From Lucinisca nassula (taxonomy: Eukaryota; Mollusca; Bivalvia; Lucinida; Lucinidae), in contig OY757012.1 of the NCBI GenBank assembly GCA_963580285.1, positions 172,319,994 to 172,383,993 of the forward strand: a stretch of 64,000 nt of DNA, written 5' to 3'. Under the pieces are notes generated by a model. The model saw only the letters and a list, made by a program, of their open reading frames with translations. It had not been told where the DNA came from and did not search any database. A program made the position numbers and the translations under genes. Below, piece after piece: positions 1 to 64,000 of the stretch (positions are counted from its first letter, which is position 1; the number at the start of each line of letters is the position of its first letter).

Positions 1-1315
1 TTATTGTTATTTTGTTTGATATACTGTACTGGAACTGAGGGCGAGGGTTGAAATTTCATAAACTCCGAAGTTGAAGCCCACGGTAGTTTTACGACTGACC
101 GTCCCAAGGCGGTAAAAGAACGCCTGCACTGAGACGATATGCAGGAACATTTCTTGGGATTGGGATGATTATTCGAATTCGGGTTTGCAAAATTCCAACC
201 CTTTCTGTAAGTTCCAGTGACTTATAAATCATGTACTGTCTAAATCAGAATATGAGAATATTTTCTGAATTGTTATTTTAAATGTCGAGGTGACACGCGA
301 GTGCGGTGGCAACTAATTATCTCCACATTGAAGAACTAATAAATGTGTTAGTACAGAAAACCGAAGGTAATGCATCAACAGTTAAAGGTCCCCGGGAAGA
401 ATCAAACTCAAAGACAACTAACGATAGAAACGTGTATTTTATTTAGAAAGCTGTTAGTTGTTAATAACTGGTATTTAAAGCATTGTTTCCCGTGAAAGAA
501 CTTATTTGCATCAGTAGTAAAAATACACTCACATAGAATAGTTTCATGTACCAAACCTTTGTTAATCTTGCATTTCTTAATTATGAACATAGTTGACTGA
601 TAAATATATTGAAAAAAGGACTGCAATGCTTTGTTGTATTCAGTTTTCAGATATCTTAAAGAACTATTCTTCGCCCGTTTAATTTGAAATTGTTGAAATA
701 CATTAAGTCATTTGAAAGAAGTGACTGATGGTACGGTGCGGTGAAAACCAGTACCCCAGCAGGGTACACCTTGATCAGAAATGAGGAAGGTCTACTCTGC
801 TGATAAAGAGTCCCTACCCACTAGAACCGACAGTGTGCCAATCCCTGTAGATTAAAACAATGCAAATGAATATTTTATGTAGTCTTGTAAAATAAGTATA
901 CTTTAAAATGATGGAAATCTATTGTATGTATTTTGTAAATAAAACTGTACATAGAACATTAAATATACTCAGTGGTATTTTCCACCCCTTATGTCCACCA
1001 GGCCTCAAGTCCGGTGATACGAAACTTGGTTGTTCAAGTCAGTGTTTCTGTCAACGTAAAACACAACGCGAGGTTAGACCGGAGTGGGATAGTGACTGGA
1101 CGCTCCCTAGTCTCTACCCCAGTCTGGCCTACTACAGATATAGTGCCTAAATTGAAGCACAAAAATACTCGCATTATTTACACTGATCCAAAGCTGCGTG
1201 ACTGTTGCTAACAGTATTTAAGGAGAAGGTGCATTCAGAAAACTCTGCAGACATTATAAGTTAAAATTTAACCTTATTGCACAGTTGAACATCAAGTCAA
1301 CATTAATGTTTGTTG
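1..1315. other. No recognised gene; weak old Naiad-tail remnant near 38-115
   Basis: I recognise no gene here. Around 38-115 the order GGGCGAGG, then GAAGCCC, then CTGACCGT and CCAAGGCGGT resembles the Naiad 3' tail seen elsewhere in the window, but it is heavily diverged. The short open frames at 408-626, 908-1150 and 972-1211 overlap each other or lack any motif I know, so I treat them as chance. Confidence 0.3.
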
Positions 1316-1646
1316 ATTGCCATCGCCCTTCAGGGATCGGAAAAAGATGAGGTGCATAGTGCTTCCGCGCAGAGCTGAAACCGACCTAACCTAAGTATAC
1401 GTTAACCGCTTAGAAGGCTTAAATAGAAGTGAAAGTGATGATCAGAAATCAATACAATTAACCCACACCCAGGAAAAATGGTGCGAATCGGACTGTCCTT
1501 AAACGCAGGCGATTTTCTTGGCTGATAGTGCTTTAGATGACGTTTCATCTCAATGTCGGGTAAGTCTCACAAAATCGACAACAAGGCATCCGAAATGACA
1601 TAAACAGTGTTGACGGGGATATAAACTTCAAAACAACAAACAATTC
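1316..1646 (+). repeat. SINE-like unit, copy 1
   Basis: This is one of three copies of a unit of roughly 260-290 bp (others at 54,785 and 60,547). Shared blocks are GCTTCCNCGCAGAG near the 5' end, TTTCATCTCAATGTCGGGTAA in the middle and GTTGACGGGGA followed by an AAAC-rich tail. The tail and the target duplications at the other copies point to retroposition on the plus strand. This copy is degraded and interrupted at about 1,422-1,466 by a very short Naiad-tail piece. No clear tRNA promoter boxes were seen, so the source RNA is unknown. Confidence 0.6.
1422..1466 (-). mobile_element. Very short Naiad 3'-end insertion inside the SINE
   Basis: About 45 bp starting AAATAGAAGTGAAAGTGATG and ending near AATTAACCCA match the last bases of the Naiad 3' tail in reverse orientation. 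The SINE sequence resumes directly after it with CACCCAGG. It looks like an extremely 5'-truncated retroposition event. Confidence 0.5.
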
Positions 1647-1715
1647 CTCTTGTATACATCAGTGTGAGGACAAAATACATTCTGAATCTCCGTAAACAAT
1701 TTACAGTTATTCAAA

Positions 1716-1970
1716 ACAGAAGTGGAGGAAATGATCAGGAATCGACATAATTACTTCATGCCTTCCTTCCAAGACATCAATGGGAAAGGAACACGAACAT
1801 AAATTAACATCACTATAATGAAAACGTCAAAGGCGCAAAGCCAAAAGAACAGTTACTTTCTGACAAAATGGGTAAACGTCCATCCAAAATAATAAAATAT
1901 TAGTACTACACACAAGACAAGACGAGCTAAAAACAATAATACAACACAACATATGAACCACCCTGAACGG
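1716..1970 (-). mobile_element. Diverged Naiad 3'-tail fragment
   Basis: In reverse orientation the blocks GAAATGATCAGGAATCGA, CCAAAAGAACAGTTACTTTC and CACCCTGAACGGTTAG follow the order of the Naiad tail. It is much more diverged than neighbouring copies and carries no coding sequence. Confidence 0.5.
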
Positions 1971-2021
1971 TTAGTAAAATGTGTTTTATTCTACTTATGA
2001 TTTCGAAAGCTTCCACGTGGA

Positions 2022-2575
2022 ATGAACAAATAAATCGCGACGGAAGTAAGGGCGAGGATTGCGGCCGCGTAAAATAGAATTAAGCACCCCCACTCCGCCC
2101 CCCCCCCCCGGCGAAATACATTTCACTGAACGTTTTCTGTCGCGGTTTATTTTTGTTATATTTCGTTTTTGAATGTGTGAATCGCTTATGTCGTTTTGTT
2201 ATGAACAGTCAATTGGCCATTTTGTGGGAAAGTAACTGTCATTTTGATTTTCCGCTATTGACGCTAGTTATTCATGTTTGTGTTTCTTTCCAGTTGGTGT
2301 CTCTCCCCGGGCGAAATACATTTCACTGAACGTTTTCTGTCGCGGTTTATTTTTTTTATATTTCGTTTTTGAATGTGTGAATCGCTTATGTCGTTTTGTT
2401 ATGAACAGCCAATTGGCCATTTTGTGGGAAAGTAACTGTCATTTTGATTTTCCGCTATTGACGCTAGTTATTCATGTTTGTGTTTCTTTCCAGTTGGTGT
2501 CTCTGGTGGGAAGTGTGGCTTAATTGTAACGATTCCTGACCATTACCTTCACTTCTATTTTACTGTCGGGCTTCA
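2022..2575 (+). mobile_element. Naiad 3'-tail copy with internal 200-bp duplication
   Basis: This starts near GAACAAATAAATCGCGACGG and runs to the usual 3' end, CCTTCACTTCTATTTT. A stretch from GCGAAATACATTTCACTG to GGTGTCTCTC is present twice in tandem (2,111-2,310 and 2,311-2,504), including TGGCCATTTTGTGGGAAAG both times. A poly-C run precedes the first copy. The open frame at 2,278-2,523 is read-through of this tail and not a gene. A short reverse piece of the same tail follows at about 2,576-2,620. Confidence 0.75.
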
Positions 2576-2625
2576 AGGCGATTTAACGTGGCCATAATCC
2601 TCGCCCTGGAATCTGTCGGAACATT

Positions 2626-3599
2626 GAAACAAAGACAAACGTCGTTTCAACGCAGAATACAATTGAATCGGCTTTGAGTGCCTACTGATGAGCCTACTAT
2701 ATTACCGATATCTGCAAAATCGCTCGTCATCACCATGGGGACAATCGTCTATTCCATCACACACGCTGGTACGAGGAACTTGCATATTTGACAATAAGCA
2801 ATGATAGTCGCCAGAGCAAAACAGTTCATCTGCAAAACAAATTATAAAAGAACATTATGACATGGCTGTGTTAAAAGCAGCCATGTGCAGACTGCGGCAG
2901 TGTTTTTTTGTAATTGTAAACTTGTAAACTTTCATATATATACACCATGATCACATTATAACAACTTTCAACCACTATTTTTGAATTTAACTCCCTTGCT
3001 TGAATTCACAATTTATTTAGAAGATACTTTTGAAAAAGATCATTTAACACATCATCTCTTCATCATAAAGCAGCAAAGTTAACCCTTGACCTGCTGAATA
3101 TTTATATATACCACACCCACTACTGATTATCAACCAATCATGCAGCCCATCTATATCTTCAAGTCCCAATGGGCGGGGGCTAAGGGTTCGTTGTACCCTG
3201 TCGCGTTCGTTGTACCGCGGTAACCGGTGTAGTCCTTGGAATAAGATTTTTAAAGGTTTCTTTTCATGTATGGACATAGTGGCCATATTGGTCATGTCAC
3301 CTAGTCCTTACGAACAGACTTTCAGTCCCTTTTCCCATAGAGGCTCAATGTATAATTTTGTTTCAATCAACCCAGCGGTTTAAGTGGAGAAGAAGATAAA
3401 AAACACTGATTCTGAGTCATCCAGGACAAAGGTCAGTACATGACATTGACCTTTAGAATTGATAAACCTCCATTATGCTGATTGAAAATAACATTTCTGA
3501 TGCCACAGGCTACCATACAATAAAAAATCTCCTGGTTTAGTCACATAAGGATTAGGCTCTTTGCAAGATTAAGAATGAAATCTCGTTAGCAAAAGATCT
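2626..3599. other. No recognised gene
   Basis: No gene was recognised. The stretch at about 3,235-3,420 (ATGGACATAGTGGCCATATT and surroundings) resembles 9,180-9,330, so it belongs to an old dispersed repeat. The open frame at 3,044-3,295 has no motif I know. Confidence 0.4.
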
Positions 3600-4254
3600 C
3601 TTATATATTTAAAATGGTTAGAGCTAGAACATTGCTGTTTGTTTATAAGATTGCTAGTTATGAGTAGATGACATGTGTAACCATTGAATAAATGGTTAAA
3701 GATACTGCATTACGAAAATATGTCTGCTTAAATAAGTTAAGACTGTTGCCTCCCCTCCCCCCCCCCCCCCCAAAAAAAATGAATATTTCCGATGACACAT
3801 TCGGATATTTTTCTTATTTATGACCTAAACAAAGATTGTTGGTACTCGTTATAACCGCCTGAGTGAGGCGATTGGCATAGGTTATTGGTACCCGTTAGAA
3901 CCGCCTCAGTGATTAATTATGCCTGTTTTAGTAATGTCATGATTTATTGTCCTTTGAAAATATGGGCAGTTTTATGTTGTCAGAAAAACATCTGAAAAAG
4001 CCGTTGGAACTCAGCCTTAGATTGCTATTGTTTAGTACATTACCTTATAAACTGTCGAATTAATTTAGGAAAACAAGTCGTGAGTCACTGCCCTTTGTAA
4101 ATTTTGTCATTTTAATATTGACAGCAAAATATAAAAAAAAAAACATTAAAAAACATTGGAGCTAGATCCTTGGTATATATAGCGATAAAATTGTTATTGA
4201 TAACGGCCTGATTAACTTTCGAATAATTTTAGCAAACATAGTTTATTAGTTATA
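3600..4254. repeat. Diverged ~165-bp core-repeat units
   Basis: The phrases GCTAGAACATTGCTGTTTG, GATTGCTAGTTATGAGTAGA and GGGCAGTTTTATGTTGTCAG recur in the same order as the arrays at 17,169-18,060 and 26,319-27,210. A C-run at about 3,755-3,771 and an imperfect hairpin (GGTACTCGTTATAACCGCC and a partner, 3,838-3,905) lie inside. Confidence 0.55.
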
Positions 4255-5684
4255 GTCCTTTGAATATATTCCCACAAAATGGCCATATGGCCATTCAAAA
4301 TAAAAAGACACAAGTGATACACACAGTAAGTAACAAACAACACCATAAATAAACCGCCACTGAAGAACCGCCTTGGAACGGTCAGTGGAAAGATTTCCAC
4401 TGGGGGGCTTAAATCGATTTTACGTGGCCACAATCCCCGCCCTTACTTCCGTCGCGATTTAGGCAAATAATTTGTTCAGTCCGCATGAAGGCCTCCTAAC
4501 TCATCAGTGCAACATCTCCGTGAATACAAAAAATCAAAGAACCATAGAGGTGAGACAACGGTGAGGACTCGTCTGGATTTCAATTTATTTAAACCTCATT
4601 CGATTTTTTTATAGACCAAAACAGATTTCTTCCTGATCTTTCGAAGACTTTATCATAATATTTAATCACATGCATTTTAACAGCAGTAAGACAGGAAGTT
4701 AATAATTTAGACAGATTCAGTGGTAGTGCAAGAGCTATAATTTGCAATAAACCGTGCTTTGTAAGGTCTTTATGAATTTAGGTAACCGGCATAGCGTAGG
4801 AAGCTTGTCTTGGCCTTCGGTAACACACACAGCAAACTTGGTGGCTGAATGACAAACATGTTTATCTACTATAGCTCTCTCTTCAGCTAAAGGCTGAAGT
4901 TCATAGGCCTTAGTACCACCAAGCTCCTGCTTAAGCGTGTTAACATAGTGGAGCCGTCACACAACGACGACGTTGTTAGCGGCCTTGTCTGCAGGGGCCA
5001 AAACAAACTTCTTATGAAATTTTTGAATACCTAGTTTAAGATGACGTAAAGACGTCTTGGGCTTAGGAGGTAATAAGTTAGTATTTTGAGAATAGAAAGA
5101 AATGCGTTAATTCACTAGTTTTAAAATGCTAAGTTTCCAGTCCTCAAGGGCTTTATGCTCAAAATACTCTCGCTTACACCATCGATTACCGAATTCATTC
5201 AAGGAAGCAGCGATTTCATCTCTACATTTACTGAAATCAATTTTAGAAGGAAACCGATATTTAGGTCCTTTAGAAATTATATTCCTTATCCTAGAATCAG
5301 GAATAATTTTCAAATTGCCAGTAATTACATGACCAGCAGCAGGATAGCAATATACTGAGTTTTTACAATCACATGAATCAGGAGTATTAGTATCAATATC
5401 AAGATCTGAAACAAGTTTATTGAAATTAAAAATGATAGATCTAACAGGTTTGTTATATTTATAGCAAATTATAGGTGTTTCAGTATTTTGCAAATAAGCA
5501 GAAATGGAAGAAAGCACCGATCTCTCACGGAAAATACTGGACAAATCTATAAAATCCATAGCCTTATTAATGAAGGATATTTTGAAGAAATGGCGTTAAT
5601 GATTAATTTCAGAATCAATGTAAGTACGGAGAGTATGCTGAGTATAGCCTCTAGTTATGAGAGCCGCATAATATAACTGATGAG
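4255..5684 (-). pseudogene. Naiad-type PLE, copy 1 (internally deleted, 5'-truncated)
   Basis: Read on the minus strand, this copy has the linker with its CxC motif (Cys-Asp-Cys about 5,365-5,373, in a frame of 150 codons at 5,107-5,559), then the start of the RT with the LAPADKA..NNVVVV block. It then jumps from the RT fingers region at about 4,571 straight into the 3' tail (4,255-4,570). The catalytic palm and the GIY-YIG domain are missing. A TAA at 5,107-5,109 (AAA in the full copy) is a private mutation. A TGA at 4,957-4,959 sits at exactly the codon that is TGA in the full-length copy, which supports selenocysteine rather than decay at that site. Confidence 0.8.
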
Positions 5685-7226
5685 AAATTTTGAGACCAGA
5701 TTTCGAAAAATTTAATGCACCCTAAATTCTCACGCTTTATTTGTGCCGTTCCATTGAGATAGAAGCCTAACCTATATGAAATTTATTATTTAGCAAATCT
5801 GGTGGGTAAAAGGAGTTGAAAATTCTATGAGTTTACACCCACTCCCATGCGGATGGTATAGTTGGATTAAGTTTAGTTATGTGTAGCTTGCGCTTACACA
5901 TGAATGTTGATTTATTGCATCAGTCAAAATATTTGTCAATATTCGAAGGCACCAAAATTCATGATATGACGTAACTACATCCGGTGTTACCATAAATTTT
6001 GACAATTGAAATTTGCCCCCACAAATTTGGTAAATTTTTCACTATTTTCGCGCTAAATAATTTTTAGTACTTTTTGAAACAATTTCTTTTTCGTCAGTAT
6101 GCTGGACGGTTATTTCTGCACGTACATGTAAACTTTGATCCCTTTGTTTCAATCTGGGCACGAACAAGGGACTCCGATACCTATGGACCTTTTTATCGCT
6201 TTCCCTGTTGTGTCACAGATCTTGATAAAAATCCATATTAAAACAAACATAAAATAAATTATTTTCCCGGCTGGTCATAGATGTATCATAACAGGGACCA
6301 ACAGATATAATTTTTTGAAAAGTTACTGATGGCCATTTCCTTCCAGTTTATATTTAGGGAGGGGAATATACATGTACATCAAGCATATTTGTCAGCGGGT
6401 GAACTATCAAGTGATTCTCTAAACTGGTGACTTGAGTCAATTAACATTTAATGAATATGTTGTGTATTTCCAGAATCATCATCTAAAGTGCCGGTTTGTG
6501 CTGAAGGCTCCCAAAGTAACATCGACATTATTATATTCTAAACGCGTAAATATTACTCGCCACTACAAGGTCTCTGTTAAGTCGCACGACTAAAGGTAAA
6601 TAATACCCGAGCTTTAATGTAACGTAAAGCCACCCCTGAAACATTCTTCTATCTTACCTTTTCCCAGAGTTGTGGTATAACCTGTAAGCGTGCATCTTAA
6701 GATGTCACCTGCACTTACTTTCTATCATTTCGTTGGGCAACCCGCCTTCGATAGCCTTGTCCCTCTGTTCACCATTAGCTCTTAATTATTCTGTGTCTCT
6801 TGTCACACACTGATTAATCTGGTCTTCAACACCCTTTTTACTACTTCCTTTTACTGATATTTGTCCCATATATTGATTGTTTTGGGTTTAAAGGAACGTC
6901 AATCCTTGCTGGTCATTTTGTGTCCTCTCCCCAGAGAAAGGGAGAAAAGCGACAGAAGAGATAGTTGAGCAGATGAAAGTGAGGGACAAATGAGAAAGCG
7001 GAAAGATGCAAAAGCAGAAACAGAAGAAGTAACAGTATCCCCCCTATACCCTTACCCACTGCAAGAACAACAGGCCTTGTCCAGCTGTAAGCCAATATCA
7101 ATTGGATGCTCTATTGACGCAAGGTAGACGTCACATTTGCCTCACCCAACCACCCAAATTATCCATACAGATTGGCCTTCTATGACTAGCCACAAGGAGT
7201 TATCACGATTTGAAAAAAGATTGTAG
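5685..7226. other. No recognised gene
   Basis: This stretch is AT-rich without a recognisable gene or repeat boundary. Open frames such as 6,913-7,101 lack motifs and codon structure I could defend. Confidence 0.4.
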
Positions 7227-7690
7227 GCAATGATCAGAATTCTGTGCAAAATATCTCGCATCTCCCATTCAAAACACCAAAATGAAAACTTCACGAATGG
7301 AAAGCCAGAAGGACAGTTATCTCCCCACATGGCCAAAACGGCTATCCAAAATAAAAAGTCATACATCTTACATCTTAAGGACTAACTATAAAAATAATAA
7401 ACCACAAAAAATGGACGGCCTTGGAACGGGTCAGCAAGAAGTTTTATGGGGGTGAGGGTGGCCACTTTAATTGATTTGAGGTGGCTACAATACTCGCCCG
7501 GTGATAATCTTGGTTAAAACCGATGTTGTTCTTTCTGAATGGTGGAGTTCTAGCTCATCAGTGCAACAACTCCAAGAATAGAAAATCAAAGAGATGAAAC
7601 AACGATGAGGACTCGACAACATGAGATAGCTAGAATGCTGCAGCAAAGGAAACCAAGCAGTTAGGCTCCGGTTAACCTTTTTCTGGCGTT
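7227..7690 (-). mobile_element. Diverged Naiad 3'-tail copy
   Basis: In reverse orientation it shows GGCAATGATCAGAATTC, AGAAGGACAGTTATC, GGACGGCCTTGGAACGG, CTCATCAGTGCAACAACTCC, GAGGACTCGAC and AACCAAGCAGTTAGGCTCCG, in the order of the Naiad tail. It has many mismatches and no coding part. The two open frames at 7,142 and 7,485 are shadows of it. Confidence 0.7.
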
Positions 7691-9767
7691 CTGGCGGAAA
7701 TGCGTTCCTACACACGAAAGGAACTAGGCGGGCGGGTTAATTTACTTGAGGTTGAAAACTAATATGTCAGATATATTGATCAGCGAACAGGGACGAGGTT
7801 TTCATAATAAATGTTACGATTCCTAAGTAAATCAAGCTTCTTATCTATACCTTAGTCAAGAAGGGTGGGAACATCGAGTTCAACACAGACTCGACTGACC
7901 TTTTCTGCATCTTCATGTAACTTGGTGACCTCAATTTGCGCACGTTTGCCACAATATCGACCAAAACCAGAGTCATTCAATCAGCAAATAAGGTGGAGTA
8001 TATCAAATCCGCAGCTGGAGAATTAGATGCTAATATTTAAATTAAGTAGATTATCTTTTTCTGTAGCAAATTAATGCTAAAAACCAAAAAAAAAACAAAA
8101 AAACCTCTAAATCATTTAAGTTTCACCACATACTATATAATGTTTCTTTTTTGTTTGCAGACCTTCAGTCAAAAGGAGGCTGGATTGTTCAGAGGCGTTA
8201 ACTTATTAAAATACGTCTTTCCTTCAATTATGAAATACTGGACAAAAATCTGCCAACCCTTTGAAAAAAGACTGAAAAAGGGCCGCGCTGTTATCTTCAC
8301 TGAACATTTTCGTCTTTCAGAGGTATTGCTGTCATGGTAACTTCATACCAAACTACCAATGGTCATCAATTAATTGTTTATAAAGGCTGGAAAATGCAGC
8401 TAAGCAACAAAAGATAACCAAACAAGCGCAATCAGTAAAGCAGAAAACTGTGGCTGCTGTATCATGACAATTAAATATGGTTTTCGCTGAAGCGGCTTTC
8501 AATAAATGCCCTGAACACAAAATTATAAACAATTAAGCGGCCCATGGGAAACTACCAGAGCTCAAGTGGGCATAAATCGCCGACCCCCCCCCCCCCTCAC
8601 ACCCTCCTGGTGGCCATGTATTTTAACAGAACATAATGGTTTAGTAGAGGCCAATCCCAGGACCATTGCTGCCAAATTATTTTGAAATCAACCATTTTTT
8701 TAATGTTGCCGTCGCATACATTATGGTCAGCTTTGAACAATTTTAGCAGGGCTAGAGTCCAAAATGTTGCATACCAAGGTCTTGTATTTCTTTAGATGCA
8801 GAAATCAAAATCACTTTTGGCCATATATTGGTGTGACTATCACACAGATCCCTCTAACAAACTTTGATTTCTCGACCACACTGATGCAATATATGAAATT
8901 TGGTATCAGTTAGTAAAGTAGTTTTAGAAAAATTAAAAAATATTAATCTTATTGTCCAAGGATCATTATGCTGAGTGCAAATATAAACTATGATGTCATA
9001 AGCTGCAACAGCACCAGAAAATCCTGTCTTTTCCATACAAAATCCTAAATAACCGGGTGTGACCTTAACGTAAAAAGGTCAAGGTCAACGCAATGTCATC
9101 ATTTGAACAAATTTGATAGGGTCCAGGTCCCCAATCGTGTATACCAAGTTTTAAGGTCATCGGTCGATTGGTTTCTGAGAAGGCGATTTTCAAAAGTTTT
9201 TACCATATATGGGCATGGTGGACATTTTGGTCATGTGACCCAGACATGCAGGATATATGTTTGTTCTTCCACCCCATGACAGCTTCACATATAATTTGGT
9301 TCCAATTGGCCTTGTTGTTTCAGAGGAGATATCGTTTGGAATTGTTTGGATACTTAAATGAGAAAAGAGGATAGGAACATTTATCTGCCCTTTTTATGCC
9401 TTTTGCCCCACTTTTAAGATTTTCTAACTCCATTTTCAAGATGCTGAAAGACCTCTAAATGAATTCATATCATAGTTAAGTGTGAGAAAGTAAGGTCATT
9501 AAACTCCTTAAATATGGTGCTACGAATTTCAAATCCCCGACTATATGGACAGTTTTACCTTGTTTGCAAAATATCTTTAAAAACATTTGACCCAGAGCCT
9601 TGAATTTTATGCCCCCAAATTTGAAAAAAGTTGATATGACATATTGTTTGCGTTTGTTTGTCCGCCAGTCCGTTCGTCTGAATATTCGTGACGCTTTTTG
9701 ATGCATAGCAAAATTTGGGTATTATGCACAATGGGGTTTTGAAATTTAATATATGGATTCCACATAT
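7691..9767. other. No recognised gene; old repeats
   Basis: I recognise no gene. At 8,700-9,000 and 9,090-9,370 there are related blocks about 350 bp apart (for example GCATACCAAGGTCTTG and GTATACCAAGTTTTAAGG, both followed by TTTTGGCCATATAT-like text), so this is a decayed dispersed repeat. The open frame at 8,074-8,340 has no known motif. Confidence 0.4.
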
Positions 9768-10157
9768 TAAATAGAAGTTAAGGCAATGACCAGGAATCGA
9801 TAAAATTAACCAACAGCTCCAATCAGAGACACCAAAGGGAAAGAAACACAAACATGAAATAACTAGAACTTAATGGAAATATCAATAGCGGAAAGCCGAA
9901 AGGACAGTTACTTTCTCAATAAATGGCCGATTGGCTATCCAAAACCAAAAAAAAATGGAAGCGACACACACTCAAAGACAAAGCATAACAAAAATAAATC
10001 GCGACAGAATAACCGCCTTGGAACAGTCAGTGAAACGAATTACACCGGGGTGGGGTGGGGGAGTGGGGGGATGGCTTAAATCGATTTTACGCGGCCGCAA
10101 TCCTCGACCTTACTTCCTCGCGATTTAGACAAATAATTTGTTCAGTCCGCATGAAGG

Positions 10158-10246
10158 CATCTAGTCAGGCCCAGAAAACATGTACACTTCATATTTTCCA
10201 GTTCTGTGGTGTATTCCTTGCTTCCAAAGGATACCCCTTTTATAGA
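10158..10246 (+). mobile_element. Retrozyme fragment starting at the ribozyme cleavage region
   Basis: CTAGTC then AGGCCCAGAAAACATG and TGTGGTGTATTCCTTGCTTC match the 259-bp retrozyme monomer of 37.2-37.7 kb immediately downstream of its hammerhead core (CTAGTC^TGACCCAGAAAAC). Only the 3' rim of the ribozyme is present. The piece is wedged between two Naiad tails of opposite orientation. Confidence 0.6.
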
Positions 10247-10249
10247 ATA

Positions 10250-10785
10250 TATTCCTCTGCCTCTCGTCGAGCCCATCGGAGTCTAACTGTTGGTTTTCTT
10301 TTGTTGCAGCATTTCAGTAGATTTTGCTGTCGAGTCCTCACCGTTGTTTCATCTCTGTGGTTGTCTTATTTTTTTGTGTTCACGGAGATGTTGAACTGAT
10401 GAGTTAGGAGGCCTTCAAGCGGACTTAACAAATTATTTGTCTAAATTGCGACGGAAGTAAGGGCGAGGATTGTGGCAACGTAACATCGATTTATGCCCCC
10501 CAGTGGAATTCGTTTCACTGACCGTTCCAGGGCGGTTCTTCTGTTGCGGTTTATTTTTGTTATGGCCTGTCTTTGAGTGTTTGTATCGCTTATATTATTT
10601 TGTTTTGGATAGTCAATTGGCCATTTTGTGCGAACGTAACTGTCCTTTTGGCTTTGCGCTATTGATGTTTCCATTAGGGTCTATGTTTCATGTTTGTGTT
10701 TCTTTCCCTTTGGTGTCCTTCTGGGAATTGTGGGTTAATTGTATCGATTCCTGATCGTTGCCATCACTTCTATTTTCCTGCATAT
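10250..10785 (+). mobile_element. Naiad 3'-tail copy inserted in copy 2
   Basis: This plus-strand tail begins about CCCATCGGAGTCTAACTGTTGG, contains CTGATGAGTTAGGAGGCCTTC and TGGCCATTTTGTGCGAACG, and ends CACTTCTATTTTCCTGC. It lies inside the minus-strand copy 2 tail, so the two arms form a long imperfect inverted repeat with the retrozyme fragment in the loop. The open frames at 10,441-10,754 are read-through. Confidence 0.75.
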
Positions 10786-11284
10786 CAGTGCAACATCTCC
10801 GAAATCAAAGAGATTAGACAGCGGTGAGGACTCGACGGCAAAAAAAAAAACAACAAAAAAACAAAAAAAAAAAACACACACACACACTGAAATGCTGTGC
10901 CAAAAGAAAACCAACAGTTAGGCTACGATGAGCCCGACCAGAGATAGAGCATCATAAGGCACCAAGCAACAATACATAAAATTAAATTCTCTCTAATTCT
11001 CAGTAGGCATTTACGCTGGAACCGTCAAAGAATCCGATGCCTGAACCACCGGCGTGCGATTAAACCCGGATTCCATGTGTATGAACGTCATTCGACGTGT
11101 CACCAGTAACAATAATTCTGATTCTGATTCTGAATTAAAGAGGGAAGTAAAGTTGTCAACCCTGATTGGTTTAATTAACATGCATGCTGTCTGTCGTATA
11201 ATATTTATATTGTACCAAATCTTTTTACATCGAAAAATGGTTTAACGAAATTGGGTGCTGAAGTCGTTGCAAGTATATATATAT

Positions 11285-11286
<2 letters not shown>

Positions 11287-11341
<55 letters not shown>
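11287..11341. repeat. (GA)n microsatellite
   Basis: An almost perfect AG dinucleotide tract of about 55 bp, preceded by (TA)n, inside the decayed 3' part of Naiad copy 2. Confidence 0.95.
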
Positions 11342-11347
<6 letters not shown>

Positions 11348-11826
11348 ACTAACAGATTTTCAAGAATATATTGAATATATATATTTCTGAACTTATATAC
11401 TAAGTTACCATAAAATTCGGGTTCCGACCGACCTTGTTGCAGAAGAGAATTAAGTCAAATATTGGATTTTGAAATTAAATCCGAATAACGTCTTTAACAT
11501 TTAGAAAAAGGCTATGTGTAGCTTATGAATCCGATATCCCTGATTAAGAGGTTTAGCAGTTAACAATTTAATTCGAGTGTTGAAGTCAGTAACATGACTA
11601 GATAATCTGAAAAATCGAATAAATTGCGAAATATAAACGCCATAGGATACCACACGAAGAACCTCACCATCCAAGAAAGGACAGTTACAATCTCAAAATC
11701 AAAATCATCGCGTTAATCATAAACTTTGCAGCAAACAAACCCATCTACAATAGATAGATATAAATCCAAAAACGGGGACTCGGAATCAGAATAAATTGTT
11801 TATTTAACTAGAGCTCTATGGTTAAA

Positions 11827-14712
11827 GGGGGTCTTTCATTTGTGCCCACGCATGTTTTTTTCTTTAAACTTTGTATATTAATAAGTCAGCATATGCAACC
11901 TACAAAAATGTATTTAATAAATTATATAAATCAAAATAGGACTCAGAAGGCCACTCTAACTGACTCCCTCCATGAGCTGGTGTCTGTCTCTAAATAAGTG
12001 CGTCTTAAATCTTAAGTTTTATTTAGTTTCAAGAATTGTGAACTGGATTGAATGCAGAAGTCCATAGGCATTCCTTTGATACTAAAAAACTTTTTGAATT
12101 AATTAAAGTTTACATTTTCTGATAAAATAATTATCAAAAATCATTTTTTTAATTAAAATTTAAAAAAAAATATCAAAATTCAATCCCTAAGATAAATATG
12201 TTCTAGTCTTTGTCAAGATTTCATTTTGCTAGGAACACTTGCCATTTGTATGCTCTTTAGCTATGCCAAATTTCATGAAAATCCAAAACTGGTAACATTG
12301 TAGTTTTACACCTTTAATGGATGTAGGTCGTTTCTGCAAAATTTACTATTTCATTCAAATCATCCAAGAACCTTATAAAAAGGCAATTCGTAACACTTAC
12401 AGTATAAAAATGATATTATACAAATCAAAATGAATACATATTGAGCTGATCTAGCTTAGAAACTATTAAAATATCAAGAATTCTGATATTTTCCTTTCAT
12501 TTATACACTATGATCTATCCAAAATAGTAGATAGTAAAACACTAAATCAAAAGGTATTCTAATCAATAAATTAGACTTTACAATTATATTGCTTTTTTAT
12601 TAGCAGCAAAATTATTGTGAACATGCGCAACTTGATTTAATGGCTTTGCATAAGTCATGCTACTCAAATAGGTGTAAGGCAAGGTGATCCATTATTTTCA
12701 TTTCCATACCAAGCTGGTATGCAAGGACGCAATGGTCCTTGGTTTGTCGTTACTAGTAAAAATAGTTCTGTTGATAAATCCATGGCCAGATTAAGCCTTA
12801 GATATACTCTGTCTTTATGAACGCTTGAGTTTTATCCTAACAAAAAAGTTACAGTAATTATTTGTTAGTATTTCCAAAAATCGAAATGTTACTGATATTG
12901 AGTTTCTGTTGCAAAAGATATCATTGGTGGATGAGGCGCAGAATATTTGGTGTAAACAAAGCTGTCCCATTGGGTAGAGAAATTTTGCTATTAGACAGTG
13001 AGAGAAACAGTTCCCTTCCTTATAGTTCACATGCATACATATGTCTCTTTTCTGCATTTGTATTGTAATTGTTGACGTTTCTTTAGTGTCTTATTTTTTC
13101 TATTTACTTTGTCAATATAGTGGTTAATGTATTGGAAGCGAGCTTTTAGTATTTTGTTCTGGTTGTAAAACTTTCAACCACTTCTTAAATGTTTCTGCTG
13201 AATGCAAGTTCACTGTTTTTTTTAAGCACTGTTCTTGCTTGTTTTTTGTTCATTTATAATTACCAGTACATTTCTGTGCAATGTATCTCTCAGCTTAGAA
13301 AGAGCGTTGCAGTGTTTGGACAGAAAAATGCATCACAATGTATTTACTGAAAATAATTTAAAATCCTATGAGTAATGCGATAACTACTCACAGATTGAAT
13401 AATTATTATAAACAGTTTAAATGCTTCTTGATAACTTACATAATGTGCTTTGTAATTACTGCAACAACTGCTGAGATAGGTAAATGAAGTGGAAGACCTA
13501 TACAAATATATAGACAACACAATCATGATCACATAAGTTTTGGAACACTGACAAATGTACGACCATGTGAATTCTAAAAGTAAATTCAAATTAGGAAGCC
13601 GTTTGATTTTGTTCATATGGGCTATACAAAAAAAAAAAAAAAAAAAAAAAAAAAAGATTGGCTAGTGCCTATGCAGATACAAATTCTGAAAACTATGTTT
13701 AGGAAAGTAATCTCAAGTGTTATTGATTTTCCCTAGAGTAAACCTTTCTTTTTAAATGGACAGTTAGGGTTAAATAAACAAACAACAGTTTGACTTGAGA
13801 GTCATTTATCTCGAGTCGGATAACAAATCTCACAAAATCTGAAGCAACATCTAAAGTGACTGGTATGTTGTTGATTTGAATGTTAAATCTAAACATCACC
13901 TTAGCACCATTACCAAATTAGACAAGAAAACTGTGCACATGATTACATGGATGCGTTTGATGGCGTTTGTCATCAAAACCATTGCGGTATAGTTCTGTAG
14001 ACAAAATAGTTTGTTCCATAGGGGCAAATTTACTGAAATGGCTGTTTTTTTAAATAATACTTATAATTATGCTATGAACTACTTACACAAAGCATGCTAT
14101 ACTATCCAAATTGAAAGCAATAGTAAAGTATTATTAAACAGCATGACCAAAACATGATAATCATATAATTTCACATTTTGCTGAATCAGGACTATCAGTA
14201 TTCAGTCTGTTAAAATATAATGTTACCGGTCCTCAATTTCCATCAAAATTCACCAACATGTTCCTAAGATATGTGGGTAGTTTTTATGCTAAAATGGTGT
14301 CTTGACAAAAATTGGAACATGGTAAATATGCATATAAAATTTTAATGAATACAAAAAAGAGCAGAAATATGGGGACACCATTGCAGAAAACTGAATGCCC
14401 AGCCACTATTACTAGACATATGAGGTCATTCATAGTATCAACTAACTCACCAATTATGGCTTTAATTCATAAAACATAGCAGCATTAGATATATGAAACT
14501 CTGAATACTGTAGACAAGTTTATATCAGAGTACTCTCTGTTGTGATAGAGACTTCATAAAATATGTTATAAATTTACTACGGAAATGGAATTTAAAAGTG
14601 AATTCATCGTAATTATAATTGATATATCCATCGCAATTATTGTGCATAATTTCATCAAAATCCAAGCGTGGGCAGAAACCAATGCAAATTTCCTATACCT
14701 TGAAAGACCCCC
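11827..14712. mobile_element. TIR element alpha (DNA-transposon-like)
   Basis: The ends form a terminal inverted repeat: GGGGGTCTTTCA at 11,827 and TGAAAGACCCCC at 14,701-14,712, followed inward by GTGCCCACGC and its partner GCGTGGGCAG. The element cuts Naiad copy 2 in two. No transposase was recognised. At about 12,665-12,705 one frame reads QIGVRQGDPLF, a non-LTR reverse-transcriptase-like motif, without a surrounding domain. It is related to element beta (15,026-17,168), sharing TCCCTCCATGAGCT and the GTAAGGCAAGG region. A poly-A run of 28 bases is at 13,628-13,655. The duplication described below begins inside it at 13,151. Confidence 0.7.
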
Positions 14713-14850
14713 TTCGACTGATCAAACCATCGAAACATATGTAGCCTCATGATGTAGGTATTGTCAATATTTAATAAATCATCCAAATATCTAGAAGACG
14801 AGCTAAAGGCTTCAATGATTTCAGAGGGGACATTTTTATCTAATCAGTGT
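14713..14850 (-). pseudogene. Naiad-type PLE copy 2, RT palm fragment
   Basis: In reverse this encodes the RT motif C neighbourhood (Arg-Tyr-Leu-Asp-Asp, read from CATCCAAATATCTAG) and the following ILE-type residues. It continues directly from the sequence cut at 11,826. Unlike the full copy it retains the Asp-Asp pair. It is duplicated at about 23,869-24,010. Confidence 0.75.
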
Positions 14851-15025
14851 TATGCCCAACCCCTACTTCCTATGTTGTGACCCTTTGAAAAAAAAATAAG
14901 AATGATATCTTGCCAGCAAAATATTTTAAAAATTAATGAAACGTTACGAATGTATAAGAAGTGATGACCTGATTTAGTTTTGAATAAATGTTGAAAAATA
15001 GTACATGAGTTTTTGCTTTTTGTTA

Positions 15026-17168
15026 AGGGCATCTTTCATCTGTGCCCACACATGTTTTTCCTTGAAACTTAGTTTATTAATTACCCACCATATACAACCT
15101 ATGATAATGTATTTATTGAATTATATAAATAAAAGTAGAACTCAGGAGGCAAAATAGAAGTGGGGGCAATGATCAGGAATCGATACAATCAACCCACAGC
15201 TCCCATCATAGACACCAAAGAGAAAGAAACACAAACATAAAACAACATACCTAATGGAAACATCAATAGCGGAATACCAAAAGGACAGTTACTTTCCCAA
15301 AAATGGCCAATAGGCTATCCAAAATAAAATTATATAAGCGACACAAACACCCAAAGACAAACAATAACAAAAATAAACCGCGACAGAAGAACCCTGACTG
15401 ACTCCCTCCATGAGCTACTGACAGTCTCTAAATAAGTATGTCTTATATCTTAAGTTTTATTTAGTTTCAAGATTTGTGCACTGGATTGAATGCAAAACTC
15501 CTTAGGCATTTTTTGATGCCACAAAACCTTTTGAATTAATTAAAGTGTACATATTCTGATAAAAAAATATAAAAAAATGTCATTTTCGAATCAAAATTAA
15601 AAAAAAAAAAAATCCGATTTCAATTCCTAAGATAAATATGTTCTAGTCTTTGTCAAGATACCATATTATCAGAAAAACTTGCCATAAGTATCTTCTGTAG
15701 CTGTGTCAGAATTGATGAAAATTCAAAACCGGTACTACTTTAAATTTCCACCTTTAATGGATGTAGGTCATTTTTGCAATATTAACCTTTTTGTTGAAAT
15801 CAACAAAGGACCTTACAGAAATACATTGCTTTCAAGATTACTAACACTTATCTAATAAAATGAGTTTATACAGATCAAAATAAATATATCTTGAGCTGAC
15901 CTAGCCTTTAAACCATGAAAATGTCACGTATTTCGAGTATTTACCTTCCATTTATGCACTGTGGTCTGTCCAAAAAGTAGATTGTAGAACATAATAAATA
16001 AATAGATTTTCCAATTAACAAATTAGACCTAACAACATCTATTGCTTTTATTCTTAGTAGCAAAATTATTGTGAACATATATGCAACTTTGTTTAATTAC
16101 TTCACAGAAGTCATGTTACTAAAATAGGTGTAAGGCAAGGAGATCAATTATTTCCTTTCCCATACTAAGATGATGTGCCTTTTGGTCAGTGGTTTGGTTT
16201 CGTTCTTGTACACAAAGGCATGTAGGCCTATAGGCTGTACTGTTCAGATATCTATGGCCAGATTACTCTGTCTTTAAGAACATTGGGTTTCTGATCCCAA
16301 GACACACACATGAAAAACGTGTAGTAATTATTGGTATTGAAACCGACACTGATATTGAGTGTTTGTTCTATGTTGCAAAACATATCGTTGATGAATGTGG
16401 CATTGAATATTGTGTTGGCTAAACCAAACCTGTTCAATGTTGCTATCACACAGGGGGAGCAACAGTTTCTTTTCTATGCGTACTTGAAAATGTTTCTTTC
16501 TGCATCGGAATTGTAATTATTTGTGTTTCTGTAGTGTCTCATTCTTAAGGTATACCGTAGTCTCCCACATTAAAAACAGTAGAAAAGTTTACAGTATGAC
16601 AGAAACATAAGTACCGTATAATTTCACATTTTGCTGAATCAGGACTATCAGTATACAGTCTGTTTAAACAACATGTTACCTGTCCTCAATTTGCATGAAA
16701 TTTTATCTACATATTCCTAAGATATATGGATATATTTTGTGCTGAAATGATGTCTTGACAAAATTTGGAACATGGTAAAATTACATATAAAATTTGAACG
16801 AACACAAAGCTTGCAGCTGAAATGTGGGGATACCAGTGTAGAAAACCGAATGTTCAACCATAATTACAACACACATAAAGCCATTCATAGTATCAATTCA
16901 CTCACAAATAACGGCTTTAATCCATAAAATATTTCAGCATTACATATATTAAACTCTGATTACTGTAGGAAGGTTTATATCAGAGTACCCTCTGGTTTGG
17001 TAGTAACATCATACAAAACGTAATAAATTTACAATGAAATTACATTTGACAGCAAATGCATCATAATTACAAAGGCTACACCCAAGGCAATTATTGTGCA
17101 TAATTTCATCAAATTCAAAGCGTGGGCAGAAGCCAATATAAATTTCCTATGCCATGAAATACCCCCTT
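15026..17168. mobile_element. TIR element beta, copy A
   Basis: It begins AGGGCATCTTTCATCTGTGCC and ends CATGAAATACCCCCTT, an imperfect inverted repeat of the same type as element alpha, with GCGTGGGCAG near the right end. It sits in a core-repeat array and carries a Naiad-tail insertion at 15,152-15,393. A frame near 16,126 reads IGVRQGD, as in alpha. No transposase was recognised, so it is probably non-autonomous. Confidence 0.65.
15152..15393 (-). mobile_element. Naiad 3'-tail insertion in element beta (A)
   Basis: AAATAGAAGTGGGGGCAATGA to CGCGACAGAAGAACC in reverse. The site is recognisable because element alpha has the uninterrupted sequence (CAGAAGGC joined to CTAACTGACTCC). The same insertion is at 24,307-24,546 in copy B, so it predates the duplication. 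Confidence 0.8.
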
Positions 17169-18060
17169 TGGGCACTTTACCATGTATGCAAAAAATTCAA
17201 AACGTTTAGAGCTACAGCCTTGTTGTTTGTCAATTAGACTGCTAGAGTTGAGAATATAATTTAAATTTTGGCAGTTTTACGTTGTCAGCAAAATATCTCA
17301 AAAACGCATAAAGCTAATGCCGTGTTATGTAGCAAATAGATTACTTGTCATTTGTATATGATCTGATTAACTTTTGAATAAATTCTGAAAACGGTTCATC
17401 AGTAATGGCACTTGGTAAATTTTTGTCATATTTACCATGTCAGCATTGCCTTCACTTAAATTCAATATTATTCTTACCCCCTTAAACCCAATCAGCAAAA
17501 CATCTAAAATCCACTGGAGCTAGCGCCTCAGTATATGTTGATTAAATTGCTAGTGATAAGAATATGACCTGGTTAAATTTGGAATTGGTTTTGAACAGTT
17601 AATGAGTTAGGCTCCTTTGTAAATTTAGACAGTTTCAACATGTCTGAAATATATCTCGAAAACCATTGGCGCTAGAGCATTGATACTTGGTGATTAGATT
17701 GATAAGTAAGTGGTAAGTAGGTGATTAAATTTCAATAAATTCTGAAAAAAATGCTTTATGATTTATCGCCCTTTGTAGATTTGGGCAGTTTTACCTTGTC
17801 AGCAGAACAATTAAAAAAACCCGTTTCAGCTACAGCCTTGATATTTAAAGATTAGAATGCTAGTGACAAGTATATGACCTGAATAGATTATGAATAAATT
17901 CTTAAAAATACTTTATGAGTAATTGCCATTTGTAAATTCGGACATTTTTACCTTGTAAGCTTGTTATCTCAACAACGGTTAGAGACAGAGCCTTTGCTGT
18001 TAGGTGATAAGGAGGATTGATTTTGGTCACAAATAGTATGCACACTCACATTCCCAACTT
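17169..18060. repeat. ~165-bp core-repeat array (A)
   Basis: About five units share CCCTTTGTAAATTTGGGCAG, TTACCTTGTCAGC, CTAGAGCCTTGAT and GACCTGATTAA, spaced about 160-175 bp. Pieces of the same unit lie at 14,870-15,020 on the other side of element beta, showing that beta inserted into it. The copy B equivalent is 26,319-27,210. Confidence 0.8.
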
Positions 18061-18101
18061 TACCTATGAATTATTAAAACAGACATATATTATTATGTAT
18101 T

Positions 18102-18251
18102 ATGGCCAATTGGCCATTTTGTGGGAAAGTAACTGTCCGTTTGGCTTTTCGCTATTGAAATTTCATGTTTGTGTTCCTTTCTCTTTGTTGTCTCTGATGG
18201 GAGGTTCGGGTTAATCATATCGATTCCTGATCATTGCCTTCACTTAAATTC
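18102..18251 (+). mobile_element. Naiad 3'-tail fragment (A)
   Basis: TGGCCAATTGGCCATTTTG through GATTCCTGATCATTGCC, ending CTTCACTTAAATTC. It is the last 150 bp of the tail only. The duplicate is at 27,253-27,403. The 65-codon frame over it is not a gene. Confidence 0.8.
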
Positions 18252-18349
18252 TATATAATTTTTACCCCCTTAAACCCTATTTGTATTTTGTAAAAATTGA
18301 CTTTACAGGGGTAAACATTATTTTTCTCATTTCTGCTTAAAACATAGAT

Positions 18350-18402
18350 TGTGGGTACTCGTTCGAACCGCCTCGCCGAACCAGCTCTATGTTTTGAGGA
18401 GA
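18350..18402. repeat. Dispersed GGGTACTCG hairpin-type repeat (A)
   Basis: ATTGTGGGTACTCGTTCGAACCGCCTCG resembles hairpin arms at 3,838, 32,309 and 42,038. In this copy the second arm is mostly lost. Duplicate near 27,500-27,545. Confidence 0.5.
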
Positions 18403-18773
18403 AATAACTTATCTAAATATTATCATTATCTTTGTTGTTGCAATTTCCAATACATTTGAATAGGCGTGAGGAAAAAGGACTTTTGAAAGAGTAGACTTCT
18501 CGGATACCGGGTCTTGTCCATCATCCGTTTCGGTTTGTGTTGATCTGAACATTGATATTTGCCATTTTGTCTAACGCTTTGGTACTATGACCTAAACTAC
18601 TATCAGAACTTTGGGGTTGAGACACACTGATGAAGATTTACTAGAAAGGCCTCTGTAACACTAAATTCGGTATAGTTACGCCTTAATACAAGAGTGCCGT
18701 ACTAAGGGTAATATACATACTGGAAGGCAACCCATAAAACATGTATTAGACTCCCTTTGCAATACTTACTTAC

Positions 18774-18966
18774 TCTTGGAAGAAAGCGATTGGTCTCCAT
18801 GAAAGTTTTTATTCTGTTGTAGACTTCTTTTATAGAACATTCTTAAGAGATTGTGTTTAGCGTAAGGGCAGTCACAACCTTCATGAGACGGTCCTAATGA
18901 GTGTCCACATTTACTTCTTAGCAACAATAAGGTAATGATACATACATATACATTTATAAACCCCAT
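18774..18966 (-). CDS. Candidate first exon of a secreted protein (A)
   Basis: From the ATG at 18,964-18,966 the minus strand encodes about 64 residues. They start MGFINVYVCIITLLLL, a good signal-peptide core, followed by a Cys-containing stretch (KCGHS, EGCDCP). The exon would end at AAGA followed by GTAAGTAAGT, a near-ideal splice donor, and the open frame stops a few codons inside the putative intron. A TATAAA motif lies about 90 bp upstream. In copy B (27,926-28,118) the protein is unchanged and the single difference I see is a silent Ser codon change. I do not recognise the family and found no matching downstream exon, so this is a hypothesis. Confidence 0.35.
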
Positions 18967-19055
18967 TTTCTGCAAACAAAGTGTAGTTTACAAGGACGTT
19001 CATTTTAATGACTTGTTCACGTGCAGTGATGAAAACAGGCTGTAGAATAAGCACT

Positions 19056-19062
19056 TTTTATA
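19056..19062 (-). promoter_or_regulatory. TATA-like box upstream of the candidate exon (A)
   Basis: On the minus strand the text is GTGTATAAAAAGTGC. It is roughly 90 bp before the ATG at 18,966, which would leave a 5' UTR of about 60 bp. In AT-rich DNA this can occur by chance; the spacing relative to the exon is the only support. Confidence 0.3.
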
Positions 19063-19941
19063 CACTTTTGAAACGTTTTAGTTTTAATTGTGATTCCCAA
19101 CTTATTTGCTGTATATTTGTAGTGAAACACGGTTTTAACTTAATATTTTGCCGCTCAAATATACGGATAGTTCGATTTTCGTAATCAGTCTTGTCACATG
19201 TGTACATGCATGTAGTATTTAAATATTTATCGATAAATGAACTTGAAGCCATGAAATACTGTAACTTTAAACTCACGGCTTCTAACTTCAGAATTCTTAC
19301 ATCAGATTTCCAAATTCTCACTCTGTCATTTTTGATTCCATTAAATAATAAGTTTGAAGAAGAGTTGGAGGTGGTAAAGTGAGAAGTCGAATTGAAATAT
19401 TTAAACGTAACAAATGCATGGAATAAGAAGCTTGAAGTCAAATAAATGATGTTAGAGCCATGGGGACTTTGTAAAATGACCAAACTAGAGGCCCGAAGCC
19501 CAAAGTAGCAAACTGGAAGTAAGAAGTAATTAAGTTAGGCGTAATGGGTATTAAAGTTAGAAGCCATTCAGTGATTACATAAATATCTGTTTAAATAGAC
19601 TTAAAGTCGGCTTTTAAATATTTGACACTTGCCAATCTTAATCCGGTTTACGCTCTCTAGCTAATCTTTCATTTGATCTACACAGCCACATTCCTCCCAA
19701 ATGTAAGTTTACTTTAGAAAGCAGAAATTACCATGTCACATTGTCTTCGATTTTGACAGGAGAGACATTTTGGAAGAGATTTCATGTATGGTTTTCTTCA
19801 AACGTAATCCAGTTGTAAAGAGAGATATGATCTTGACAGAAAGACATGTCTTCCAATGGACCAATTCTGTTCTTTAATGATAGGCTCTTTAATGACCAAG
19901 AAGTTAAATAACGTCTGAAAGAGTTACCGCCAATGAATGTG
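19063..19941. other. No recognised gene
   Basis: This is unique-looking sequence inside the duplication. A 141-codon minus-strand frame (19,058-19,483) shows several amino-acid-changing differences between the two duplicate copies, which argues against coding. The rest has no recognised repeat. Confidence 0.4.
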
Positions 19942-20055
19942 AAAAAGAAGTGAAGGTAACGATCAGGAATCACACCTCCCCTCAGAGACATCAAAGGCAA
20001 AGAAATACGAACATGAACTAACGAAACCCTTACAAAAGCATCACAAACGGAAAGC
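19942..20055 (-). mobile_element. Naiad 3'-tail fragment (A)
   Basis: AAGAAGTGAAGGTAACGATC to GGAAAGCCAGCAGGACCG in reverse. It is shared with copy B (about 29,096-29,220), so it predates the duplication. Confidence 0.7.
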
Positions 20056-20446
20056 CAGCAGGACCGTTCCTAAGTAGAAGTAAAACAATGATCAGGAATT
20101 GATACAATTAACTTACTCCACCCATAAAAGACACCAAAGGGAAAGAAATACAAACATTAAGCGACCAGACCATAATGGAAACCTAATTAAAGGAAGGCCA
20201 TAAGGACAGTTACTTTCCAACAAAATGGCCATATGGCCATCCAAAACCAAAAGACACAAGTGATACACACAGTAAGTAACAAACAACAACATAAATAAAT
20301 CGCCAAAGAAGAGCCGCCTTGGAACGGTCAGTGGAAGATTTCCACTGGGGGGCTTAAATCGATTTTACGTGGCCACAATCCTCGCCCTTACTTCCGTCGC
20401 GATTTAGACAAATAATTTGTTCAGTCCGCATGAAGGCCTCCTAAAT
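20056..20446 (-). mobile_element. Naiad 3'-tail insertion present only in copy A
   Basis: It starts TAGAAGTAAAACAATGATC and runs through ATGGCCATATGGCCAT, CCTTGGAACGGTCAGTGG and CGCGATTTAGACAAATAAT to GAAGGCCTCCTAA, in reverse. It is absent at the matching point of copy B (CCGTTCCTAAGTATGC). It belongs to the same subfamily as the full-length element at 48.8-52.8 kb, so it is probably recent. Confidence 0.85.
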
Positions 20447-20740
20447 ATATAAAAAAAAAAAAATTAAAATAATTCACATGGTCGTACATTTGTCCATGGC
20501 CCAGGACTCCTAAAATAATTTAAAATCCTATGAGTAATGCGATAACTACCCTAAGTATGCTAAGGCTAAGTCACCTCTTAGATATAATTTTAAGACCGTT
20601 TACAAATTATGCATGGCCCAGGACTCCTAAAATAATTTAAAATCCTATGAGTAATGCGATAACTACCCTAAGTATGCTAAGGCTAAGTCACCTCTTAGAT
20701 ATAATTTTAAGACCATTTACAAATTATGCAAAAAAGTAAT
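20447..20740. repeat. Rearrangement scar with a 119-bp tandem duplication (A only)
   Basis: After an A-rich run there is a reversed scrap of the 13,545-13,575 region (CACATGGTCGTACATTTGTC). Two tandem units of about 119 bp follow (CATGGCCCAGGACTCC to CAAATTATG). Each unit carries AAAATAATTTAAAATCCTATG, which also occurs at 13,349. Copy B has only the simple sequence CCTAAGTATGCTAAGGC once. The mosaic suggests template switching or a patched assembly. Confidence 0.75.
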
Positions 20741-20762
20741 TTACGAGATACAGCCGATTTTT

Positions 20763-22319
20763 AACTCACGGTCACGTAGTGACGAGGTGAGCTTTTGGGA
20801 TCACTTTTTGTCCGTCGTGCGTACGTGCGTGCGTAAACAATTTCTTCAAACGACATCTCCTCCCAAACCACTGATCAGATTTTAACCAAACTTCACAGGA
20901 ATGATCCTTAGGTGGTCCTCTTTCTTAGTTGTTAAAATGGTTCCGGTCTGTTGCACATCTAGGTCACAGTAGCCAAAAATAGATTTTTTTGCACAAAATA
21001 CTTAAAAATCTTCTTCTCTGAAACCACAAGGCCCAGATCTTTGATATTTGGTATGAAGCTTCATTTAGTGGACCCCTACCAAGATTGTTCAAATTATAGT
21101 GCAGGGGCAAAAAATGCCCCTGCTCTGGGGCCCTTTGGTTTAACATAGGCTTATGTGTGTATCACTTGTGTCTTTTAATTTTGGATGGCCATATGGCCAT
21201 TTTGTGGGAAAGTAACTGTCCATATGGCCTTCCTTTGTTTAGGTTTCCATTATGGTCTGGTCGCTAATGTTTGTATTTCTTTCCCTTTGGTGTCTTTTAT
21301 GGATGGAGTAAGTTAATTGTATCAATTCCTGATCTTTGTTTTACTTCTACTTTATATAGGAAAACTCTTTAAAAAATTTTCTTCTCTGAAACCGCAAGGC
21401 CCAGGACTTTGATATTTGGTATGAAGCTTCATCTAATGGACCTCTACCAAGATTGTTCAAATTATAGGCATTGGGCAAAAAATGCCCCCGCTCTGGGACC
21501 CTTTGGTTTTACTTAGATTTATATAGGGAAAATCTTTAAAAATCTTCCTTCCCTGAAACCACAAGGCCTAGGTCTTGGATATTTGGTATGAAGCTTCATC
21601 TAGTGGACCTCTATCAAGATTGTTCAAATTATAGCCTTGAGACCAAAAATGTCCCCGCTCCACGGTCCTTTGGTTTTACATAGATTTATATAGGGAAAAA
21701 ATCTTAAATAATCTTCTTCTCTGAAACTGCATGGCCCAGGACTTTGATATTCGGTATGAACCTTCATCTAATGGACCTCTACCAAGATTGTTCAAATTAT
21801 AGGCATTGGGCCAAAAATGCCCCCGCTCCGGGGACCTTTGGTTTTACATAGATTTATATAGGGAAAAAATCTTAAATACTCTTCTTCTCTGAAACTGCAT
21901 GGCCCAGGACTTTGATATTCGGTATGAACCTTCATCTAATGGACCTCTACCAAGATTGTTCAAATTATAGGCATTGGGCCAAAAATGCCCCCCGCTACGG
22001 GGACCTTTGGATTTATATACACTTATATAGGTCAAATCTTTAAAAATCTTCCTTCTCTGAAACCAAAAGGCCTAGGTCGATGATATTTGGTATGAAGCTT
22101 CATCTAGTGGACCTCTATCAAGATTGTTCAAATTATAGCCCTGAAACCATAATGTCCCCCTCCGGGGTCCTTTGGTTATACAAAGATTTATATAGGGACA
22201 ATCTTAAAAAATCTTCTTCTGTGAAACCACAAGGCCGAGGTCTTTGATATTTGGTGTGAAATTTCATCTAGTGGACCTCTATCTAGATTGTGCAAATTAT
22301 AGCCATGGGGCCAAAATGT
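20763..22319 (+). repeat. Pearl-like core-repeat element, array in copy A
   Basis: The left end has a hairpin, AGCTCACGGTCAC...GAGGTGAGCTTTTG, and a CGTGCGTACGTGCGTGCG tract. It is followed by units of about 160-170 bp (TCTTCTTCTCTGAAACC, GGCCCAGG, TTTGATATTTGGTATGAAGC, CAAGATTGTTCAAATTATAG, CCCTTTGGTTTTACATAG). There are seven to eight units in copy A. The copy is cut at 22,319 by the duplication junction. Frames across the units are repeat read-through. The architecture of core repeats plus a short microsatellite resembles bivalve pearl elements, but the family name is an inference. Confidence 0.75.
21147..21353 (+). mobile_element. Naiad 3'-tail insertion in the array, copy A only
   Basis: TGTGTGTATCACTTGTGTC to GATCTTTGTTTTACTTCTACTT, the last ~205 bp of the Naiad tail. 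Copy B at the same place reads straight through (AACATAGGCTTATATAGGG), giving the exact empty site. The flanks suggest a target duplication of only a few bases (TTA). Confidence 0.88.
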
Positions 22320-23868
22320 ATTTTGTTCTGGTTGTAAAACTTTCAACCACTTCTTAAATGTTTCTGCTGAATGCAAGTTCACTGTTTTTTAAAGCACTGT
22401 TCTTGCTTGTTTTTTGTTCATTAATAATTACCAGTACAATTCTGTGCAATGTATCTCTCAGCTTAGAAAGAGCATTGCAGTGTTTGGACAGAAAAATGCA
22501 TCACAATGTATTTACTGAAAATAATTTAAAATCCTGTGAGTAATGCGATAACTACTCACAGATTGAATAATTATTATCAACAGTTTAAATGCCTCTTGAT
22601 ATCTTACATAATGTGATTTGTAATTACTGCAACAACTGCTGAGATAGGTAAATGAAGTGGAAGACCTATACAAATATATAGACAACACAATCATGATCAC
22701 ATAAGTTTTGGAACACTGACAAATGTACGACCATGTGAATTCTAAAAGTAAATTCAAATTAGGAAGCCGTTTGATTTTGTTCATATGGGCTATACAAAAA
22801 AAAAAAAAAAAAAGATTGGCTAGTGCCTATGCAGATACAAATTCTGAAAACTATGTTTAGGAAAGTAATCTCAAGTGTTTTTGATTTTCCCTAGAGTAAA
22901 CCTTTCTTTTTAAATGGACAGTTAGGGTTAAATAAACAAACAACAGTTTGACTTGAGAGTCATTTATCTCGAGTCGGATAACAAATCTCACAAAATCTGA
23001 AGCAACATCTAAGGTGACTGGTATGTTGTTGATTTGAATGTTAAATCTAAACATCACCTTAGCACCATTACCAAATTAGACAAGAAAACTGTGCACATGA
23101 TTACATGGATGCGTTTGATGGCGTTTGTCATCAAAACCATTGCGGTATAGTTCTGTAGACAAAATAGTTTGTTCCATAGGGGCAAATTTACTGAAATGGC
23201 TGTTTTGAAATAATACTTATAATTATGCTATGAACTACTTACACAAAGCATGCTATACTATCCAAATTGAAAGCAATAGTAAAGTATTATTAAACAGCAT
23301 GACCAAAACATGATAATCATATAATTTCACATTTTGCTGAATCAGGACTATCAGTATTCAGTCTGTTAAAATATAATGTTACCGGTCCTCAATTTCCATC
23401 AAAATTCACCAACATGTTCCTAAGATATGTGGGTAGTTTTTATGCTAAAATGGTGTCTTGACAAAAATTGGAACATGGTAAATATGCATATAAAATTTTA
23501 ATGAATACAAAAAAGAGCTGAAATATGGGGACACCATTAAAGAAAACTGAATGCCCAGCCACTATTACTAGACATATGAGGTCATTCATAGTATCAACTA
23601 ACTCACCAATTATGGCTTTAATTCATAAAACATAGCAGCATTAGATATATGAAACTCTGAATACTGTAGACAAGTTTATATCAGAGTACTCTCTGTTGTG
23701 ATAGAGACTTCATAAAATATGTAATAAATTTACTACGGAAATGAAATTTAAAAGTGAATTCATCGTAATTATAATTGATATATCCATCGCAATTATTGTG
23801 CATAATTTCATCAAAATCCAAGCGTGGGCAGAAACCAATGCAAATTTCCTATACATTGAAAGACCCCC
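22320..23868. mobile_element. Right half of TIR element alpha (B)
   Basis: This is a duplicate of 13,151-14,712, ending TGAAAGACCCCC. The left terminus is absent because the duplication breakpoint lies inside the element. Confidence 0.8.
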
Positions 23869-24180
23869 TTCGACTGATCAAACCATCGAAACATATGTAG
23901 CCTCATGATGTAGGTATTGTCAATATTTAATAAATCATCCAAATATCTAGAAGACGAGCTAAAGGCTTCAATGATTTCAGAGGGGACATTTTTATCTAAT
24001 CAGTGTTATGCTCAACCCTTACTTCCTATGTTGTGACCCTTTGAAAAAAATAAGAATGATATCTTGCCAGCAAAATATTTTAAAAATTAATGAAACGGTA
24101 CGAATGTATTGGAAGTGATGACCTGATTTAGTTTTGAATAAATGTTGAAAAATAGTACATGAGTTATTGCTTTTTTGTTA

Positions 24181-26318
24181 AGGGCATCTTTCATCTGTCC
24201 CCACACATGTTTTTCCTTGAAACTTAGTTTATTAATTATCCACCATATACAACCTATGAAAATGTATTTATTGAATTACATAAATAAAAGTAGAACTCAG
24301 GAGGCAAAATAGAAGTGGGACAATGATCAGGAATCGATACAATCAACCCACAGCTCCCATCATAGACACCAAAGAGAAAGAAACACAAACATAAAACAAC
24401 ATACCTAATGGAAACATCAATAGCGGAATACCAAAAGGACAGTTACTTCCCAAAAATGGCCAATAGGCTATCCAAAATAAAATTATATAAGCGACACAAA
24501 CACCCAAAGACAAACAATAACAAAAATAAACCGCGACAGAAGAACCCTTACCGACTCCCCCCATGAGCTAATGACAGTCTCTAAATAAGTATGTCTTATA
24601 TCTTAAGTTTTATTTAGTTTCAAGATTTGTGCACTGGATTGAATGCAAAACTCCTTAGGCATTTTTGATACCACAAAACCTTTTGAATTAATTAAAGTGT
24701 ACATATTCTGATAAAAAAATATCAAAAATGTCATTTTTTAATCAAAATTAAAAAAAAAAAAAACCCATTTCAATTCCTAAGATAAATATGTTCTAGTCTT
24801 TGTCAAGATACCATATTATCAGAAAAACTTGCCATAAGTATCTTCTGTAGCTGTGTCAGAATTGATGAAAATTCAAAACCGGTACTACTTTAAATTTCCA
24901 CCTTTAATGGATGTAGGTCATTTTTGCAATATTAACCTTTTTGTTGAAATCAACCAAGGACCTTACAGAAATACATTGCTTTCAAAATTACTAACACTTA
25001 TCTAATAAAATGAGTTTATACAGATCAAAATAAATATATCTTGAGCTGACCTAGCCTTTAAACCATGAAAATGTCACGTATTTCGAGTATTTACCTTCCA
25101 TTTATGCACTGTGGTCTGTCCAAAAAGTAGATAGTAGAACATAATAAATAAATAGATTTTCCAATTAACAAATTAGACCTAACAACATCTATTGCTTTTA
25201 TTCTTAGTAGCAAAATTATTGTGAACATATATGCAACTTTGTTTAATTACTTCACAGAAGTCATGTTACTAAAATAGGTGTAAGGCAAGGAGATCAATTA
25301 TTTCCTTTCCCATACTAAGATGATGTGCCTTTTGGTCAGTGGTTTGGTTTCTTACTTGTACACAAAGGCATGTAGGCCTATAGGCTGTACTGTTCAGATA
25401 TCTATGGCCAGATTACTCTGTCTTTAAGAACACTGGGTTTCTGATCCCAAGACACACACATGAAAAACGTGTAGTAATTATTGGTATTGAAACCGACACT
25501 GATATTGAGTTTTTGTTCTATGTTGCAAAACATATCGTTGATGAATGTGGCATTGAATATTGTGTTGGCTAAAGCAAACCTGTTCAATGTTGCTATCACA
25601 CAGGGGGGAGCAACAGTTTCTTTTCTATGCGTACTTGAAAATGTTTCTTTCTGCATCGGAATTGTAATTATTGGTGTTTCTGTAGTGTCTCATTCTTAAG
25701 GTATACCGTAGTCACCCACATTAAAACAGTAGAAAAGTTTACAGTATGACAGAAACATAAGTACCGTATAATTTCACATTTTGCTGAATCAGGACTATCA
25801 GTATACAGTCTGTTTAAACAACATGATACCTGTCCTCAATTTGCATGAAATTTTATCTACATATTCCTAAGATATATGGATATATTTTGTGCTGAAATGA
25901 TGTCTTGACAAAATTTGGAACATGGTAAAATTACATATAAAATTTGAACGAACACAAAGCTTGCAGCTGAAATGTGGGGATACCAGTGTAGAAAACCGAA
26001 TGTTCAACCATAATTACAACACACATAAAGCCATTCATAGTATCAATTCACTCACAAATAACGGCTTTAATCCATAAAATATTTCAGCATTACATATATT
26101 AAACTCTGATTACTGTAGGAAGGTTTATATCAGAGTACCCTCTGGTTTGGTAGTAACATCATACAAAACGTAATAAATTTACAATGAAATTACATTTGAC
26201 AGCAAATGCATCATAATTACAAAGGCTATACCCAAGGCAATTATTGTGCATAATTTCATCAAATTCAAAGCGTGGGCAGAAGCCAATATAAATTTCCTAT
26301 GTCATGAAATACCCCCTT
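24181..26318. mobile_element. TIR element beta, copy B
   Basis: This is a duplicate of 15,026-17,168 with the same imperfect terminal repeats. It includes the same Naiad-tail insertion at about 24,307-24,546. Confidence 0.65.
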
Positions 26319-27210
26319 TGGGCACTTTACCACGTATGCAAAAACATTCAAAACGTTTAGAGCTACAGCCTTGTTGTTTGTCAATTAGACTGCTAGAGTT
26401 GAGAATATAATTTAAATTTTGGCAGTTTTACGTTGTCAGCAAAATATCTCAAAAAACGCATAAAGCTAATGCCGTGTTATTTAGCAAATAGATTACTTGT
26501 CATTTGTATATGATCTGATTAACTTTTGAATAAATTCTGAAAACGGTTCATCAGTAATGGCACTTGGTAAATTTTTGTCATATTTACCATGTCAGCATTG
26601 CCTTCACTTAAATTCAATATTATTTTACCCCCTTAAACCCAATCAGCAAAACATCTAAAACCCACTGGAGCTAGCGCCTCAGTATATGTTGATTAAATTG
26701 CTAGTGATAAGAATATGACCTGGTTAAATTTGGAATTGGTTTTGAACAGTTAATGAGTTAGGCTCCTTTGTAAATTTAGACAGTTTCAACATGTCTGAAA
26801 TATATCTCGAAAACCATTGGCGCTAGAGCATTGATACTTGGTGATTAGATTGATAAGTAAGTGGTAAGTAGATGATTAAATTTCAATAAATTCTGAAAAA
26901 AATGCTTCATGATTTATCGCCCTTTGTAGATTTGGGCAGTTTTACCTTGTCAGCAGAACAATTTAAAAAAACCGTTTCAGCTACAGCCTTGATGTTTAAT
27001 GATTAGAATGCTAGTGACAAGTATATGACCTGAATAGATTATGAATAAATTCTTAAAAATTCTTTATGAGTAATTGCCATTTGTAAATTCGGACATTTTT
27101 ACCTTGTAAGCTTGTTATCTCAACAACGGTTAGAGACAGAGCCTTTGCTGTTAGGTGATAAGAAGGATTGATTTTGGTCACAAATAGTATGCACACTCAC
27201 ATTCCCAACT
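26319..27210. repeat. ~165-bp core-repeat array (B)
   Basis: This is a duplicate of 17,169-18,060 with scattered single-base differences. Confidence 0.8.
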
Positions 27211-27252
27211 TTACCTATGAATTATTAAAACAGACATATATTATTATGTATT

Positions 27253-27403
27253 ATGGCCAATTGGCCATTTTGTGGGAAAGTAACTGTCCGTTTGGCTTTT
27301 CGCTATTGAAATTTCATGTTTGTGTTTCTTTCTCTTTGTTGTCTCTGATGGGAGGTTCGGGTTAATCATATCGATTCCTGATCATTGCCTTCACTTAAAT
27401 TCT
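27253..27403 (+). mobile_element. Naiad 3'-tail fragment (B)
   Basis: This is a duplicate of 18,102-18,251. Confidence 0.8.
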
Positions 27404-27925
27404 ATACAATTTTTACCCCCTTAAACCCTATTTGTATTTTGTAAAAAATTGACTTTACGGGGGTAAACATTATTTTTCTCATTTCTGCTTAAAACATAGA
27501 TTGTGGGTACTCGTTCGAACCGCCTCGCCGAACCAGCTCTATGTTTTGAGGAGAAATAACTTATCTAAATATTATCATTATCTTTGTTGTTGCAATTTCC
27601 AGTACATTTGAATAGGCATGAGGAAAAAGGACTTTTGAAAGAGTAGACTCGGATACCGGGTCTTGTCCATCGTCCGTTTCGGTTTCTGTTGATCTGAACA
27701 TTGATATTTGCCATTTTGTCTAACGCTTTGGTACTATGACCTAAACTACTATCAGAACTTTGGGGTTGAGACACACTGATGAAGATTTACTATCAGAAAG
27801 GCCTCTGTAACACTAAATTCGGTATAGTTACGCCTTAATACAAGAGTGCCGTACTAAGGGTAATATACATACTGGAAGGCAACCCATAAAACATGTATTA
27901 GACTCCCTTTGCAATACTTACTTAC

Positions 27926-28118
27926 TCTTGGAAGAAAGCGATTGGTCTCCATGAAAGTTTTTATTCTGTTGTAGACTTCTTTTATAGAACATTCTTAAGA
28001 GATTGTGTTTAGCGTAAGGGCAGTCACAACCTTCATGAGACGGTCCTAACGAGTGTCCACATTTACTTCTTAGCAACAATAAGGTAATGATACATACATA
28101 TACATTTATAAACCCCAT
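27926..28118 (-). CDS. Candidate first exon of a secreted protein (B)
   Basis: This duplicates the exon at 18,774-18,966. The protein is identical (signal-peptide core VYVCIITLLLL, then EGCDCP), the GTAAGTAAGT donor is intact and the TATA-like motif is at about 28,208-28,214. The only coding difference noted is a silent Ser codon (TCG here, TCA in copy A). Confidence 0.35.
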
Positions 28119-29095
28119 TTTCTGCAAACAAAGTGTAGTTTACAAGGACGTTCATTTTAATGACTTGTTCACGTGCAGTGATGAAAACAGGCTGTAGAAT
28201 AAGCACTTTTTATACACTTTTGAAACGTTTTAGTTTTAATTGTGATTCCCAACTTATTTGCTGTATATTTGTAGTGAAACACGATTTTAACTTAATATTT
28301 TGCCGCTCAAATATACGGATAGTTCGATTTTCGTAATCAGTCTTGTCACATGTGTACATGCATGTAGTATTTAAATATTTATCGATAAATGAACTTGAAG
28401 CCATGAAATACTGTAACTTTAAACTCACGGCTTCTAACTTCAGAATTCTTACATCAGATTTCCAAATTCTCACTCTGTCATTTTTGATTTCATTAAATAA
28501 TAAGTTTGAAGAAGAGTTGGAGGTGGTAAAGTGAGAAGTCGGATTGAAATATTTAAACGTAACAAATGCATGGAATAAGAAGCTTGAAGTCAAATAAATG
28601 ATGTTAGAGCCATGGGGACTTTGTAAAATGACCAAACTAGAGGCCCGAAGCCCAAAGTAGCAAGCTGGAAGTAAGAAGTAATTAAGTTAGGCGTAATGGG
28701 TATTAAAGTTAGAAGCCATTCAGTGATTACATAAATATCTGTTTAAATAGACTTAAAGTCGGCATTTAAATATTTGACACTTGCCAATCTTAATCCGGTT
28801 TACGCTCTCTAGCTAATCTTTCATTTGATCTACACAGCCACATTCCTCCCAAATGTAAGTTTACTTTAGAAAGCAGAAATTACCATGTCACATTGTCTTC
28901 GATTTTGACAGGAGAGACATTTTGGAAGAGATTTCATGTATGGTTTTCTTCAAACGTAGTCCAGCTGTAAAGAGAGATATGATCTTGACAGAAAGACATG
29001 TCTTCCAATGGACCAATTCTGTTCTTTAATGATAGGCTCTTTAATGACCAAGAAGTTAAATAACGTCTGAAAGAGTTACCGCCAATGAATGTGAA

Positions 29096-29220
29096 AAAGA
29101 AGTGAAGGTAACGATCAGGAATCACACCTCCCATCAGAGACACCAAAGGCAAAGAAATACGAACATGAACTAACGAAACCCTTACAAAAGCATCACAAAC
29201 GGAAAGCCAGCAGGACCGTT
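29096..29220 (-). mobile_element. Naiad 3'-tail fragment (B)
   Basis: This is a duplicate of 19,942-20,055. It ends at GGACCGTTCCTAAG, the empty site of the insertion seen only in copy A. Confidence 0.7.
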
Positions 29221-29317
29221 CCTAAGTATGCTAAGGCTAAGTCACCTCTTAGATATTATTTTAAGACCATTTACAAATTATGTAAAAAAATAATTTACGA
29301 GATACAGCCGATTTTTA

Positions 29318-31150
29318 GCTCACGGTCACGTAGTGACGAGGTGAGCTTTTGGGATCACTTTTTGTCCGTCGTGCGTACGTGCGTGCGTAAACAATTTCTT
29401 CAAACGACATCTCCTCCCAAACCACTGATCAGATTTTAACCAAACTTCACAGGAATGATCCTTAGGTGGTCCTCTTTCTTAGTTGTTCAAATGGTTCCGG
29501 TCTGTTGCACATCTAGGTCACAGGAGCCAAAAATAGATTTTTTTGCACAAAATACTTAAAAATCTTCTTCTCTGAAACCACAAGGCCCAGATCTTTGATA
29601 TTTGGTATGAAGCTTCATTTAGTGGACCCCTACCAAGATTGTTCAAATTATAGTGCAGGGGCAAAAAATGCCCCTGCTCTGGGGCCCTTTGGTTTAACAT
29701 AGGCTTATATAGGGAAACTCTTTAATAAATCTTCTTCTCTGAAACCGCAAGGCCCAGGACTTTGATATTTGGTATGAAGCTTCATCTAATGGACCTCTAC
29801 CAAGATTGTTCAAATTATAGGCATTGGGCAAAAAAATGCCCCCGCTCTGGGACCCTTTGGTTTTACTTAGACTTATATAGGGAAAATCTTTAAAAATCTT
29901 CCTTCCCTGAAACCACAAGGCCTAGGTCTTGGATATTTGGTATGAAGCTTCATCTAGTGGACTTCTATCAAGATTGTTCAAATTATAGCCTTGAGACCAA
30001 AAATGTCCCCGCTCCACGGTCCTTTGGTTTTACATAGATTTATATAGGGAAAAAATCTTAAATAATCTTCTTCTCTGAAATTGCATGGCCCAGGACTTTG
30101 ATATTCGGTATGAACCTTCATCTAATGGACCTCTACCAAGATTGTTCAAATTATAGGCATTGGGCCAAAAATGCCCCCGCTCCGGGGACCTTTGGTTTTA
30201 CATAGATTTATATAGGGAAAAAATCTTAAATACTCTTCTTCTCTGAAACTGCATGGCCCAGGACTTTGATATTCGGTATGAACCTTCATCTAATGGACCT
30301 CTACCAAGATTGTTCAAATTATAGGCATTGGGCCAAAAATGCCCCCGCTACGGGGACCTTTGGATTTATATACACTTATATAGGTCAAATCTTTAAAAAT
30401 CTTCCTTCTCTGAAACCACAAGGCCTAGGTAGATGATATTTGGTATGAAGCTTCATCTAGTGGACCTCTATCAAGATTGTTCAAATTATAGCCCTGAAAC
30501 CATAATGTCCCCCTCCGGGGTCCTTTGGTTATACAAAGATTTATATAGGGACAATCTTAAAAAATCTTCTTCTGTGAAACCACAAGGCCGAGGTCTTTGA
30601 TATTTGGTGTGAAATTTCATCTAGTGGACCTCTATCAAGATTGTGCAAATTATAGCCATGGGGCCAAAATGTCGCCGCCCAGAGACCCTTTGGTTTTACA
30701 TAGACTTATAATGGAAACTCTTTAAGAATCTTCTTCTCTGAAATCACAAGGTTCATGTCTTTGATAGTTGGTATGGAGCTTCATCTAGTGGACCTCTACC
30801 AAGATTGTTCAAATTATAGCACTGGGGCCATAAATGCCCCACCCCGGGGCCCTTTAGTTTTACATAGACTTATATAGCCCCGGGGCCATTTGGTTTTGCA
30901 TAGGCTTATGTAGGGAATATCTTTAAAAAAAATCTTCTTCTCTGAAACCGCAATGCCCAGGTCTTTGATATTTGGTGTGTAGCTTCATCTAGTGGACCTT
31001 TTCCAAGATTGTTCAAAGTATAGCCTTTGGTGATGTTACCTTTAAGACCTCCATCAACATTATGCACATTAAAGCCCTGGGGCCAATAATGGCCCTCCCT
31101 GGGGCCCACTTGTTACACTATGGATCAGGTGAGCGATGCAGGGCCATCAT
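29318..31150 (+). repeat. Pearl-like core-repeat element, copy B and its true right end
   Basis: The left hairpin (AGCTCACGGTCAC) and about nine units follow as in copy A. The element then continues past the duplication end at 30,672 to its right terminus, GGATCAGGTGAGCGATGCAG followed by GGGCCATCATGGACCTC. The right end carries the GGTGAGC that pairs with the left-end AGCTCAC. The sequence beyond 30,672 exists once, which fixes the duplication boundary. Confidence 0.78.
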
Positions 31151-31159
31151 GGACCTCTT

Positions 31160-32213
31160 GTTTAAACAACCTACTAAATAATGTTCCAGCCCGTACTTTG
31201 TTAGCTTCATTTGACATTGTAGCACTTTATTCTAACATTCCACACGATCTAGGAATAGAGGCAATTCAGTTCTGGTTTGAAAAACACCCAGAAGCATTAA
31301 AAGGTACATGTTCCAAAGAATATATATTGGAAGGAATAAAGTTACTTTTGAAAATAACACATTTTCCTTCAATGATCAACACTACACTATAAACAAGGAA
31401 AAGGTACAGCGATGGTTACCAAGTTCGCACCAGTATATGCGACTTTAACAATTGGCTATCTCGAGCGAAAACTTTACAAAGAAATAGAAAAATCATCTGG
31501 ACCGGAATTTGGAATATTCTTCGTTAGCAATTAGAAAAGATTCTTAGACGATTGTTTCATTCCATGGTCAAAGTCTGCCAAAGATTTGGAGCATTTGCAC
31601 TCCATACTGAATAATCTACACAAAAATTTTGAAATTTACCTTAGAATGTAGCAATGTAGAGCAGTGCTTTTTAGATGTATTGGTAAAAATAAAGCTGGGA
31701 AAATAGAAACCGATATATTTTATAAGGAAACAGACAGCCATAGGATCTGTTATTCAACTCTTGTCATCCAAGGCACACTAAATTAAATATACCATGCAAC
31801 CTAGCACGCCGACTAAGGGCAATCGTCTCTGAAGAGCAGGTTATGCATAAACGTATGAAAGAACTTAAACCGTTTTTGATAAAACAGAATTATCCATTAC
31901 AAACTATTGAATACGGATTAAGCAGGACCATGGAGTTAGATAAAGATTCTCTCAGAACCTTTAGGGAAAAGTCTAAAGAAAACCTGATTCCATACGTGTC
32001 AACACATAACCCGAAAGATCCAGCACTGTTTCGAGTTATACTCGAAAGTGTCCCCATTTTAAAAGAGGGTGATAAAATGCGGAACATTTTATCAAAATAC
32101 AAAATCACCAAGAGCAAACGACAACCGTACAGTCTAAAGCGTTTGCTTACAAGGGCTAAGTTCACGTCATATAGCAATGCAGAAGTAAACAAGAGCATCG
32201 GTGAAACCGAGGG
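31160..32213 (+). pseudogene. Canonical PLE reverse transcriptase (5'-truncated, broken)
   Basis: RT motif A is visible as FDIVALYSNIPHD. A degenerate motif B reads GTAMVTKFAP, where G is usual for V. Motif C reads RFLDDCFIPW near 31,530-31,565, and FYKETDSHR follows. A 138-codon frame (31,843-32,259) covers the thumb region (KELKPFLIKQNYP...). Frameshifts and stops separate these blocks. The text differs strongly from the Naiad RT in this window, so this is a second PLE lineage. The gene is split by element delta and resumes at 34,484 with the endonuclease. Confidence 0.82.
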
Positions 32214-34483
32214 ATGCTCCCCGAAGATGCGCAGTAGGAGGGTTATTTTAGTGAAATGATCCTATACACTTTGAAGTTTGATAAGATTTGTTTGAAGACA
32301 AAGGTTATGGGTACTCGTTAGAACCGTCTGAATGAGGAGGTTCTAATGAGTACCCTCAGCTGATGTTTTGAGTACAAATAAAAAAAAACAAGGTAGTGAT
32401 TTTCAACAAAGAATGCAAAAAAAATGAGAAATGTAAGGCCCCTTCCCTGCAAGGACCTGTAAATCTTAAACCATAAGGCTAAGAAACTCAATTTTGTGTT
32501 CCCTAGTAAGTGATTTTCAATGGAAAATGTCACAAGGAATACACATGTGAAACATTAAAGCCCTATCACCCATGGTTATGAAATAACAGGAGATATGTTT
32601 TTGAAAAAAGGGAAATGATTAGTGAAAATAAGCAATATAGTAATGGCCCTTTGTCAGAATGTAGGTTTTTGTAATGTAAGTATGTGTGTGAAGTTTCATG
32701 AGAGTAGGACAAATACTTTTAAAATTTTGACCGGAGTTTAAGTTGTTTGGGTATGGCCTGACAAACACACACCCAAATGCAATTTGTCAGGATGTAGGTC
32801 TTGTGATGGTAATTATGTGTGTGATGTTTCATGAGAGTAGACACAATACTTTTGAAGTTATCACCAAGGTTAAAGTTTTTGGTTTAGGTGTGACAAACAC
32901 ACAAGTTATTCTCCTTTGTCAGAATGCAGGTCTTGTGATGGTAAGTATGTGTGTGAAGTTTCATAAGAGTAGGGCCAGGTTAAGGCGTGACAAACACGAG
33001 TTTCATGGCATCTGATCTGGGCCTGCACTGTTTGCCACTTACCCCTTTTGGGGTTTCCGGTACCAAATGGATTTAACCTAAAGTCTAAGAATTCCCTAGT
33101 TAGTGATTTTCAACAAAGACTGCAAAAATAAGGAAAAATGTAAGGCCGCTTCCATGCAAGGGCATGTAAATCTTAAACCATAAGACAAAGAAACTCAGTT
33201 TTGTGTTCCCTAGTAAGTGATTGTCAATGAAGAATGTCACAAGGAATACATATGTGAAATATGAAAGCCCTATTACCCATGGTTATGAAACAACAGGAGA
33301 TATTTTTTGAAAAAGGGGAGATAATTCAGTGAAAATAAGCAACATAATGATGGCCCTTTGTCAGACTGTATGTTTTGTGATGGTAAGTATGTGTGTGAAG
33401 TTTCATGAGAGTAGGATAAATACTTTTAAAATTTTGACCGAGTTTAAGTTGTTTGGTTATGGCCTGACAAACACACACCGAAAAGCAATATAGTTATGGC
33501 CCTTTGTCAGAATGTAGGTCTTGTGATAGTAAGTAAGTGTGTGCAGTTTCATGAGAGTAGGGCAAATACTTTTGAAGTATGACCGAGGTTAAGTTTTTTT
33601 GGTTAAGGCGTGACAAACACACGGACAAAAGCAATATGGTTTGTCAGACTGTAGGTCTTGTGATTGTTAGTATGAGTGTGAAGTTTCACGGGAGTTGGGA
33701 TAATACTTTTGAAGTTATAACCGGTTAAATGTTTTGGTTTAGATTTGAAACTGACTTACAAGGAGATTACTATAGGGCACAAAAATACTGTGTGTGGCCC
33801 TAATTAATAAGGGAGTTAACTCCTTAAATACTGTTGGTAGATTTATGCTTTTTGCATTCTGCGATTTCTCTCATAGCCCCCTATCAGTGTATCAAGTTTC
33901 ACTAAATTACCTTTAAAACTTTTAGAGATATGCTCCGGACAAGCTTAATATAGCAAAAACTAAAAAAAGAAATAACTCTGTAATTACTTGTGATAGAGTT
34001 ACAGTTCTTGCACTCTGCACTTCCTCTAATGGCCATCTATCAATGTATCACGTTTAACTTAAATCCCTTCTATACTTTCAGAGACATGCTCCGGACAATC
34101 TTTTCATTGAAATAGTTAAGAAGGGAAGTAACTCCATAAATACTGGTGACAGGGTTATGGTTCTTGTATTTTACGATTCCCCTAATTGCCCTCTATCAGT
34201 ATATTAAGTTTCACTTAAATACCTTTAATACTTTTAGAGATATATAGCGTGACGGACGGACGGACGCACGCACGGACAGACGGAGGGTTATGGTTCTTGT
34301 ATTTTACGATTCCCCTTATCGCCCTCTCTCAGTATATCAAGTTTCACTTAAATACCTTTAATACTTTTAGAGATATAGAGCGTGACGGACGGACATACGG
34401 ACGGACAGACGGACGTTCTGACGGACGGACGGTCGGACGGACGGACAAAGCGGCGACTATATGGCTCCCCCTTCGGGGAGCAT
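32214..34483. mobile_element. TIR/microsatellite element delta inserted in the PLE
   Basis: The ends are ATGCTCCCCGAAG at 32,214-32,226 and its reverse complement CTTCGGGGAGCAT at 34,471-34,483. Inside are a hairpin (32,309-32,354), two long repeats of about 700 bp (GTAAGTGATTTTCAA... and GTGTGTGAAGTTTCATGAGAG units, 32,370-33,730), and shorter units with ATCAAGTTTCACTTAAATACC next to GACG microsatellites (34,246-34,285 and 34,382-34,446). No transposase was seen. It resembles the microsatellite-bearing pearl class. Open frames at 32,743 and 34,249 are repeats. Confidence 0.7.
32309..32354. repeat. Perfect-type hairpin GGGTACTCGTTAGAACC
   Basis: The arm GGGTACTCGTTAGAACC is mirrored by GGTTCTAATGAGTACCC with a 12-base loop. 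Diverged relatives are at 3,838, 18,350, 27,500 and 42,038. Confidence 0.85.
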
Positions 34484-34880
34484 AAAAATGCAACAGACCA
34501 AACTGCGGCCACTGCATTAATTTGTTAGAAGGAAGTTCATTCACTTTTAATTGTGGAACTAATTCTAAAATCCACAAACACATGACATGTGATTTAAGAA
34601 TGTAGTTTATGTCATGAAATGCAGAGGCTGCGGGAGAGGAATATATTGGCGAAACTGGAAACCTATTAAGGCAGAGGGTAACAGTACACAATCAACAAAT
34701 CCGGGAACCTAGAACAAGGATGCTTAAAGTCAGTGAACACATAGCTAATTGTGCAAACACTGTCATTCCGAAATATAAGATTTTTCCATTTTATAAAATG
34801 TACTCTATTTCCGCTGAACTGAAAATTGTCATTTTTACAGCCATTAAAATTCGTAGATAGTATTAATTGTTTTTCGAGCA
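34484..34880 (+). pseudogene. C-terminal GIY-YIG endonuclease of the canonical PLE
   Basis: The reading frame gives KCNRPNCGHC, then LLEGSSFTFNCG, then (after a frameshift) NVVYVMKCRGC and, back in frame, EEYIGETGNLLRQR, VTVHNQQIREP and VSEHIANC. These are the Cys pairs, the YIG-type motif, the Arg and the His pair of the PLE endonuclease. The domain lies downstream of the RT, the ordinary PLE order. Two near-compensating frameshifts make it a pseudogene. Confidence 0.82.
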
Positions 34881-34984
34881 GGCTCTCCTGAACCTTTGCT
34901 CAATGATAAGTACCACTTTTCTCTTGGGATTGGCTAAGATAAAAAAGAAATAAGAACGAAAAAGAAAAAAAAAAGGCTGGCAAA

Positions 34985-35110
34985 TGGCTGTAATTGAGGC
35001 GTAACTATACCAAATTTAGTGACACAGACGCCTTTCTGATATTTAATCTTCATCAGTGTGTCTCAACCCAAAAGTTTTGAAACCGAATTGGATGACGGAC
35101 AAGACCCGGC
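34985..35110 (+). repeat. Dispersed repeat GGCGTAACTATACC
   Basis: The blocks GGCGTAACTATACC, CTTCATCAGTGTGTCTCAACC and GACGGACAAGACCCGG occur here on the plus strand. They also occur in reverse in both duplication copies (about 18,490-18,690 and 27,640-27,840), where about 70 bp more lies between them. Confidence 0.55.
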
Positions 35111-35790
35111 AACACAGCACATCCCCCTCCGAGCACACACCGACCAACCTAGCTCATGAGACAGGTCAACTGGAGGCATCAGACAAGAGACGCCCACCCG
35201 CGGACTTATAGGCGTCCCCCACCGATCCAACATCAGCAAACATGGTCCACACTCCACGGAAGCTCGGGGCATCAGGAAGGAGATGACCAAAGTAGCGAGA
35301 CTTGCAAAATTTAAAATATTACAAAAAGTGGCAACCAACTCCGCCAAGATACATGTAAACAACTCTTTGAATTAGTTTCATCAGTTCTTTGCAGCAAGAC
35401 CTAGTCGTATCTCTCCGTTTGGTGCTGACCAAAAACTATGTATGACGCAAATATAATTCATATGATGCAATAAATTAGAGGTAATATGACATTCAAAATT
35501 CAACTTTTATTCTGGTATATTTGACTCATCCATAGGCTAACATGATAGGTCGAAAAAATGATAATCAAATACAACATGTATAGCTAATAATAATAATACT
35601 TATGATAATAATAACAATAATACAATACAGGATTGCCATTGGTCCTGTCCCATTTCAGAATTCATAATTACTTTTTCCACCTTTCACCTTAGTAGAGTTA
35701 TGCTACTTTGCAAATTACGTCAAAACAGCAATGGTATCTCTGTTTGAAACAATTTTCAGTCTTATCAAACGGTACCTCTAGGCAGGCCTA
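35111..35790. other. No recognised gene; AAT-rich stretch
   Basis: No gene was recognised. 35,580-35,635 is (AAT/AAC)-rich simple sequence. The minus-strand frame at 35,063-35,362 partly overlaps the dispersed repeat and has no motif I recognise. Confidence 0.35.
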
Positions 35791-35800
35791 TTGGAAAATG

Positions 35801-35896
35801 CTAGGGATACAGATCCGTATCCCTAGCCTCCGAGACTAGAGATACGGATCCGTATCTCTAGCCTCCGAGACTAGAGATACGGATCCGTATCTCTAG
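35801..35896. repeat. Three 26-bp palindromes in tandem
   Basis: CTAG(A/G)GATACGGATCCGTATC(T/C)CTAG-type palindromes begin at 35,801, 35,836 and 35,871, each centred on GGATCC (AGATCC in the first) and separated by the 9-base spacer CCTCCGAGA. Period 35 bp. Confidence 0.9.
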
Positions 35897-35907
35897 CCAC
35901 TGCCTTA

Positions 35908-36010
35908 TTATACCCCCGCAAACGAAGTTTGAAGGGGGTATATAGGAGTCAGCTTGTCGTCTGTCGTCGTCGTCTGTCGTCGTCGGTCCGTTACAAAAAA
36001 CTTTAACATT
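35908..36010 (+). repeat. End of a bivalve-type TATACCCCC repeat
   Basis: TATACCCCCGCAAACGAAG is followed by the mirrored GAAGGGGGTATA and a (GTC)n-like tract. Inverted end structure and simple repeat suggest a truncated transposon end. No second end was found. Confidence 0.5.
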
Positions 36011-36699
36011 GCTCATAACTTCCTTATTCTTTGACCGATTTCTTTAATATTCACACACCACACACCTTGCCACTAGTTTTTAATAGTCCGTTCCAGTATT
36101 TCGGCTTCGTTCCGGTATTTTGGTTTCGTTTTGGTAATTACCAGTACCCCTCTAACAGTACAACTCTAAGAAGGGCAAAAGAAAACTACTTATCAAAACG
36201 CTTAAGCCAAAGCCAAACAAAATCAACTGATAGGGACATGTGCCATAAGGGTATGCATGACCAGACTTTGTAATGATACCGTACTTTAACAATCCCAACA
36301 TAACGTTACTTACGCCGGAAGTAACGAAGTTACGTATTGTTGCCATGTAAATGTTGAGGTCTTCTTGAAAATCTGTCAAAACAGTGAAACTGCAGTAGAA
36401 GCTTGGTAAAATACATATTATTGTGGCGATATCGGAATTTTTGTATTCCTCAAAACAATTAAAGAAGCAAAATATTTCCTCATAGTATAAAGATGTTTGA
36501 TAATGATGATGAAACAACGATTCAGAAAGATGAGTCACTTTATCTGCAACATATTAATGGAAATCATTGGCAACCAGTTCGTAAATCACAGCCTGTAACC
36601 TGTTAAGGAAGAATTTGCATAAATGTTTGGGAAATCGCCATCTTTACGTCGGTTTATTTCAAATGTCACAGACATGCGCAAATCAGTCACTTTTTCCTG
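36011..36699. other. No recognised gene
   Basis: A CCGGAAGT motif near 36,314 and a 37-codon plus-strand frame from the ATG at about 36,493 (MFDNDDETT...) are the only hints of a host promoter and exon. Neither can be supported further. The 128-codon minus-strand frame here has no known motif. Confidence 0.3.
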
Positions 36700-37339
36700 T
36701 CAGTAATGTGTATGACAACCCCGGGCAGCACAACACTCCTGGCATTGCCGAGGCATGTAACGAACCAAATTTTGAACAGTTTGTAAAGTTAGTGTTTTTG
36801 AGATACGTCTGTAAAGAATGTCCCACACATGTTCTAATGGGTTTAAGTCAGGAGAACGTGCCGGTCAGTCCATTACTTCAATAGCCTCACGATAAAGGTA
36901 ATCCATACACACTCTAGCGGTATTGGGGCCGAATGTCCCAGCGAAAGGCCCCACAATAGGATCTAGAATTTCATCTCGATACCGTTATGCAGTCAATGTA
37001 CCTCCGTTCATCACGTACAAGTCCGTTCGGCCTTCATAAGAAATCCCATTACATACGATCACTGACCCCCTCCATATCTGTCTGTTTCCACAATGTTGCA
37101 GTCTTCGTATCGTTCTCCGGGTCGTCTCAAGACTCAAACACGTCGATCACATGCATTCACGTGAATTCCGCTTCCAGCTGCGAACAGAAATGTACGCCAG
37201 TCTTGCACTACAGCTACAGCTGGTGTCTGGGAATGTGTGGCGGCCTTAAAAAGTCTCCCTGCCCTACATCATAGTGTAGTTTATATTTTCTTGTCCTTTG
37301 GGATCATCGATTCCATTGTGGAATTTTGAAAATATTTGA

Positions 37340-37385
37340 GGGTCACTGATGAGGCCTAATTGGCCGAAACTAGCTAGTCTGACCC
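37340..37385 (+). ncRNA. Hammerhead ribozyme, type I (dimer unit 1)
   Basis: Stem I 5' strand GGGTCA, core CTGATGA, stem-loop II GGCC-TAATT-GGCC, core GAAA, short stem III CT-AGCT-AG, cleavage triplet GTC, stem I 3' strand TGACCC. All core bases are consensus. Predicted cleavage follows C37,379. Stem I is open, so it is type I. The tiny stem III suggests activity mainly as a dimer. Confidence 0.92.
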
Positions 37386-37598
37386 AGAAAACATTACACT
37401 TCATATTTCCGGTTCTGTGGTGTATTCCTTGCTTCCAAAGGATAACCCTTTTATAGAACATATTTAACGTCACTACAGCTGGTGTCTGGGAATGTGTGGC
37501 GGCCGTAAAATGTCTCCCTGCCCTACATCATAGTGTGGTTTATATTTTCTTGTCCTTTGGGATCATCGATTCCATTGTGGAATTTTGAAAGTATTTGA

Positions 37599-37644
37599 GG
37601 GTCACTGATGAGGCCTAATTGGCCGAAACTAGCTAGTCTGGCCC
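37599..37644 (+). ncRNA. Hammerhead ribozyme, type I (dimer unit 2)
   Basis: Identical to unit 1 in the core and stems II and III. The 3' strand of stem I is TGGCCC, which keeps pairing with GGGTCA through one G-U wobble. Predicted cleavage follows the C of GTC. Confidence 0.9.
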
Positions 37645-38479
37645 AGAAAACATTACACTTCATATTTCCGGTTTTGTGGTGTATTCCTTGCTTCCAAAGG
37701 ATAACCCTTTTATAGAACATATTTGCAATCGCCAGTTCTGATGTTCTTCGGCAAACTTACATCGCCGTGCACGATGTTGCCTGTTGAGAATAGGCCTCTT
37801 GCCGGACATCTGACCCTCATATCACATTCATGTAACCTGTCACGTATTATTTGATCGAATATCATTTGACCAACTGCATGCTGAAAATCGATTTGTAGCC
37901 TTCTCGGCCTGTACTGCCGATTTCGTAGCGCTAGATTTCGAAGATATTGATCTTCCCTTTGTGACGCCATGCCGTGTCGGCCTTGTCCTTCTCGTCTAGT
38001 AAACTCGCCCGTCTCCTGGAAGCGTCTCCATAGCCTGGCAACAACACTTCTCGACACACCAGCAACGATCTGTTGGGTGTACCCACTTTCAAGCAAAGGG
38101 ACAGCTTGAGCGACCCCAACTTCTTACAAGAACCGCCTAACACCATATGAAGTCACTATGAAGCAAAAACAACGCTTTACCGAATGATTGACATGTTTCT
38201 GACCCACACTCAAATTTTGAACAGATCGCCCCATACCGAATTTCAGCCGTTTTATAGGGTATCCATGCTGTAGCTCACATTCTTGCTTTGCGCGTGAATC
38301 TTGCTTCTTGACGTCTGCACGAACATTGTTAAGAGATGTCACATTAAAATAGTGTCTTCCTTGAGTTTGAAAATTGCCAAGCGGTGATGTTATACTGCTT
38401 TTAAAAAAGTGTTCCTTTAATTGTTTTGACCAGTGTATAAGCAATACATATATAGGCAAAGACGAACTACAACAAAAGT

Positions 38480-38760
38480 AGAAAATTGGAACGGTCAGGG
38501 CGGGGGTCGTAACTCGTTTTAAAGCAGCTGCAATCCTCGCCCTTACTTCCGGTGCGATTTAGACAAATAGTTTGTTCAGTCCGCATGAAGGCCTCCTAAC
38601 TCATCAGTGCAACATCGCCGAGAACACAAAAATCAAACAACCACAAAGATGAAACATCGGTGAGGGCTCGATAGCAAGAAACGATTAAAATGCTGGAGCA
38701 AAAGAACACCAACAGTTAGACTCCGATGTGCCCAACCAGAGACAGACCAAAGTCTTCAAT
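38480..38760 (-). mobile_element. Naiad 3'-tail fragment
   Basis: GGAACGGTCAGGGCGGG, CCTCGCCCTTACTTCC, GTTCAGTCCGCATGAAGGCC and CCAACAGTTAGACTCCG occur in reverse in tail order. It lacks the terminal ~250 bp, so it is truncated at its 3' side or broken. Confidence 0.8.
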
Positions 38761-39835
38761 AGAAACATGCGGCATCGTAAAACAAAACCTGAACAATCTT
38801 TGGTCCCGCACGACCTTAAACTTAAATATTAAACCAAATCTGGCCCGAACATCATCATCTGGTTCAAGAAATATAGTGCATACAGTGCAAAATTTGCTAA
38901 TCTCTGCATTTGTGTGACCATGAAAATTAAGTTTAAAAAATCTAAGTCTTTGATAGATTGCAATTATTTAGTGTACGGAGTGCAAAATAATTCATAATTG
39001 TTTTCTGGAGAGAAGATGTGGACAAGCTATTTTTGGCCTAAATGGGACATTAGATTGGAGCTTGTAACCTTTAAAAGAAAGCCATTGTCACTTAAAACTA
39101 GCTCCAAACTCTTTCAGGGGTCATGACAAAAAATCTTTTCTGGCTTAATATGCGTATTTTGGGAGCCTGTGACCTTGGAAATCTGGTCATACCTACAAAT
39201 ATCTAATTACTTTTTACCCCTGACCTATAAAGGAAAATATTCCAGTTTGGTACAGTCATATAAGGGTCTTTGCTCGGCGATATATGAATGCCAACATACC
39301 AGAAACAACTGCATACAGGCATATAGGCTTGTGCCATGACTGCAACAGTACACAGAGATTTGCTTTAGCTCTGAGCGCCCATTTCCAAGTAATCATATAT
39401 AATACATCATCTATGTTTATTCTTTTTCATTCAATTGTAGTTTTAAGATACATTATAACATAAGATTTTGAATAAATAAAACACTTCCTTAAATTAAAAC
39501 GGTCACCTGTATAGTACATAAAAAGCGGTCCTCAGATATTAATGCCTCAAAAATGGTACGATTATCAATTTGCCTGTGGCAATTTGCACAGGAGGTAGTT
39601 GGGAAGATAGCCATTTATTTTCTGTCTTGTTTGCGCTAATTCCCTTGATTATCAGCACAGCTGAGAAAGGTGATGTCCGTATAAGTCCGGTATGTATGTG
39701 TTTTAAAGAAGAATTGATTTCATTTTCATTGCACTATACCTGTCATATAAATAAAAAAGAAGTTTTTCAGCACAAAACATCACATTTTACAAGTTCATGA
39801 AATCAGTACCATTGTAAACTCTGTTTTATCCATAG
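38761..39835. other. No recognised gene
   Basis: Mostly AT-rich sequence. A plus-strand frame ending near 39,690 encodes a hydrophobic stretch (HLFSVLFALIPLIIS) followed by a GTATGT donor-like site. No in-frame ATG or family match supports a gene. Confidence 0.3.
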
Positions 39836-40295
39836 GACAAAGGGTTATTTGGATGATTTATTTAATATTGACAATAATTATTTCGATGGTTTGACCAGTC
39901 AAATTTACCCACCAGAACTTCAGTTAAATAAAGCATTTTCTTCTGATACCAAGGACCCCGTTTTGATTTACATCTATCTGTTGCAAAATGGGTTTGTTTC
40001 CTGCACAATATATGATAAACGCGGTGATTTTGATTTTGAGCTTGTATTATTTTCTTTCTTGGGTGGCGATGTTCCTCGCGCAGCATCCTATGGCGTTTAT
40101 ATTTCGCAGTTAATTAAATTTGCCAGAGCGTCTAGTCATGTAACTGACTTCATCACCCGTAATAAATTGTTAAATATTAAACTTCTTAATTAGGGTTATC
40201 GGTATCATAAACTACGCAGTGCCTTTTCAAGATTTTAAAGATGTCATCCCGATTTAATTTAAAACTCAATGTTGGACTTAAATTTCTTCTGCAAC
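39836..40295 (+). pseudogene. Naiad-type PLE RT fragment, copy 3
   Basis: It begins within RT motif C (GYLDDLFNIDN) and runs through FDGL, YPPELQLNK and IYDKRGDFDFE, then VPRAASYGVYISQLIKFAR and TRNKLL. A TAG follows, then GYRYHKLR. It is 5'-truncated and ends abruptly at about 40,295, where a Naiad tail starts without the C-terminal 80 residues. Confidence 0.85.
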
Positions 40296-40545
40296 AAGGA
40301 ATTGGTTTCACTGACCGTTCCCAGGCGGTTCTTCTGTCGCAGTTTAGTTTAATTATGGTTTTTCTTTGAACGTGTGTATCGCTTGTATGTTTTGTTTTCG
40401 ATAGTCATTTCGCCATTTTTATGTGATTGTAACTGTCGTTAATGCTTTCCGCTATTGGTGTTTCCGATAGGGTCTAGTTATTGCATGTTTGTGTTTCTTT
40501 CCCTTAGGTGTTTTGAAGAAATTATTAGTTTAAATCGCGACGGAA
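40296..40545 (+). mobile_element. Naiad 3' tail joined to copy 3
   Basis: ATTGGTTTCACTGACCGTTCC to TTTGTGTTTCTTTCCCTTAGG, joined directly to the RT fragment and so reflecting an internal deletion. The last bases are replaced by a short direct piece, AATCGCGACGGAAGTAAGG. Confidence 0.7.
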
Positions 40546-40559
40546 GTAAGGCCGATAAT

Positions 40560-41215
40560 ATAACCTTGTGATGGCAATAACTGCAATACCCTTTGAGATA
40601 TATTGATGGTACTTGGCACAATTGTTTTCAAGGTCGAGACGGCACTTCATGCCTGAGAACCACAACTCTGGGTGCTATGGTATTTGCGTTATCTCCCCTT
40701 CAGAATGACCACCTTGTGATTTCCATGCCTCCAATACCCTTTGAGTCATATTGGTGGTACTTGATGCAGATGTACATGAGGTTAAGCAGGTGTAACATGC
40801 TCAAGAATTACAACTCTGGGTGCTATGGGTTTTTTAGTTATCTCCCCTCACAATATAACAGTGTAATTGTTATAACTCGAACACCCTTTGAGATATATTG
40901 AAGGAACTGGGCACAATTGTATACAAGGTATAGAAGGGGTGTCATGTGCAAGAACTACAACTGTTGGTGCTGTGGTATTCGAGTTATCTACCCTTTCAAT
41001 ATAACAGTATGGCCAGCTTGTGATCACCATATCGTCAATACCCTTTGAGACATATCGATGGTACTTGGTACAGAAATACATGAGCTTAAGCAGGCATGTC
41101 ATGCGCAAGAACCACAGTTCTGAGTGCCCTGATTTTTTAGTTATCTCCCCTGACAGTTTAATCTTGTGATGGCCATAACTCGAATACATTTGTGATATAT
41201 TGCTGGTTTAATTCT
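40560..41215 (+). repeat. ~150-bp core-repeat array
   Basis: About four to five units share CTTGTGATGGCAATAACTG-like text, ATACCCTTTGAGATATATTGA, GGTACTTGGCACA and GTTATCTCCCCT, spaced roughly 150 bp. Frames at 40,593 and 40,848 are read-through. Confidence 0.8.
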
Positions 41216-41289
41216 GGTGTACTTTCTATTGGTAAACAATCTTCTGAAGGCCATATTGGCTTTTGGTCGGGGGATTTGCCATCTCTTCC

Positions 41290-41395
41290 GATGGCTATTT
41301 TTGTTTTGGATAGCCAATTGGCCATTTTGTGGGAAAGTAACTGTCCTTTACGCTATTGATGTTTCCATTAGGGTCTAGTTATTTCATGTTTGTGA
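41290..41395 (+). mobile_element. Short Naiad-tail fragment
   Basis: TTGGATAGCCAATTGGCCATTTTG to TAGTTATTTCATGTTTGTG, lacking the final ~80 bp of the tail. Confidence 0.7.
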
Positions 41396-41637
41396 GCGGA
41401 CAAATTTTTTGCTCAAAGCATATACCGCATTTATGCAGTAATACGTGCACATAGTTTCTATTTAATAGATAACAAATATATTTTTTCGTCCGAAAAACCT
41501 AGTCCAACAGCTCTGAAAGCACCATTATCACCAATTGTTAGCAAAAAAGACCTGGATCCAGGTGTCTACAACTCTGTCAGCTAAGCGAGCTCATTATTGG
41601 TCAAACTGTTACACTCTCCAACAAGGACACCTAATAC

Positions 41638-41850
41638 AAACGGGTCTCCGTGGCCTAGTAAATAAGAGAGCTGATTTTTAATCAATAGTTCTCTCACCAC
41701 TGTGGTTCGAGTCTGGCTCAGCTATATGTGAGATGCCAAGTTCTGCAACGAAAGGTGATTTTGTTTTTCTCCGGGTACTCCTGTTTACACCAACCTCTGA
41801 TCAATGATCGTCTCGATATAAGTTATATAATTATCAAAGGGTCGCCGTAT
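41638..41850 (+). repeat. tRNA-derived SINE-like unit
   Basis: TCCGTGGCCTAGTAAATAAG resembles a pol III A box and GGTTCGAGTCT fits a B box, about 55 bp apart. The text CTCCGGGTACTCCTGTTTAC follows, a core found in molluscan tRNA-SINEs. The 3' end and target duplication are unclear. Confidence 0.55.
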
Positions 41851-42037
41851 AATCAAAACCAAACATCAAACGCTGTAGAATTTTGCTGAAAAAATGTGTA
41901 TCTTTTGCGTTTGCAAAAGCTAACACATTTTTCATCAGGTAAACAAATCTGTGAAAAGAACACTCCCTAAAGCCCACAAAATATAGAGAAAACTGGGGTT
42001 AGCATTCTTTTGCTTATTTCAGTTCCAAGAAATAGGT

Positions 42038-42085
42038 TGTGGGTACTCGTTAGAATCACCTCGTTTAGGCGGTTCAAACGAGCAC
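42038..42085. repeat. Hairpin of the GGGTACTCG family
   Basis: GGGTACTCGTTAGAATCACCT is mirrored by AGGCGGTTCAAACGAGCACC with mismatches. Confidence 0.7.
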
Positions 42086-42320
42086 CTTATCCCTATGTTT
42101 GGTGTATAGATAAGAAATATATGACACAATATCATAAAAATAACCGTATTCGAGATATGAGAGAATGGACTTTCTTGCACACCAGACAAGGAAATCCGTG
42201 ATTTTACCCTGGGATAGAAATTTTTGTTCTGACCCTGGTGTTCCGACCCCAAATCGAATATAATCGCGTGTTTGATAAATGCACTGGTTGATTACAACCT
42301 CATGCGCGGCGTCGTCATGC

Positions 42321-42360
42321 GTGACGTCACTAAACATTCCTGTTGTGTCATCACAAAATG
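42321..42360 (+). promoter_or_regulatory. Possible promoter: CRE palindrome and ATGGCGGA motif
   Basis: A perfect GTGACGTCAC sits at 42,321-42,330. CAAAATGGCGGACG is at about 42,353-42,366 and includes an ATG opening a 16-codon frame (MADVGNRSDSSIKN...). The pairing of a CRE and an ATGGCGG motif is typical of housekeeping promoters, but no exon structure follows before the foldback element. Confidence 0.25.
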
Positions 42361-42430
42361 GCGGACGTTGGTAACCGAAGTGACAGCAGCATTAAAAATT
42401 CGCAATAGAAATGGAAGGTATGCAAGAAAA

Positions 42431-42575
42431 AGAATCCAATATGGGTGTGAGGGGTGGATAGAAAAATCCGTCCCTCGGGATCACTGTCCGGCATCACTCG
42501 GCAAGCCTCGTGATGCCGGACAGTGTCCCTCGGGACGGATTTTTCAATCCACCCCTCACACCCATATAAGATTCT
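42431..42575. mobile_element. Foldback element (66-bp arms)
   Basis: The left arm, 42,431-42,497 (AGAATCCAATATGGGTGTGA ... TGTCCGGCATCAC), is mirrored by 42,510-42,575 (GTGATGCCGGACAGTGTCCC ... CCATATAAGATTCT) around the loop TCGGCAAGCCTC. Mismatches are few. The frames read across it in both directions are artefacts of the palindrome. Confidence 0.9.
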
Positions 42576-42691
42576 TATAGTGTCACACAGATGTGCTGCT
42601 ATCTTAATGTATGCATTTTTATATGAACAAAGTTTGATCAAAACAGTTACTAGATAACCATTACGAAAACAAGCCTATACCAATACATTGT

Positions 42692-43200
42692 CTCTGGTCG
42701 GGCCCATCGGAGTCTAACTGTTGGTTTTCTTTTGCTCCGGCATTTCAGTGGTTTCTTGCTGCCGAGTCCTCATCGTTGTTTCATCTCTGTGGTTGTTTGA
42801 TTTTTTGTGTTAACGGAGATTTTGCACTGATGAGTTAGGAGGCCTTCATGCGGACTGCACAAATTATTTGTCTAAATCGCGACGGAAGTAAGGGCGAGGA
42901 TTGTGGCCAGGTAAAATCGATTTAAGCCCCCAGTAGAATTCGTTTTCGCTGACCGTTCCAAGGCGGTTGTTCTGTCGCCGTTTATTTTTGTTATGGTTTG
43001 TCTTTGTGTGTTTGTGTCGCTTATATTATTTTATTTTGGATAGCCTATTGGCCATTTTGTGAGAAAGTAACTGTCCTTTTGGCCTTCCGCTATTGATGTT
43101 TCCATATGGGTATGTTGTTTCATGTTTGTATTTCTTTCCCTTTGGTGTCTCTGATGGGAGCTGTGGGTTGATTGTATCGATTCCTGATCATTGCCTCTAC
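42692..43200 (+). mobile_element. Naiad 3'-tail copy
   Basis: It runs from CTGGTCGGGCCCATCGGAGTC through TGATGAGTTAGGAGGCCTTC, CGCGACGGAAGTAAGGGCG, CCGTTCCAAGGCGGTTGTTC and TGGCCATTTTGTGAGAAAG to GATCATTGCCTCTACTTCT. It is about 510 bp, one of the longest tail-only copies, and well preserved. Confidence 0.88.
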
Positions 43201-43337
43201 TTCTAATTATCGCCGAAAAAACGAAAATTTTATGATGAAAAATTGTGATACCCCTGTATAACCCAGTTTCACTCTCTAAAAGTGGCGTTCGAGGGGGTCA
43301 AAATTATATAGACGTGTTTTCGTGATGATACCCTAAT

Positions 43338-43510
43338 AGAAGTGAAGGCAATCATCAGATCTCGATATTAACCCACAGCTCCCATCAGAGAAAGAAAAGA
43401 CAAAGGGAAAGAAGCACAAATATGACCCTAATGACAAGCAGACACTAATGGAAACACCAATAGCGCAAAGCCAAAAGGACAGTGACTTTCCCACAAAATG
43501 GCAAGCCATA
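43338..43510 (-). mobile_element. Naiad 3'-tail fragment
   Basis: AATAGAAGTGAAGGCAATCATC to CAGTGACTTTCCCACAAAATGG in reverse, the last ~170 bp of the tail. Confidence 0.8.
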
Positions 43511-43519
43511 TTCCAAACT

Positions 43520-43830
43520 TATACAACGAATGGTGAATCAAAATGTTAAATTCAACATATAGGGACAACAGAAGGACGGCTGCAATCAGACGTCCGCCGA
43601 CATAAGGCGTTACTTGGAAATTCAATACTAACTTTTGAAGCAATGACAACACACAACTGAAATCTGTCGAGGGGACAAGTTTTCTCATATCCCGACGAGC
43701 TAGTTTTGGCCAATTAGGCCTCATCAGTAATCCTGAGATGTTTTCAAATTTCGTGGTGGAATCAGTTCCAAAACGACTGGAAAGTAACTCCCGCACTATT
43801 ATGAAGGCCGCATGCTTATCGACCTGAACG
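43520..43830 (-). mobile_element. Decayed retrozyme monomer
   Basis: In reverse, GATTCCACCACGAAATTTGAAAAC leads into a hammerhead-like core, as in the 37-kb monomers (GATTCCATTGTGGAATTTTG...). The remaining sequence is diverged. The 122-codon frame covering it is not a gene. Confidence 0.65.
43691..43733 (-). ncRNA. Degenerate hammerhead ribozyme
   Basis: CTGATGA and stem-loop II (GGCC-TAATT-GGCC) are intact, but GAAA has become AAAA, the stem III closing pair is altered and stem I (GGATTA) no longer pairs with the 3' strand. It is predicted inactive. Confidence 0.7.
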
Positions 43831-44037
43831 AAGAAAATAAAGGGAAACGCGTAGTTTGTGGGATTTTGTTGTTGTTTTGAACAACTGGTCCAGTGAATCT
43901 AAAAAATACGACAAACACAAATAACATCAAGACGACATTATCTGAAAGGGTAGTTTGCAATTAACCCTAAATGTCATTGTGTTATCTTGGTGTGCACACA
44001 TGTGTGACGTGCACACATGTAAGCGTTGGTGTTTTAC

Positions 44038-44224
44038 CTGTGGTTATAGTATAGGTTAAATTAAATCCAACGTCATTGCCATGGGCGGTCGTTGGTACCG
44101 CCTCTCGATTTGACCATCCGTCAGACAATAAATTGATAAAAACATCTTTATATTCAGATACGAAGCTTTTGGGCTTTTCTAGTCCATCTATTTCACTCCA
44201 TATGCCTTTGTGAAGCTCAAACAC
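44038..44224 (-). CDS. Candidate internal exon of an unknown host gene
   Basis: A T-rich tract ending TATTTTCACAG precedes GTGTTTGAGCTTC, and the open frame runs 62 codons (VFELHKGIWSEIDG, PKSFVSEYKDVFINLL, DGWSNRE) to ACCACAG followed by GTAAAA. Good acceptor and donor sites flank an ordinary-looking soluble sequence outside known repeats. The same frame continues upstream to an ATG at 44,374 (MSYDKREWRPLRGQ), so a single-exon reading is possible. A donor at 44,312 would leave the wrong phase for joining. I do not recognise the protein. Confidence 0.35.
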
Positions 44225-44374
44225 CTGTGAAAATATGATATAAAATAATAACTTGTGCCAACAAAATTGAGTTGTCAGAAGTAAAAAACATGTTCCAAAG
44301 TGTGCGCTCAACCTTGTCTTAAATCGACGTGCTTGTCCACGTAGAGGACGCCATTCTCTCTTATCATATGACAT

Positions 44375-44944
44375 CGCATCTTAGAACGTGATAACGCAAT
44401 CTACGAAATTTGGAAATTCACTAGTAGATTAAATATGCAAATAAGTTACATACGCTCCGTAACGTTACACACACGGCGTTCTTAATGACGTTCCGTGTAT
44501 TTATTTTTAATAAAACTCATGAATACAATGCGTTTTTATTGTCATCTGATAGCTGAAATCTTGCATTCGTGTTCATCTGTTATTGAATTTTATTAAACTC
44601 GTTGAGCCATGCATTTTATCTGATTTCCTCAACTCGTTTAAGTAAATTCAATAATACATGACCACTCATGTAAGATCCTCTATAGAGAACGTAGCAGCCG
44701 GATAAGACTACATGAACGTTCAAGCGCACATACTCAGGTGTTTGCTTTTTTCTCAAATGACACGCTCAAACGTAATACTATGGACACATAGACGAACCAC
44801 GTTACTGGCAGGTCCCTTGCGTTGCCGGCATTAATCGACGTTTTTTTAAACAAATCTTATTTCTACTTATTGCAGTTGTGTTACCTGTAAAAGGATTCTC
44901 CGTACTTCATCAATAGTACTGTTTATTTACTAAGATTATGAAAC
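44375..44944. other. No recognised gene
   Basis: Unique-looking sequence with several CG dinucleotides (ACGTTACACACACGGCG near 44,460) just upstream, on the minus strand, of the candidate exon. No repeat was recognised. Confidence 0.35.
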
Positions 44945-45934
44945 TATTGATAACCCTCATTTCGATCATATGGTTAAGGACATATATCCTGCAGAACTAC
45001 AATTAAACAAGGCTGATTCTTCCGATACCGATATGCCGTTTCTGGGTTTGAATTTATCTATAGATAATGGAATCATTTCGTCAAATATTTATGGCAAACG
45101 GGATGATTTTGATTTCGATATTGTTAATTTCCCGTTTCTAGACGGTGATGTTCCCAGACGTCCTTCTTATGGAGTGTACAATTCTCAACATATTCGTTTC
45201 GCTGGAGCTTCTACTGGTGTCAACGCTTCCAACAATCGTAACTTGTTCTTTACTGATAAACTCTTAAAACAGGATTGTGGCCACGTAAAATCGATTTAAG
45301 CCCCCCAGTGGAAATCTTCCACTGACCGTTCCAAGGCGGCTCTTCTGTGGCGATTTATTTATGTTGTTGTTTGTTACTTACTGTGTGTATCACTTGTGTC
45401 TTTTGGTTTTGGATGGCCATATGGCCATTTTGTGGGAAAGTAACTGTCCTTATGGCCTTCCTTTGTTTGGGTTTCCATTATGGTCTGGTCGCTTAATGTT
45501 TGTATTTCTTTCCCTTTGGTGTCTTTTATGGGTGGAGTAAGTTAATTGTATCAATTCCTGATCTTTGTTTTACTTCTACTTTTTATAGGTATCATAAACT
45601 TCGCAAAGCATTTTCGAAGTTTTTCCATAAACACTATGAATTGATTGAAAAAAAATATAATGTCAGCTTGAAGAAACTTCTACAACAAGGGGTGTCGCAA
45701 CTTGTATTTTATGGAGATTTGCTTTATAAATTTCAGAAAATTTTAGACAAACCTAATTTTTCGGAGAAGTTCAAACAGACTACCATTCGTTATAACAAGG
45801 TTGGGAACAGTTTAGAAATCAAGCGACAGACAGCACGTATGATTGTCGGTCGAATCACGGTAGACAGCTATGCTTGACTCTTTGATTGCACGGCGGCGGG
45901 TCAGGCTTCAGACTCAATAACGGCTTCGGTATAA
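44945..45934 (+). pseudogene. Naiad-type PLE RT C-terminal part, copy 4 (interrupted)
   Basis: It starts just after RT motif C with HFDHMVKDIYPAELQLNK, then IYGKRDDFDFDIVNFPFL and VPRRPSYGVY, to KLLKQ at 45,272. A Naiad tail is inserted there (45,273-45,582). The frame resumes GYHKLRKAFSKF-like text, then LKKLLQQGVSQLVFYGDL, and ends at TAA 45,932-45,934 after AGQASDSITA. A TGA at 45,875-45,877 lies in the sequence SYA(TGA)LFDC; the full-length copy has Ser there. The residues are well conserved, so the fragment is relatively young but broken. Confidence 0.85.
45273..45582 (+). mobile_element. Naiad 3'-tail inserted in the RT frame of copy 4
   Basis: GATTGTGGCCACGTAAAATC to TTTTACTTCTACTTTT, same orientation as its host gene. 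It is bounded exactly by the RT codons for LLKQ and the continuation YHKLRKAF, so it is an independent insertion. It belongs to the ATGGCCATATGGCCAT subfamily of the full-length copy. Confidence 0.88.
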
Positions 45935-46330
45935 ATCTTTGTTAAAAGAGGGCTGAAGCCTGATGATATGTCTGTCGCTGGGCCCATCGTCGTTTAACTA
46001 TTGATTTTCATTAGCTCAGGCCAACAGTGTAAGGGGGATCGGCTGGCAGCCCTCATATTTGCTTCATATCAGTGTTTGAATTTGATTTATGTCTCTGTGA
46101 TGATTCATTGATTGAGTTAGGAAATCATTATGCAAACCGAATATATAATTTTTATTGTTGGGAACAACACCCTAACCTAGGGCGGTTGTTTTGGTGTTTG
46201 TCTTTTGTTGTATGTTTTTGTTGTATGGCTGTGAATTTGTTTTGAGTTGTTGTTTAGTGTTTTCTAATGGTCTGATCACCCCGTGTGGGAAGAGAGGGCT
46301 AATTTTTCCATTTCATAAACAGTCCATTTT
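45935..46330 (+). mobile_element. Diverged Naiad 3' UTR following copy 4
   Basis: GGGCCCATCGTCGTTTAACTATTG, GATTGAGTTAGGAAATCATT and CTAGGGCGGTTGTTTTGG correspond in order to the tail of the other copies but with low identity. This means copy 4 is a distinct subfamily. It ends near an AAACAGTCCATTTTTTTTT run. Confidence 0.6.
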
Positions 46331-46340
46331 TTTTTCTTGT

Positions 46341-47935
46341 CAGCTTACCTGACCGAAGGTCATGGTGAGCTTTTGTGACTGTGAGATGTCCGGCGACATG
46401 CGTGCGTACACTTCTTGTTAACACTCTAGAGACCACAGTTTTAATCCAGTCATCATCAATCTTGGTCAGAATGATCATCCTGACGATACCTCGGCCAAGT
46501 TCAAATATGGGTCGTGTCGGGTCAAAAAGTAGGTCACCAGGTCAAATCAAAGGACAACCTTGTTAACACTCTAGAGGCCACAGTTTTGGTCCAATAATCC
46601 GCAAACTTGCTCAGGATGATCATCCTGACAGTATCTCGTTCAACTTCGAATAGGGGTCATGTCGGGTCAAAAAGTAGGTCAGTAGGTCAAACCATAGAAA
46701 AACCTTGTTAACACTCTAGAGGCCACAGTTTTGGTCCAATCATATTCAAACTTGCTCAGAATGATCAACCTGATAATATTTCGGTCAAGTTTGAATATGG
46801 GTCATGTCGGGTCAAAAGTAGGCCAGTAGGGCAAATCATAGAAAAACCTTGTTAACACTCTAGAGGCCACAGATTTGGTCCAATCATCCTCAAACTTGGT
46901 TAGAATGATCATCCTGTCAATATCTCGATCACGTTCGAATATAGGACATATAGGGTTAAAAAGTAGGTCAGAAGGTCAAATCATAGAAAAACATTGTTAA
47001 CACTCTTGAGGCCCCAGTTTTGGTCCAATCATACTTAGCCTTGCCCAGAATGATCATCCTGACAATATCTCGGTCAACTTCGAATATGGGTCATGTGGGA
47101 AAAAATAGGTCAGTAGGTCAAACCATAGAAAAGGCTTGTTAACCCTCTAGAGGCCACAGTTGTGGTCCAATCATTCTCAAACTTGCTCAGAATGATCATC
47201 TTGACAATATCTAGGTCAAGTTTGAATATTGGTCATGTGATGTCAAAAAGTAGATCAGTAGGTTAAATCATAGAAAAACCTTGTGAACGAACTAGAGGCC
47301 ACAGGTTTGATCCGATCATTATCAAACTTGCACAGAATGATCAACTTAGCAATATCTCAGCCAAGTTCGAATATGGGTCATGTCGTTCAAAAAGAAGGTC
47401 AGAAGGTCCAATCCTAGAAAAATCTTGTGAACACACAAGAGGCCACAGTTTCGGTCCGATCATCATCAAACTTGCCCAGAATGATCATCTTGGCAATATC
47501 TCAATCAAGTTCGAATATGGGTCATGTTGGGTCAAAATGAAGGTCAGTATGTCAAATCATAGAAAAACATTGTGAACACTCTAGAGGCCACGAATTTGGT
47601 CCGATCGTGATCAAACTTACTCAATCTCGGTTAATTTCGAATATGGGTCATGTCTAGTCAATAAGTGGGTGAGTAGGTCAGAGTTCATAGGAAAACCTTG
47701 ATAACACACTAGAGGCCCCAGTTTTGGTCTGATCATCATCAAACTTTCTCAGAATGATCATCCTGACAATATCTGGGTCAAGTTTGAATATGGGTCATGT
47801 GGGGTCAAAAAGTAGGTCAGCTGGTCAAATCATAGAAAAACGTTGTGAACACTCTTAGAGGCCACAGTTCTGGTCGAATCATCATAAAACTTGCTCAGAA
47901 TGATAATCTGGACAATATCTCTGTGGGTTATGTCA
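46341..47935 (+). repeat. ~133-bp tandem array with hairpin head
   Basis: The head is CAGCTTACCTGACCGAAGG with TCATGGTGAGCTTTTGTGAC. About twelve units follow: AACACTCTAGAGGCCACAG, TTTTGGTCCAATCATC, TCAGAATGATCATCCTGAC, AATATCTCGGTCAAG, GTCAAAAAGTAGGTCAGTAGG. The units are more diverged from each other than in the sister array at 61.2-63.5 kb. Confidence 0.9.
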
Positions 47936-48806
47936 AATCAAAAAGTAGATCAGTAGGTTATTTTGTCATAACGTTTGAACCGTTTGAGATAAAGCCTTCA
48001 AATTTGGCATTTAGGTTCCTTATGACAAGGGCTTCCCACTCATGAACATTTGACCTGTGACCTTGACCTGTGACCAACTTAATCAAAACTTTTGAACCAT
48101 ATGAGACAGAGCCTTCATATTTGGCATGTATATTCCTTGTGACAAGGTTTTCCCAACCATTCAAAAATTTTGACCCATCACCTTGACCTTTGACCTACCT
48201 TGTCATAACTTTTTAAGCATTTGAGATACAGCCTTCATATTTCGCATGTATGCTCCTTGCGACAAGGGTTCCTATTCATTCATAAAATGATCTGTGACCT
48301 TTACCTTGACATTTGACCTACTTTATCATAACTTTTGAACCATTTGAGATAGTGCCTTTATATTTGGCATGTACGTTCCATGTGAAAACGTCTTCCCACC
48401 CATACAAAAGATTCTGTCTTATGAACTTGACCTTTGACCTACTTTGTCATAATGTTTAAAATATCTGTGATAGAGCCTTTATATTTTGGCATGTGATTTC
48501 ATTGTGTCATACAAAAATGACTTGTGACCTTGACATGTACCTACTTTATCATAACTTTTGAACCATTTTAGGTAGGGCTTTCATATCTTTGTGACAACAA
48601 CTTTCACCCATACAAAACGTTTGACCTGTGACCTTGACCTCTGACCTTCTTTCTCATAACCTATAATTTTTAACTATTTAAGAGAGAGCCTTCATATTTG
48701 GCATGGAGTGTCCTTGTGACCAGGGCTTCCCGACCATCTATTATTTTTGACCTGTGTCCTTGACCGTTGATCGTTTTGTCATAACGTTTGAACCATTTAA
48801 GGTAGA
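47936..48806 (+). repeat. ~115-bp tandem array (left part)
   Basis: About seven units share CATAACTTTTGAACCATTTG, GAGATAGAGCCTTCATATTTGG and GACCTGTGACCTTGACC. The array stops at AAGGTAGA where the Naiad element is inserted and continues at 52,839. Confidence 0.9.
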
Positions 48807-49372
48807 AAGTAGAAGTAAAACAAAGATCAGGAATTGATACAATTAACTTACTCCACCCATAAAAGACACCAAAGGGAAAGAAATACAAACACCAAGCGAC
48901 CAGACCATAATGGAAACCTAAACAAAGGAATGCCATAAGGACAGTTACTTTCCCACAAAATGGCCATATGGCCATCCAAAATTAAAAAGACACAAGTGAC
49001 ACACACAGTAAGTAACAAACAACAACATAAATAAATCGCCACAGAAGAGCCGCCTTGGAACGATCAGTGGAAGATTTCCACTGGGGGCTTAAATCGATTT
49101 TACGTGGCCACAATCCTCGCCCTTACTTCCGTCGCGATTTAGACAAATAATTTGTTCAGTCCGCATGAAGGCCTTCTAACTCATCAGTGCAACATCTCCG
49201 TGAACACAAAAATCAAAGAACCACAGAGGTGAGACAACGGTGAGGACTCGACAGCAAGAAACCACTGTAATGCTGGAGCAAAAGAAAACCAACAGTTAGA
49301 CTCCGATGAGCCCGACCTGAGACAGAGCATCAGGCACCAACCAACATTATCTCTCTAATTTTCAATAAGCGT

Positions 49373-52300
49373 TTACGTTGGAGCCGTCATAGAATCTGAG
49401 GCCTGACCCACCGGCGTGCAATTAAAGAGGGAAGCAAAGTTGCCAACCGTGATTGGGTTAACTACCATGCATGCAGTCTGTCGTATAATATCCATGTTGT
49501 ACCCAATCTTTTTATATCGAAGAATGATTTTACGAAATTGGGTGCTGAAGTTATTGCGGTTATATATTTTTCTAAATTTATATACTAAGTCACCATAAAA
49601 TTCGGGTTCCGATAGACCTTATTGCAGAAGAGATTTAAGTCCAATATTGAATTTTGAAATTAAATCAGAATGGCGTCTAAAAAATTTTGAAAAGGCTTTG
49701 CGTAGTTTATGGTACCGATAACCCTGATTAATGAGTTTAGCCGTTAATAATTTATTACGAGTGTTGAAGTCAGTTACATGACTACACACTCTAGCAAATC
49801 GAATTAATTGCGAAATATAAACGCCATAGGATGGCGCACGAGGAACATCACCATCCAAAAAAGGAAAATTTACAATCTCAAAATCAAAGTCATCGCGTTT
49901 ATCATAAATTTTGCACGAAACAAATCCATCTACAATAGATAGATGTAAATCCAAAAACGGGGCCTCGGTATCAGAAGAATTTGCTTTATTTAACTGAAGT
50001 TCTAGGGGGTAAATTTGACTGATCAAACCATCAAAATAGGTATTATCAATATTTAATAACTCATCTAAATATCTAGAAGTAGAGCTAAAACCTTCAATAA
50101 TTTCAGATTGGTTATCAATGGAAAGTGACAAAATGAAGTCTCTTTCATAACAATACAAGAACAGATCAGCCACAAGAGGTGCGCAATTAGTACCCATCGG
50201 AATACCCACAATTTGTCTAAATAACTTAGTACCGAATGTAATATAAATATTGTCAAGTAGAAAGGTGAGGGCATCACACACTTTCTGACATGACCAAAGT
50301 GTATAATTCTTATGCTCTTTAGAAGTGAAAAATGCATTTCTGACATTACATGCAAGATAGAGAGAATCTTCTCTGTGAAAAGCCCATTCAATTAAATCAT
50401 TAAGCTTTTCTTATATAAGATTATGAGGAAGTGTAGTGTAAAGAGTGGAAAAATCGTAGGTAGACAGACTAGAAGCACGAAACTGTCTAGATTTCAATTT
50501 ATTTAAAACCTCATTCGAATTTTTCTATAGACCAAAACAGATTTCTTCCTGATCTTTCAAAGACTTTATCACAATATTTAATTACATGCGTTTTAATAGC
50601 AGTAAGACAGGAAGTTAATAATTTAGAAAGTTCAGTGGTAGTGCAAGAGCTAGAATTTGCAATAAACTGTGCTTTGTAAGGTTTTTTATGAAGTTTTGGT
50701 AACCAGTATAGCGTAGGAAGCTTGTCTTGGCCTTCGTTAACACACACAGCAAACTTGGTGGCTGAAAGACAAACATGTTTATCTACTATAACTCTCTCTT
50801 CAGCTAAAGCCTGAAGTTCATAGGCCTTAGTACCACCTGCTTAAGCGTGTTAACATAGTGGAGCCGTCACACAACGACGACGTTGTTAGCGGCCTTGTCT
50901 GCAGGGGCCAAAACAAACTTCTTATCAAATTCTTGAATACCTAGTTTAAGATGACGTAAAGACGTCTTGGGCTTAGGAGGTAATAAGTTAGTATTTTGAG
51001 AATAGAAAGAAATGCGTTTATTCACTAGTTTTAAAATGCTAAGTTTCCAGTCCTTAAGGGCTTTATGCTCACAATACTCTCGCTTACACCATCGATTACC
51101 GAATTCATTCAAGGAAGCAGCGATTTCATCTCTACATTTACTGAAATCAATTTTAGAAGGAAACCGATATTTCGGTCCTTTAGAAATTATATTCCTTATC
51201 CTAGAATCAGGAATAATTTTCAAATTGTCAGTAATTACATGACCAGCAGCGGGATAGCAATACTTTGAGTTTTTACAATCACATGAATCAGGAGTATTAG
51301 TATCAATATCAAGATCTGAAACAAGTTTATTGAAATGAAAAATGATAGATCTAACAGGTTTGTTATATTTTTAGCAAATTATAGGTGTTTCAGTATTTTG
51401 AAAATAAGCAGGAATGGAAGAAAGCACCGATCTCTCACGGAAGGTACTGGGCAAATCTATAAAATCCATACCTTTATTAATGAAGGATATTTTGAAGAAA
51501 TGGCGTTTATGATTAATTTCAGAATCAATGTAAGGACGGAGAGTATGCTGAGTATAGCCTCTAGTTAAGAGAGCCGCATCATATAACTGATGAGAACTAT
51601 CGTAGAATTTATTCGCCTTGGTGTCCAGAAGACGTAAAACAGAAACGGGTAATGAACTTAAAAATGAAAGCAAAGAGTGGCGTCCATGATTTAATAATAT
51701 GATTGACAGTCACTTCAGTCTAGTATTGTTTCGTTTAAACGCACGTGATTTACGTTTAAAGTTACCATTTTTCCTGGTGCCGTGAGATCTAGTTCTGCGT
51801 TTTCGACATTCCAGGAGTGAGAAAATATCAAAGTCCGGCATTCTGGAAATATTACCCTCATGATAAATGTTGTCATTAAATCCCAGTGGAAAAGGGGTCT
51901 GTAAAAATTTAATCCATTTCAGTTCCATTTCATGTCTTTTGATTATTTTGAATCTAGATGTAGAATTTGCATCGTAATAAAGTTTTTCCACTGGTTGTAT
52001 AACAATGTTATTTACAGAATGACCTGTACGTCGAAAGTGACGGTACAAGAAAGTGTCAGTTTTCTTAGGCTTACTCATTCTACGATAATGCTCGTTCAAT
52101 CTAGTTTTAAGCATGCGGTTAGTTTGACCGACGTACTGCATATTACAGTTTGCAGCACGTCAAGTAATTAGATAAATTAAATCTGTAGACTGTCAAGTCA
52201 AATCAGACATGTTAACTACAGAGAAGCGTCTACCGTTTACAGATGAAGTAACGGTAGACGCACTGCTTAAATGCGAACAACATCTGCACCTCTTGGCATT

Positions 52301-52726
52301 GCACTTAGAAATACTAGGATACATTCCACTTCTTTTCCACGGATTAGTATATTTTCGAAGGATGGGCGATTTGAGAGGAAATTGTCTTATACGAAGACTA
52401 CTCCCAAAAACATTGGTATTGCCTGCTCCTTTGAGATTAACTGAAGTTAAAGAAGACAAATTTAAGGGTCTAACCAATACCGAAGGCAACATAGTAATTA
52501 AGTTCTTAATAGAATGGGGAATCCGTACAGAAGAAGCAGGGTGTAACCTAAGGGGTGATATTGATATTTTAATTGTATTTGTAATACTCAGTTTGGTTAA
52601 TAAGGTTGTGATACCGTCAAAACTAAAGCGATGTTCATACCGGTTATTAAATAAATAAATAAAACAGCATATAAAATTACTGAAGAAGATTCCTTCGAAT
52701 AGAAGGAAGGTACAACAAAAGCCCAC
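49373..52726 (-). pseudogene. Naiad polyprotein: GIY-YIG, CxC linker, RT, with in-frame TGA codons
   Basis: On the minus strand one frame carries KCNAKRCRCCSHL, then the endonuclease with YLIT-TGA-RAANCNMQYVGQT and KTRLNEHYRR (52,193-51,713). Next come the linker with Cys-Asp-Cys at 51,275-51,283 and GHVITDNLK, RT fingers LPTLYWLPKLHKKPY, motif A near 50,425-50,455 (DFSTLYTTLPH), motif B GIPMGTNCAPLVADLF (about 50,180-50,213) and motif C RYLDEL (50,060-50,068). The C-terminus stops at 49,373. In-frame stops are TGA at 52,193, 52,160, 51,710 and 50,867, and TAA at 51,371, 50,411 and 49,619. A 7-nt deletion near 50,833 and a +1 shift near 50,525 offset each other. Motif C has Asp-Glu where copies 2 and 3 have Asp-Asp. 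The TGA codons are best read as selenocysteine; the TAA codons, shifts and D-to-E change are decay. The start codon is uncertain. Confidence 0.85.
51713..52201 (-). other. GIY-YIG endonuclease domain at the N-terminus of the Naiad protein
   Basis: The domain contains IYLIT (GIY-type strand), QYVGQT (YIG-type), Arg and NEH downstream and a second His (FRRTGHS), followed by a basic tail (KRKSRAFKRNN). Two TGA codons flank IYLIT at 52,193 and 52,160, where PLE endonucleases have Cys. Position before the RT is the permuted order that defines Naiad and Chlamys PLEs. Confidence 0.85.
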
Positions 52727-52838
52727 AAAACATCCTAGTCTACTTAAAGTACAGGGATGTCAAACAAGCAATTGTTATACAACGAGGAACGAACATCGGT
52801 TTAATAATGACCTTCAACAGGTATCTAAAGGATGTCCA

Positions 52839-53056
52839 TAGAGCCTTCATATTTGGCATGCATGTTCCTTGTGACAAGGTCTTCCCACTCATGCAAAGAA
52901 TTGACCTGTGACCTTGACCTTGATCTGAGACTTACTTAATCATAAGTTACGAACCATTTGCGATAGGGTCTTCATATTTAGCATGTATATTCCTTGTGAC
53001 AATGGCTTCACATCCATACAAAAAGTTTGACCTGTGACCCTGACCTTTGTATAATC
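52839..53056 (+). repeat. ~115-bp tandem array (right part)
   Basis: This continues 47,936-48,806: TAGAGCCTTCATATTTGGC, TTGTGACAAGGTCTTCCC, GACCTGTGACCTTGACC, for about two units. Confidence 0.9.
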
Positions 53057-53089
53057 CGATCTTGCATGCATCTTAATATGTCGCTTGAC

Positions 53090-53250
53090 TTTTCCTGACC
53101 AATGCCTTCACTTCTATTTCAGGCAAACTGAACAGATTAGTCGCCTATACAACGACAATACATAGGACGAGGTTTGTGGCCGCTTAATATGATTAAAGCC
53201 ATCCAGTTAAATATTTGTACCGACCATTTCCAAGGCGGTACTTCGGTAGT
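53090..53250 (+). mobile_element. Diverged Naiad-related tail fragment
   Basis: AACAGATTAGTCGCCTATAC, CGAGGTTTGTGGCCGC and CCATTTCCAAGGCGGTACTTC mirror the diverged minus-strand copy at 53,828-54,148 (GTATAGGCGAATAATTTGTTC). The two represent a separate subfamily, here in opposite orientations. Confidence 0.55.
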
Positions 53251-53389
53251 GATACCACAAGACGCAGCCCACTCACAATACCCAGCCCACTCTTGACACG
53301 AAGAGAAAGAGGAAACATACACAAAACGAGACAAATATTGAGTGTTTATGAAATCAATCAGCCCTCTCTTACCCAAACGGGGAAAAGTC

Positions 53390-53622
53390 AAGCGGTTTAT
53401 TTTTTGTGGTTTGTCTTTGAGTGTTTGTGTAGCTTATATAATTTTGTTTTGGATAGCCAGTTGGTCATTTTGTGGGAAAGTAACTGTCATTTTGGCTTTC
53501 CGCTGTTGATGTTTCCATAAGGTTTTGTTGTTTCATCTTTGTGTTTCTTTCCCTTTGGTGTCTCTGATGGGAGCTGTGGACTAACGGTATCGATTCCTTA
53601 TCATTGCCTTCACTTCTATTTT
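53390..53622 (+). mobile_element. Naiad 3'-tail fragment
   Basis: GGTTTGTCTTTGAGTGTTTG, TGGTCATTTTGTGGGAAAG and GATTCCTTATCATTGCC, ending CTTCACTTCTATTTT. About 230 bp, 5'-truncated. Confidence 0.85.
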
Positions 53623-53626
53623 AAAA

Positions 53627-53828
53627 TTGCCCTCCATTATGATATTGACGGGTATGTACCAAAGAAACCAATAAGCTGTAAAGATTCTCTCCTACGGATT
53701 ACCCGTAATTTCAAGCGTAATATGCACAAAAGAGAGCCTCTAACAAAATACAATAACAATCAAACCCGCAGGAACTGGGAGGAATTTCTTACCATTAGGC
53801 ACCAGATGAAACGCAAACTGTGTGAAAC
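53627..53828 (+). pseudogene. Unidentified coding-like fragment
   Basis: About 65 codons remain open and read DIDGYVPKKPISCKDSLL, RNFKRNMHKREPLTKYN and NWEEFLTIRHQMKRKL. The charged, helical character resembles a retroelement protein linker, but I cannot name the family. It is squeezed between two tails of opposite orientation. Confidence 0.3.
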
Positions 53829-54148
53829 AGAAATGAAGGCAATGATCAAGAATCGATACATTTATCCCACACCTCCCATTCAAGACACCAACATAAAACA
53901 ACTAAGAACGTCATAAGCGAAAGCAAAAATGACAGATTCGTTCCCATACAATGGCCAAACCGCTAACAAAAATATATATAACAGTTCATTCATGCAAAGA
54001 GAAATTATAACAGCAATAAAGCACTACTGAAGTACCGTCTTGCAAATATGTAACTGGATGGCTTAACTCATACTACGCGGCAACAATCCACGTCCTACGT
54101 ACTGTCGTTGTATAGGCGAATAATTTGTTCAGATCGCCTGAAATTTAA
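53828..54148 (-). mobile_element. Diverged Naiad-related tail
   Basis: GAAATGAAGGCAATGATCAAG, ATGGCCAAACCGCTAAC, CTACGCGGCAACAATCCACG and GGCGAATAATTTGTTCAG occur in reverse. It shares the tail order at lower identity. Confidence 0.65.
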
Positions 54149-54149
54149 G

Positions 54150-54784
54150 GGTGGCATTGATCAGGAAACGATACCATTAACCCAAAGCTCCCATCAAAGA
54201 TACCAAAGGGAAAGAAACACGAACATGAAATAACTAGACCTTAACTGAAACATCAATAGCGGAAAGTCAAAAGGACAGTTACTTTCCCACAAAATGGTCT
54301 ATGGCTATACAAAACAGAACATATAAGCGATACACACACTCAAGGACCAACCATAACCCGCCTTCGAACGGTCAGTGAAACGAATACTGGCGGGGGTGGG
54401 GGTGGGGGGGGGGGCTTAAATCAATTATACGAGGCCGAAACCCTCGCCCTGCCTTCCGTCGCGATTTAGACATATAATTTGTTCTGTCCGCATGAAGGCA
54501 TTCTAACTCCTCAGTGCAACATCTCCGAAAACACAAAATCCGAGCACAGAGATAAAACAACGGTGAGGAACCACTGAAATGCTGGGGCACAAAAAAAAAC
54601 TACAGTTAGACTCCGATGGGCCCGAACAGAAACAGAGCATCAGGCACCAACCAACATTACAAAAATAAATTCTATTCTAATTCTCAGTAAGCCTTTACGC
54701 TGGAATCTGGGAGCTGGCACACCGGAGTGCAATTAAAGATTAAAGACAGTGGTCAACCCTAATTGGGTGAACTACCATGCATGC
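54150..54784 (-). mobile_element. Naiad copy 6, 3' tail (host of the nested stack)
   Basis: It starts GGGTGGCATTGATCAGGAAACG and continues through CGCGATTTAGACATATAATTTG, CTCAGTGCAACATCTCCG, AGTTAGACTCCGATGGGCC and CACCGGAGTGCAATTAAAG to ACTACCATGCATGC, where a SINE interrupts it. It resumes at 57,504. The poly-G run near 54,390-54,413 is expanded. Confidence 0.85.
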
Positions 54785-55120
54785 ATCGGCCCCCGCCCAC
54801 CGGGGCTTGATGAAGTATATGGGTTGCATGATGCTTCCACGCAGAGTTAAAACCGACCAACACAAGAGTACTGATAAACCGCTTAGAGGATCTCAGCCTA
54901 CCCAGGCAAAACGGTGCGAATCGGCCAGTCCATGCTTATAAACCCTATAGGTTTCATTGGGCGGCAGGGCTTGAGATGTCATTTCATCTCAATGTCGGGT
55001 AAAAGTCCCACAAAATTGGAAGCAACGTCTCCAAAATGACCTTTACAGTGTTGACGAGGACATTAAAAATCTAAAATGAGTTCCTTTAAGAGCAGTGAAA
55101 ACATTCATAAGAAAGAAGAT

Positions 55121-55166
55121 GGGTCATACTACGTAGTTTCGGCTAATAAAGCCTCATCAGTGACCC
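55121..55166 (-). ncRNA. Hammerhead ribozyme, array motif 1 (3'-most)
   Basis: On the minus strand: stem I GGGTCA, core CTGATGA, stem-loop II GGCT-TTATT-AGCC, core GAAA, stem III CT-ACGT-AG, cleavage triplet GTA, stem I' TGACCC. All core positions fit. Confidence 0.92.
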
Positions 55167-55502
55167 TGTAATGATCCGGCAACGAACGCCAGAGGAAACG
55201 TACTACAATTTTGCGAATTTCGATCAGACAGTCGATTCAAAGACTGATATAAATCAAAATGGGGTCCAAATAATTAAAAACCTGTCTAGAATATGAGTCT
55301 AAACCAATAATTTATTTCTGATTTCTCAGAATATTTACGCTGATCTCAAAGGACCGAAAGTAAAATATAAACTGCACTATGGTTGATGTACGGGGAGACG
55401 TTTTCGGCAGCCACACGGCACAACACCAGCTGCAGTGATGGCAAATAAAAATCTAAAATGAGTTCCTTTAAGAGCAGTGAAAACATTCATAAGAAAGAAG
55501 AT

Positions 55503-55548
55503 GGGTCATACTACGTAGTTTCGGCTAATAAAGCCTCATCAGTGACCC
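55503..55548 (-). ncRNA. Hammerhead ribozyme, array motif 2
   Basis: Same sequence as motif 1; intact. Confidence 0.92.
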
Positions 55549-55884
55549 TGTAATGATCCGGCAACGAACGCCAGAGGAAATGTACTACAATTTTGCGAAT
55601 TTCGATCAGACAGTCGATTCAAAGACTGATATAAATCAAAATGAGGTCCAAATAATTAAAAACCTGTCTAGAATATGAGTCTAAACCAATAATTTATTTC
55701 TGATTTCTCAGAATATTTACGCTGATCTCAAAGGACCAAAAGTAAAATATAAACTGCACTATGGTTGATGTACGGGGAGACTTTTACGGCCGCCACACGG
55801 CACAACACCAGCTGCAGTGAAGGCAAATAAAAATCTAAAATGAGTTCCTTTAAGAGCAGTGAAAACAATCATAAGAAAGAAGAT

Positions 55885-55930
55885 AGGTCATACTACGCAG
55901 TTTCGGCTAATAAAGCCTCATCATTGACCC
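55885..55930 (-). ncRNA. Hammerhead ribozyme, array motif 3 (mutated)
   Basis: The first core base is changed (ATGATGA instead of CTGATGA after GGGTCA), stem III loop is GCGT and the 3' strand of stem I is TGACCT. Loss of the invariant C should abolish cleavage. Confidence 0.85.
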
Positions 55931-56267
55931 TGTAATGATCCGGCAACGAACGCCAGAGGAAACGTACTACAATTTTGCGAATTTCGATCAGACAGTCGAT
56001 TCAAAGACTGATATGAATCAAAATGGGGTCCAAATAATTAAAAACCTGTCTAGAATATGAGTCTAAACCAATAATTTATTTCTGATTTCTCAGAATATTT
56101 ACGCTGATCTCAAAGGACCAAAAGTAAAATATAAACTGCACTATGGTTGATGTACGGGGAGACATTTAACGGCCGCCACACGGCACAACACCAGCTGCAG
56201 TGAAGGCAAATAAAAATCTAAAATGAGTTCCTTTAAGAGCAAAGTAAACATTCATAAGAAAGAAGAT

Positions 56268-56313
56268 GGGTCATACTACGTAGTTTCGGCTAATAAAGCC
56301 TCATCAGTGAACC
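56268..56313 (-). ncRNA. Hammerhead ribozyme, array motif 4 (weakened stem I)
   Basis: The core is intact but the 5' strand of stem I is GGTTCA, giving one mismatch with TGACCC. Activity may be reduced. Confidence 0.88.
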
Positions 56314-56649
56314 TGTAATGATCCGGCAACGAACGCAAGAGGAAACGTACTACAATTTTGCGAATTTCGATCAGACAGTCGATTCAAAGACTGATATAAA
56401 TCAAAATGGGGTCCAAATAATTAAAAACCTGCACTAGAATATGAGTCTAAACCAATAATTTATTTCTGATTTCTCAGAATATTTACGCTGATCTCAAAGG
56501 ACCAAGTAAAATATATACTGCACTATGGTTGATGTACGGGGAGACATTTTACGGCCGCCACACGGCACAACACCAGCTGCAGTGAAGGCAAATAAAAATC
56601 TAAAATGAGTTCCTTTAAGAGCAGTGAAAACATTCATAAGAAAAAAGAT

Positions 56650-56695
56650 GGGTCATACTACGTAGTTTCGGCTAATAAAGCCTCATCAGTGACCC
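56650..56695 (-). ncRNA. Hammerhead ribozyme, array motif 5
   Basis: Same sequence as motif 1; intact. Confidence 0.92.
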
Positions 56696-57032
56696 TGTAA
56701 TGATCCGGCAACGAACGCCAGAGGAAACGTACTACAATTTTGCGAATTTCGATCAGACAGTCGATTCAAAGACTGATATAAATCAAAATGGGGTCCAAAT
56801 AATTAAAAACCTGTCTAGAATATGAGTCTAAACCAATAATTTATTTCTGATTTCTCAGAATATTTACGCTGATTTTAAAGGACCAAAAGTAAAATATAAA
56901 CTGCACTATGGTTGATGTACGGGGAGACGTTTTACGGCCGCCACACGGCACAACACCAGCTGCAGTGAAGGCAAATAAAAATCTAAAATGAGTTCCTTTA
57001 TGAGCAGTGAAAACATTCATAAGAAAGAAGAT

Positions 57033-57078
57033 GGGTCATACTACGTAGTTTCGGCTAATAAAGCCTCATCAGTGACCC
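57033..57078 (-). ncRNA. Hammerhead ribozyme, array motif 6
   Basis: Same sequence as motif 1; intact. Confidence 0.92.
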
Positions 57079-57415
57079 TGTTATGATCCGGCAACGAACG
57101 CCAGAGGAAACGTACTACAATTTTGCGAATTTCGATCAGACAGTCGATTCAAAGACTGATATAAATCAAAATGGGGTCCAAATAATTAAAAACCTGTCTA
57201 GAATATGAGTCTAAACCAATAATTTATTTCTGATTTCTCAGAATATTTACGCTGATCTCAAAGGACCAAAAGTAAAATATAAACTGCACTATGGTTGATG
57301 TACGGGGAGACGTTTTACGGCCGCCACACGGCACAACACCAGCTGCAGTGAAGGCAAATAAAAATCTAAAATGAGTTCCTTTAAGAGCAGTGAAAACATT
57401 CATAAGAAAGAAAAT

Positions 57416-57461
57416 GGGTCATACTACGTAGTTTCGGCTAATAAAGCCTCATCAGTGACCC
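57416..57461 (-). ncRNA. Hammerhead ribozyme, array motif 7 (5'-most)
   Basis: Same sequence as motif 1; intact. Only 24 bases of the unit precede it before the array ends at 57,485. Confidence 0.92.
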
Positions 57462-57503
57462 TGTAATGATCCGGCAACGAACGCCCAAACAAACAAACAT
57501 ATA

Positions 57504-57903
57504 ATGCATGCAGTCTGTCGTATATCATTTATACTGTCCATTCTGCTGGTTCAAGAAGGGCAGTGGTCAGTTTTTGGCGAAAGAATGTACACTGTACTGG
57601 TTAGGTAAACTGACCGGCTCAAAAAGGACCTAAGCTGGGCCGTTAAACTCCAATACAAACAAAACAAACAAATCATTTATAATGTACCCAATCTTTTTAA
57701 TTACGAAATTGGGTGGTCATTGCAAGTTTATACTGTTTTGAATGTATATAGTAAGTCACCATAAATTCGGGTTCCAATAGACCTCGTTGCAGAAGAGATT
57801 TAAGTCCAACATTGAATTTCGAAATTAAATCGGAATGACGTCTATAAAATAAAAAAAAAGCCTTGCGATGAATATGATATGAGAACCCTGATTAAGTAGT
57901 TTA
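57504..57903 (-). pseudogene. Naiad copy 6, RT C-terminal remnant
   Basis: After the SINE the Naiad resumes ATGCATGCAGTCTGTCG and continues, in reverse, with the C-terminal RT codons (CCATAAATTCGGGTTCC, GTTGCAGAAGAGATTTAAG, GGAATGACGTCTATAAAAT) to the truncation near 57,903. A second SINE is inserted at 57,534-57,671. Confidence 0.8.
57534..57671 (+). repeat. Second SINE-like insertion with 10-bp target duplication
   Basis: ATCATTTATA flanks both sides (57,524-57,533 and 57,672-57,681). The body starts CTGTCCATTCTGCTGGTTC, contains GGTAAACTGACCGGCTC and GGGCCGTTAAACTCC, and ends in an (AAAC)n-type tail. It is a different family from the unit at 54,785. Confidence 0.82.
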
Positions 57904-58320
57904 AGCTTTTTCCAATTATAAATCTATGAGAGCTAAGGAGTCCCGGGCCTTCGTCAATTTGGATCACAAGGGGCATGATTGGATTTGTGTAAGGGACCAC
58001 TTGGTGTTGCATTATTCTAAATATCTAAGCTTTGCGCCTTGTGGATTCAGAGAATAAGATTTTTTAAGTGTTTCCCATTATAAGTCTATGAAAGCTATAT
58101 GGCAACAAGAGTTTCCATCTGATCTGCCCCATACCATTATGCATTCTTTCCCCCTACCCGAAAAAGCGACACATGAAATTTAATCATGATTGGCCAACTG
58201 GCTTTAAAGATATTCTTATTTGAAAATGTGAATGGACGACGGACAACGGCCGGCGGACGCCGGAGCATTGGCATACTAATACCTCACATGAGCCTTCGGC
58301 TCAGGTGAGCTAAAAACCAA
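57904..58320 (+). repeat. ~165-bp core-repeat units and right-end hairpin
   Basis: TATGAGAGCTAAGGAGTCCC, GGGGCATGATTGG and GACCACTTGGTGTTGC belong to the family of 58,686-61,219. The right end has GACGGACAACGGCCGGCGG and the hairpin CATGAGCCTTCGGCTCAGG plus TGAGCT. Confidence 0.75.
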
Positions 58321-58685
58321 AAAAAGCCAGAGTTGTCTTCCTTGTTCATGACACATCGTCCCAGTACCATGCACGCACCTGTAAAGTTTCATAAATATAT
58401 TCCATACGGTTTAGGAGTTATTGCTCGGACACGAAGTGGTACGGATGTACGGACGGACATGTCACACCGCCTAACTGCCATGCAGATACCTGTAAACTTT
58501 CATTAATATATCCCATACGGTTTAGCCTTAATGACCATAAAACAAAGTGGGACGGACGTACGTACGGACGGACAGGGGTAACACTGAATTTCCTTTCCAC
58601 TATTCGGACGGATGAATGGACGGGCGGACGAACGGATAGGGGTAACACTTAATTCTCTTATGCTATTCTTCGAATAGGCGAAGGC
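58321..58685 (+). repeat. Repeat units with ACGG microsatellites
   Basis: Units contain CCTGTAAAGTTTCATAAATATATTCCATACGG and GACGGACATGTCACACCG-like ACGG runs, ending TAGGCGAAGGCATAAAAA. The layout is similar to element delta at 34.2-34.5 kb. Confidence 0.6.
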
Positions 58686-58865
58686 ATAAAAATTGGGAGC
58701 TTAGGAGCCCCGAGGACTGGCCAATATGGACCCCGGGGGCATGAATGGCAGGATTTATGTAAGGGACCACTTGGCGTTGCTACCAACTAAATATCCAAGC
58801 TTTGAACCTTGAGGATTCAGAGAAGAAGATTTGTAACGTTTTTTTTTTTTTTTTTTTAATTGTAA

Positions 58866-59487
58866 AGTAGAAGTAAAACAAAGATCAAGAATTGATACAA
58901 TTAACTTACTCCACCCATAAAAGACACCAAAGGGAAAGAAATACAAACATTAAGCGACCAGACCATAATGGAAACCTAAACAAAGGAAGGCCATAAGGAC
59001 AATTACTTTCCCACAAAATGGCCATATTGCCATCCAAAATAAAAGACACAAGTGATACACACAGTAAGTAACAAACAACAACATAAATAAATCGCCACAG
59101 AAGAGCCGCCTTGGAACGGTCAGTGGAAGATCTCCATTGAGGGGCTTAAATCGATTTTACGTGGCCACAATCCTCGCCCTTACTTCCGTCGCGATTTAGA
59201 CAAATAATTTGTTCAGTCCGCATGAAGGCCTCCTAACTCATCAGTGCAACATCTCCGTGAACACAAAAATCAAAGAACCACAGAGGTGAGACAACGGTGA
59301 GGACTCGACAGCAAGAAACCACTGAAATGCTGGAGCAAAAAAAAAACCAACAGTTAGACTCCGATGAGCCCGACCAGAGACAGAGCATCAGGCACCAACC
59401 AACATTATCTCTCTAATTCTCAATAAGCCTTTACGTTGGAGCCGTCATAGAATCTGAGGCCTGACCCACCGGCGTGCAATTAAAGAG
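58866..59487 (-). mobile_element. Naiad 3'-tail copy (about 620 bp)
   Basis: AAGTAGAAGTAAAACAAAGATC to CACCGGCGTGCAATTAAAGAG in reverse. This is the whole 3' UTR plus the last codons of the RT frame, truncated at its 5' side. It is almost identical to the tail of the full-length element. Confidence 0.9.
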
Positions 59488-60546
59488 TCTATGGGAGCTT
59501 ATGAGCCCCTGGGCGTGGTGAATTCTGACCCCAGGGGCATGATTGACAGGATTTTGGTAGGTTACCATTTTATGTGCTACATACTAAATACCTTAGCTAT
59601 GGGCTTTATGGTTTTGGAGAATAAGATCTCTGTACCTTTTTTCCATTATAAGTCTATGGAAGCTAAGGAGTCCTGGGGCGTGGCCAATTTTGATCCAAGG
59701 GACATGGTTGGCAGGAATTATGCAGGCGACAACTTAACATTGCTACATACTAAATATCTAATCTTTGGGCCCTGTGGATTCAGAGATGACGATATTTAAA
59801 GTTTTTTCCTTTGAAAGTCTATGGGTGCTTACGAACCCCAGGGCGTGGCTAATTCTGACCCCATGGGCAGGCAGGATTTATGTAGGTGACCATTTTAAGT
59901 TGCTACATACTAAATATCTTAGCTATGGGCTTTATGATTTCGGGGTACAGGATTTTTGAAGTTATTTGTCCATTATAAGTCTATGGAAGCTAAGGAGCCA
60001 CAGGGCGTGGCCAATTTGGACCAGTGGGGTATGATTGGCAGGATTTATGTAGGGGACCACTTGACGTTGCTACATACTAAATATCTAAGCTTTGGGCCTT
60101 GTGGATTCAGAGACGAAAATTTCTTAAGTGTTTTCACATTTAAGTCTATGGGAGCTTATGAACAACAGGGCGTGGCCAATTCTGACCCCCAGGGGCGTGA
60201 TTGGTAAGACTGATGTAGGTGACTATTTTGCGTTGCTTCATACTAAATACCTTAGCTATGGGCTTAATGGTTTTGAAGAAGAAGATTTTTGAAGCGATTA
60301 GTCCATTATAAGTAGATGGAAGCTAAGGAGCCACAGGGCGTGGGCAATTTGGAGGGACCACGTGACGTTGCTATATACTAAATATCTAAGCTTTTGGCCT
60401 TGTGGATTCATAGAAGAAGATTAAACAAAATCCATTGTAAGTCTATGGGAGCTTTTGGGCCCCAGGGCGTGGCCAATTCTGACCCCAGTGGCGTGATTGG
60501 CAGGATTTATGAAGGTGACCATTTTGCGTTGCTTCATCCTAAATAT

Positions 60547-60833
60547 TTTGCATCCGCCCATATGGGCTTCAAGAAATAGATGGGCTGCATGATGCTTCCA
60601 CGCAGAGCTGAAAGCAACTGCACACGAGTACTGGTAAAGCGCTTAGAGTATCCAAGCCTGCCTAGGTAAAGTGTTTATAAACCCTATTGGTTTCATTGGG
60701 CGACAGGGCTTGAGATATCATTTCATCTCAATGTTGGGTAAACGGCCCACAAAACTTGGAGCAACGTCTCAAAATGACCTATACAGTGTTGAAGGGGACG
60801 TTAAACCGCAAACAAACAAACAAACAAAACAAA
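60547..60833 (+). repeat. SINE-like unit, copy 3
   Basis: CTAAATAT flanks both sides (60,539-60,546 and 60,834-60,841). The body has GGCTGCATGATGCTTCCACG, TTTCATCTCAATGTTGGG and GGGGACGTTAAACCGC, then an (AAAC)n tail. This copy defines the element ends at about 287 bp. Confidence 0.88.
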
Positions 60834-61219
60834 CTAAATATCTTAGCTATTGGCTTTACGGTTTCGGAGAAGAAAAAAATTTGAAGTTTTTTTTTACCAT
60901 CATAAGCTTATGGAAGCTAAGGAGCCCCATGGCGTGGCTAATTTGGACCCAAGGGGCATGATTGGCAGGTTTTATGTACGGGACCACTTGGAGTTGCTAC
61001 ATACTATCTAAGTTTTGGGCCTTATGGTTTCAGAGAAGAAGATTTTTGAAGTTTTTCCCATTGTAAGTCTATGGGAGCTTTTGAGCCCAGGGCGTGGTCA
61101 ATTATGACCACAGGGGCATGATTGGCAGGATTTATGTAGGTGACAATATTACGTTGCTTCATACTAACTATATTAGCTATGTGCTTTAAGGTTTTGGAGA
61201 AGAAGATTTTTGAAGCTTT

Positions 61220-63510
61220 TTTAGCTCACCTGACCGAATGTCATGGTGAGCTTTTGTGACTGTGAGATGTCCGGCGTCGTCGTGCGTCGTGCCTCGTTCG
61301 TCGTGCGTGCGTAAACCTTTCTTGTTAACACTCTAGAGGCCACAGTTTTGATCCAATCATCATCAAACTTAGTCAGAATGATCATCATGACAATATGTCG
61401 GTCAAGTTGAATACGGGTCATGTCGCGTCAAAAAGTAGGTCACAAGGTCAAATTAAAGGAAAACCTTGTTAACACTCCAGAGGCCACAATTTTGGTCCAA
61501 TCATCTTCAAACTTACTCAGGATGATCATCTTGATAATATCTCGGTCAAGTTCGAAAATGGGTCATGTCGGGCAAAAAGTAGGTCAGTAGGTCAACCCAC
61601 ACAAAACCCTTGTAAGCGCTCTAGAGGCCACACTTTTGGTACAATCATCCTCAAACTTCCTCCGAATGATCATCCTGACAATATCTCGGTCAAGTCCGAA
61701 TATGGGTCATGTCGGGTCAAAAAGTAGGTGAGAAGGTCAAATCATAGAAAAACCTTGTTAACACTCTAGAGGCCACAGTTTTGGTCCAATCTTCCTCAAA
61801 CTTAATCAGAATGTTTATCCTGACAATATCTCGGTCAAGATTGAATATGGGTCATTTCAGGTCAAAAAGTAGGTCAGTAGGTCAGATCATAGAAAAACCT
61901 TGTTAACACTCTAGAGGCCAAAGTTTTGGTCCAGTCATCCTCAAACTTGCTCAGAATGATCATCCTGACAATATCTGGGTCAAGTTCGAATATGGGTCAT
62001 TTCGGGTCAAAAAGTAAGTCAGTAGGTCAGATCATAGAAAAACCATGTTAGCACTCTAGAGGCCACAGTTTTGGTCCAATCATCCTCAAACTTGCTCAGA
62101 ATGATCATCCTGACAATATCTTGGTCAAGTTCGAATATGGGTCATGTTGGATAAAAAAGGTCAAATCTTAGAAAAACCTTGTTAACTCTCTAGAGGCAAT
62201 AGTTTTGGTCCAATCTTCCTCAAACTTGGCCAGACTGTTTATCCTGACAATATCTGAATATGGGTCATTTCAGGTCAAAAAGTAGGTCAGGTCAGATCAT
62301 AGGAAACCTTGTTAACACTCTAGAGGCCACAGTTTTGGTCCAGTGATCCTCAAACTTGCTCAGAATGATCATCCTGCCAATATCTTGGTCAAGTTCGAAT
62401 ATGGGTTATGTCGGATCAAAAAGTAGGTCAGTAGGTCAAACCACGGAAAAACCTTGTTAGCACTCCAGAGGCAACAGTTTTGGTTCAATCATCCTCAAAC
62501 TTGCTCAGAATGATCATCCTTACAATATCTCGATCAAGTTTGAATATCGGTCATGTCGGGTAAAAATGTAGGTCAGTAGGTCAAATCATAGAAAAACTTT
62601 GTTAACTCTCTAGAGGCCACAGTTTTGGTCCAATCTTCCTCAAATTCGGCCAGAATGTTTATCCTGACCATATCTCGGTCAAGTTTGAATATGGGTTTTT
62701 TCAGGTCAAAAAGTAGGTCAGTAGGTTAGATCATAGAAAAACCTTGTTTACACTCTAGAGGCCACAGTTTTGGTCCAGTCATCCTTAAACTTGCTCAGAA
62801 TGATCATCCTGACAATATCTCGGTCAAGTTCGAATATGGGTCTTTTTGGGTAAAAAAGTAGGTAAGTAGGTAAAACCACAGAAAAACCTTGTTAGCACTC
62901 TATAGGCCACAGTTTTGGTCCAATCATCCTCAGAATGATCATCCTGACAATATCTCGGTCAAGTTCGATTAGGGGTCATGTCGGCCAAAGATAGGTCAGT
63001 AGGTCAAATCATAGAAAAACCTTGTTAACACTCTTGAGGCCACAGTTTTGGTCCAATCATCCTCAAACTTGCTCAAAATGATCATCCTGACAATATCTCG
63101 GTCAAGTTCGAATATGTGTCATGCCGGGTCAAAAAGTAGGTCATTAGGTCAAATAATAGAAAAACGTTGTCAACACTCTAGAGGCCACAGTTTTGGTCAA
63201 ATCATCATCAGACTTGCTCAGAAGGATCATCTCTACAAAATCTAGGTCGAATTCGAATATGGGTCATGCGGGGTCAAAAGTAGGTCAAATCATAGAAATA
63301 CCTTGTTTACACTCTAGAGACTGCAATTTTAGTCTAATTATCGTCAAACTTGCTCAGAATGATCATCTTGACAATATCAAGGTCAAATTCGAGTATGGGT
63401 CATGTGGGGTCAAAAAGTAGGTCAGTAGGTTAAATCATAGAAAAACCTTGTTAACACTCTAGAGGCCTCAGTTTCAGTCCAATCATCATCAAACTTGCTC
63501 AGAATTCTCC
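61220..63510 (+). repeat. ~133-bp tandem array with hairpin head
   Basis: The head is AGCTCACCTGACCGAATGTC with ATGGTGAGCTTTTGTGACTG and a CGTCGTGCGTCG tract. About seventeen units follow (CACTCTAGAGGCCACAG, TTGGTCCAATCATCCTC, GCTCAGAATGATCATCCTG, TCTCGGTCAAGTTCGAATATGG). It is the same family as 46,341-47,935. It ends at CTTGCTCAGAATTCTCC, after which unrelated sequence begins. Confidence 0.92.
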
Positions 63511-64000
63511 TCTGTTTGTAATACCTTGGTCAGGAGGGGCGTTTTATTTGACAGAAAATGCTGTTAGCAAACAGTGCAGACAAAAGTATTTTCTTTTGAC
63601 ATAACTACCAATTTTGATTCAATGTTGCCGTGTTTTACAGGAGTGTAATATTATCCATTCATTAACCATTTTTAGTACTTGAGCATAGGCCTTAAGATAA
63701 TACTGTAAAATCTCTTGCTGTTGATAACTTTTAGGGCTGAAATAATTTTAATGAAATCATATCATAGGGTGATACTTTTGCTGATGATACACATATCGTA
63801 TCGTGGGGCTAATATCACGATACCTGACGATATGCCAAAAGTATGATTTTCAACGAAAATGAAAACTTTAACATATCTCAAGACCATTTTCATAACGAAC
63901 TACAAAGATCTTTACTGTTATTGAGATACATTGATTACTTTTATGACAAATATGGACGTTGCTTACAGAGGCTTTGTTACACAAGATTGAACTCTGAGAT
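63511..64000. other. No recognised gene
   Basis: AT-rich, apparently unique sequence. ATCACGATACCTGACGATATG near 63,806-63,835 partly mirrors CATATCGTATCGTGG, a weak inverted repeat. Nothing else was seen. Confidence 0.4.

Follow-up and report, generated by a model that had tools for sequence, protein, structure and literature searches.

Which kind of element is the tandem array at positions 55064-57485, and how could a sequence without coding capacity have been copied into this place? A first-pass annotation of the window (the whole stretch of 64,000 nucleotides analysed here) had read the array as an animal retrozyme, and its type I hammerhead ribozymes, 382-nt tandem units, GC content of 0.38 and lack of a long open reading frame do fit the published description of such elements (PMC7229834). 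TRF gave a period of 382, 6.3 copies and 97% matches over 55064-57485, and the RNA sense of the array is the minus strand, with the RNA 5′ end at 57485 and the 3′ end at 55064. The hammerhead cores lie on this strand at 57455, 57072, 56689, 56307, 55924, 55542 and 55160, with spacings of 383, 383, 382, 383, 382 and 382 in the unit alignment, so that TRF and the scans reproduce the earlier count of seven type I hammerheads at intervals of 382-383 bp. The array and its ribozymes are as follows:

55064..57485, minus strand: putative retrozyme array, 6.3 units of 382-383 nt (TRF and unit alignment)
57416..57461, minus strand: hammerhead 1, intact, predicted cut between 57422 and 57421 (pattern scan)
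57033..57078, minus strand: hammerhead 2, intact (pattern scan)
56650..56695, minus strand: hammerhead 3, intact (pattern scan)
56268..56313, minus strand: hammerhead 4, with a stem I mismatch (pattern scan)
55885..55930, minus strand: hammerhead 5, core C3 changed to A and stem III altered, expected to be inactive (scan)
55503..55548, minus strand: hammerhead 6, intact (pattern scan)
55121..55166, minus strand: hammerhead 7, intact (pattern scan)

Six of the 6.3 head-to-tail units are complete in the alignment, matching the six full monomers claimed before, and no stop-to-stop frame of at least 150 aa overlaps the array, in line with the claim that it lacks coding capacity; a list limited to frames of at least 150 aa contained none in the array or in the dimer of 259-nt units described below. 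Among the six complete units, 29 of 384 columns are variable; in 26 of these 29 the variant occurs in one unit only, the three informative columns fall on an A run and a CpG within 138-143, and each unit has 2 to 8 private changes. This star-like variation is as expected if the units arose at once and then decayed, and a linear multimeric RNA template for the array could also be compatible with it. Intact hammerheads would not by themselves prove that the array locus is active at present. When three of the six 382-nt units and one 259-nt unit were folded as circles, 60-62% of the nucleotides were predicted to be paired, with z-scores of -3.6, -2.1 and -2.6 for the 382-nt units and of only -1.4 for the 259-nt unit (100 shuffles each); the figure of more than 70% self-pairing quoted for metazoan repeats is above these 60-62% (PMC4918200).

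The consensus hammerhead of the 382-nt unit reads GGGTCA - CTGATGA - GGCT TTATT AGCC - GAA - ACTACGTAGT - A / TGACCC, the slash marking the predicted cut, and is of type I, with GTA as the cleavage triplet. The 10 nt of the stem III region, ACTACGTAGT, are palindromic over their full length, and 3 bp of stem III, closed by ACGT, are possible within a monomer. The scans agree that five of the seven ribozymes are intact, as first annotated, with defects only in the copy whose core lies at 56307 (stem I mismatch, GGTTCA against TGACCC) and in that at 55924 (CTGATGA changed to ATGATGA, plus one change in stem III). A structural scan for a stem I of 5 bp or more with no mismatch, together with CTGANGA, stem II, GAA, stem III and a cleavage triplet, matched the window seven times, in five ribozymes of the array and in the two of the 259-nt dimer (37346 and 37605), and found none in 100 Markov-simulated windows, both strands included. 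When one mismatch and an ATGATGA core were allowed, an extra, unrelated match appeared at 36503. The hammerheads of the window are full type I motifs, not the minimal form that lacks stem III or its loop, and a scan of the window for the minimal Penelope-type hammerhead found none. Pattern scans for the hammerhead and for the conserved block described below returned no match in collections of genome contigs and of viral contigs.

The annotation had also named an Infernal search with Rfam models as a check, an absence of matches above threshold being taken to speak against the ribozymes, and read literally this is the outcome, as no match reached the gathering score in the whole window. With E-values of up to 10 over 54500-58000, RF03152 (RAGATH-1-hammerhead) matched one copy in the right register at 22.6 bits (gathering 56.3) and RF00008 (Hammerhead_3) matched six copies in the wrong register at 21.4 bits (gathering 48.5), and no type I hammerhead model was among the matches listed. 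The very short stem III may well keep the Rfam score low. We consider this null result to be outweighed, because the hammerhead fold is supported by the comparison between the array and a second family, of which the window holds a dimer and a truncated copy, together with an old degenerate copy:

37208..37724, plus strand: second putative retrozyme family, dimer of 259-nt units, the last two T possibly belonging to the target (TRF, scans, alignment)
37340..37385, plus strand: hammerhead of 259-nt unit 1, intact, GTC cleavage triplet (scan)
37599..37644, plus strand: hammerhead of 259-nt unit 2, intact, one G-T pair in stem I (scan)
10161..10253, plus strand: 5′-truncated copy of the 259-nt family with the same 3′ end as the dimer (92.5% identity over 93 bp)
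43632..43807, minus strand: old degenerate retrozyme copy including a decayed hammerhead, ends unreadable (blastn, local alignment)

The hammerheads are intact in five of seven cases in the array, in both units of the dimer, where the cleavage triplet is GTC, and in none of one in the copy at 43632-43807, which reached a local alignment score of 138, whereas no score above 45 occurred in 200 shuffles. The fragment at 10161-10253 matches the 3′ part of the 259-nt unit; it is flanked by opposed copies of one dispersed repeat (9782-10160 on the plus strand and 10763-10255 on the minus strand). The alignment of one whole 382-nt unit with one 259-nt unit scored 132.5, and the best of 300 shuffles reached 46.0. 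Within it, the hammerhead is identical at 40 of 46 aligned positions, the linker from the hammerhead to the 3′ end at 40 of 56 (22 gap columns; as good a result came from 8 of 1000 shuffles) and the 110 nt beyond the 3′-end site at 86 of 101 (14 gap columns), and only 11 of the remaining ~150 nt of the 382-nt unit align to the 259-nt unit (139 gap columns). The core common to both families therefore spans ~230 nt, from the hammerhead through the block; on this unit alignment, one core with a weaker linker replaced a description of the families as sharing two separate blocks. The unit sizes and copy numbers (382-383 nt, 6.3 copies; 259 nt, two copies) lie within the ~150-450 bp, from dimers upward, given for retrozymes, and the GC contents (0.38 in the 382-nt and 0.42 in the 259-nt units) lie below the 45-50% given for them.

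Covariation was examined in ten hammerhead copies, nine of them distinct and the decayed copy included. The hammerhead structure pairs in 96.3% of the cells, and in 17.8-39.3% when it is slid by 1-3 columns. Two compensatory changes, each of them probably one event, separate the families: U-A to C-G in stem II, and C-G to G-C in the centre of the palindromic stem III. The number of double-change pairs says little when taken alone, because 315 of 500 shuffles reach two or more; the percentage paired and the covariation score were reached by none of the 500. The central pair of stem III requires two molecules or two units, and in dimer folding a double hammerhead with a 10-bp stem III was the minimum free energy (MFE) structure in eight of nine copies. 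The copy with the broken core was among these eight, and the copy with the stem I mismatch was the one that deviated. In both copies tested as monomers, the hammerhead lay above the MFE structure, at -13.2 against -14.5 and at -15.4 against -17.4, differences of 1.3 and 2.0 kcal/mol. Dimerisation of one copy gained -14.3 kcal/mol (shuffle mean -8.4, sd 3.0), a value equalled by 10 of 200 mononucleotide shuffles. Since the double hammerhead is mostly the dimer MFE and the monomer hammerhead lies above the monomer MFE, these folding models favour cutting as dimers, although monomers may cut as well. That the hammerheads work as single motifs and the palindrome in stem III is incidental seems to us rather doubtful: a 3-bp stem III with a tetraloop is possible, and the hammerheads of most invertebrate retrozymes are reported to be efficient as monomers (PMC7229834, PMC7761336), but neither monomer tested folds best as a hammerhead, nearly all dimers do so as double hammerheads, and the palindrome has been retained despite its changed centre.

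The ends of the copies bear on how such an element could return to DNA. In the RNA sense, the array ends in ...TTTTAGATTTTTA, the dimer in ...TATAGAACATATTT and the fragment at 10161 in ...TATAGAATATATT. In all three loci with readable ends, two of which belong to one family, the 3′ end falls within 3 nt of one place (the fourth locus is unreadable): the ends of the array and the dimer are 3 nt apart in the family alignment, and that of the fragment is at most 1 nt from that of the dimer. This site lies 63 nt after the hammerhead cut in the 382-nt family and 86 nt after it in the 259-nt family. At the 5′ side, the array begins 30 nt before a hammerhead core, the dimer begins beside its own 3′ end, after almost two rounds, and the fragment begins 6 nt before the cut site. 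By our own estimate, which assumes uniform and independent ends, such coincident 3′ ends would arise by chance in ~2 of 10,000 cases (7/382 x 3/259). A common 3′ end with varying 5′ ends is the pattern given by reverse transcription from one start site, and it suggests that copying starts at one fixed internal site. In the open-access literature searched, we found no mention of animal retrozymes that have a 3′ end in common. Directly 3′ of this end lies the conserved block:

57250..57348, minus strand: conserved block directly 3′ of the shared 3′ end (blastn of the 259-nt unit, alignments)
56965-56877, 56582-56486, 56200-56102, 55817-55720 and 55435-55338, minus strand: further copies of the block, six in the array (blastn, alignments)

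The block opens with a stem, formed by ACUGCA with UGCAGU in the 382-nt family, by GCUACA with UGUAGU in 259-nt unit 1, where the first base is the 5′ end of the element, and by ACUACA with UGUGGU in 259-nt unit 2. Between the families, it has undergone one two-sided change, from G-C to A-U, and each 259-nt unit has one G-U pair. The stem is part of the RNAalifold consensus, and a 382-nt unit folds into the same stem alone; it was not seen in the MFE folds of two single 259-nt units.

Evidence that elements of this kind have moved comes from the target of the dimer:

36816..38123 (approximate), minus strand: Tc1-like transposase pseudogene, split by the 259-nt dimer (blastn, translation of the flanks, relatives)
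37203..37207, plus strand: left copy of the target duplication TTGCA (read from the sequence and from uninterrupted relatives)
37723..37727, plus strand: right copy of TTGCA, in which TT is possibly the end of the element, leaving GCA

On the minus strand, the flanks of the dimer encode two transposase halves, ...AEEHQNWRL and DWRTFLF.... A motif across the insertion point was matched by 20 of 110 transposase relatives, all 20 with identical spacing, the other 90 having no motif match and being uninformative on spacing. Relative P0121 reads HQNWRLQDWRTVLF across this point, and the Tc1 relatives of named origin come from fish, from arachnids and from the snail Haliotis. The duplication measures 3 to 5 bp, as the terminal T could belong to the element, and for retrozymes more than 4 bp is given when a duplication is present. 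Another near-match around the dimer, considered as the target duplication, was replaced by TTGCA on the transposase frame. As the 259-nt sister element interrupts the transposase with a short duplication, such elements must have moved. No target duplication is evident at the 382-nt array. The array sits in the tail of a dispersed repeat, copies of which (60554-60818 and 1347-1625) continue into a CAAAC-rich tail, and TTTA at its junction could belong to either the target or the element. The right flank of the array (57486-57785) opens with CAAACAAACAAACATATAATG, and a similar tail with CATTTATAATG occurs again at ~57655-57690; the two tails look like the borders of a short SINE-like element.

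Neither the array nor the dimer encodes a reverse transcriptase or GIY-YIG endonuclease frame of at least 150 aa; reverse transcriptase fragments are found elsewhere in the window, among them:

49514..51370, minus strand: Penelope-like reverse transcriptase fragments (ORFs 49619-50410 and 50867-51370), candidate helper class

We provisionally class these fragments as Penelope-like from their motifs. Decayed reverse transcriptase fragments of this putative type lie in at least seven places (4592-4842, 11014-11790, 14742-14843, 23898-23999, 39831-40325, 44934-45925 and 49514-50026), two of which are copies within a tandem duplication at 13149-30672. Pfam returned nothing on six ORFs of the window and nothing above cut-off on three reverse transcriptase homologs, and the precomputed label PF26215 carried by some relatives was not reproduced. 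Among the relatives of the fragments (best 120 of 7998 scored), one is named, from a MAG of Candidatus Thiodiazotropha. Candidatus Thiodiazotropha are clam symbionts, and this relative is possibly host DNA in the MAG. A blastn comparison of the retrozyme units with the window gave no match to the reverse transcriptase fragments. The authors who described animal retrozymes favour Penelope-like elements as their helpers but find no conserved motif by which to decide (PMC7229834, PMC7761336).

The duplication at 13149-30672 is large, direct and in tandem, with 13149-20076 matching 22318-29228 at 98.4%, 20667-21154 matching 29221-29708 at 98.8% and 21352-22319 matching 29705-30672 at 98.9%. Its first copy has ~590 extra bases at 20077-20666, and 20072-20444 resembles repeats at 58865, 48807 and 45581 (96-98%) and at 43209 (83%). 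The window also holds two arrays of one ~145-bp repeat, ~80-82% alike (46414-47921 and 61321-63505), and a 35-bp tandem repeat at 35801-35898 with an inverted repeat around GGATCC in each unit (CTAGAGATACGGATCCGTATCTCTAG).

From these sequence features, we judge it probable, at about 0.8, that the array arose by one insertion, from a non-autonomous animal retrozyme that encodes no protein and follows the cycle proposed below. Head-to-tail repeats with 97% matches would also be left by a small satellite array that grew by unequal exchange and in which the hammerhead is a relic without a role, and the first descriptions of amphibian hammerhead repeats treated them as satellite DNA (PMC7229834). 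We regard this as improbable, since the array has only 6.3 units, whose variants are mostly private and not common to neighbours, the core recurs within 64 kb as a dimer of another size, a 93-bp fragment and an old copy, the compensatory changes retain the hammerhead, and the dimer has a target duplication. A mobile element copied by a LINE reverse transcriptase, its 3′ end being that of a linear transcript, for example at a polymerase III stop at TTTTT, has a somewhat better chance, and is still unlikely. The 382-nt array does end at GATTTTTA, which contains a run of five T, and Nematostella repeats with 15-bp duplications are LINE-like (PMC4918200); however, the 259-nt family ends at CATATTT without a five-T run, a stop in every unit would give no template of 6.3 units unless it was read through, and the present duplication does not exceed 5 bp.

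The array could also be part of a Helitron or Helentron carrying satellite-like repeats, as in oyster, and such carriers do exist in a bivalve (PMC7492417). The dimer, however, directly adjoins its target, with a short duplication. Helitrons are not known to make a target duplication, and we give this explanation hardly any weight.

The cycle of the retrozyme, as we propose it, would begin with sense-strand transcription of the genomic multimer. Neighbouring hammerheads would join through their palindromic stem III regions into double hammerheads, whose cutting would release 382-nt monomers, which a host tRNA ligase such as RtcB would close into circles. A reverse transcriptase from another element, most likely Penelope-like, would then start the cDNA at one constant, U-rich position inside the circle, 63-86 nt downstream of the hammerhead cut, with the 3′ end of the target as primer, and go through several rounds of the circle. 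Integration of the multimeric cDNA there would leave 5′ ends that vary from copy to copy and a target duplication that is short or absent. In this scheme, self-cleavage is predicted from the motifs and circularisation by analogy, circular retrozyme RNA being known from Mytilus (PMC7229834); we infer the rolling reverse transcription and the identity of the reverse transcriptase. Tentatively, and with more doubt than conviction, we propose that animal retrozymes carry a Penelope-type module, consisting of the hammerhead, a fixed internal start that lies 63-86 nt downstream of the cut, and a structured block of ~100 nt that recruits the reverse transcriptase. If this were true, each array would be one enzyme circling the RNA several times from the start site, and if the shared core and end hold genome-wide, the partner reverse transcriptase could be found by its start at that site on the circle.

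The kind of element is already known from mussels, and the new clue suggested here is where back-copying starts; to judge from the sequence, the 259-nt family, the compensatory changes that keep the hammerhead fold and the coincident 3′ ends are also new. The first-pass annotation names neither the 259-nt family nor the two older copies, and speaks of no palindrome in stem III and of no common 3′ end. Like the array, the non-LTR retrozymes of Mytilus galloprovincialis have type I hammerheads, units of ~350-390 bp, low GC and no long ORF (PMC7229834), and Penelope-like sequences occur in the genome that holds them (PMC7229834; Cervera and de la Pena 2020). In contrast to the mussel elements, as far as they are described, the present locus has a second, 259-nt family sharing a core with the 382-nt family, a common 3′ end with an adjacent conserved block, and a TTGCA duplication on the dimer with none evident on the array. 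The mussel hammerheads are reported without most of the tertiary contacts between loops 1 and 2 (PMC7229834). Clones of the Mytilus circRNAs carry the accessions MN642551-MN642576 (PMC7229834). The 382-nt family may be the same as the Mytilus elements, which were compared by description, or a close relative of them.

In the case of PAc, a Penelope-like element of Anolis, the purified protein starts reverse transcription internally, 111-118 into the ORF, and the hammerhead cut is at +26 (PMC11167929). As in the retrozyme, a hammerhead is followed by an internal start; by subtraction, the PAc start lies 85-92 nt beyond the cut, against 63 and 86 nt here (Frangieh 2024, PMC11167929). PAc, however, encodes a reverse transcriptase and an endonuclease, whereas the retrozyme encodes nothing; its start lies in an AC-rich stem-loop; it prefers AT-rich targets, whereas the target of the dimer is not AT-rich; and its hammerhead is described by stems I and II alone, in contrast to the full type I motif found here (PMC11167929). 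The likeness is one of layout, not of sequence, the blastn comparison having covered only the reverse transcriptase fragments of the window.

Plant LTR retrozymes are likewise non-coding, with repeated hammerheads and a circular RNA intermediate, but are described with mostly type III hammerheads, 400-1000 bp between them, LTRs and 4-bp duplications (PMC4918200), and with a PBS and a PPT (PMC7229834), whereas the hammerheads here are of type I and spaced by 259 and 382 nt. The hammerhead repeats of newt and axolotl resemble the array in their 330-350 bp units and dimeric hammerhead activity, and one axolotl family also has a weak stem III with a palindromic tetraloop (PMC7229834). From the amphibian repeats, as they are described, the present hammerheads differ in that stem III of the monomer can form 3 bp.
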